From assembly GCA_963681505.1 (NCBI GenBank), contig OY811983.1:457501-521500 (forward strand): DNA of 64,000 nucleotides. Reading direction: 5' to 3'. Position numbers and translations under genes: made by a program. The stretch comes from Eunapius fragilis. Taxonomy: Eukaryota; Porifera; Demospongiae; Spongillida; Spongillidae. The notes under the pieces are model-generated. The model did not search any database and was not told the origin of the DNA. It saw only the letters and a list, made by a program, of their open reading frames with translations. This document shows, piece by piece, positions 1-64,000 of this stretch (position 1 is the stretch's first letter; every line of letters begins with the position of its first letter).

Positions 1-8148
<8,148 letters not shown>

Positions 8149-8388
8149 GGATCAACAGTACACCTAATTAAAGCTCCCCAACTAATTCATTGTCGTGCCC
8201 AGACCCCCCGGATATAAATAAAATTACGCCTACGTACGCACGTCGGTACAATTAATTAATTGCAAAGGAATTAACAAGTGATATACAGATGAAATGAGAT
8301 GATGGAATCTTCCTCACTATGGCTAAATGACGGATCTGCAATTGAGAAAGAGAACACCTCCACACCTGATATAAGATATTTTGCTCTA

Positions 8389-12502
<4,114 letters not shown>

Positions 12503-12575
12503 CACGCTGTAGTTTACGGTGATAATCGATACCGGAGCGACACTTTTATTTCAATAGTAATTAATTAGCGGAAGC
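12503..12575. promoter_or_regulatory. 73-bp bidirectional promoter GTF3C5 / MRPS31
   Basis: Only 73 bp separate the divergent start codons of GTF3C5 (minus, 12502) and MRPS31 (plus, 12576), so the core promoters and 5' leaders of both must lie here or overlap the first exons. No TATA box is evident. Transcription direction is inferred from the genes. Confidence 0.6.
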
Positions 12576-13866
12576 ATGCTAGCTACTCTTTTGCGACGTT
12601 ACACAAAGTGGAACAGCGATGTGGCAATCTTTCAACTACCTTCTACGTTGGGAGTGACATGCAGGAGATACAGTGCTAATATTCCTACCTCGGGCGACAA
12701 TGGGCCTGGAAAAAATTACAGAAAGAAACTCAAGAAAGAAACCAATAAGAATTTAGGCTTAGCAGGCGGAGGAGATAAACGCATTCAAGACTCAGCCACC
12801 TTTCAGCAAGCAATAACCCGAGGGGGGAAAGCGGCTAGCGAACAGTTGGGCGTTAACACGGATTCACTTTTGCAACAGTTAGAACAACTCGAGTCCAATC
12901 ACGAAAAAGGAGGTGTCACCACTTCGCATGCTCCAATTGGAGACCACAGGAGTCCATCTGATACTGGATTGAAAATCGATTTGAAGTGAGTTAAAAATTG
13001 AGTCAGATGTGTGAAAAACTAATTTTTTACTTCGCAGACAAATCCTGTCGGGGATAAAAACGTACGCCCCATCGGAGGGTTAGTTATTGAAAGATTGCAC
13101 AACATTTTATGAACCCCTTGCCTGCAGCTCACCAACGTAAGAGGTTTGCCATGCCAGACAAGCAGGAACCAGTTAGACTATCCCGCCCTGCTCTGAAGGG
13201 AAAGGGAAGTGAGCATCGTATTGCCATCATGAACCCAAACGGGGGACCTCGGCTAGGTCAGTATCTAATTATGTGAAGCAAAATATACTTATTTAAGACT
13301 CCTCAGGTATTTTCCAACTTCCTGGAGTTCAAACGAGAGTGCTTCCACCACACAAACCAACACTAATGGAGGTGGGCAGCCTTTAATCCTGTTCCTATTT
13401 TAGAGGTTGTGGTGTAGGAGGATGCCGCAATACAGCTATCAGCTTTGATGGCAATGGAACCAAAGTCACAGTTTGAACTTCTGATGGATGCCCCATACCA
13501 AGCCATTTATCCTGTAGACAATGACATGTTTTACAAGTCAGTCCCTTCTTGTTATATTTGTGTGAAATTAGCACACGTTGTCCCAAAAGGGCAGAACAAG
13601 GAGTTGGATTTGATGAACATGTATTACTCAATCACCTATTGGATGGATTTTCTAAAAAAGGTAACCAGTCCTCCCTGTAGGTACTATGCACTCATTCTGT
13701 TATATTTGCAGGCCCTGTACGCCACTTCATGGAGCTGGTTGTAACTGGCCTTTCCAAGAACCCTCACTACACTGTCAAAGAGAAACATGATATTGTAGGC
13801 TGGTACAAGGATTACTTTGGCAAGTTTTCTTCTGAAGAACTGCAGGCTGGCACACAAGATCAGTAG
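12576..13866 (+). CDS. MRPS31: Mitochondrial small ribosomal subunit protein mS31
   Basis: Component of the mitochondrial ribosome small subunit. Seven exons: 12576-12985, 13038-13078, 13128-13256, 13307-13371, 13418-13536, 13572-13660 and 13712-13866. They join in phase to give about 335 residues (human protein about 395). The N-terminus (MLATLLRRYTK...) is Arg-rich and lacks early acidic residues, as in a mitochondrial presequence. The C-terminal third is diagnostic: GFDEHVLLNHLLDGFSKK followed by GPVRHFMELVVTGLSKNP and VGWYKDYFGKF, as in vertebrate MRPS31. The middle is lysine- and glutamine-rich and less conserved. Introns are 35-52 bp. Shares a very short divergent promoter with GTF3C5 and ends 92 bp from the 3' end of MRPL47. 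Confidence 0.92.
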
Positions 13867-13958
13867 TATCACACATACCACCAGTTCCCGGCCTACTTCC
13901 TAAGCTGAACAGCCAGTATGTATCTAACACAAACAATGACATCACAGTACAGTAATAG

Positions 13959-14681
13959 TTATCTCTGAGCAGCCTGTTCTGTTCCTAATGAAGTAGGAGT
14001 GTTTGATATATCTGTAGTCTGAGCTTTAGTGGGGTCCGATTCGGCGGCCATCTTAGCTGCACATACTGCTCTGTCCTGAAGTGCACAAGATGGCCAGCTG
14101 CACTATAACCATATCAATGTCCTTACCCTCTCTCCGATAACCACCTTGATCCTTGCCATTGATTTTCTAACCTACAAGTAGTGAGCATGCCTGCTTTACA
14201 CTTCACTTGAGTTTTATACTCACCTTCCACATCCGTTCTGGTGCCGGCATTCTGAATCCAACCCTTTTGGCTTCGTGCTTAATGGTCTGTAACATATTCC
14301 TTTCCTTGAGAAGGACGTACCTAAGGGTGTGTATAACATGGTGAAATGTCGTAACTATAGAACACACGCACCACAGCTTATGGAGGTCTTCTGTGCCCTT
14401 CTGTCTTAGTTCCCGTGCTTGCCACGGTCTACCTGTTTTAGGAGGGTGTGTCCATAGGAGCTCCGACAGTTCATTTCTTATCAACTACCTGTTTTTTCTG
14501 CCTCTTCAATAATGTCCTCTCCTTTGGGGAAGAACTCCTCCAGCCCTCTGCGCAGTGTGGCGCAATGAAGCTGCCGGCATGATATGTCTGCAGCAGTTGA
14601 CCTCAGCAGGGAGTGCGTTCCGTGAAATAATGATAAATACGCCTTTTTTACAATCCCGTTACATCCACTGCTAATAGCCAT
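13959..14681 (-). CDS. MRPL47: Mitochondrial ribosomal protein uL29m
   Basis: Mitochondrial large-subunit protein of the bacterial L29 family. Exons: 14489-14681, 14372-14432, 14224-14320, about 14129-14173 and about 13959-14072. Recognised from [26 protein letters not shown] and [19 protein letters not shown], which match human MRPL47 closely, then [15 protein letters not shown]. The N-terminus is basic and serine-rich, as for a mitochondrial presequence. The inferred protein ends soon after the L29 helical hairpin with a Ser/Thr/Gln-rich tail and lacks the roughly 100-residue C-terminal extension of vertebrate uL29m. The open frame extends upstream to 15011, but the Met at 14681 fits the presequence. 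Convergent with MRPS31 and divergent from WASHC3. Confidence 0.9.
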
Positions 14682-14851
14682 TCTTCGTCTCTGTGCAATA
14701 GGAGACCCTATTAACACGTGCGCTCTATTACAATATATTTGTTTGTAACATATCACGTGATAACAGGGTACGGGGAAGGGGGCCGAGCTGAATTTGGTGT
14801 TTAATCCGTTAAGGTGATTGTTGTGTTTGTGTGACTTGTCTGTTCTTTGGT
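14682..14851. promoter_or_regulatory. Shared divergent promoter MRPL47 / WASHC3
   Basis: 170 bp between divergent start codons (14681 minus, 14852 plus). An open frame crosses part of it on the minus strand, but nothing in it resembles coding sequence of either gene. Promoter activity is inferred from position only. Confidence 0.5.
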
Positions 14852-15501
14852 ATGGATGAGCACGGACTTCCGATTGTCGGGGCTGGGGTGGACTATACAA
14901 AGGTACGCCTCGTTCATCGTACTTCCAATTGGAGCTCATTATACTTGGTTCTAGGTTCCAGCCCTGGATCACAAAAACACCCGCGTGTTTTTGAATAAGT
15001 TTATTATACACACAAGCCAGTTTCTTAACAGGTTTTCATTAGTTTGCGAAGAAGTAAGTTATGTGAACAGATAAGGACTACGTAACTATTCGATTGCAGA
15101 AACTGTCGGATCTCTCACTTCGAATACAGAAAGTGGACATCTCACTGAACATCCTTGAAGCTAAGGCAAGCAACAAATTGAGTCGACGGTTTTTCATCTA
15201 GTTGCCTCTATTCAAACAGCTGGCATCTATCCCCGGGCTGGAGGGTGTCCAAGCCTCCTCACTGTATGAGGCTCCTGCTGCCATTGCTGGGGCTTCCAAT
15301 GCAGTACCTACCAGCACTGCCAGTGGTACAGCCACAGCTGCTCCAGCACCTACCCCAGCACCTCCTCCCCTACCTGGAGCACCACCAGGTGGGTGTGGCT
15401 ATCATGCCCAGCTGCCACTGTGCCAGCTAAGGAGGCATGGAGGGGAGGGCTTCTAGAGGGAATATTGGGATTAAGGAGTACTGATTAACACACACACACA
15501 C

Positions 15502-15585
<84 letters not shown>

Positions 15586-16166
15586 CCATCCTGGGAACTA
15601 CTAATTTGTTCAACTGACTGAAATATATTTCAGCAAGCCTTGGTTCCCTTTAAGTTGCTAGGACACTGTATGTGCATATCATGTATTTATTCTTACCATC
15701 AATATCATTGGATCATTCAGTTGAAGAACAAGCAACAGGAGGTGGAGGTATGGTGTTAAAAATGTATCTCCGTCAATATGTACTGCTGCTTCTTATCAAG
15801 CCATGAAGATTAAAGACCATCCCCTCTATAAGGAATTCTTCAAGCTGAAGAGACTTGTAAGTCACCAGTTGTCATGACGACCTCACTGTTAATGGTGTGT
15901 GCACAAAAGGGAGTCAATCCTCTACAAATAGCAATGAAAATGAGAGCAAAGGGACTTAATCCTGATTTGATAGAGTGAGTGACATCTTTCCCAGGTAGTG
16001 GTAGTACATAAAAATGATTTGTGTTAACTCCTGAAGGAACGAAGATGCAGACGCACCCCCTATGAGTGGGGCAGCAACAGGAGGTGGTGGTGAGGCAGAA
16101 GAGACAGATGGACACACATCATCTGCATCAAGTGAAGCATCGGAAGACAGCTTCGAGTCAAAGTAG
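14852..16166 (+). CDS. WASHC3: WASH complex subunit 3 (CCDC53)
   Basis: Small coiled-coil subunit of the WASH regulatory complex, which activates Arp2/3 on endosomes. Exons: 14852-14902 (MDEHGLPIVGAGVDYTK), 14955-15053 (FLNKFIIHTSQFLNRF), 15100-15165 (KLSDLSLRIQKVDISLNILEAK is the 22-residue product, a coiled coil), 15220-15388 (SIPGLEGV then an Ala/Pro/Thr-rich linker), 15721-15747, 15801-15856, about 15912-15977 (GVNPLQIAMKMRAKGLNPDLI) and 16037-16166 (acidic Ser-rich tail ending EDSFESK). Order and spacing follow human WASHC3. The intron after exon 3 appears to use a GC donor (AAG|GCAAGC). A long CA tract fills the intron at 15388-15720. Exon 7's left edge is the least certain. Confidence 0.92.
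15487..15583. repeat. (CA)n microsatellite in WASHC3 intron
   Basis: Nearly 100 bp of CA units with two CG interruptions, in the 332-bp intron between the proline-rich exon and the small 27-bp exon. Confidence 0.96.
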
Positions 16167-16420
16167 AATAATGGAATCTGTGTGTGTGGTGTTTGTGTTT
16201 GTATACGTGTATTTTGTTCATGTCTTGTGTGCAATTCCTTAGCATCATGTGGCAGGTTAGTGTGGCCACACAGCCTGTTGTTAAGGTCCAACGGATTGAA
16301 CAGTGGGTGTCATATACTACTCAGATTGGTTGTTAAATCATAATCCATTACATATGCATCTATACACAAACATGTACGTACATACACAAAGACACACACA
16401 GAAAATCTCATAGTCTTTCT

Positions 16421-18211
<1,791 letters not shown>

Positions 18212-18517
18212 TATGGATCACGTGATCTTATAGAAAGCTTAAACTAGCACGTGAGGTGTGCGTGTGGTTAGTTGGCGCGACTGGCGCCGCTGGGAAGAAG
18301 AGAAGGAAGACGAAGGGTGTATTTACCTGAGCCATCTTGACAAACCTGTCGAAAAAAACTCGACCGGAATTTTGGCAGTTTCTAGTTGCACATTAGCTTT
18401 TTTTTTTTTTTTTTTAAAGACTAGCGACTGAAATCATATCATTCTCGATACTTATGACTGGGCAGCATATTTATCTCTAATAATTGTATGCTGTGTACGT
18501 ACATGTATATGCATTAA
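18212..18517. other. ATG5 upstream region, poly-T tract
   Basis: About 300 bp without a gene. It holds the presumed ATG5 promoter next to 18211, a short GC-rich patch (18270-18300, ggcgcgactggcgccgct) and a T17 run near 18399-18415. No other feature seen. Confidence 0.4.
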
Positions 18518-18915
18518 AAATAAAAGTGACTGGACCCTACAAAAAATTCTTTCCAAGACTTGTTCCAAATTCTTGCGTGATAAGTGTTCCATTTTTTCTA
18601 GAGCACTATTAAGCATGCTTATCTTATTAAATTGCAGGCATATCACTCTTATAACTTGTGCAGGTTGAAGAGTTTCAAAAAAGCGTTCCCCCGAGAAGTT
18701 ATAAAGCGGCACGCCCCTTAGCATATTAGCGCGCATGCCTCGTCGGGGGAATCGCTTTTTTGAAACTCTTCACCCTGCACAAGTTAGAAGAGTGATATGC
18801 CTGCAATTTAATTAGATAAGCATGCTTAATAGTGCTCTAGAAAAAATGGAACACTTATCACGCAAGAATTTGGAACAAAACTTTGCAAGTCTTGGAAAGA
18901 ATTCAGTTTTGTAGG
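18518..18915. mobile_element. Long foldback palindrome (about 150-bp arms)
   Basis: Left arm about 18532-18695, right arm about 18755-18912, near-perfect inverted copies around a spacer of roughly 60 bp. Shared segments include caagaatttggaaca, agtgctctagaaaaaatgga, aataagcatgctt-like sequence and gcttttttgaaactcttca. The right arm carries an 11-bp insertion near 18880. Open frames across it are by-products of the palindrome. Structure fits a foldback/MITE DNA transposon; no target-site duplication was secured. Confidence 0.85.
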
Positions 18916-19139
18916 GGGATCAGCACTCCATTTCAACGAGTTGAAGGTCTTGGAGAAAATAATAACGCTATGTCACGGACGTTTTTCTAAGTCACATAGG
19001 TATAATAAGGCTGTATGAACATTACAAACCACTATTATTGCCCACTAGTAAATAAAATTAAAACCTACATAATTACTACAACATCTAAAAAAAAATAAAA
19101 ACAATTTTAAAATAAGACCCCAAGTGCTCAGATCTAGGA

Positions 19140-19271
19140 TGGGTATGTGTCCCTATGGTCATCGAAACCTATGGAGCCTGGGGAAAAGAAGCCACTGCCA
19201 TTATCTCCTCTGTAGCCTCTAGACTTGCCACCTCCATGTGTCGGCCGAAGTCCATCGTACTTAATGATTGA
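19140..19271 (+). pseudogene. Fragment of a retrotransposon reverse-transcriptase ORF
   Basis: A 43-codon open stretch containing CVPMVIETYGAWGKEA and SSVASRLAT, ending in a stop. This resembles the C-terminal end of polyproteins of metazoan non-LTR-type elements, in which a VP.VVE.YG.WG.EA motif recurs. No upstream polymerase motifs remain between the palindrome and here. Read as a relic; family assignment is from memory of the motif and tentative. Confidence 0.45.
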
Positions 19272-19510
19272 GATCTATACATGGCCGACTGAATCTCCAT
19301 CTGGTCAGGGCCAGCTATACCCTCTAGAATAGCTCGTCCACCATAGAGCTGAACTTTGTATTTAATCAGTGTTGTTCATGTCAATACAAGAGAATGTTCT
19401 ACAACATAAGAAATAATGAATGATACAAAAGCGTTAATCAAACGCTAGTTATGCATTGATTGGGTACGGTGAGGGGGTGGTGCTTTAATAATTGCTGCAT
19501 GAGATTATAG

Positions 19511-21827
19511 ATGGCGCTTGCCTCCAGACTCTGTCTCGTTACAGGTTAATTCTCCTGCAAATTTGTCCTATGCAGACGTAGCATGTTTCCGCAGGAGGAG
19601 GGAGTGGCATCGGACAGGCCGTGTGTCGTCTGTTCGCAAAGCAAGGAGCCTGCATTGCGGTTGTAGGAAACGTCCAAGAAGAGGTCCATAGCACAGCACA
19701 AAGTCTTCAAGATGCATCAAAGACTGGGGGTTATCCAGCGGCCATCTACAAAGGTTACAGAGTAGATGTGACCTCAGCAGCACAAATAGCTGCCTTGATG
19801 GATGCCATTAAGACAGATTTTGCCAATGGTCCACCCCTAAGCGTACTAGTAAACTCGGCAGGTATCACGCGAGACTCTCTATTGCTCAAGCAAACAGAGG
19901 AAGAGTTTGACAGCGTACTTGCTGTAAACCTGAAGGTACACGATAAAGGCGGGAGAGGGGTGGGGACGAGGGTCATACATGTACTCTTTCATTACCAGGG
20001 AACATTTCTGATGACGCAAGCAGTTGCCAGACAGATGCATAATACAAAAGGGATTGGAGGTTCAATCATCAATATATCCAGCATTGTTGGAAAGGTAAGT
20101 ACTGTAGTGTGGTTATGTGCATAATGTGAGTACTGTGTGTGTGCTTGAGTAGTTAATATGCATGTTAAGAATCATTTGTACTCAAAGCACAAGCGATAAC
20201 AATATAAATTAGCACAAGCTAAAAACCTACAACGTAGGTAAAGGTGGACATGGAATCACCTGTATTGGCTGTCAATATGTGCATGAACTGGAGTCTGTAA
20301 CTTACATTGTTAAACATCAGTTACATGGTCTTTTAGGCCAATTAATGAGTTGCTCCCCACCTGTAAACTACCCCATGTAGACCACACCCTTTACATGTAG
20401 CCACACCCTTTACATGTAGCCACACCCCATGTACCTGTCCCGGCCCACTTCCTCTATTCTTGGTAAAACAAATATGACAACAGGCCTGACGATTTTGGTG
20501 ACTATTTGAACTTATCAACAAGTAATTAAAACATAAGAAAGTTGGTGGCATATTGGATTTGAAGGCAATAGTGTTGTTAAAAGGAAGGAAACAAGGGTCT
20601 AGTAATAAGGAAATGTAATTTAGCACATTCGTAGGATGTTGTTTATTTGCGAAACATAAGACTATTACATTTTCCCTTATTATTAGACTTCCTTTTTACA
20701 CCACTGTTGTCATCCAGTCCTATATGCCACCACCTTTCTCGTAATGTTTTTATTACTTGTTCACTTGATTTTTGTTCATACCCAAACCTGAAGAGGTGTA
20801 CCACGAATGCTCCCCTTTCCGTAGAATGATGTTCATGGATCTGGTGCCCAAACTATCGGAGAAGAAACTTAACCTTGACATCCTCAAATTATTTGTAATT
20901 TCATCATCAAGCATAGGCACATGTCAACTTTCTGGAAATATTTAATACATCTCATTAGGCCACTTTTCATGAATGCTTGAATTTAAACGGTCAGACAGAA
21001 GGTACAGTTGAAACTAAGTGTGGTGTTTTTAAAGAGGTTTAAGTATCAGAACACATGTACATATAATGGGCTATTGATGTAGTTCCCATGGTAACGTAGA
21101 CAGGATTGAGTATGCACACAAAAGTGTGGGAATTTACATTTGTATTTTTGATCATCCCATGTTAGCTGATTAAAATGTTGTCACGGTTACTCAGATTGGC
21201 AACGTGGGGCAAGCTAACTACAGTGCCTCAAAAGGAGGTGTCATGGCGATGACCTTAACATGTGCTAAGGAGCTTGGAAGGTCTGTGGTGTGCGGAGTGA
21301 GGGTGTGAGGAGGTGGTAATGGGTTGTGAGGTTGGTAGGTGAGGGTGTGAGGAGGTGGTGATGGGTGGTGTGAGGAGGTGAGGGGTGGTAGGTGGGTGAT
21401 ATGTATTATACTAATGCCTGCAGGTATGGCATTCGGTGCAATGCTATCTTGCCAGGCTTTATAGCCACTGGAATGACAGCCACGGTACCTGATAAGATCA
21501 TTCAAACAGTGAGCCTTTTAGAAGTATTGTCCTGTGCTATTGACAGAGCACCATCTGTAGGTTGTAAGGTCAACATCGCTGGGACGCATGGGCAGACCAG
21601 AAGGTGAGAGGTCACAGCTGTGCTCTGTGTAATAGGCTAACCTGGACACACCCACATAACCTGGGCATGCCCATATCACATGGACACGCCCATATCACAT
21701 GGACACGCCCACATCATCAGAAGTGGCAGAGGTTTGCTTGTTCTTGGCTTCTGAAAAGAGCAGCTATGTAACAGGAGCGTGCATTGATGTCACTGGTACG
21801 TATGTGCGGTATGTGGCTGGGTCCACA

Positions 21828-21875
<48 letters not shown>

Positions 21876-22031
21876 TTTGGCTATGCCTGTTATGTTGGCT
21901 ATATACACTGCCAAAATAGCCAATAAGCTTTCTTGGGTGTGGCCACAGAGTCATAACAGTTGCTTGGACAAAGGCCCAGTGTGGTTTCCAAGGTACCATT
22001 GACCATCTGACCTTCCCTAGGTGGGCTGTAA
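19511..22031 (+). CDS. HSD17B8: Estradiol 17-beta-dehydrogenase 8 / mitochondrial 3-ketoacyl-ACP reductase alpha subunit
   Basis: Short-chain dehydrogenase/reductase; the vertebrate protein pairs with CBR4 in mitochondrial fatty-acid synthesis. Exons: 19511-19544, 19595-19935, 19999-20094, 21195-21280, 21424-21508, 21561-21603, 21721-21795 and 22021-22031. Phases agree throughout. Motifs: VTGGGSGIG (nucleotide-binding TGxxxGxG), NSAGITRD, INISSIVGK, YSASKGG (catalytic Tyr and Lys), PGFIATGM, and a C-terminal SYVTGACIDVTGGL. The order and the conserved ISSIVGK-GNVGQ-NY block favour HSD17B8 over other FabG-like SDRs. The first and last exons encode only 11 and 3 codons or so. The 1.1-kb intron (20095-21194) holds short CCACACCC-type repeats at 20370-20440 and little else. 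Immediately upstream (19272-19510) nothing is recognisable. Confidence 0.92.
21829..21873. repeat. (CA)n microsatellite in HSD17B8 intron
   Basis: About 22 CA units, 34 bp downstream of the penultimate-exon donor. Confidence 0.95.
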
Positions 22032-22183
22032 GACATGATACTCCTAAGCTGTGTACAGTTACAAGAAAGTAGGAACTGAATGTAGAAACTGATTAATACA
22101 AACATTTGCACTGTGATGATATATGCAGACAAATATAGTGAAAGTGAAATTTTTAATTTTTAATATGCATGCCTGTGTGTGGT

Positions 22184-23913
22184 CTACTCAACATGGCCGC
22201 TCATTTGGGTGTAGAGCAGGAACAGGCGCGAGTACACCTCTTCAAAGTCAGCCCTTATGACTGGCTCATGCACCCAGCATCTGCGCATTACATCATACAC
22301 CTCCTTGGTACAGGTGGGGGGCGGAGCAAGCAGCGTACGACCCGCCCCCTTGATGGCATCTGCAATGACCTCCTCGTCAGTCATGTCACTGTACGGCTCT
22401 GCTTGGGCCAAGGTGAATATCTCCCACATGGTCACTCCGTATGACCAGGCATCGGATTTGACAGAGAACTTCCCATAAAAGGACTCAAATGCCATCCATC
22501 GTATGGGCAAGATCAGACGTCCCTGTACCAGGTAATAGAGGGACTGGTACAGGCTGCAGCTCATCCCAAAGTCAGACACCTTTACCACAAAGTCTCGTCC
22601 CACAAGGCAGTTACGGGTGGCCAGATCGCGGTGCACAAACCTTCGTGATGCTAGGTATCTCATCCCATTGGCTATCTGGACGGCCACATACATGAGTATT
22701 AGGGGCGTGACCTCATACTCATTGAGGTGGTCTGCTGTATCGGAGACCACCTTATGCTTGCGAAGGAAGCTGTGGAGGTCACCATTCTCCATGTACTCCA
22801 TCACAATGAAAGGCTCCACCCCATCAGACACACCCAGAAGCCTTACCACATTGTTGTGCTTAAGACGACTCATGAACTTGATCTCACACTTGAAGGTCTT
22901 CTTGAGGTCTTGATCAGCGTCTGTCCTAAGCTTCTTAATGGCTACCAACAGACTTCTGGTCCTGTCTGTGCTATGACCTAGCCGCAGGTCTTTAGGACTT
23001 AACCCTTTAGTGCCTGCAAGGACTACTTGTCCAAACTGACCCACGCCCAGATCACTCAGCTCAATGATATTGTCCTTGGTGATAGTGATTGGTTGCTCGT
23101 CTCTTGATAGAGGCTTTGGGAGGCCATACATGGAGGCAAAGGGCAGGGCTTGTGTGGGCGTGTCCTGTGGCCCCGCCCTCTGGTGTAGCATTGAGGGCTC
23201 CAGACGCTCGCAGTACACAATGTCATGTGAAGGTCTTCTGTGGGAGGAGCTATGGGAGGAGCTTCGTGATGGGCAGGAGGAGCCTGTGTTTGCTGATCCA
23301 CAGGATTTGTTGAACAGAGATGACGTAAGTGATGTTGACTCCCTCCTGTCACTATGGGAACCCACTAGACCACGCCCATCCATTGTGTCGTGTTTTGTGT
23401 GATGCATGAGAACATCATAGACACCAGCAGGCTGGGGAGCACTGGTAGGGGGGCACACACCAGCAGGCTGGGGAGCACTGGTAGGGGGGCACACACCAGC
23501 AGGCTGGGGAGCACTGGTAGGGGGGCACACACCCACAGGCAGGGGGGAGTGGTTAGGCTTAACAGGGTGGTGGGAGTTAACCCCAGATGGTATTGCATTC
23601 TTATGTTGGGGTGAGGACAGAGGTGGTGGGGTGTGGGGTGACTTTATCACTGGGTCTACATTAGCCATGGATGGAGCAACATTTGAACAGCTGCTGCTAC
23701 CAGAATACGGGTTAGCACGTACAGGTGTGGTGTGCTCTTTCCTAACGTTGTTGGGACCTGAGGGTTTCCCCCTCCCCTGGTACACTGTCAACATGGACAC
23801 CATCACCAGAACAGCCATCATCAGAAACCCCACAATTGCTGCTGCCAATGCAAACGTGGTGCGAAATCCCACAGTTACGCCACGTGGGGTTGCCATGGTG
23901 ATAGTGGGGGCAT
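22184..23913 (-). CDS. RTK-A: TM and DDR-like tyrosine kinase exon without an ectodomain of its own
   Basis: One exon encodes about 576 residues. They comprise a short external stub (DAPTITMATPRG), a TM helix (ALAAAIVGFLMMAVLVMVSM), a long Ser/Pro/Thr-rich juxtamembrane region with three 12-residue repeats (VCPPTSAPQPAG), and a complete kinase. Catalytic motifs: LGVGQFGQV, VAIKKL, YMENGDLHSFL, HRDLATRN, DFGMSCSLYQSLYY and LPIRWM. The kinase is the most divergent from RTK-B to -E but of the same discoidin-receptor-like type. The exon starts after an AG acceptor at 23914 in phase 1. No Ig exon or signal peptide lies between it and the end of RTK-B at 24150. Either the open frame extended to the Met at 24037 is the true N-terminus (with a hydrophobic segment), or the exon is spliced to upstream ectodomain exons. 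Stop TAG at 22184-22186. Confidence 0.85.
23400..23540. repeat. 36-bp coding minisatellite in RTK-A
   Basis: Three to four in-frame copies of a 36-bp unit (gcaggctggggagcactggt core) encoding 12-residue Pro/Ala/Cys repeats in the juxtamembrane region. Confidence 0.95.
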
Positions 23914-24149
23914 CTGATGGGAGAGAACAGCAAAGCCTTTTATTACTTGGATACCTATCATTCCTCCTTAACATCACGACACACCCAAGTAATGGTACAC
24001 CAAGCACTGCCCAACCTACGCATTCAATCACAAACATCTAAACATGTTACCACCATTTTACACAACAGTACCCAGAACATAATATGCAATTTCATACATC
24101 ACACATAATTGTCTGATTGTTGAATTTATAGTTATTTCCACGCCCCTCT

Positions 24150-26994
24150 CTAGACACCCTGTTTGGTGTACATCATAAACAGACGCGAATAGATTTCACC
24201 AAAATCAGCACGCATGGTTGGTTCAGGAACCCAACACCTCTGCATGATGTCATACACCTCTTGGGGGCAGAGGTCAGGTCTGGAGAGAAGCTTCCTATCA
24301 GGGCCTCTGATGGCATCAGCAATCACCTCTTCATCTGTCATCTCCTCATAAGGGTCCACTTTGCCCAGGGTGTAGATCTCCCACATGGCCACACCAAATG
24401 CCCAACTGTCTGACTTCACAGAGAACTTCCCATAGAAGGTTTCGCAGGCCATCCATCGGATTGGTAGGATCAAGGTACCCTGGACACGATAGTAAGCTGA
24501 CTCGTACAGACTCCTGCTCATCCCAAAGTCAGAGATCTTCACCACAAAGTCTCTTCCAACCAGACAGTTCCTGGTGGCTAGATCGCGGTGCACAAATCGA
24601 CGAGAGCTTAGGTAGTGCATTCCACTGGCAATCTGGACCCCCATGTACAGGAGGATGATGGGGGTGACCTCATTCTCCTTCAGACCACTGATGGTGTCTG
24701 GCATCACTTTCTGTTTCTGTAAGAACTGGTTCAGGTCTCCATTCTCCATGTACTCCATCATGATGAAGGACTCTCCCTCTGTACACACACCAAGGAGTCT
24801 TACCACATTATCATGCTTCAGTCGAGACATGAACTTCACTTCTTTGTCAAATGCTTCCACCAGACCATTTTCAGCATCTTGTTTCAGTTTCTTGATGGCC
24901 ACCAATGTACCTCCATTTGCATCAGGTTCACCTTCACTTTGACACAATCCCACTAACTGCACTCCCACTGTCCTCGCGAGGATCACCTGACCAAACTGCC
25001 CCATACCCAAGTTGCGTATCTCAACAATATTCTTCCTGGTAACCTTGACAACAGAGCTGCTGTAGGCGGAAGGTTCCTTAGGCTCCTCGTAGATGGCACT
25101 ATATGGAATAGCCACATCACTGACACTGGTCACATCATAGTCATGTGTCAACATAGCTGGATCCAAGGCCTCGCTGTAGATCTGATCGTAGTCTGGGTCA
25201 CTAGTGGTGAAACCCTCCAGAGAAAAGCCATCTTGATACTGTGGATATGAGAAGTCAGGTGTCTTTAGCTCAGGATCCCTCCTGAGAGAGCCACTTAGCA
25301 CAAGGGCAGGGGTTGGGACGGACATGGTAATGGTGGGCGGAGCCTGGCTTGTATCCACCTCATCGTAGTACTTAGGATGGCTAGAGGGCGGGATTATTCT
25401 TGTCGTCCTCACATCAGGGCATGGGTCTGGGGCCCGGTCAAGATGCCCATTGTTAAAGGGGCGTGGTGAATGCAGAGATAGGCCACGCCCTTTGCGGGAT
25501 ACCTTGTCTGGATCTTCATACCCCGGTGCTTCCATGAGGGAGGCACGGGAGTCCACTGAGGTATCCTGAAGAGCAGCTGGTGCAGGTGATGGAGAGAGGG
25601 GCTTGGATACCTGAGAATACAAAGGTATCCTGTGTTGGCTGTTCATGCTGTCAGCTCTTTCATACGCCTCATTTTCATCCAATGGCTCTGTGTAGCCAGT
25701 GCATCTACTCCTGTACACCACCAGTACTACGACCACCACCAGAACGATGACCAAAATACCAAGGAAGCCAGCAGTACCACCAATCACAGCAGGGAGGATA
25801 CTACCACTCCCGGCACCACTGGATGGGGTCATGGTGGATGGGACAATGGAGCTGCCTGTTGGTATGAAGGTGGCAGTGAGGGGACCAGCCGGCTAGCTAG
25901 CCAGCCAAGTTACCATGGAAGCACATACAGGATGAAAGATTCCTATTAAAGCCTTACAACTGCCAAAACAAACGTCTACTGCCAACTTCAGTACCACAGG
26001 TCAATGCGTGCTACCATTGTCCCCCACATGGCCACACACATCTGCCAAATAATGTTACCCTGTGCTCTAAACTACGCTGACCAATAGATGATCTGTCTAC
26101 ATGCAACATAACATGCAACATAACATGGTCTAATAAACCACTGCTTACCCTCTACTGTCAGGGAGATATCTCCCGATTGGTCAGTTCCAAACAGTCTACA
26201 AGTGTACACACCACTGTCTGATGAGGTCAGTTGGGAGATGGTCAACACAGATACTCTGCTGGAGGTGTAATTAGCTCCCCCATACTGAGCTAGCTTGGTC
26301 CCATTCCGGTACACAATGCTGTACTTGGACTGGGCTGTGTCCACCCTCTGTCCCCCCCTAAACCACCAGAGGTCTCCATCAGGATGGATGTACTGGGACA
26401 TCTCACAACTCAGCTCCACTTGGGACGTTGTGTTGGTGTTGACAGTGATGTTAGTGGGCCCCAACACCTCCACCTTCACTGTGGGGATGGGGAAGAGGGG
26501 GAAGGAGGGTACACTGTCACATACTGCTCCCTCACATATCACACCACAACAGCTCACCTAAGAGGATTAGTTGGATGGTGGCTGAGTAGGACTCTGACCC
26601 ATTGGGTGGTGATGGTTGTACCACACAGGTATAGCTACCAGCATCAGTGTAACTCAACATTTGAATGATCAGTTGTGACCCATATGTGGCCAACAGCTGT
26701 CCATTGCGTACTAAATACCTTCCACCTGATGCTAAGGCCATTCCAGAACGGTACCATGTACCACTGAACTGAGATGAGGACACTGTACAGGCTAAAGAAG
26801 TAAATGATGGTGGTGCATCCTGCACTGCACTATCTCCATGAACCACAGGGTTGGAAAGGGGTGCCACTTGCAGTACTGTGTGAGGACATTAAGTAGTCCA
26901 ATCACATAACTGTTATGACATAGGGATGGGGCCTACCACTGGAGGTCAGTCCTGCCACTGTGAACAGTATAATCACGTGATGATGTGTGTTCAT
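24150..26994 (-). CDS. RTK-B: two-Ig receptor tyrosine kinase, DDR-like kinase
   Basis: Exons: 26937-26994 (signal peptide; MNTHHHVIILFTVAGLTSS), 26558-26875 (Ig1, Cys pair SLACTV...YTCVV, Trp in GTWYRSG), 26149-26478 (Ig2, LSCEM...YTCRLF) and 24150-25855 (TM, tail, kinase). All exon junctions are phase 1. TM: VIGGTAGFLGILVIVLVVVV. The tail has several tyrosines, including IYSEALDP and YSAIYEEP. Kinase: LGMGQFGQV, VAIKKL, YMENGDLNQFL, HRDLATRN, DFGMSRSLYESAYYRVQG (YxxxYY activation loop), LPIRWM, ending MMYTKQGV. The catalytic domain is closest in memory to discoidin domain receptors and Trk-like kinases, while the ectodomain is Ig-type as in sponge RTKs. The ligand is unknown. Nearly identical over long stretches to RTK-C, -D and -E. 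Confidence 0.93.
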
Positions 26995-27455
26995 GTCTGC
27001 TGTACGTCTAGGTTGTTCAGCAACTGCAAAATTACTTACCGCAAGTCGCTGTACCAACAAAGATAATTACCACGCTGCCACGAGCACGAATGAATATATG
27101 AAATGAGGTACATGCATGTGGACTAGTTAGTACATGCGCCTTTGTGGCTGCCGCACACAGCTCACAGGCCAAACATACAGCCCTATGGCGCTCTACTCAC
27201 CTTATCGCTGCAATCACTGCGACATAGAATATCCAACGTGACCAAAATTTGGCACAGCCGCTGATCGTGGGTTGAATAATTACATAACTTAATAAGCGTG
27301 GTGGGCGGGGCTAGTTGCGATATTTAGGCTAAGCAGTAGACAGATGATCTACTACGCGTGGTAGGTAATCAGTTTCACTCCCATGCTATTATTTGGCTAA
27401 CACCAGATTGGGTAAACAATTTTTTTTAAATGGTTAGCACACAAATACACACACG
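26995..27455. other. Intergenic region RTK-B 5' / RTK-C 3'
   Basis: About 460 bp between the RTK-B start and the RTK-C stop. Presumed RTK-B promoter near 27000-27250; an AT-rich 3' flank of RTK-C near 27415. No repeat or RNA gene recognised. Confidence 0.4.
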
Positions 27456-30400
27456 TTACACTCCATATTTGGTGTAGGCCATAAAAAGGCGTGAATATAG
27501 TTCAGTAAAATCTGCTCGCATTAAAGGTTCATGTGCCCAACACCTCTGCATGACGTCATACACCTCTTGGGGGCAGAGGTCAGGTCTGGAGAGAAGCTTC
27601 CTATCAGGGCCTCTGATGGCATCAGCAATCACCTCTTCATCTGTCATCTCCTCATAAGGGTCCACTTTGCCCAGGGTGTAGATCTCCCACATGGCCACAC
27701 CAAATGCCCAACTGTCTGACTTCACAGAGAACTTCCCATAGAAGGTTTCGCAGGCCATCCATCGGATTGGTAGGATCAAGGTACCCTGGACACGATAGTA
27801 AGCTGACTCGTACAGACTCCTGCTCATCCCAAAGTCAGAGATCTTCACCACAAAGTCTCTTCCAACCAGACAGTTCCTGGTGGCTAGATCACGGTGCACA
27901 AATCGACGAGAGCTTAGGTAGTGCATTCCACTGGCAATCTGGACCCCCATGTACAGGAGGATGATGGGGGTGACCTCATTCTCCTTCAGACCACTGATGG
28001 TGTCTGGCATCACTTTCTGTTTCTGTAAGAACTGGTTCAGGTCTCCATTCTCCATGTACTCCATCATGATGAAGGACTCTCCCTCTGTACACACACCAAG
28101 GAGTCTTACCACATTATCATGCTTCAGTCGAGACATAAACTTCACTTCTTTGTCAAATGCTTCCACCAGACCATTTCCAGCATTTTGTTTCAGTTTCTTG
28201 ATGGCCACCAATGTACCTCCATTTGCATCAGGTTCACCTTCACTTTGACACAATCCCACTAACTGCACTCCCACTGTCCTCGCGAGGATCACCTGACCAA
28301 ACTGCCCCATACCCAAGTTGCGTATCTCAACAATATTCTTCCTGGTAACCTTGACAACAGAGCTACTGTAGGCGGAAGGTTCCTTAGGCTCCTCGTAGAT
28401 GGCACTATATGGAATAGCCACATCACTGACACTGGTCACATCATAGTCATGTGTCAACATAGCTGGATCCAAGGCCTCACTGTAGATCTGATCGTAGTCT
28501 GGGTCACTGGTGATTGGAAAACCATCTTGATAACGTGCAGTTGAGAAATTTGATTGTGCAGTGGAAGGTCCACCAAGGACCACAGCTGGTGCTGGTACTG
28601 ATGGCCACTCCCCCTCCAACTCCTTATCATACATCTCATAATGGTTGTACAGGTCAGTGTCTGTACCAAGCTGCGAGGTGGGAGGGTGTGAGGGTTGTGT
28701 AGGAGGGTGTGGTAGGTGTGTAGGAGGGTGTGGAAGGTGTGGGCGTAGTGTAGGAGGAGAAGGGGAAGATGATGGAGACATGACAGCATAGGTAGGACTA
28801 CAGCCCTCAGGTTCCAAGGCTTCCTGTGCCTTGGATACACGTAGCAACGCTCGGGAGTTGGCAGATCGTACCAACACCACTGACAGTACAATGATGAGCA
28901 CGAGGACCAACAGGGCAAGGACACCTGCAATACCTCCAATCAAAGGTTTAAGGAAAGCCGTACTTGATGAGGGTGATGTTAAGATGGTTGGGGTGAGGAG
29001 AGAGGGGACATATACTGAAAGGCTCTCAGAAGTTACTGCAAGTGTTGGATTCAAACTGGATGAGCCTAAGAAGTGTGGGTGTGGCAAGTGGGTGTGGTAT
29101 GTGGAAAGCAACAAAGCATAACAAAATGAATTAAAAGATTCACTCATAGCTATGGAAACATACAGCCATCAATGAACCTCAGAATCTGTTTTCGTAACAC
29201 TTTGGACATATTTTTAGTAAAAAGATGCATTTAGAAAGACAGAATAACTTCCTTCATGCACTTGTTGTCCTGTGAGGGGGGGGGGGGGGGGGGGATAACC
29301 ATATTTTGATCTACCTTTGTCTAAGGGAAGTAACTGCATTATATCACTTACTTATTTTGAGAAATACCATGCATGAGTATATTAATTCTGGTTAGCAATT
29401 TTAACTATTCATGATAGTTAGCATCCTGCAATAACTAGTGCCAAAAACGGGTTGACTGCTTGCATGAAATATTTTCCCATAAAATTCTGACATTTAAAAA
29501 TTATGTGGTCAAATTCCGTAATAAGCATTGCACAATATATAATTTGTACAGCAAATGGCAAAAACATCGTAATTTGCTATGTGATACACTCAATTTTGAG
29601 GTCTGTATAATAGGGGGTGTGGTCTGTCATTAGACCACCTACTAACCTTTTAAAGTCATTCTTCCATCTTACAGTTAATCGTTTTGTGTTTGAATCCAGT
29701 ATTTATTAACATTAAAATGTTGACACCAAAACTTAACACCTATATGTATTTAAATTTCCTTACGCCATGCCCCGTCCCATTCACATGCACACTGTGTTGC
29801 TCAATACATGGGCCTGGGCCCCAGCACTGTGCAGCTACGTATACATCTTCCATCCTACCATCTTCCTCCTCCCCCTCTTTCTCCTCACCTCCTATCCTCC
29901 CCTTCTTTCTCCTCCCCATCCTCCCCTTCTTCCTCCCCCCATTCTCCCCTTCCTCCTCCCCATCCTTCCCTTCTTCCTCCTCCCCATCCTCCCCTTCTTC
30001 CTCCTCCCCATCCTCCCCTTCTTCCTCCTCCCCATCCTCCCCTTCTTCCTCCTCCCCATCCTCCCCTTCTTCCTCCTCCCCATCCTCCCCTTCTTCCTCC
30101 TCCCCATCCTCCCCTTCTTCCTCCTCCCCATCCTCCCCTTCTTCCTCCTCCCCATCCTCCCCTTCTTCCTCCTCCCCATCCTCCCCATTTTCCTCCTCCC
30201 ACACACATCATTGTACAAACTGTTATGTTATGACTTCAAACATTTCACACCACACACCTCATCAGTTTAATGATCCACACCACATTGTAAACACCTTGTG
30301 TCTACAAGTACCCTTGTGTTTGTGGGGATGTGTGTATGTAGGGATGACCTCACACCTCCACCCTCACACCTCAACCATAGCAATACCATATGAGGAACCT

Positions 30401-31411
30401 TTACAGATAAGATATTCAGAAAAACTATGTGCGTAAACACTTACCATGCAATTAGACTATATTGATATGTGAACTAAAGGCTTTTGGTCAAAATGCACAG
30501 ATAGAAAACATTCATTTAAAGCTACCAATATTATTAACACCATCGTATAACTATTAACTTCCATTACCCGCTACTTACCCATCACCATCAGGGTGATATC
30601 TCCTGATTGGTCAGTTCCAAACAGTCTACAAGTGTACACACCACTGTCTGATGAGGTCAGTTGGGAGATGGTCAACACAGATACTCTGCTGGGGATGTTC
30701 ATAGGTCCCCCATACTGAGCTAGCTTGGTCCCATTCCGGTACACAATGCTGTACTTGGACTGGGCTGTGTCCACCCTCTGTCCTCCCCTAAACCACCAGA
30801 GGTCTCCATCAGGATGGATGTACTGGGACATCTCACAACTCAGCTCCACTTGGGACGTTGTGTTGGTGTTGACAGTGATGTTAGTGGGCCCCAACACCTC
30901 CACCTTCACTGTGGGGATGGGGAAGAGGGGGAAGGAGGGTACACTGTCACATACTGCTCCCTCACATATCACACCATAACAGCTCACCTAAGAGGATCAG
31001 TTGGATGGTGGCTGAGTAGGCCTCTGACCCATTGGGTGGTGATGGTTGTACCACACAGGTATAGTTACCAGCATCAGTGTAACTCAACATTTGAATGGTC
31101 AGTAGTGACCCATATGTGGTGTCATTATACACAAGTCCATTGCCTACTACTGTATACCTTCCACCTGATGCTAAGGCCATTCCAGAATGGTACCATGTAA
31201 CAGTGAACTGAGATGGGAACACTGCACAGACTAGTGAAATAAAATATGTAGGATTGCTTCCGTAAACCACAGGGTTGCCAATAGGCACCACTTGCAGCAC
31301 TGTGTGAGGATATGTTACCCAATCACATTACCGTAATGACATAGGGGTGGGCCTACCGCTGGAGGTCAGTCCTGCCACTGCCAAGAATATGATCACGTGA
31401 CGTGTGTTCAT
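27456..31411 (-). CDS. RTK-C: two-Ig receptor tyrosine kinase, DDR-like kinase
   Basis: Exons: 31357-31411 (signal peptide, MNTRHVIIFLAVAGLTSS), 30988-31299 (Ig1), 30579-30908 (Ig2) and 27456-29065 (TM, tail, kinase), all phase 1. TM: LIGGIAGVLALLVLVLIIVL. The juxtamembrane part has a proline/histidine repeat (HPPTHLPHPPTQ) and then the shared block from DPDYDQIYSEALDP onward. The kinase is essentially that of RTK-B with a few substitutions, ending RLFMAYTKYGV, and all catalytic motifs are intact. The Ig1 N-terminal half differs strongly from RTK-B, but its C-terminal half and Ig2 are almost the same. The 1.5-kb intron between Ig2 and TM contains a G19 run (29276-29294) and a 24-bp polypyrimidine minisatellite. 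Function inferred: membrane receptor of unknown ligand. Confidence 0.93.
29276..29294. repeat. Poly-G tract (19 nt)
   Basis: Uninterrupted G run in the RTK-C intron; one of at least six G/C homopolymers in the window. Confidence 0.95.
29880..30195. repeat. 24-bp polypyrimidine minisatellite, RTK-C intron
   Basis: Roughly ten copies of a 24-bp unit (ccccatcctccccttcttcc plus cct and variants), giving about 300 bp that is almost entirely C/T on the plus strand. All six frames are open through it and yield spurious Glu-, Pro/Ser- or Gly-rich proteins. Confidence 0.96.
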
Positions 31412-31756
31412 TTCTAACCTGGTGGCAAAATAGTTAGTGGTAGTGAGGGCGTGTCTACCTTACAGAGCTCGGATCACAGCTAAGTATCCTATACCGACAG
31501 GCAGCGACACGAATGTTTGCACTACCGTACCCGTATGCACAGAACTTACTTCGCGTGCCTTCGCTTACTTACAGTTCATCTATAGTACGCGCTATCCCCA
31601 CGTATTGACATGAACTCACCTCCTAGCGCATCGCGGAATGGACAAAACAAAAAGAATTAGGTTGTTGATTAGATCATTCCAATTAGCGTATGTCATATAT
31701 AGCCACTCCCCAAACATCCCAGGCGGGTCTGAGCGATAATTAGTACAAAAACTAAA
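31412..31756. other. Intergenic region RTK-C 5' / RTK-D 3'
   Basis: 345 bp holding the presumed RTK-C promoter and 5' leader. No repeat or gene recognised. Confidence 0.35.
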
Positions 31757-33283
31757 CTAAACTGACAACGACAAATGAATGAAATCGAATGACCACCTAG
31801 CCAAAGGATCATGTACCCAACACCTCTGCATGATGTTATACACCTCTTGGGGGCAGAGGTCAGGTCTGGAGAGAAGCTTCCTATCAGGGCCTCTGATGGC
31901 ATCAGCAATCACCTCTTCATCTGTCATCTCCTCATAAGGGTCCACTTTGCCCAGGGTGTAGATCTCCCACATGGCCACACCAAATGCCCAACTGTCTGAC
32001 TTCACAGAGAACTTCCCATAGAAGGTTTCGCAGGCCATCCATCGGATTGGTAGGATCAAGGTACCCTGGACACGATAGTAAGCTGACTCGTACAGACTCC
32101 TGCTCATCCCAAAGTCAGAGATCTTCACCACAAAGTCTCTTCCAACCAGACAGTTCCTGGTGGCTAGATCACGGTGCACAAATTGACGAGAGCTTAGGTA
32201 GTGCATTCCACTGGCAATCTGGACCCCCATGTACAGGAGGATGATGGGGGTGACCTCATCCTCCTTCAGACCACTGATGGGGTCTGGCATCACTTTCTGT
32301 TTCTGTAAGAACTGGTTCAGGTCTCCATTCTCCATGTACTCCATCATGATGAAGGACTCTCCCTCTGTACACACACCAAGGAGTCTTACCACATTATCAT
32401 GCTTCAGTCGAGACATGAACTTCACTTCTTTGTCAAATGCTTCCACCAGACCATTTCCAGCATCTTGTTTCAGTTTCTTGATGGCCACCAATGTACCTCC
32501 ATTTGCATCAGGTTCACCTTCACTTTGGTACACCCCCACTAACTGCACTCTCACTGTCCTCGCGAAGATCACCTGACCAAACTGCCCCATACCCAAGTTG
32601 CGTATCTCAACAATATTCTTCCTGGTAACCTTGACAACAGAGCTACTGTAGGCGGAAGGTTCCTTAGGCTCCTCGTAGATGGCACTATATGGAATAGCCA
32701 CATCACTGACACTGGTCACATGTGTCAATATAGCTGGATCCAAGGCCTTACTGTAGATCAGATAACAGCCTGGGTCACATCGTCTCACAATGGGTAGAGT
32801 TCTTACAACAGCGGACTGGGGACCAGCAACATCAGAGGCAGTACCTAAAGACAGTATACCAGGATGCAGTGGGGTGTGGTCATTATGAGGTAATAGATAT
32901 GGCTGCGGTTCATAAGGCTGGGGACCCACAGGGGGTGGAAGAGGAAGTGACCGCCGGGGACCCCCAGGGGGTGGGGGAGGAGGTAGTGATCGTTGGGGAC
33001 CCCCAGGGGGTGCAGGAGGAAGTGGGGGAAGTGATTGCCTACATATGTGATCAGGAAGAATGGAAGCCATGTTCAGAGCAACAGCACCATCTCTATGAGT
33101 GGGTGGTATGTGACAACACTGGGCCCACAAGGCGATGACAATTGTCACGATAACCACCACAATAACCATGCCTAGCAATGCTGTGACCACACCCACTACT
33201 GGGATAATGTATCCTTTGGGCACACCTCCTGGTGCTGTAACATTTAGTGGACCCTTTGGAGAAGAGAGAGATAAGAGCTCACA

Positions 33284-33332
<49 letters not shown>

Positions 33333-34258
33333 TACATATACACGATAGCCATGCGGGGTTAATGTCTTCATCATGTGCTCTTCCACTAAAGAAGCCAGGC
33401 CCCACCCACCACATACATATACAATGTATAGATCACCGCCATCTTACCTCTACTGTCAGGGAGACATCTCCTGATTGGTCAGTTCCAAACAGTCTACAAG
33501 TGTACACACCACTGTCTGATGAGGTCAGTTGAGAGATGGTCAACACAGATACTCTGCTGGAGGTGTTCATAGCTCCCCCATACTGAGCTGGCTTGGTCCC
33601 ATTCCGGTACACAATGCTGTACTTGGACTGGGCTGTGTCCACCCTCTGTCCTCCTCTAAACCACCAGAGGTCTCCATCAGGATGGATGTACTGGGACATC
33701 TCACAACTCAGCTCCACTTGGGACGTTGTGTTGGTGTTGACAGTGATGTTAGTGGGCCCCAACACCTCCACCTTCACTGTGGGGATGGGGAAGAGGGGAA
33801 GGAGGTTACACTGTCACATACTGCTCCCTCACATATCACACCACAACAGCTCACCTAAGAGGATCAGTTGGATGGTGGCTGAGTAGGACTCTGACCCATT
33901 GGGTGGTGATGGTTGTACCACACAGGTATAGTTACCAGCATCAGTGTAACTCAACATTTGAATGATCAGTACTGACCCAAATGTGGTGTCATTATACACC
34001 TGTGCATTCTGGAGTATTGAATACTTCCCTGGTTCCAATGCTCTTCCACTACGAGACCACACTACAGTAAACTGAGTGATGGTCAGAACACAAGATAGTG
34101 TTGTGAAGGTAGGGGGCTGGTCGATGCCTTCCACCAACGGGTTAAGAAGTGGTACAATTATCGATCCTGCGGAATGTACAAATATTCATGAGATGAAACG
34201 CTCGCAAGTACTCACGTGATTCAATTGCTGATGCCAAAATGATGAGACATCGATACAT
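31757..34258 (-). CDS. RTK-D: two-Ig receptor tyrosine kinase, kinase C-terminus replaced
   Basis: Exons: 34216-34258 (signal peptide start MYRCLIILASAIES), 33855-34166 (Ig1), 33448-33776 (Ig2) and 31757-33253 (TM, tail, kinase). TM: VVGVVTALLGMVIVVVIVTIVI. The juxtamembrane part has Pro-rich repeats (LPPPPPPGGPRRSLP) and a shorter version of the shared tyrosine block. Kinase motifs are intact (LGMGQFGQV, VAIKKL, HRDLATRN, DFGMSRSLYE), but after CWVHDPLAR the usual ending (F-E-YSRL) is replaced by WSFDFIHLSLSV and a stop. The last helix of the C-lobe is therefore altered or lost. Ig2 ends in phase 0 rather than phase 1, matched by a phase-0 acceptor at the TM exon. A CA tract (33284-33330) lies in that short intron. 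Probably expressed, but kinase stability is doubtful. Confidence 0.88.
33284..33330. repeat. (CA)n microsatellite in RTK-D intron
   Basis: About 20 CA units with one interruption, just 5' of the TM-kinase exon on the coding strand; it is read through by the long open frame but lies upstream of the inferred acceptor. Confidence 0.93.
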
Positions 34259-34674
34259 TCCTACCCCAGTTCTTATATGCGTGTATGTCCTTCCTACCAC
34301 GTCAAACATTTTTCCTTGCCCGGCCGAAGTAAGGAAAGACGTTGTCTTAGCTATTAATTCTGTTTCGAACTTTGTCACGTAGCAATGTCACCCTGCATGT
34401 GATGCAACACGACCTCCTTGCAGCGCACGTGAGCGGTCCAAGGTACTAGTAATCTAATAGATCTGCTAGTAGCGTGGCGCTGCAGAATCAACTCTGTTCA
34501 TTCAAGCACCTGCCATTAGTATATGACAATAAAACCATTCCTCATGTTAATTGGATATTTACTTTTCTGGATTGTTTGCTGTTCAATTTCATATCGATTT
34601 GGCTTATGCATTTTCATCACACACAACACACACACACACACACACACGCACACACACACATACACATACCACCA

Positions 34675-34711
<37 letters not shown>

Positions 34712-36083
34712 CTCAGTCATTTAACGTTGGTGACTAAGTTAACTAGTTTTCATAGCATTTACCAGTGAGTGTTCACAGCAACTGTAGTCTGACAGACCTT
34801 CCAACTCACCCGCATTTTGCGGGTGCACTCGTAATTGAAAGGATTCACCCGCTCACCCGCACAGCAATTACTAGTATGCAATCACCCGCATTTGTAAGTC
34901 TGGAATATTACATATTTAGCCCACTCCAACCCTATCCGAGACTTTAAGTTACTAAAGTAGATTTTTTTGGAAAGTCTGCCTGCTGTGACAGCAAGATAGT
35001 CACAATGTAGTCATGGGGACTTCCAGTATCAAACCATCTATATGATTGTGTATGTCCTGGTGTGTGATAGACAGGTATTGGGGAAGTTCGCAGAAGAATA
35101 ATATCAAAAACTATGATGAAAAACTATGATGGGGTCCAGAGGCCATGTTTGAAGGGGTCCTGAGGCCATGTTTGAAGGGGTCCTGAGGCCATGTTTGAAG
35201 GGGTCCAGAGGCCATGTTTGAAGCCTCTGGACCCCTTCAAGCATAGCCTCTGGACCCCTACAAGCATGGCCTCTGGACCCCTTCAAGCATAGCCTCTGGA
35301 CCCCTACAAGCATGGCCTCTGGACCCCTTCAAGCATGGCCTCTGAACACCCTTCAAGCATGGCCTCCGGACCCCTTCAAGCATGGCCTCCGGACCCCTTC
35401 AAGCATGGCCTGACTGCTGCAATGTTGCCATCCACACCATGTATCAAGTTCTTTGACCATGTTGATACCAAAGGGGCCAATGTTAGATGACTTCAATTTA
35501 ATAAACACAGAAGTGGCGCTTCAATCACCTAACTTGTCCTTTCAACTTCATGAGGTGAAGCAACTACATTTACAGCGTCTGGCTGATTTGCTTTCCGCTG
35601 AACAAGTGAAAACATCCTTACAGCACAATCATTGGCCCGCTCGTTAAGATGTAGACTTTTGCCACCTGGATATCTGCTGTGATGTGCATTAGATGAAACA
35701 GATCTCCCACCGTTTGATTAAAACTACCCGCACTGACATAGCCCTTAACTTCAGAGGCCTTTGTACCAGTTGATTTTCACTCATGCCCACATTACAATTA
35801 ATTGCTATCGTATTTTGTTTTTCCATGTTTATCCCAATATTATAGTATGTCAAGACACTCTATCATCCTGCTATTTTTTCTACACGCATGATCGAGCTGC
35901 TAATTTCTCTACTGATAACCAACCCACTACTGCAAGACACCTTTCTTCTTCATGTCAGCGGACACATGATCTAGCTTGAACTCACGGTTGGCATGTAGAA
36001 ATGTGGCCCATACTTCAATATGCTTGTTTGTGTGGGGGGGGAGGGGGTGTTGATCTGCACTTCATGATCAGTCAGATGCAGCA

Positions 36084-36118
<35 letters not shown>

Positions 36119-36512
36119 TCATACGCACTCCTAGTGCTGGCCATGGTACACATTGGGTCACTTGCTGCCATAACACAGGTTCTAAAGCGACCCACCCTGA
36201 ACCCAAGTCACCCCACTAACAGCATAGCATCAACAATATGACTGCCAACTTGGCACTTCATATATACACATGTCTCAGTATGTATGTTAGTACAAGCCAT
36301 GCAGGCACAAAGCCAAGGACACACCTTCAACAACACACCACATATAATATTACAGTGGTGAGGGTCAGTTGTAATGGCCATAGCTAATTAGTAATGAGGG
36401 AGTGAGGGAGGGAGAGGAGGGAGTGGGGGATGGATGGAGAGGAGGGAGTGGAGGGTGGGTGGAGAGAACATGAATAATAATAATTTATAACCATGGTAAG
36501 AGAAACTTGGCA
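34259..36512. other. Repeat-rich intergenic region RTK-D / RTK-E
   Basis: 2.25 kb without a supported gene. Contains CA tracts (34622-34710 and 36082-36118), a hairpin CACCCGCATTTTGCGGGTG near 34807-34826, a head-to-head 23-bp minisatellite (35130-35408) and GGAG-rich repeats near 36395-36470. A 64-codon plus-strand frame at 35453-35647 has no recognisable homology and is not called. Confidence 0.5.
35130..35408. repeat. 23-bp minisatellite that reverses orientation
   Basis: About four units of the form ggccatgtttgaaggggtcc, then at about 35222 the array flips and continues with seven to eight units of the reverse complement form (cctctggaccccttcaagca). The junction makes a large inverted repeat. 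Confidence 0.93.
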
Positions 36513-39004
36513 TTATTTTGCTACTTGACTCAAGAATGTGGTTGTGCAGTCCATGGGCCTTGTGTAGATGAGATACAGACGTGAATATATCTCTCCAAAG
36601 TTTGCCCTAGCCAAAGGATCATGTACCCAACACCTCTGCATGATGTCATACACCTCTTGGGGGCAGAGGTCAGGTCTGGAGAGAAGCTTCCTATCAGGGC
36701 CTCTGATGGCATCAGCAATCACCTCTTCATCTGTCATCTCCTCATAAGGGTCCACTTTGCCCAGGGTGTAGATCTCCCACATGGCCACACCAAATGCCCA
36801 ACTGTCTGACTTCACAGAGAACTTCCCATACAAGGTTTCGCAGGCCATCCATCGGATTGGTAGGATCAAGGTACCCTGGACACGATAGTAAGCTGACTCG
36901 TACAGACTCCTGCTCATCCCAAAGTCAGATATCTTCACCACAAAGTCTCTTCCAACCAGACAGTTCCTGGTGGCTAGATCGCGGTGCACAAATCGACGAG
37001 AGCTTAGGTAGTGCATTCCACTGGCAATCTGGACCCCCATGTATAGGAGGATGATGGGGGTGACCTCATTCTCCTTCAGACCACCGATGGTGTCTGGCAT
37101 CACTTTCTGTTTCTGTAAGAACTGGTTCAGGTCTCCATTCTCCATGTACTCCATCATGATGAAGGACTCTCCCTCTGTACACACACCAAGGAGTCTTACC
37201 ACATTATCATGCTTCAGTCGAGACATGAACTTCACTTCTTTGTCAAATGCTTCCACCAGACCATTTTCTGCTTCTTTCTTTAATTTCTTGATAGCAACTA
37301 ATGCACTCCCATTTGAATCAACACTGGCTTCACATAACTGCAGGCTAAGACCAACAGTTCTACACAGAATGACCTCCCCAAACTGGCCCATTCCTAAATC
37401 ACGAATCTCACTGATGTTCTTCCAAGTAACACTGAGGCATTCATGTCCTCTTTCAGGCTGCTTAGGGATTTCGTATATTGCTGTGTAAGGAAAGCACACC
37501 TCCTCTAAGGGCCTATTCTCAGACAGTAGCAAAGATGGATCAATAGTTTCCAAGTAATAATCACTTTCTTTGCTGAAAAAGTTTTCTACTTCATAGTAAT
37601 GCTGAGGGTCTGCATCAAATATGTTATGTTTACCCCTAGTGTCAGGCAGCACATATGAAGGCATATCATATGTGTAATCCATTTCTGTTCTTTTGCAAAG
37701 TGTTGTGCTTTGAGTCTCATAGGGCTGTGGCACTGTTGGCAGACTATCTGTACAGTGTGTAGACTGGCTGTCTGGTGTCTGAACTGAAAATTATGTAGTG
37801 TGTATAAATGAAATTATTTGCCTGCAAACTTACTATTCATTTGGCTTGATGACTCATATACTCCATTGTCATAAAGTGGTTCAGTGATCACTGTGTTTGT
37901 ACCATGCTTCTTAAATAAAGCAGTGACCAATATTATGAGCAAAGTGATTAGTATAACAAGACCAATTGCTCCTCCAATGGCTAGAGCAATAAGAGGAGAT
38001 GCTTCATTTGGTGCAGAGGGTAGAATGTGATGAGCTGCATGGAGATGTGTGTTAGGTAGCCATAAGACCACTATGTGTGTTAGGTAACCATAAGACCCAC
38101 TATGTATGTTAGGTAGCCATAAGACCACTATGCCTCTCATAATGTCAGTAATGCTTACCCTCTACTGTCAAAGTGATATCTCCTGATTGGTCAGTTCCAA
38201 ACAGTCTGCAAGTGTACACACCACTGTCTGATGAGGTCAGTTGGGAGATGGTCAACACAGATACTCTGCTGGAGGTGTAATTAGCTCCCCCATACTGAGC
38301 TAGCTTGGTCCCATTCCGGTACACAATGCTGTACTTGGACTGGGCTGTGTCCACCCTCTGTCCCCCCCTAAACCACCAGAGGTCTCCATCAGGATGGATG
38401 TACTGGGACATCTCACAACTCAGCTCCACTTGGGATGTTGTGTTGGCATTGACAGTGATGTCAGTGGGCCCCAACACCTCCACCTTCACTGTGGGGATGG
38501 GGAAGAGATGGAGGAGGGTACACTGTCACATACTGCCCCCTCACATATCACACCACAACAGCTCACCTAAGAGGATCAGTTGGATGGTGGCTGAGTAGGA
38601 CTCTGACCCATTGGGTGGTGATGGTTGTACCACACAGGTATAGTTACCAGCATCAGTGTAGTTTAATCTTAGCAAGAGGAGATAAGTCCTTTCAAGAATA
38701 TATTTATTAGTGTCATTTCTGATTTCACTGTACATGTACATGTACCAGGTCAAATTTGAGTGGTTGTTTGGTACAGTGCAATTCAGTGCCTTCGACGGTA
38801 GAAATACGCTGTCTCCAAGGACCACAGTGGCGTTAGTGTTGATCTCTGTACCGGGTAAGAACAATTACATCTGGTCGTCTCGAGAGTGTCACCATGACAT
38901 GCAGTCAGTAATCAATGTGTTAGCTTACCGCTTACTGTTGCATCTGAAGCCAACGTCAGTATGATGAAAGACGCTACCCACGATAAACGGCGTGTACAAT
39001 CCAT
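36513..39004 (-). CDS. RTK-E: two-Ig receptor tyrosine kinase, TM and kinase on separate exons
   Basis: Exons: 38929-39004 (signal peptide, MDCTRRLSWVASFIILTLAS), 38567-38845 (Ig1), 38159-38488 (Ig2), 37834-38034 (TM) and 36513-37783 (tail and kinase). TM: LIALAIGGAIGLVILITLLI. The tail tyrosine block is diverged (DYYLETIDPSLL, YTAIYEIP). Kinase: LGMGQFGEV, VAIKKLKKEAENGLVEAF, then a C-lobe almost identical to RTK-B/-C/-D, ending RLYLIYTRPMD. The N-lobe upstream of AENGLVEAF is clearly different at DNA level, so the sequence identity starts abruptly near 37260. It alone in the group has an intron between TM and kinase (37784-37833, 50 bp). Ig1 is the most divergent of the four and N-glycosylation rich. 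A 28-bp repeat occurs three times in the Ig2-TM intron (38046-38135). Confidence 0.92.
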
Positions 39005-39354
39005 AGCAAAGACTCGGAACCAATGTGTGAATTCTAAACTGAAATGAGTTATATAAGCGAGTCGCATTATTTTATTTGTTATATTGTGTACATAGCCACG
39101 TGATCACAAAGCTCCGCACATTCGGACCTAATTGTTTGGTACACAACACTGAATGCAGATGAATTCAGAATGATGTTGCACTGGTTAGAATGAAAATCGT
39201 CTCTTGCGCATGCGTATCAGCGTTGCGATATCAGAGATAATATAATTATCCCTGGCGATATCTATACATGTGCATATGTATGTCAATAGTTCCGTTGAAC
39301 TCTCTGGTCATCCCTATTATAATAATATATTTCGCAACCGAATACGCCCGGTGT
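39005..39354. other. RTK-E upstream region
   Basis: 350 bp of AT-rich DNA with the presumed RTK-E promoter; no other feature recognised. Confidence 0.35.
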
Positions 39355-39460
39355 CATAGCGGATTTTGTCCCCCCCAAAAAGTGTCCCCCCGGACACAAT
39401 CCGCTAGCGGATTCTGTCCCTCCTCCGCAGAATGTGTCCCCCCCCCCCCCCCCCCCCCCC
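39355..39460. repeat. GC-rich repeat, CTAGCGGATT family, copy 1
   Basis: Contains agcggattttgtcccccc, a central ccgctagcgg palindrome and cctccgcagaatgtgtccc, ending in a C23 run (39438-39460). Homologous in reverse orientation to 41470-41600. Confidence 0.75.
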
Positions 39461-39473
39461 TCCAACAATAAAT

Positions 39474-39957
39474 CCATTGCGTTTGATTAGCGAGCGTGTA
39501 AGCATGCAGCTTCGTATGGTGAAATGGTCGTCAAACGCTCGGATACATATAAATTATATACAAGAAAAGCTGGAAATGGTTCAATCAAACAATAAATCAG
39601 TATCTCAGTCACACACACAGGAAGAGTAGTGAGGCCAGGGGTAACAGAGCCGTAGTGAGGCCAAGTAACAGAGCCATAGCGAGGCCAGGGGTAACAGAGC
39701 CATAGTGAGGCCTGGGGTAACAGAGACATAGTGAGGTCAGGGGTAACAGAGCCATCGTGAGGCCATGCAGGGGCAACAGAGCCATAGTGAGGCCAGGGGT
39801 ACGCCCCCCCCCCCCCCCCCCCCCCCCCCAACATTGCGTTTGATTAGCGAGTGTAGGCATGCAGCTTCGTATGGTGAAATGGTCGCCAAACGCTCAGATA
39901 CATATTAATTTTACAAGAAAAGCTGGAAATTGTTCAATCCAACAATAAATCAGGAAG
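39474..39957. repeat. Duplicated 125-bp segment flanking a 26-bp minisatellite
   Basis: 39474-39600 and 39832-39957 are direct copies (both ttgcgtttgattagcgag... to ...aacaataaatcag). Each is preceded by a poly-C run (39438-39460; 39804-39829). Between them, 39622-39800 is about seven units of a 26-bp repeat (gtgaggccaggggtaacagag core). Confidence 0.9.
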
Positions 39958-40056
39958 AGCAACACCATTTGTCCTCATGCAGTGTTGGGAAGTGTGCACC
40001 AACACATTTGATAAGGAACCATTTGTGACAGGTGTCACATTGCACCAAGTCTATAC

Positions 40057-40600
40057 CAAACCATTAGTTTGAGGATGGTGTATGCTGTTGATTATCCTGT
40101 GTTCAGTTCCCGTTAATTGAAACAGTACTGCATTGACTCTGTTCACAAATTCACGTCCTTGATCTGATATGGTGACATTGGTGAACCATGCCTGTAAAGA
40201 AGTTACATGTTATAATATGCTTATATGCTTATAGCATTATTTGTAAACTGAATTAATAATTCATATACATTTGCCTGCATATAATCTTATACAGAAACTC
40301 ATGCAGCAACTATTCTTGCAGTATTGTCAGCTATAGGCTCAGCCTCAGGCCACTTAGAAAAGTAATCAACTAAGGTGATGATGTAACAATTGCCTCGTTC
40401 AGTTTTTGGGAGAGGACCAATCAGGTCTATTCCAACCTAAATTGATACATGCATGCATTAACTTAAGGTAGTCTTGATTGCAACTAACTTGATGCCAAAC
40501 ACTAGGTTGTATAGGTATATGGGATGTAGAGGGGCTACGGTCTTCATAAACTTTGCATCATTGGCGCTTTGGCAAACATCGCACGTACATGTATACATCT
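40057..40600 (-). pseudogene. Ty3/gypsy-type integrase relic apparently interrupted by introns
   Basis: Three segments on the minus strand resemble an LTR-retrotransposon integrase in the right order. 40489-about 40600 has a CDVCQ zinc-finger remnant and a PSVWHQ piece; 40311-40436 has VGIDLIGPLPKTERGNCY and LVDYFSKWPEAEP with the first catalytic Asp; 40057-40191 has TISDQGREFVN with the second Asp, LTGTEHRI and HHPQTNGL. They are separated by about 52 and 119 bp that carry plausible GT..AG ends and preserve phase. The first segment has a 2-bp insertion that shifts its frame. No reverse transcriptase, gag or LTRs were seen nearby. It is best read as a broken copy; a host-domesticated integrase gene that later decayed is an alternative. 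Confidence 0.65.
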
Positions 40601-41469
40601 TTCATCTGCGTCTTCCAGAAGAATCTCGATGAAACCTCAATTTTCTCTTGTTTTATCCCTTCCCAGGTGTCCACGTATATATAAAAAGCGCTATTATGAT
40701 TATTGGATCGATCCTAGCTTGAGTCGATCAGTGTTAATCCTCGAACACTTTTCGGGCGCTTGGTTAATGACGTGTTGGTGATCTACCAACCGTTTACACG
40801 CGTGCATTGTATAAAATCAGCTTGCGTAGAGACCAAGACTAATGCATAAGCTGTAAATAGTTGGTTTCGATCATGAAATACTAATTCGATAACCGAGCCC
40901 CCATGCGTACGTATACGTGCACTGCAGTCATACTCACTTTCTTTGGACGAATGGCATGAATGAAGGATTCGTTCTATTTCTTCTACGCCTCTAGGAACTT
41001 GAAGATATTCAATTTTCCCTCTTTCTTAATTTATTTCCTTTTTGCAGTACAGTATATACGCCGCTATCGACCGCATAGTCCACACACTTGAGCTCGCTTT
41101 AGGTCCTTGTGTTGCCATGCAGAGGGGTAACTAAGTACCATACTCCAGAAAGCTGAAAATGGCATCGTACTCTTCTTCATTCATAATGCTGCAGCTGACT
41201 ACTGAAAGCTAATAGCGAATTATAGCAGCTGCAAAGCGCACCACGTGCAACTTAGAAGGGCGGAGGGGACAATATTCAGGGCCGCAGCCAGGACGTCTGG
41301 CGGGGAGGTAGAATGATAGCACTACGGGACTGAAGGGGCGAAGGGGGAGAGGGAGGAGGTGTGTGTGCTAAACTGGCTCGATGCAAAAAGCGGGCGGGGC
41401 TTATAGGACCTGACATCAACAAAAAACCCCGGGACGGCCAAGCATCGGTTGGAGGCCGCCCGGGGAGGG

Positions 41470-41600
41470 GGGGGGGACAGTATCTGCGGAAGGGGGACAA
41501 TATCTGCTAGCGGATTATGTCCGTGGGGGACAATTTCCGCTAGCAGATTATGTCCGGGGGGACAAAATCTGCGGGGGGACAGAATCTGCTCCGACACCGG
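41470..41600. repeat. GC-rich repeat, CTAGCGGATT family, copy 2 (inverted)
   Basis: ggacagtatctgcggaaggg followed by ctagcggattatgtcc, ctagcagattatgtccgggg and gacagaatctgctcc. The reverse complement aligns with 39355-39440. The two copies bracket the integrase relic in inverted orientation, 2.0 kb apart. Confidence 0.75.
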
Positions 41601-41655
41601 CGCACACCATATAATTGATTTTGGTGCTGCGCTAAGTTTGTCAATTCATCATGTT

Positions 41656-41938
41656 CAGCGGCGTAGGAAGGAGTTTAAAAGTGGGGGGGCAAAGTTCGAT
41701 GGTCATCATGGCGGGAGAGTGGTGCCCCTCCCCCAGCCAGCTAGGGGAGTACTGTAAGCTTCCGCATTGGGGTCTGGGGCTGTGCCTCAGAAGCCAACGC
41801 TATTTGCATCTAACGACGTTACAAAACTACACTAGAATAAGTGCAATTCATTACAAATTACGCATTTATCTGTAGTATCGCTGGTGTAAAAGTGGGGGGG
41901 CAGTTGCCCCCCCTGCCCCCCCTTTTCCTACGCCACTG
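41656..41938. mobile_element. Non-autonomous hAT-like DNA transposon
   Basis: 283 bp beginning CAGCGGCGTAGGAAGGAG and ending CTTTTCCTACGCCACTG, i.e. imperfect inverted repeats of the CAGTGGCGTAGGA type common in hAT-like MITEs. Flanked by atgtt on both sides (41651-41655 and 41939-41943), a candidate target-site duplication. The interior has no coding capacity. The five-base duplication is shorter than the usual eight for hAT, so the superfamily is uncertain. Confidence 0.75.
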
Positions 41939-41943
41939 ATGTT

Positions 41944-42960
41944 CGATTTACCCGCATCACCCGCATGATCGATGAGTGGTCGAAATCGGTACTCATGTCA
42001 AAGGAGTCCTGTAGCTATTAATTTGACTTCAATGCTTAATGCTTATGGGGCAAACTACACTTTTCCCGCTCGATTCGCGCCAATGATGGTGTTAGCTTAA
42101 AACATCGGCACGAATGGAGGGTCGAAAAAGACTTACCAGAATATCGCACAGTAAATCACAACCAACACTATTTGTCATAATGCTACTATTTGTTCAGAAC
42201 TATTACACAATATACATATACATGTCTTGGAATGATATATGGATGCACGAACTACAATAACAGCATATGGATTACATCACAGCCCCGGTATGGGAGTTTA
42301 GGGAGGTATGTATTTCCAGTAAGGCTTTAGCAATTTGTTTGAACAAGGTGAAGTCCATTCTGCTATGAACCTTAGGTACAAGCTAACATTTGTGGCAGGA
42401 GTGTTGGTGAGAAGCCAGGTGGGAGAAGGGATTTCTGCCCCTGTGCTCCCCTGTAAGTGGATGACTCAGCTCTAAACACTTATGGTCATTGGTCTTGTGC
42501 TGCCTGGTCCCTGCCTACACTGTTGCTGCCCCTCAGCTTGCTGCTGAGGATGGTAGGGGTTAAAGCGGAGGTCATAGTGATGTCAAAGAAAGAATGCTTC
42601 TCTATCTTCTAATTGACAGCAAGGACATTCGCTGGCACAGTGTGACTTAGCTGGTCTGGTGTAAGACCACCACCTGCTTCCACCTCATTCCAAAGTGCTA
42701 CAGCTTAGGCTAACAAAAAAATCAGCAAAGTATGAATGTGCATGTGATATACTGCAAAACATTTGGAAGGGGGGGGGGGGGGGGGGGGGCTAAGCCTATA
42801 GCCTTGCTTACAAGGGATGTATTCATTTATCAGTATCTATCATTATACAGTTGTTTGTTCACAATATTTTTGTTCACTAATCATACATTCACTATACAAA
42901 GATAAACAAAGTTATACAAACAGTCATACAGTGATGTTTACAATTCAAACTTGCTTTCAA
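41944..42960. other. Intergenic region 3' of RTK-F
   Basis: About 1 kb without a supported gene. Includes a G21 run (42769-42789). The stretch 42260-42720 has codon-like composition on the minus strand but is full of stops; possibly an old transposon remnant, not assignable. Confidence 0.35.
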
Positions 42961-45900
42961 TCAGGTTACTTGGCAGTCCAACAAAGCTTGATGAGCCTCT
43001 TCAAATGTTGGTCTTTTAGCAGGATCATGTGCCCAGCACCAAACCATAATCCTGTATACTTCAGACGGGCATATTTCAGGCATAGCCAGTAATGTCCTGG
43101 CTTCTCCAAGGGTGGCGTCTTCAATGAGGCATTCATCCTCCATTTCAGCATAGGGCAGGGTCTGTGCAAGAGTGTATATCTCCCACATCACTACACCGAA
43201 TGACCACACGTCACTCTTCTCAGAAAACCGACCATAAAAGCTTTCTGTTGGCATCCAACGAATTGGGAGCCTTGGCTGTCCTCGTATGCAACAATATGCT
43301 GACTCATACAGATTTGCTGTCATACCAAAGTCTGAAATCTTCACCGCATAGTCTTTTCCCACCAGACAGTTCCTAGTGGCCAGATCACGGTGCACAAAGT
43401 GAAAGGAGGCAAGGTATCTCATACCGTTGGCAACCTGTGTGGCCATGTGCAATAGAACTGAAGGTGAAAGGTAACCCTCTAAGTGTTGGGATGATACTTG
43501 ATGCTTTAGGAGTACATTGTTGAGGTCACCATTCTCCATGTACTCCATTACAATGAATGGTGCACTGTTCTCACTACCCTCATGGACTGCCAGTAAGCGC
43601 ACCACATTCTCATTATTCAGACGTGACATGAACTTAATTTCCTTCTTGAAGGCATCAAGAGCATCTGGTTCAGCATGCTCCTTCAACCTCTTTACAGAGA
43701 CTTTAACCCTGTCTCCTTCATCCCCATCACCAATAACTCCAAGGCACTCCAAACTGACCCCCTCCAATTCTGCCAATAGAACCTCTCCAAATTGCCCCTC
43801 CCCCAATAGTTCTATCTCATGAACATTCTCGGGTGAAATGTTGAGCGGCTTTTCAAAATTCCCAGGCAGGTTTGCATAAATGGAGTAAGACAAATGATCT
43901 ATCGGTTCTTGAGCATGCAGGGTGGGATCAGGGTCCAGAGCTGTGCTGTATATATGATCAGGGTCTTCACTACCATCAGGAGGGTCATCATCCATAGTGG
44001 GCACGTCATGGATATTGCTCACACCTGAGCCATACACAGCATTAATGGACCAGGTCATGTTTTGAAGAGCTGCCTCAGTGGTAGTAGCTAGTTTTCCTGG
44101 CTTGGATGGGCCGGTCAAACATCGCTTTCTTACTGATTCCTGTTCTGAGGGAGATGATGGAGAGATTACCTCTGGGATGGTGATCAGATTTCGCGCAGGA
44201 ACAGAGGCCACTACACTACCCATCTGGTATTGGATGTCCACTGGTTTGATCTTTTTGACAGGTATTTTCTTCGTTTGCAAATGCTTTCCCTTGTCAACAT
44301 TTTCATAGCACCCTGCCTCCACTTCTTCTTCATCTTGCTCAAACAGTGGGTTGGCTGTAAAAATAATTCCAGATTCATCAGTTATCTGTGCTAGTTTCCC
44401 AGCTTTGGTAGGTCCAACCAGAACGTTCTTCTGGTAGTCAGAGCCAGGTGTGTCCTGGACATCACTCTGTCTCTCACACCTGGCCTCTTCCTGCCCCTTC
44501 CACGCTGAAATCGTTGGAGATTGTGTTGCTCCAACTACACTATATGTGCTCACTTCTGGGTCTTTGGACTCCACCCCCTCCATTTCATTTTTCCTTACAT
44601 CCTTAAAGGTCTTTGTGGCAATCCAGATGTTCTTGTTCTTGTATTTCTTAAGATACAGGAACACTAGCAACAAAACCACCACTGCCGCTAGGGCAATGAT
44701 TATTATTATCCCAATAACCAGACCTGCTGCTAGTGACCCTGTCTCTGCCCCAAGTGCAGCCAAGGGGGCAGGGCTTGAGGTGGATACAAGGTGGAGGGCG
44801 GAGCTTGAAGGCCATTGGGCAGAGCTTGAAGGCAATTTTGTTGAGCCAACAATTGATGTAGCATTACCTAATGAGAAGTAATAAATGACCAGTCATAATG
44901 ACCAGTCATAATGACCAGTCATAATGACCAGTCATAATGACCAGTCATAATGACCAGTCATAAATGGTTCTACATCCACTGACAATACTGTTTACTAGAA
45001 CACATGCATAGCCATATATCAACCCTCACACCATCCTCCTCACTCCCTCACTCCACAGCTATCTCCCTCACTCTTATTAATCCACACAAGCTCCCCATCC
45101 CCACTTCCACACACTCATATCCATACACATACTCCCACACCGGCCCTGACTACTGTCTACAGATCTCACACATCACACACTGAACTGCAGCTTGATAGTA
45201 GTGTTGGCTGTAGTGTTAGTTTGTAATCTGTATCTCACTACACACACATAGCTCCCTGAATAGGTGGAACTGATATTTTGCAGCTGTAGTATACTTGTCC
45301 TGGTTCCATCCCCAATCCACATCTGGTACTGAACAGAAACTGGTATGGTCCAATTCCAATCAAAGCTTCCCTCATTCACCACAGTACAGGAAAGGTTGTA
45401 GCTAGTTAGTGGGCTCAGTACTCCAAGAGTTACCACATTTGGGCGGGGGAGGAGTGATATGTTCCTCCCTGTAGGGGATGACACTGTGGAGGGAAGGGGT
45501 GTGGTCACTACTGTCAACCCTCCAATCAGAGGAGTGGTGGTTACCTGCAGTGTTAAAGAGCTGTATCTCACTAAGGAGGAGTGTCCTCACCAGTATGGAG
45601 GAGGGGAAGGAGAAGCGAATATGTAAGCTCTTGTACAGATTTATTCTTGATGTGATGAGAAGGGAGATATTACGTAATCCTGAATCATTCTGGCTGAGGT
45701 ACTGGTTTCTTGCTATAGTGAAATTCAATGGGTTTGTTGTATTCCCAAATAACCCATCTATCTCTGGTAGGCCAATTCCAATTGAAGGTTGGTTAGTGAA
45801 AGAAAGAGTAACTCCAGTTACATTGGTTTGTGACAAAAATGTGAATATCATATTAAAAGATTGATTCCACTCAAAAGCCTTGGAATTGTTATAACCCATG

Positions 45901-46156
45901 ACTGGCCCCTGGTCTCCATCAAACAAGAGGTAAGTACCATTGCATACAAGCACTGTTGCGTTCAGGGTGCAATTCCTGCTTAGAGTTGAGTTTTTGACGT
46001 TTGCTGGAGGAGGTGTGAGTTGTGTGGAGCTGATGTACACTTTGGTAAGAGGCACAGAAGTATTAAGGTGACACAGTGATGGTAGCCATACTTACCTTGG
46101 CCCACTGCAAGTGCTGACAGGGTTAACACAACACAATACTGAATAAGGGCCATCAT
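42961..46156 (-). CDS. RTK-F: receptor tyrosine kinase with unusual N-terminal domain plus Ig
   Basis: Exons: 46096-46156 (signal peptide, MALIQYCVVLTLSALAVGQ), 45545-46039 (N-terminal domain of about 165 residues, rich in N-glycosylation sites, ending LLLSEIQLFNTA), 45181-45483 (Ig-like, YNLSC...YVCVVRY) and 42961-44867 (TM, long tail, kinase). Introns 61 bp and longer, phase 1. TM: IIIIIALAAVVVLLLVFLYL. The tail carries a duplicated GP(T/S)K(A/P)GKLA motif and the tyrosine block IYSTALDP...YSIYANLP. Kinase: LGEGQFGEV, Lys in VSVKRL, YMENGDLNNVL, HRDLATRN, DFGMTANLYESAYCC, LPIRWM. The activation loop has Cys where the other copies have the second of two adjacent tyrosines. The N-terminal domain is not one I can name; the LSEIQLFN ending is weakly reminiscent of discoidin-type folds. 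Confidence 0.9.
44882..44965. repeat. 13-bp tandem repeat, RTK-F intron
   Basis: Six to seven copies of a 13-bp unit (aatgaccagtcat) in the intron between the Ig-like and TM exons, starting 14 bases from the acceptor. Confidence 0.94.
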
Positions 46157-47075
46157 CTATAGCAGAGAACCTTGTATTATGTTAAGTTGCCAAATACTTT
46201 TGGTTAATTCTATAAAAATTGGTACATGTTCATTCTTACAAGGCTGAACAATGCATTGAACAGGATGAATGACCCCATGACAATGTAAGCTCCACACAGT
46301 GCTTCATAAAGCTGCCAAAACCAATTCTTCCCTAAACATATCTAACATATGGGCCTACACACCCTACCCATGATGCCCTGACACCCTACCCATGATGCCC
46401 TGACACCCTGGTGCTCTGGGCGACTTGGCTCACAGGTAGGTGGGAAGAAACCTTATAGATTTTGATTGGGTTAGCTGACAGAGACACCTGTGCAAACTGG
46501 CCACTCTACGATGGTGTTTATTTTACCATATTCAGCCGACGTGTAACAGATGTTCCAGTGTTGAGACAGCATAGACAAACCATCACTAATCCATTTATGG
46601 ACCATTATCGCCAAGGGTATTGTGGCTACGGTAGCAAGGATGTGTTTATCCTCGCACAACATCTGTGATAACTGGCACAAACGAACAGATCGCTTGATGC
46701 TTTCATGCCCCGCAACTCGTGCAGGCAGTGCCGCGGGTGTATAATTTACGTACTAACAAGTCAAATGCGATCGCTTTTCAATGCGCGTAAAAGCCGAACA
46801 CCGAAACATAATTGATCACTCCCTGGATTGTATCTATATGTAAGAACTCACGCCTTCTTTAAAGTACTGTGCTCACAACTTGACTAGGCTAGACTTGTCA
46901 GCAACCAGCGCTAGAGCCTCAACTCCGGAAGATAAGAAATAAGATATTAAATGGTTAAAACTTTTTACTATGTACACAACCAACAATAACATAATACATA
47001 ATAATAGAACACTCATAACACGCATATAGCGTGCACATGTTAGCCCGGTCGTTTTACACATGGAGCTTCGGCCAT
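46157..47075. other. Intergenic region RTK-F 5' / RTK-G 3'
   Basis: 919 bp with the presumed RTK-F promoter. A 22-bp repeat (tgccctgacaccctacccatga) occurs two and a half times at 46350-46410. Short open frames here show no homology I recognise. Confidence 0.4.
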
Positions 47076-50000
47076 TCATGGTATGTCGTTACACATACTT
47101 GCGTACGTTTCTGTGAGGCTCTGGTACAGTTCTTCAAAGGTTGCTCTTGTTTCGGGATCGCTATCCCAACAGCGAAGCATCACCCCGTATACCTCCGCGG
47201 GACAGCAAGATGGTTTGGCAAGAATTACTCTCCCTGAATCAGTAATCGCGTTTTCTATTACCTGCTGGTCAGTCATGTCATCGTACGGCTGAAGTTTTGA
47301 GAATGTGAATATCTGCCACATGGTAACGCCATAGGCCCACACGTCCGTCTTCTGAGAAAATATCCCGTAGAAGCATTCTTTGGCCATCCATCGGATGGGC
47401 AGCATAGCTCTGCCGCGTAACTTGTAGTAGTCATTAGAATACAGCGATCGGCTCATACCGAAGTCAGCAATTTTTACAACGTTTTTGGCACCCACGAGGC
47501 AGTTTCGTGTGGCCAGGTCTCTGTGGATGAAGTGTCGAGAGGAGAGGTAGCGCATTCCCGCAGCCACGTGGAGCGCCATGTGAACGAGGGAAGACGCCGA
47601 AAGGGTGGGTTGCGCAGTCCGACCTCCGCGGGACCCAAACTCGTACCTTTGAAGGTACAGACTGAGGTCTCCATTCTCCATGTATTCCATCATGATGAAG
47701 GCGCTCCTCGCGGGACACACCCCCAGTACCCTCACAACGTTCTCATGATTCAGGCGGGACATGAACTTGATCTCCTTTTCAAAGGCTTCCATAGTGGTTC
47801 TGTCAGCATCTTCCTTCAGCCTCTTGACAGCCACAAGTACACACACACCCTTGTCATTATTGGTATCGCTCATCCTAAGGTCCTTCAGACTTAGGTTCAC
47901 TGTCTCAGCCAAAATGACATGTCCAAACTGACCCACCCCAAGCGGTTTGACTTCGCGTATGTTTTGAGGCCCGACAGTCAGTGGTCCTTCAGATCTGGTA
48001 AGTGGTTCAGGATCGGCATAGATGGACACACAGGGACCCAGGAACTCTTCACTCGAAGCACTGGCAACCGTCTCAGGATTGCCAGATGGTCCCATGAACA
48101 TGATAGGAGACAGCGCTTCGCTGTAGATTGGGTTGTAGGGCTGGGGAAGAGGAGGTGGGGAGTTGGAGGCAACTGATATGCAGCGTGCATTGGGTGGTAA
48201 AGGCTTGGCATAGATATCCAGAACTGAGTCTGCCACCCCATCAGTAGCATCAAAGGATTGACAACCATTCTCTGCTCCTTGCCCATTTGGACTGAGTAGG
48301 TTGTCTGCTGATGTGTACATGGGGTTTGGCCTGAGGTAGCCAAATCCCACAGTCAATTTTTGGAGGGTGCCATTAGTGGGGGGAGGGTCCGGACTGCCAT
48401 TAATCATTTTGAGCTCCACATGTGTGCTGCCCTGGTGTAGCTTACCACTGTCGACAGAGGCATAGGTGTTGATGCTGTTGAAGAAGTGGGCGGGGTAAGG
48501 GGGGGGCTCTGGCTTGGAGACATCAGAATACACTGGTTCACATGATGCAGTGTCCTTCTGGCTGGGGACCCGTATGCTGTAATGTCTCTTCAGGCAGACC
48601 ACACCCACGATAAGCCCCGCTGTGACAGCAATAAGAAGCCCTATGCATCCAACCACACCTCCAATGACTGGACCTGTCTTAAATTCAGAACTGGCACTAA
48701 AAGCAGCCATAGAAGGTATTATAGCGATGGTGGAGAACTTTGTAGTTGTCATCACTGTAGGGATTCACATCATGCAGCTGTAACACATCACCATATATGG
48801 GCGTACCTGGTGGAGGTGGAGGTAGGAGGGTGGCAGTGGCAGAGGATAGGCCGTATGCACATGTGTAGCTTCCATAATCCTTCTCTGAGAATATCCTGAG
48901 GTAGAGGCTGGATATGCGGCTCTTGCCAAGAGTGCTTCCTCCACTTTGAAGACTGTTGTTCCCGTATGTATTCATCAGTTGGTAGGTAAGGATGTCCATG
49001 GTAATTGGTAAATTGTTACCCGGGACGGACCATGAGAACATGCTGGATGGGGAGGAGTAACCATACACCTCACAGGTGAAGGTTACATAATCAAACAGGG
49101 CACGAGAAGCCATATTAGGGCTGACAACAGCAACAGCTGTGGGTGTGAAGAGGAAGGAATGGCATACGAGTACTAGTATGGCTTACTTGGAAATTGCATA
49201 GTGATAGTAGTGTTGGCCATAGTGTTTGTTGATCTGTATCTCACCACACATACATAGCTCCCTGAATAGGTGGAACTGATATTTTGCAGCTGTAGTATAC
49301 TTGTCCTGGTTCCATCCCCAATCCACATCTGGTACTGAACAGAGACTGGTATGGTCCAATTCCAATCAAAGCTTCCCTCATTCACCACAGTGCAGGAAAG
49401 GTTGTAGCTAGTTAGTGGGCTCAGTACTTCAAGGGTTACCACATTTGGGCGGGGGAGGAGTGATATGCTCCTCCCTATAGGGGGTGACACTGTGGAGGGA
49501 AGGGGTGTGGTTACTACTGTCAACCCTCCAATCAGAGGAGTGGTGGTTACCTGCAGTGTTAAAGAGCTGTATCTCACTAAGGAGGAGTGTCCTCACCATT
49601 ATGGAGGAGGGGAAGGAGAAGCGGATACGTAGGTACATGTATGGAATTACTGTTGCATTAGATGTGATGACAAAAGAGACATTGCGCAATCCTGTATCAC
49701 TTTGGCTGAGGTCCTGGTTCCCTGCTATGGTGAAACTTAGAGCATTTGTTTGGAACAAAGAACTTGCTGTATCCCAGAATAGCCCATCAACATTAGGGAG
49801 ACCAATGCCTACGGACGGTTGGTTATAGAAGAAGAGGCTCACTCGTGTTACAATGGTTGGGGCAGGTAGAGAGAATACAACATCAAAGTCGCGACTCCAA
49901 GCAAACACCTTGGAGATGTTATAACCTTGGGCAGGTCCAACGTCTCCATCATTTAAGATGTATAACCCAGAGCATATCAGTTCTGAATTAGTAAAAATAG

Positions 50001-50320
50001 CGCAGACAACTCCCTTGTTGGTGGTGGCTGTGTTTGTTCCATTGTAGATCTCGGGTAGTGGTCTTAGCTTTGTGGAGGTGAGCATTACTGTTAAGCAAGG
50101 GTGAGAAGGGAAGGCATTAAATGGAGCAGAAAGAAGAGGTGGTAGAAAATGAGAGGGAAAAGAGGAGAGTGTGGGAAGATGGGAGAAGTATAGAGTGTGG
50201 GAGGGAGAGGTGTTGAGTGTGGGGAAGATGGGAGAAGTTTAAAGGCTGTAAGTAGTGTGTACATTGAGCTGATGTCAGAATTGGAAGGATTACTACTGCA
50301 GCCAGCAGAAGAGAAGCCAT
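47076..50320 (-). CDS. RTK-G: receptor tyrosine kinase with RTK-F-type domain and two Ig-like domains
   Basis: Exons: 50263-50320 (signal peptide, MASLLLAAVVILPILTSAQ), 49551-50087 (RTK-F-type N-terminal domain), 49187-49489 (Ig-like 1), 48807-49136 (Ig-like 2, FTCEVYGYSS...YTCAYGLSS) and 47076-48754 (TM, tail, kinase). TM: VIGGVVGCIGLLIAVTAGLIVG. Tail tyrosines: IYSEALSP and VSIYADPEP. Kinase: LGVGQFGHV, VAVKRLKED, YMENGDLSLYL, HRDLATRN, DFGMSRSLYSNDYYKLRG, LPIRWM, ending YASMCNDIP. All motifs needed for catalysis are present. It has one more Ig-like domain than RTK-F; the C-terminal part of the N-domain, the following intron and Ig-like 1 are nearly identical to RTK-F. Exon 2 is followed by a 61-bp intron. 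Confidence 0.9.
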
Positions 50321-50700
50321 TATCTGGAGGAGGCAGACAATGGTGTAAAAATGTTGACATCAATTGATCCATAGTTATGTGTTGGTAAAAAAATTTTAAC
50401 GTTGTGCATTGTAATATGTTATCGCACACATGTACATGATGATACAAGACAATAACATCCCCCCCCCCCCCCCCACCCCCACCACAGTGATGGTTGGCCA
50501 AAATCAGAGGCACAACCCCAGCTCATGCAGGAAACCCTGGGGCTTGTGGGCCCAAAGCACCAGGTCAGCTCATGAGGGCCCAAAGCACCAGGTCAGCTCA
50601 TGAGGGCCCAAAGCACCAGGTCAGCTCATGAGGGCCCAAAGCACCAGGTCAGCTCATGAGGGCCATGGAGGTGTGGCCATGGAGGTGTGGCCGTGGAGGT
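50321..50700. repeat. RTK-G upstream region with 28-29-bp and 14-bp repeats
   Basis: Poly-C tract at 50459-50474. Then four to five copies of a 28-29-bp unit (caaagcaccaggtcagctca core, 50548-50660), followed by four to five units of ggccatggaggtgt (50661-50725). The RTK-G promoter is presumed near 50330-50450. Confidence 0.85.
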
Positions 50701-50725
50701 GTGGCCATGGAGGTGTGTCCATGGA

Positions 50726-50960
50726 GGTGGCCAGTACTCCAGCAACAGCCCATACTATAGGCACATTGGCTAATCCCACAGGTCCCACAGGTGTCCCAAA
50801 GCCACAATACATGTAGTCCACACTGCACACTGCAATATCACCCAGATATGTGATAGGTGGGCCATGGAACTGGCACTGGAAGGATAAACAGGGCAGCTCT
50901 TCAAGTGACGCCTGTAGCCCTGACAGGAAGGATGGTCCTGGGGCCCTGGCAAACACAATT
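50726..50960 (-). other. Possible orphan exon or gene fragment, unassigned
   Basis: An open stretch on the minus strand of more than 75 codons with non-repetitive, protein-like composition (LPCLSFQCQFHGPPITYLGD; GFGTPVGPVGLANVPIVW). It is preceded by an acceptor-like ...ag and ends in the repeat array. I do not recognise the protein. The plus strand is also partly open. It could be an exon captured between repeats or a pseudogene. Confidence 0.25.
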
Positions 50961-50994
50961 GTGAATACCTCGGTGGAATCGAAGCATGTGTAAC

Positions 50995-51937
50995 ATCATC
51001 ATGGTAGGTACTCATGGTAGGTGTTCATGGCAGATGCTCATGGTAGGTGCTCATGGTAGGTGCTCATGGCAGGTACTCATGGTAGGTGCTCATGTGAAGT
51101 GTCATGATAGGTGCTCATGGTAGGTACTCATGGTAGGTGCTCATGGCAGGTGCTCATGGTAGGGGCTCATGGTAGGTGCTCATGGTAGGTGCTCATGGTA
51201 GGTACTCATGGTAGGTGCTCATGGCAGGTGCTCATGGAGGTGCTCATGGTAGGGGCTCATGGTAGGTGCTCATGGTAGGTGCTCATGGTAAGTGCTCATG
51301 GCAGGTGCTCATGGTAGGTACTCATGGTAGGTGCTCATGGTAGGTGCTCATGGCAGGTACTCATGGTAGGGGCTCATGATAGGTGCTCATGGTAGGTGCT
51401 CATGGTAGGTACTCATGGTAGGTGCTCATGGCAGGTGCTCATGGAGGTGCTCATGGTAGGGGCTCATGGTAGGTGCTCATGGAGGTGCTCATGGTAAGTG
51501 CTCATGGCAGGTGCTCATGGTAGGTACTCATGTGAAGTGTCATGATAGGTGCTCATGGTAGGTACTCATGGTAGGTGCTCATGGCAGGTGCTCATGGTAG
51601 GTGCTCATGGTAGGGGCTCATGGTAGGTGCTCAGTGCTCATGGTAGGTAATCATGGTAGGTGCTCATGGCAGGTGCTCATGGTAGGTGCTCATGGTAGGG
51701 GCTCATGGTAGGTGCTCATGGTAGGTGCTCATGGTAAGTGCTCATGGCAGGTGCTCATGGTAGGTGCTCATGGTAAGTGCTCATGGTAGGTGCTCATGGT
51801 AAGTGCTCATGGTAGGTGCTCATGGTAAGTGCTCATGGTAGGTGCTCATGGTAGGTGCTCATGGTAGGTGCTCATGGTAGGTGCTCATGGTAGGTGCTCA
51901 TGGTAGGTGCTCATGGTAAGTGCTCATGTAGGGGATC
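50995..51937. repeat. 13-bp satellite-like array, about 70 units
   Basis: Nearly 950 bp of ggtgctcatggta and variants (ggtactcatggta, ggggctcatggta, ggtgctcatggca, and 12-bp forms). Higher-order periodicity is visible, for example a block of about 400 bp around 51105-51240 recurs near 51400-51540. No coding capacity. Confidence 0.97.
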
Positions 51938-53430
51938 ATGATATCAAGCCATACAAGCAGCGAGCTATGTTAAAGGAAATCTCGCAGTGTACATTCCATG
52001 TATGAGCTTTCCCGTTGTGTGTAACGAAGTCCTTAGATAGTTAGAAGATGCATACTGATGCAGCACAAGTCTCGAATGACAACGCCTTGCGTTTGCATCC
52101 CGCTAGCTGTGTTTTGACTGACTATCCACAAAACCGCAACATCAATGCTCGCGGCCGCATTGGAATGTGACAGTTAAAAATAAAACAAATACTGCACCGC
52201 CGAATCATACATACATGTACCTACATCATAGGTATTATCTATGCCTACACGTAGTTATATGGCAGAATCCACACCAACATTGCATTTGCTGCCACAACCT
52301 CACATAAAAGAACGCTATAATCGATACAGTATTTATTTTTACATCAGCCTCTCAACGACAGACTGTTAGAATGTACACATCCTCACGCGGTTAGAGAAAT
52401 ACTATTTAATGTATTCACATGTTGGCATTGCTACCGGACACTAACCTGCGCTTATCCACAACGAGCGTCGAAGCTGTTTCGTTCTCTCCGACCCCTTTAG
52501 ATATTAAAATTCTCCGTGGTCACTAACTTGTCAACATTCCTGGAAACCGTATAAAACCGTATAAAGTGCTGAACAAAGCAGCTGTCAAATTGGCGCCCGT
52601 TTTGCCGGGCCTGTATCACTATAACATAGATACTTTAGTATCAGAAATAGCCCCCGCCCGCCTAAATGTGTTGCACATAATGGCAGGGATCGAGGAGTGT
52701 TATCAAGTCAGTCTAAGCATTCTGGTCTGAATGCTGTGTCCAGTAACATATGTTTATGCGAGCAAGATTATAAGTCTTTGCAGAGCCCATATGCATTTGG
52801 TTCTCTTGTCCCCACTGTACTTTTAAATGGCTCTATGGAGTACATATGAACCTGACTATATAGATTGTGTAGAATTGCATACTCTAAGAATTGGATGGAT
52901 TGAATGTTTATGTGTTGGCTATCGTGGTGTTGGCTATGGTGGTGTTGGCTATGGTGGTGTTGGCTATGGTGGTGTGTGTTGACATGGCTGACACCAAAAG
53001 TTGATGGCCATTAGAAGAGGGGAGTGGTATCAATAACACCAAGACAATCTGTGACATATTAGATCTAACTGTTGGCTTTGTTAATTGTACATTAACATTC
53101 CATTCCATCAGTGTGCAAAGGCTTTGAACAATGAGTAGTATTAGCCACACGTGCACTGCTTTCATGCCTTTCAACACGCAAAAAGAACCATAAATCAAGT
53201 AATTGATTTTATTACCTACAATCAGACTGTTTCAGAATGTGCATCATTATATACATGTACATTAATTCTGGTTACGGTAGTCTCATAACCAGACCATATT
53301 TGCCGCTCAACTCAATGAATGAACCCATATTTGCCGCTGTGTGCACTGGGAAGAGGTGATGATGGCCAGGTGAGAAGCCAGGCGAGAGAAAGTGGTTCTA
53401 TATATATAACACAGACCTATATATAACGGT
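51938..53430. other. Intergenic DNA, little recognisable
   Basis: 1.5 kb without a gene. Includes a 15-bp repeat (ggctatggtggtgtt, four units, 52916-52978) and a short direct repeat with catatttgccgct at 53295-53340. Otherwise nothing identified. Confidence 0.5.
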
Positions 53431-53433
53431 GGA

Positions 53434-53598
<165 letters not shown>

Positions 53599-53734
53599 CG
53601 AATCCTGGTGTTTGGGTTCGAATCCTGGTGAGGTTGTTTTTTTGTTTTCTACCCATGTGTGAGACACGTTTTTGGGGTTCGAATCCTGTTGAGGTCAATT
53701 TTTTCCCCTTCATCCCTTTTTTTCCCTTCTTAGC

Positions 53735-54055
53735 AAGGAGTGCAATTCTATCGAAGGATGTTGTCTGTAACTTTTATTCGTGGGATGTTGTTTGTTGGCA
53801 GTCAATATACAGGCAACTGTTACGCAATAGGCGCGCAATAGTTACGTAACGTAGCTGTTACGCATTGTTATTAGTTTGCTTCATCCTTTTTTTTTCCTCT
53901 TAGCAGGGAGTGTAATTCTATCGAAGGATGTTGTCTGTGTTGTAGTATTAACTTTTATTCGTTGGGATTTTTTTTAGCTTGCATGGCAGTCAATTATATA
54001 CGGGCAGCTGTTACGCAATAGGCGCGCAATAGCAGCGCATTGTTATTAGTTTGCA
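53735..54055. repeat. Tandem duplication of about 155 bp upstream of DHPS
   Basis: 53731-53876 and 53899-54052 share ttctatcgaaggatgttgtc, cttttattcgt.ggat, ggcagtcaat.ata, ctgttacgcaataggcgcgc and gcattgttattagtttgc. The copies differ by small indels. They lie immediately upstream of the DHPS 5' region. Confidence 0.85.
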
Positions 54056-54280
54056 GTTAGGCGTTATGATTAACGTTGGAAAATACAATTTGGCCTGAGT
54101 CGCCTGAAGTAGAGTGCAACTGCTCTTCAAACGGGATATATACTGCAAGCAAACTAGTAAATAAATTTAAATCCAAATTATTGTGCAGCGGCGCGGAGTG
54201 TAACGATAATTAATTTTAAATTATAAAAAGACCGCACAGTGCAGCCGGACCGCGTGGGTTGTGAAGTTAATAGTAAAATT

Positions 54281-56759
<2,479 letters not shown>

Positions 56760-56854
56760 TAGTGTGAGAGGTTTGTAAAGTATGTAAGTACAACAACATA
56801 TGTGCTATCACTGTCGTGTATAAAGTCCTATAGTCCAATTATTCATAAGCTTAG

Positions 56855-59800
56855 TTATGACTTTTTCTGCCTCTTTGATACTGTCTCTGTGTGTGAAGTA
56901 TTCTCTGCAATACCACCACGTTTTAGCCTCTGCTTAGTATCTGCAGTGGAGACTTCTCCAGCCGTATCTCTGTCTGGTAGCTTCCCCCCACTGCCCACTG
57001 CTTTGGCTTCTGTACGTGTGTCCTCCATGTCCGTCCTGGGACGCTTGGGTGCCGCCTCTTCCTGTATGACATCATCACGTTCAGGGTGAGATCTCTTGTG
57101 AAAGAGGCCACGAAAGAATGATCCTTTCTGTTGAGGCTTCTTTCCTGGGCTGCGCTCTACTTTCTGTTCAGACCTCTTGGCTGGTGCAAGTTCCACTTTC
57201 TGTTCAGACTTCTTGGCTGGTGCAAGTTCCACTTTCTGTTCAGACCTCTTGGCTGGTGCAAGTTCCACTTTCTGTTCAGACCTCCTGGCTGGTGCAAGTT
57301 CCACTTTCTGTTCAGACCTTTTGGCTGGTGCAAGTTCCACTTTCTGTTCAGACCTTTTGGCTGGTGCAAGTTCCACTTTCTGTTCAGACCTCCTGGCTGG
57401 TGCAAGTTCCACTTTCTGTTCAGACCTCCTGGCTGGTGCAAGTTCCACTTTCTGTTCAGACCTCCTGGCTGGTGCAAGTTCCACTTTCTGTTCAGACCTT
57501 TTGGCTGGTGCAAGTTCCACTTTCTGTTCAGACCTTTTGGCTGGTGCAAGTTCCACTTTCTGTTCAGACCTTTTGGCTGGTGCAAGTTCCACTTTCTGTT
57601 CAGACCTCCTGGCTGGTGCAAGTTCCACTTTCTGTTCAGACATCCTGGCTGGTGCAAGTTCCACTTTCTGTTCAGACCTTTTGGCTGGTGCAAGTTCCAC
57701 TTTCTGTTCAGACCTCCTGGCTGGTGCAAGTTCCACTTTCTGTTCAGACCTCTTGGCTGGTGTGACTTGGTTGCTGGAGTTACTCTGGTGAGGTATGATG
57801 ACACTCCCATTTCCCTCACTCTGTCCCTGATACAGCCTAATCCTTTCTCGAACATTTGATGTGGGAGTCTCCATGGCAACAATGTTGATATTAGGCAGCT
57901 TAGCATCAGATGGTGCAGAAGCTGAACCTTGAGGAAGGGTGACATGTGACTGAGGGAGGGTGACATGTGACTGAGGGAGGGTGACATGTGACTGAGGAAG
58001 GGTGACATGTGACTGAGGGAGGGTGTTGTGTAGGTTGGCAGATGTGGCTGCTGACGTTTCTTCTGAGGAGATGCTTGGTTGGCAGTAAGGGATGCTCCCT
58101 AGGCCTGATGGTTGGGCTGTGCTTGCTTCATTGAGATAACACATGAAGGAATTACAAACGTAATAAGCTACATTGGCACATGGTGATTAAGTTGTGGCTT
58201 GCCTTTGTCAGAGATCACAGTGCTATTGGCTTCATAAAGGCATGACAAGTCCCTAGGTGGAACTGCCTCATTTAGGTTCGGGTATCGAGACTTGGGGTCT
58301 ATGGTGTACCCTGTAATATCTTTGTGGAGTCTTTCTGGTGTGGTCTGGGGCAACAGATAGTAGATGGCTTCTCGTTCTTCTAAGAGCTCAAGAGGACTCT
58401 TCCCACTGGCAAATCCCTTCAGAGTCCAGGCAGCATCAAAGGCACCAAGGAAGCCTCTTGCACACCCCGAGCCTGTAGGCCAGAATGGCTGTGTGTGGGT
58501 GTGATGGTTAAGGTGTCTATAGGTGTGATGGTTAAGGTGTCTAGGTGTGATGGTTAAGGTGTCTAGGTGTGATGGTTAAGGTGTCTATAGGTGTGATGGT
58601 TAGGATGACTACAGTATTGCACCTTATGGATGCATGATCAGGTGACCTTACCTCAAGAAGACTGTCCCCTGCTATCAGCAGCAGCACCCTTTTGCCCTCC
58701 TTTTCAATGATGCGAGAAGCATTCTCCGCAGCAAACAGAGAGGTAAAATCAAACAGTGCAACGTCATGTTCACCCAGGTGGTTCAGAGCAAACTTGAGCT
58801 CTCCTAGCCCCCCGTGGGTGGCAAAGGTGGCTGCCTCTACTGCATACTCCTCCAGGGCCGTATGGTCAATGTTAGCAGGCGAGAGCAGCTGGTGTGGATT
58901 TGACTGGTCCTGTAAAGGGGGGAGGGGGTGGTAAAGGGTACAAGTGGAGGGGTATTATTTGTGAATAGCAACAGGACATGTCATTGCTGCTCATCATGCT
59001 GTGGTCTCATACCAATACCCGTGTGATCATCCATGGAAATGCATCACCACTGACTATATAAGGGCTTAGGGCATGTGCTATCATTACAACAGACATTACC
59101 TGCTTAATAACACCTTTCTTTAAGAGAGAACTCTTTTTGGCAGTCATTACGAAGTAGTGAGTCTCATCTTTGTAGTAAACAATGTTCTCCAGTTCGATGC
59201 CATGTTTCTCACCAAGGTTCTTGAAGAACTCCTGATTGTACACATACGATACACCACTGATTTCATCCACACTGTTTTCCTGCTGGGTGTTCCCATTGAC
59301 AAAGTTGACAGTGATGGCCAGCGCTAATTTTGCCCGAAACTCCTTAAACTGGAATCCAGGTAGGCTCTTTTGCTTGCCATCTGCAGCTATGATGGTGTCA
59401 TAGTGACCAGACAGTGCTGATGGTGTAGGTGTGCACCTGGCTGACCAGCCATGCACTTGGTCAGTGGGCTCAGTGAGGCCAGTAAACTTAACACCTGCAT
59501 GAATCCTCACACCAAGCAGTAAGCATATCTTTAAAAGAAAGGCTTGCAAGATCCGAATACCTAGTGTGACGAGAACAGTGTATGAGATAGGGGTACTGAG
59601 ATATGGAGGATAGAGCACAGTGTATGAGACAGGGGTACAGAGATATGGAGGATAGAGCACAGTGTATGAGATAGGGGTACAGAGATATGGAGGATAGAGC
59701 ACAGTGTATGAGATAGGGGTACAGAGATATGGAGGATAGAGCACAGTGTATGAGATAGGGGTACAGAGATATGGAGGATAGAGCACAGTGTATGAGATAG

Positions 59801-60524
59801 GGGTACAGAGATATGGAGGATAGAGCACAGTGTATGAGATAGGGGTACAGAGATATGGAGGATAGAGCACAGTGTATGAAATAGGGGTACAGGATAGATG
59901 CTACTTCAGTTTACCTAAGCTGATATATCAACGTAGCCCAACTCCATCGCCTTATGCACTAAAATTACAGTATGTGCCCTGCATGGGAGCTGTATAATAA
60001 GTAGCAACAGTGTGTGTGTGCGTTGGGATTATTTTTGGTAAGTACTTACTCATATGGTTAATTGATCCTGTACAGAATTTTCCATAGAACTTTTTGGCTC
60101 CCAGGTTGACAAGATCTGCTATCACAAAAGACCAGAGATGGAGGACGTTGTTTCTAGAGAAGCTTGTTCTTTTTTCCACCACGTCAACTCGCGCGCCGAG
60201 CAAAGCACACTCAATAGCTGTTCTCAGGCCCACGGGACCCGCCCCCACTACTAGTACGGACAGCCCTTTACAAGCAGTTTGGCGGGCGTATTCCGGCAAG
60301 CCTGCCCTTTTGTCCAACAGGTTCCAGATATCAAGACACTTCCAATTGGTCAATTCGCGCTTTAGTGCGGTGTAGATGCCTTCGCATGAGTCAGGATCCA
60401 CGCCCACATCACGACACAGGTAGCGGAAGGTGTCAACTATTGGCTGAAGGTCCGTCGATTCTGCAAATTTGCTGAAACTGTGGTACCTCGGAGAGTCTTC
60501 TGAGTTTACGTCCACTTCGTCCAT
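56855..60524 (-). CDS. MICAL-type FAD monooxygenase with 12-residue repeat tail
   Basis: Flavin monooxygenase of the MICAL family, whose known members oxidise actin methionines. Exons: 60050-60524, 59100-59560, 58652-58909, 58180-58488 and 56855-about 58125. Motifs: VVGAGPVGLRTAIE (Rossmann FAD site), FSRNNVLHLW, NLGAKKFYGKFC, TIIAADGKQ, ENIVYYKDETHYFVMTAKK, GDSLLE, PFWPTGSGCARGFL and RYPNLN. These cover the MICAL catalytic domain. Instead of the CH, LIM and coiled-coil domains of animal MICALs, the last exon encodes a Ser/Gln-rich stretch with SHVTLPQ repeats and about 17 copies of a 12-residue repeat (RRSEQKVELAPA), then a basic tail. No CH or LIM motif is seen before the stop. Start chosen at 60524; an in-frame Met lies 60 bp upstream. 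Introns contain 42-bp and 22-bp tandem repeats. Confidence 0.88.
57170..57765. repeat. 36-bp coding minisatellite in the MICAL-like gene
   Basis: About 17 head-to-tail copies of a 36-bp unit (ctggtgcaagttccactttc core), in frame and encoding a 12-residue Lys/Arg/Glu repeat. Because the unit is a multiple of three, all six frames stay open and give leucine- or tryptophan-rich shadow frames. Confidence 0.97.
58492..58610. repeat. 22-bp tandem repeat, MICAL-like intron
   Basis: Five units of tgtgatggttaaggtgtctagg or close variants in the 163-bp intron between exons 58180-58488 and 58652-58909. Confidence 0.92.
59575..59895. repeat. 42-bp minisatellite, MICAL-like first intron
   Basis: Seven to eight copies of a 42-bp unit (agatatggaggatagagcac core). 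It is open in the minus frame upstream of exon 2 and yields a spurious Tyr/Pro repeat, but splice phase (MS|IRI) places it in the intron. Confidence 0.95.
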
Positions 60525-60641
60525 GGCGTAATGTTGTGCGAGAGGCGTAGGCGTTTGTTTCCGCGCGCCTGTCCACGCCCTCACCGGCGGCCACGAAGGT
60601 TTAACTTAATTTCTTTTTTTTTTAATCATTTTTTGTAGAAT

Positions 60642-62111
60642 TCAGGGCACAGTGTCACAGATATGGTACACATCACTAGTGACATGGCCAAGTTTTATAA
60701 ATGCACCTTCAACCATGTTCTGAAATGCTCCATGACCAACAAGCACAAGCTTTGTTCCAAGGGACAACAAACTGCATTCCACTAAGGAAATATAACCAGT
60801 GTGTGTTCCCAGTTCTCCTTCCTCGTGGTACACAACATGGTGCTTCATCAAGTAGGAGCTGTTCAAGGCAGAAATAAATGAATTCCAATGGCTATGCTTA
60901 CATCGAGTTCCTTCAAACTGACAGCTATCAGAACCTGAGCTTGAACTGTCTGTGATAACAATAGTTTGGTTTAGCCCAAATAATTCTGCCAATCTGTGAG
61001 CCAACGCCTCCAATAGCCACAAACATTGCTGTGGGTACTGCAACCCTTGCTGCAGCTTCATAGCATCTCTGACAATCCTTTCACTTCTGATGTGAATGGC
61101 TAGGAAGGGACCATCAATCTTTAGTTTGCTGAGGTAGTGTTTTGCCTGCTTGAGGAAAACTGGGTGGTGGAACTGTGCCATTGTAGCGCCCAGCAGAGCC
61201 ACCTTGATGCTACTATTTGTCAGAATAGCTGTGCGAATGGCATGTGGTGGCATTTGCTGTCCTGCTCTGTTCCTGTTGTCTTGATAGTGCAAAGAGCAGT
61301 TTGCAAAGGAACAGCCTCTCCAGTTGGTGAACACCACAGTAGATGGAAGGGAGAGGTAGCTGAGGAGATGTGTACTTGTGTGCACCTTAGTGTGGTCAAA
61401 ACAGAGTGCCTGTGTTACACAGAACTTGTATGGGTCCCCAGGCACAACATATTGTGCAAGCATGTTAAGATGTCTCTCAAGTGTTGCTGCAAAGCCTGAC
61501 TCAAAAGCCTCAGCACCACAGTCTGTCACCTTAGCTTCTCTGACTCTGCGTGCTAATGAATTGGAGACCCACTCACCACCAAATTCAGAAAATGGAGGTG
61601 GTGGCTTTCCATAGTGAAATATGATAACGTTTCTACTTGCTGTCTTTATAAAATCAAATATAGGAACCACACCAGTGTCGGGTGATATCTGTTCATGAAT
61701 AAAGTTGTTAAGGACACTCAAGTTGTACAGTTGAGACATTGGCTGCATCTTTGCAATGGTCTCTGCTGGGGGAACGAGGTCAAAGATTCCGAAGATCCGC
61801 GACTTCATGACAAAGGGCTCAGGTACATGCATATTCCAATCCGATGCGAGAGGAAACAATTGCAGAAAGCTACGTGTTGCAGATGTCAATTGTTCCACAT
61901 ACCCGAGCGCCATGAGATATGATCTCCTCGTCTCCTCGATGACATGGTTGCCGTTCATGGGCGGCCTTGAAGTGGTGCTTTGAGGTGCGCCCGAGGACAG
62001 CTGCACAATGTGGAGGGGTCTAGTGCGGCCTATAAGGTACAGTAAACTTGCGACGATGACCAACTCCACGGTTAGTACGACAAAAACATAAAGTGGACGT
62101 GACATAGTCAC
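60642..62111 (-). CDS. Type II membrane protein, O-fucosyltransferase-like
   Basis: Single-exon gene of 489 residues. A short cytoplasmic N-terminus is followed by one signal-anchor helix (LYVFVVLTVELVIVASLLYL) and a lumenal domain with several N-glycosylation sites, the usual layout of Golgi or ER glycosyltransferases. The motif FLAIHIRSER in the middle-to-C-terminal part resembles the Arg-containing GDP-fucose-binding motif of protein O-fucosyltransferases and alpha-1,6-fucosyltransferases. TIVITDSSSSGSD and CSLLSLGTKLVLVG follow, as in the C-terminal half of the GT-B fold. I cannot name an orthologue. Acceptor substrate unknown. It starts 382 bp from the divergent KIFAP3 start. Confidence 0.75.
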   Translation of the reverse strand: MTMSRPLYVFVVLTVELVIVASLLYLIGRTRPLHIVQLSSGAPQSTTSRPPMNGNHVIEETRRSYLMALGYVEQLTSATRSFLQLFPLASDWNMHVPEPFVMKSRIFGIFDLVPPAETIAKMQPMSQLYNLSVLNNFIHEQISPDTGVVPIFDFIKTASRNVIIFHYGKPPPPFSEFGGEWVSNSLARRVREAKVTDCGAEAFESGFAATLERHLNMLAQYVVPGDPYKFCVTQALCFDHTKVHTSTHLLSYLSLPSTVVFTNWRGCSFANCSLHYQDNRNRAGQQMPPHAIRTAILTNSSIKVALLGATMAQFHHPVFLKQAKHYLSKLKIDGPFLAIHIRSERIVRDAMKLQQGLQYPQQCLWLLEALAHRLAELFGLNQTIVITDSSSSGSDSCQFEGTRCKHSHWNSFISALNSSYLMKHHVVYHEEGELGTHTGYISLVECSLLSLGTKLVLVGHGAFQNMVEGAFIKLGHVTSDVYHICDTVP

Positions 62112-62492
62112 ACTTATTAAAACTTGCCTTTTAATTATTATTAACTATCAACTACTTTAGCGCAGTGTAAATACCCTTTTCTACTTCCTAAGCAAAAATC
62201 GAACAGCACAGATAAGTGTATTACACAAATAATGGTCTTGGCTTCAGCCTCCAGACCTAAAACCGCGCGATTTCAACTGTACGGTAGAAACGCGCGCGTG
62301 GGAAGGCCTACTGAACACATGTAGTAAGAGTGTGATCTTTGTAAGGCCTAGGTAAAAATGGATTTACATTGCTATGGATTTCCTCCGCAGTGAGAGAGTT
62401 TGTATACACGCGGATGCTGATACCGTAACGTCTTATTATACAAAAAGTCACACGTAATGTCTCGGCAACCAGGGCAACCGTGTTGTCGATAA
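62112..62492. promoter_or_regulatory. Divergent promoter region, fucosyltransferase-like / KIFAP3
   Basis: 381 bp between divergent start codons. Near the KIFAP3 start, 62464-62477 carries two tandem GGCAAC half-sites (ggcaaccagggcaacc) resembling half of an RFX X-box. Functional assignment is inference. Confidence 0.45.

Positions 62493-64000
<1,508 letters not shown>

Follow-up and report, generated by a model that had tools for sequence, protein, structure and literature searches.

Four adjoining receptor-kinase genes on chromosome 13 (C13) of the freshwater sponge Eunapius fragilis, RTK-B to RTK-E, are nearly identical in some modules and near synonymous saturation in others, and it is well supported by their sequences that interlocus gene conversion homogenises the former. 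We consider it probable that this conversion is recurrent and keeps kinase-bearing and short-tailed receptors paired, with matched ectodomains and differing signalling parts. The genes were analysed in a 64-kb stretch of DNA, referred to here as the window.

The comparisons were run on spliced gene models, which are open in all four genes; the Ig exon splice sites were verified in each, and the transmembrane (TM) exon acceptors of RTK-C and RTK-D are less certain than these. HRDLATRN and DFG are present in all four kinases, Pfam PF07714 is matched by RTK-B (E 1.7e-80) and RTK-D (E 5e-79), and the ectodomains of RTK-B and RTK-E match Pfam Ig families. The combination of a tyrosine kinase, extracellular Ig domains, and a signal peptide and TM segment (both assigned by eye) makes RTK-B to RTK-E receptor tyrosine kinases (RTKs). 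Their Ig1 and Ig2 exons are flanked by phase-1 introns, with the exception of the 3' end of the RTK-D Ig2 exon, and RTK-E has an extra juxtamembrane (JM) intron absent from the other three. The features are as follows, all on the minus strand:

26937..26994, minus: RTK-B exon 1 (signal peptide), ATG, GT donor
26652..26875, minus: RTK-B Ig1 outer (N-terminal) part, RTK-B/C/S1 type, 89% to S1 of the second cluster
26558..26651, minus: RTK-B Ig1 C-terminal part, from YTDAG, homogenised in nine genes
26479..26557, minus: RTK-B intron 2, GT..AG, homogenised
26149..26478, minus: RTK-B Ig2 exon, homogenised in nine genes
24150..25855, minus: RTK-B TM/juxtamembrane/kinase exon, stop at 24150, PF07714, TM/JM gene-unique
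24253..24869, minus: RTK-B kinase aC to C-lobe tract, 99% to RTK-C, -D, -E
31357..31411, minus: RTK-C exon 1
31082..31299, minus: RTK-C Ig1 outer part
30988..31081, minus: RTK-C Ig1 C-terminal part, homogenised
30909..30987, minus: RTK-C intron 2, homogenised
30579..30908, minus: RTK-C Ig2 exon, homogenised
27456..29065, minus: RTK-C TM/juxtamembrane/kinase exon, acceptor one of several candidates
27559..28175, minus: RTK-C kinase C-lobe tract
34216..34309, minus: RTK-D exon 1
33949..34166, minus: RTK-D Ig1 outer part, old divergence
33855..33948, minus: RTK-D Ig1 C-terminal part, homogenised
33777..33854, minus: RTK-D intron 2, homogenised
33448..33776, minus: RTK-D Ig2 exon, homogenised, phase 0 end unlike RTK-B, -C, -E
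31757..33253, minus: RTK-D TM/juxtamembrane/kinase exon, early end, PF07714, acceptor picked by eye for phase 0
31839..32455, minus: RTK-D kinase C-lobe tract
38929..39004, minus: RTK-E exon 1
38661..38845, minus: RTK-E Ig1 outer part, most divergent
38567..38660, minus: RTK-E Ig1 C-terminal part, homogenised
38489..38566, minus: RTK-E intron 2, homogenised
38159..38488, minus: RTK-E Ig2 exon, homogenised
37834..38034, minus: RTK-E TM exon, followed by the extra intron absent from RTK-B to -D, acceptor one of two candidates
36513..37783, minus: RTK-E juxtamembrane/kinase exon, against B-D saturated in the N-lobe and near-identical in the C-lobe
36649..37265, minus: RTK-E kinase C-lobe tract
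48756..50348, minus: RTK-G ectodomain region, common to short-tailed SG of the second cluster (93.7% in an alignment of 1642 columns that counts introns and 52 gap positions)
45183..45950, minus: RTK-F ectodomain, inner Ig homogenised with RTK-G and SG, outer domain divergent

From aC to the C-lobe, the kinases are 98.6-99.5% identical with dS of 0.007-0.030 in all six pairs among RTK-B to -E, whereas the TM segment and juxtamembrane region, described in an earlier sequence-only reading as hardly alignable, indeed show 38.5-47.0% identity and dS from 1.9 to saturated in every pair. Synonymous divergence is far from equal along the genes, whereas an equal level throughout is what that reading had named as evidence against its own proposal. 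Just past 'RC' in RCWV, the last ~27 codons are divergent again in all six pairs, and the C-terminal tail is near synonymous saturation. The kinase N-lobe is 96.7-98.8% identical among RTK-B, -C and -D, and 58-60% identical and saturated against RTK-E. Within one exon, dS between RTK-E and the other three falls from saturation in the N-lobe to 0.015-0.030 in the C-lobe, and the tree distance from RTK-E to RTK-B is ~0.98 changes per site in the former versus 0.007 in the latter. The ends of the kinase tract lie inside exons. A GENECONV-type check, an exact-run permutation test on RTK-B to -E with RTK-A, RTK-F and RTK-G as added rows, gave P<=0.0032 in all six pairs among RTK-B to -E and, with mismatches allowed, P=0.0002 (the floor) in all six; none of the four pairs of RTK-A with these genes was significant (nominal P values throughout).

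In the ectodomains of RTK-B to -E, identity is 96.8-100% in the C-terminal part of Ig1, 93.6-98.7% in intron 2 (~79 bp) and 94.2-97.3% in Ig2, compared with 41.7-86.0% in intron 1 and 36-44% in the first 200 nt of intron 3, which served as controls. The near-identity claimed from the letters for Ig2, the ~80-bp intron, the C-terminal half of Ig1 and the kinase C-lobe is confirmed for each named part, but the list omitted the kinase N-lobe of RTK-B, -C and -D, and the Ig module reaches beyond the four genes. Ordinary recent whole-gene duplication was rejected, as intron 3, the TM/JM region, the C-terminal ends and, in most pairs, intron 1 either cannot be aligned or approach saturation. Purifying selection alone is ruled out by the dS contrast within one exon, and the homogenised synonymous sites and intron 2 likewise uphold the earlier argument that selection on the protein is insufficient.

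The outer half of Ig1 is poorly alignable, as had been stated, in five of six pairs (39-64%), but RTK-B and RTK-C are 82% identical there. Its dS is 0.78-0.89 for B-D and C-D, with dN/dS of ~0.5, and is >1.5 or saturated against RTK-E; divergence among the four genes is mostly old, and the half looks like a region that homogenisation has skipped. Among nine pairs, dN clearly exceeds dS in this half for one, RTK-B versus the short-tailed gene S1 (dN 0.144, dS 0.034; bootstrap P 0.003, Fisher 0.033; nominal values, 27 tests in all), for which n:s counts in Ig1N versus Ig1C+Ig2 give Fisher P 0.041. Of the proposal that diversity concentrates where the outer Ig would contact ligand, the divergence of the outer half stands, while hypervariability at a ligand site is not supported by dN/dS. 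Nor does diversity span the whole outer face, because the CDR3-like F-G loop, by standard Ig topology, presumably sits in the homogenised half of Ig1.

The same Ig module is found in five kinase-less genes, S1-S5, located 0.73 Mb away in opposite orientation and followed by short tyrosine-bearing tails. All nine Ig2 copies are on C13: four, read from the minus strand, fall within 483-496 kb, and the other five, read from the plus strand, within 1231-1325 kb. Ig2 of S1-S5 is 94-96% identical to that of RTK-B. Between RTK and S genes, identity is 94.6-98.9% in Ig1C, 91.0-97.5% in intron 2 and 93.6-97.3% in Ig2; mean Ig2 identity is 0.960 for RTK-RTK, 0.958 for RTK-S and 0.966 for S-S pairs, and within-cluster identity exceeds between-cluster identity by 0.008, a difference reached in 2 of 126 label permutations. 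Across Ig1C-intron2-Ig2, 168 of 351 informative-site pairs are mutually incompatible, with adjacent sites more compatible than shuffled ones (P=0.005). The tree of this region places the four RTKs on one side of a branch weakly (54/73) and sets RTK-B, -D and -E apart from RTK-C and S1-S5 (support 96/94).

S1 is a mosaic, matching S2 at 33 of 35 informative sites in the signal peptide and intron 1 and RTK-B at 62 of 66 in the Ig1 outer half (P=0.0001), with the breakpoint between intron 1 and Ig1. Five of eight mosaic trios gave P<=0.0064, the mosaic always being S1, B or C, and the three on RTK-D and RTK-E were without significance (P 0.44-0.93). After correction, the Ig run test was significant in 8 of 36 pairs for exact runs, in 9 of 36 with mismatches allowed, and in 0 of 20 RTK-S pairs; direct evidence of conversion between clusters comes mainly from the S1 mosaic. 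The recent gene conversion proposed earlier is supported, more strongly than the letters of the four genes allowed, by homogenised synonymous sites and intron 2, by kinase tracts ending within exons and by a shared module 0.73 Mb off in inverted clusters, between which reciprocal crossing-over would be expected to rearrange the chromosome. Genome searches with Ig1 of B, D and E, the counts of which are lower bounds, returned the nine genes, one relic (C13:1234112-1234575) broken near its midpoint, one diverged relative at 2.657 Mb, and weak matches on C10 and C7; a VLR-like large store of Ig1 donor fragments is unsupported by them.

A second ectodomain family shows a similar arrangement. RTK-G and the short-tailed SG have a common ectodomain (coding DNA 96.5-99.1%; dS 0.016-0.100 over three coding blocks), and their likeness stops at or before the TM exon; between RTK-F and RTK-G, dS is 0.87 in the outer domain and 0.14 in the inner Ig. 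The tails of the S genes are without a kinase. Among the 12 tails read, ten have a tyrosine with I at +3 (YxxI), ten a C-terminal YI and none an ITAM; the strict ITIM [SIVL]xYxx[ILV] occurs in three (S3, S4 and S5), and S1 and S2 have P at -2. Tail dN/dS of 0.45-1.1 in six more distant comparisons is a weak sign of constraint. Damaging-looking changes in S2 (Ig2 core Cys to Trp, tail end altered), S3 (Ig2 core Trp to Cys) and SG (tail end shortened) suggest that the second cluster may be partly decaying.

The RTK and S genes have the strongly homologous ectodomains and differing cytoplasmic signalling parts that define paired receptors, and their homology is kept by gene conversion, which is frequent in such receptors and not strictly required. 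In the mechanism we propose, recurrent conversion on C13 would hold at least nine two-Ig receptors, namely the four RTKs and S1-S5 with their conserved tail tyrosines, alike in intron 2, Ig2 and the membrane-proximal part of Ig1, while a separate tract would keep the catalytic C-lobe alike in the four kinases. The Ig1 outer half, TM segment and docking-tyrosine region would stay specific to each gene, although conversion may at times carry this half of Ig1 from a gene of one kind, kinase or short-tailed, to a gene of the other, as in S1. The S ectodomains are presumably spliced to their tails and co-expressed with the RTKs. Matched ectodomains may then bind or compete for one kind of ligand, with opposing signalling: kinase members would act via autophosphorylation, and short-tailed members could modulate the resulting signal, either as kinase-dead partners or through recruited SH2 or PDZ proteins, possibly in immune or self/non-self recognition.

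Two-Ig queries from both ectodomain families found as their best two PDB structures 8qpx (RTK fragment) and 8ovq ('cell recognition molecule, long form'), which we take to be the Geodia cydonium RTK and the long form of SAM from the same species. Both are far diverged from the window (best-match E 1.3e-10 and 2.5e-11; range 1e-9 to 1e-11) and identical to each other at 182 of 192 aligned residues. Like the RTK/S pairs described here, they comprise one RTK and one near-identical molecule whose name mentions no kinase; a search of open-access papers turned up neither a genomic cluster nor conversion data for the two. With Ig1 alone as the query, sidekick-1 and titin were best, 8qpx being 7th and 8ovq 12th. 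The RTK-B kinase domain is best matched by DDR and Trk structures; the gene-specific ectodomain and juxtamembrane region set the sponge receptors apart from these types, and no discoidin domain was among the Pfam hits of the ectodomains scanned. Tblastn confirmed no relatives in GTDB genomes and IMG/VR.

Neutral concerted evolution, in which near and similar genes convert, outer Ig1, TM and JM have drifted past the similarity needed, and no pairing is selected, is in our view an unlikely account. It can draw on the outer-half dN/dS <1 in RTK-D comparisons, on tracts that stop where flanks are already unalignable and on the damaged look of some short-tailed genes, but it sits poorly with near-equal homogenisation across 0.73 Mb, inverted clusters and two ectodomain families, with similarity that in each family stops at the TM exon or earlier, and with what is apparently the same kinase/non-kinase pairing in 8qpx/8ovq. 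We give still less credence to a single recent burst, by which one Ig cassette was copied into pre-existing genes through exon shuffling or segmental duplication, with no continuing conversion and no pairing. The incompatible, spatially clustered site pairs, the separate C-lobe tract with ends inside exons, the S1 breakpoint and the branch that sets B, D and E apart all speak against it, even though Ig2 divergence is about equal over all pair classes, as a star-like burst predicts, the phase-1 introns favour shuffling, and the run test is significant for none of the RTK-S pairs. An assembly artefact placing one gene several times is very improbable: the assembly as published contains 802 gaps and had haplotypic duplications curated, but its QV is 60.4 (PMC12616128), no N occurs in the window or in 130 kb of the second cluster, and the copies carry substitutions and different flanks. 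Strong purifying selection on DNA or RNA is already contradicted, for although short intron 2 could carry splicing signals, among B-E the C-lobe has hardly changed at synonymous sites, where the neighbouring RTK-A has 52-83% DNA identity to RTK-B across the same segments, and the RTK-E N-lobe is saturated in the same exon.

Recurrent conversion of paired receptors, the reading we prefer, invites comparison with other systems. Hydractinia Alr is Ig-like and, to our knowledge, has no kinase; Alr and Botryllus fester/FuHC are, like the genes of this sponge, clustered recognition-type receptors of a sessile or colonial animal. Vertebrate immune receptors include pairs that match in their outer part and differ in the signalling tail, and paired Ig receptors held together by gene conversion have, as far as we know, been described mainly from mammalian immunity. 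In Siglec-11/Siglec-16 and CEACAM1-related receptors, Ig ectodomains are kept alike by conversion and cytoplasmic parts differ (PMC5701461 and PMC2832619), as in the sponge. Their activating member works through an adaptor or an ITAM-like tail, whereas one sponge member is itself a receptor tyrosine kinase, and the converted Siglec regions are ~9 kb apart (PMC5701461), whereas the sponge clusters are 0.73 Mb apart and inverted. Alr2 stands out by its fusion genetics and by alleles numbering in the hundreds (PMC8129030); the sponge locus here is known from one haplotype's sequence. Titles and abstract openings among the matches listed from the open literature, a scope mostly excluding older sponge papers in subscription journals, contained no report of sponge-RTK conversion or kinase/short-tail pairing.

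If this reading is true, the same signature in a sponge, with an RTK as one partner, would place the paired design near the base of animals. More tentatively, conversion might move Ig1 outer-half specificity cassettes between kinase and short-tailed partners, so that one specificity would serve both a signalling and a modulating receptor. In one of the animal phyla that branched earliest, this would amount to a paired-receptor locus and a candidate for self/non-self or symbiont recognition, with concerted evolution preserving the same pairing in demosponges only distantly related. RNA-seq of E. fragilis exists and the alternate haplotype GCA_963681495.1 is published (PMC12616128), and the genes described here, all on one chromosome, are concrete candidates for sponge self/non-self genetics. 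They also offer a natural test case of conversion keeping some gene modules alike while others, a few codons away, are saturated.

The genome analysed, that of the freshwater demosponge Eunapius fragilis, comprises 218,937,333 bases in 24 contigs, among them C13 (chromosome 13; 7,354,498 bases), C8 (9,933,287) and C9 (9,792,930); the consulted section of the report on odEunFrag1.1, the assembly of this species, gives 23 chromosomes, 218.91 Mb, and a 28.5-kb mitochondrion (PMC12616128). The window corresponds to C13:457501-521500. An alternate haplotype (GCA_963681495.1) and RNA-seq data from a Tennessee specimen (ERR11641155) have also been published. The four receptor tyrosine kinase (RTK) genes RTK-B to RTK-E (B, C, D and E) all lie on the minus strand and encode, in order, a signal peptide, Ig1, Ig2, a transmembrane (TM) segment, a juxtamembrane region and a kinase, with an intron of ~79 bp (intron 2) between the two Ig exons. 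The Ig exons splice cleanly in all four gene models, and Pfam recognises Ig domains in B and E and kinases in B and D, these being the ones scanned.

Features in and beside the RTK genes (window positions)
22184-24037, minus strand: open frame of RTK-A, 113 bp 3' of the RTK-B stop, with TM segment and kinase and no Ig exon seen; good phase-1 acceptor at ~23914 (pyrimidines at 12 of 15 positions)
29867-30200: 24-bp minisatellite array within intron 3 of RTK-C
35127-35411: 23-bp minisatellite between RTK-D and RTK-E, forming a large inverted repeat with 97-nt arms, 89% complementary
39370-39466 and 41448-41577: inverted repeat pairs ~2 kb apart, arms 80% complementary; a possible mobile element
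45402-46091: relative, in RTK-F, of the RTK-G outer domain

Recent gene conversion among the four genes, proposed by the sequence-only reading, is borne out by homogenised synonymous sites, by a homogenised intron 2 and by kinase tracts in all six pairs (run-permutation: P<=0.0032 exact; 0.0002 with mismatches allowed). These tests included RTK-A, RTK-F and RTK-G, which kept homogenised columns informative, and no tract appeared in the four RTK-A comparisons. The cytoplasmic parts of B, C, D and E were compared by codon alignment in all six pairings. As had been claimed, the TM and juxtamembrane regions are barely alignable (38.5-47.0% identity, dS 1.9 to saturated) and the stretch from helix aC to the C-lobe is nearly identical (98.6-99.5%, dS 0.007-0.030); over the last ~27 codons, dS is 1.2-2.1 or saturated. 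The N-lobe ('AIPYSAIYEE' to 'NGLVEAF') is 96.7-98.8% identical among B, C and D, while that of E matches theirs at 58.0-60.2% with saturated dS. RTK-E switches from diverged to homogenised within a single exon, at about the NGLVEAF codons (37245-37265), and by maximum likelihood E and B are separated by ~0.98 changes per site over the N-lobe and 0.007 over the C-lobe. The homogenisation is non-allelic, with kinase boundaries inside an exon, and given the tracts and the saturated and near-zero dS within the same genes, synonymous divergence is far from equal along their length. In a genome DNA search, C-lobe DNA at least 97% identical occurs in the four window genes only; the next match by score reaches 72% and shorter pieces 70-77%, all inside the window. 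Over the C-lobe, DNA identity between RTK-A and B ranges from 52 to 83%. Since the acceptor of RTK-A is compatible with the RTK-B Ig2 donor, RTK-A could be an alternative last exon, swapping kinases on the RTK-B ectodomain.

The near-identity read in the ectodomain was also confirmed: among the four genes, the C-terminal part of Ig1 (Ig1C) is 96.8-100% identical, intron 2 93.6-98.7% and Ig2 94.2-97.3%, with intron 1 (41.7-86.0%) and the first 200 nt of intron 3 (36-44%) as controls. The homogenised part of Ig1 starts just before 'YTDAG(N/S)YTC', a boundary that, by standard Ig topology, we take to precede the F strand, so the CDR3-like loop should lie inside the homogenised half. The N-terminal part, or outer Ig1, had been called hardly alignable, which holds at the low end (39% identity, D-E) but not for B-C (82%).

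A genome search with Ig2 DNA, which sets a lower bound on copy number, found at least nine copies, all on chromosome 13 and four within the window; a protein search added only two relatives, both diverged (42-45% identical). The second cluster on this chromosome includes S1 to S5, short-tailed two-Ig genes whose Ig2 is 94-96% identical to that of RTK-B. No kinase was found at 1.22-1.35 Mb among the 13 matches with E<=1e-40 (144 of 515 candidates scored). Over the 130 kb examined, every S gene comprises a signal peptide, then Ig1, intron 2 and Ig2, and further downstream a TM exon with a short tail, to which the ectodomain is predicted to splice.

Features of the second cluster on C13
1,230,641-1,324,606, plus strand: S1 to S5
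1234112-1234575 (L010:4100-4620): Ig1-only relic 3' of S1, split by a ~150 bp insert that is reminiscent of a small DNA transposon, its ends appearing palindromic by eye
1,253,853-1,255,491: ectodomain of SG, the short-tailed partner of RTK-G
~1,264,347-1,264,772: tail exon of SG
L012:5492-10000 to ~C13:1264257: 21-bp minisatellite of SG, more than 214 copies between Ig exons and TM exon; comparable arrays separate Ig2 from TM in S1 and S2

Homologous tails gave 14 matches, on C13, C8, C9 and C5. Among the 12 tails read, a tyrosine with isoleucine at +3 occurs in 10, a YI terminus in 10, C-x-A-Y in 8, a strict ITIM in 3 and an ITAM in none. The S tail contains YYSEIQ and, at its C-terminus, DDYI. 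Two tail loci outside the cluster, C8:2300801-2304300 (L023) and C9:520501-523800 (L025), have fibronectin type III or EGF exons close by on their upstream side, and the short tyrosine tail may for this reason be a general sponge signalling module. Three of the six short-tailed genes carry likely lesions, in Ig2 core residues (S2, S3) or at the tail end (S2, SG).

Mean Ig2 identity is 0.960 for RTK-RTK pairs (6), 0.958 for RTK-S pairs (20) and 0.966 for S-S pairs (10), and RTK and S genes are ~27-46% identical in upstream sequence and intron 3. Across Ig1C, intron 2 and Ig2, within-cluster identity exceeds between-cluster identity by 0.008 (as high in 2 of 126 label permutations); in the corresponding tree a weak branch (54/73) places the four RTKs on one side, and a stronger one (96/94) puts C with the S genes, opposite B, D and E. 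Of the 351 informative-site pairs in this module, 168 cannot be fitted to a single tree, and compatibility is higher between neighbouring sites than after shuffling (P=0.005). The corrected run test was significant in 8 of 36 pairs (exact) or 9 of 36 (mismatches allowed), with no RTK-S pair among them. S1 agrees with S2 at 33 of 35 informative sites in its signal peptide and intron 1, and with RTK-B at 62 of 66 in outer Ig1 (mosaic test P=0.0001). Five of eight mosaic trios gave P<=0.0064, the mosaic gene in these being S1, B or C; the three in which it was D or E were not significant. For the outer-Ig1 tree, the AU test rejects monophyly of the four RTKs (p-AU 0.035) and does not reject a grouping of B with C and S1 (p-AU 0.175). 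The S1 mosaic is the direct evidence for cross-cluster exchange. Because the two clusters lie on one chromosome in opposite orientation, reciprocal exchange would rearrange the chromosome, and non-reciprocal conversion would be the simpler mechanism.

A second ectodomain family includes the neighbouring genes RTK-F and RTK-G, which are 69% identical in the outer domain (dS 0.87) and 94% in the inner Ig (dS 0.14). The coding blocks of RTK-G and SG are 99.1%, 98.8% and 96.5% identical, and identity is 93.7% over 1642 aligned columns, introns and 52 gap positions included; the similarity breaks down at or before the TM exon. About 9 kb of 21-bp minisatellite lies between the SG ectodomain and the tail exon predicted to belong to it. 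The outer domain of RTK-G (window 49429-50238) has no Pfam match, and this domain of RTK-G and RTK-F is possibly an undescribed sponge ectodomain. Ig modules are common to the two clusters in two ectodomain families, with one mosaic gene.

The proposed hypervariability of outer Ig1 and its reading as a site of ligand contact are unproven. In outer Ig1, dN/dS is ~0.5 for B-D and C-D, ~1 for B-C, 0.67 for C-S1 and 0.4-0.9 in four further pairs, and is high only in B-S1 (4.2; 22.2 nonsynonymous and 1.8 synonymous changes). The B-S1 excess (bootstrap P 0.003, Fisher 0.033; nine pairs tested, uncorrected), together with the contrast in nonsynonymous to synonymous changes between outer Ig1 and Ig1C plus Ig2 (Fisher P 0.041), is a lead towards diversifying selection, not proof of it.

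Whichever family the two-Ig query came from, the two top-ranking solved structures are 8qpx, an RTK fragment, and 8ovq, a 'cell recognition molecule, long form'. The two are alike at 182 of 192 aligned residues; with an Ig1-only query they rank 7th and 12th. We take 8qpx to be the RTK and 8ovq the SAM of Geodia cydonium. If so, a sponge of another order has the pairing too, probably with concerted evolution; the RTK/SAM pair itself would then be less novel and is probably already known, and the contribution of this work is the genomic conversion system. A Geodia RTK with an Ig-like domain is cited in the consulted part of PMC12018476, and the consulted parts of PMC11999971, PMC8662651 and PMC8129030 do not describe such a sponge system. 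Precedents among vertebrates, in the portions consulted, are the Siglec-11/16 (PMC5701461) and CEACAM (PMC2832619) pairs.

Selection would keep the ectodomains matched across two kinds of signalling tail; the scarcity of strict ITIMs and the likely lesions count against the full functional claim. The stronger statement is that sponge kinase and non-kinase receptors share and exchange Ig modules, like paired immune receptors. On the kinase side, each RTK has a different set of juxtamembrane tyrosines joined to a nearly identical catalytic C-lobe, and through these gene-specific tyrosines one catalytic engine would gain several outputs.
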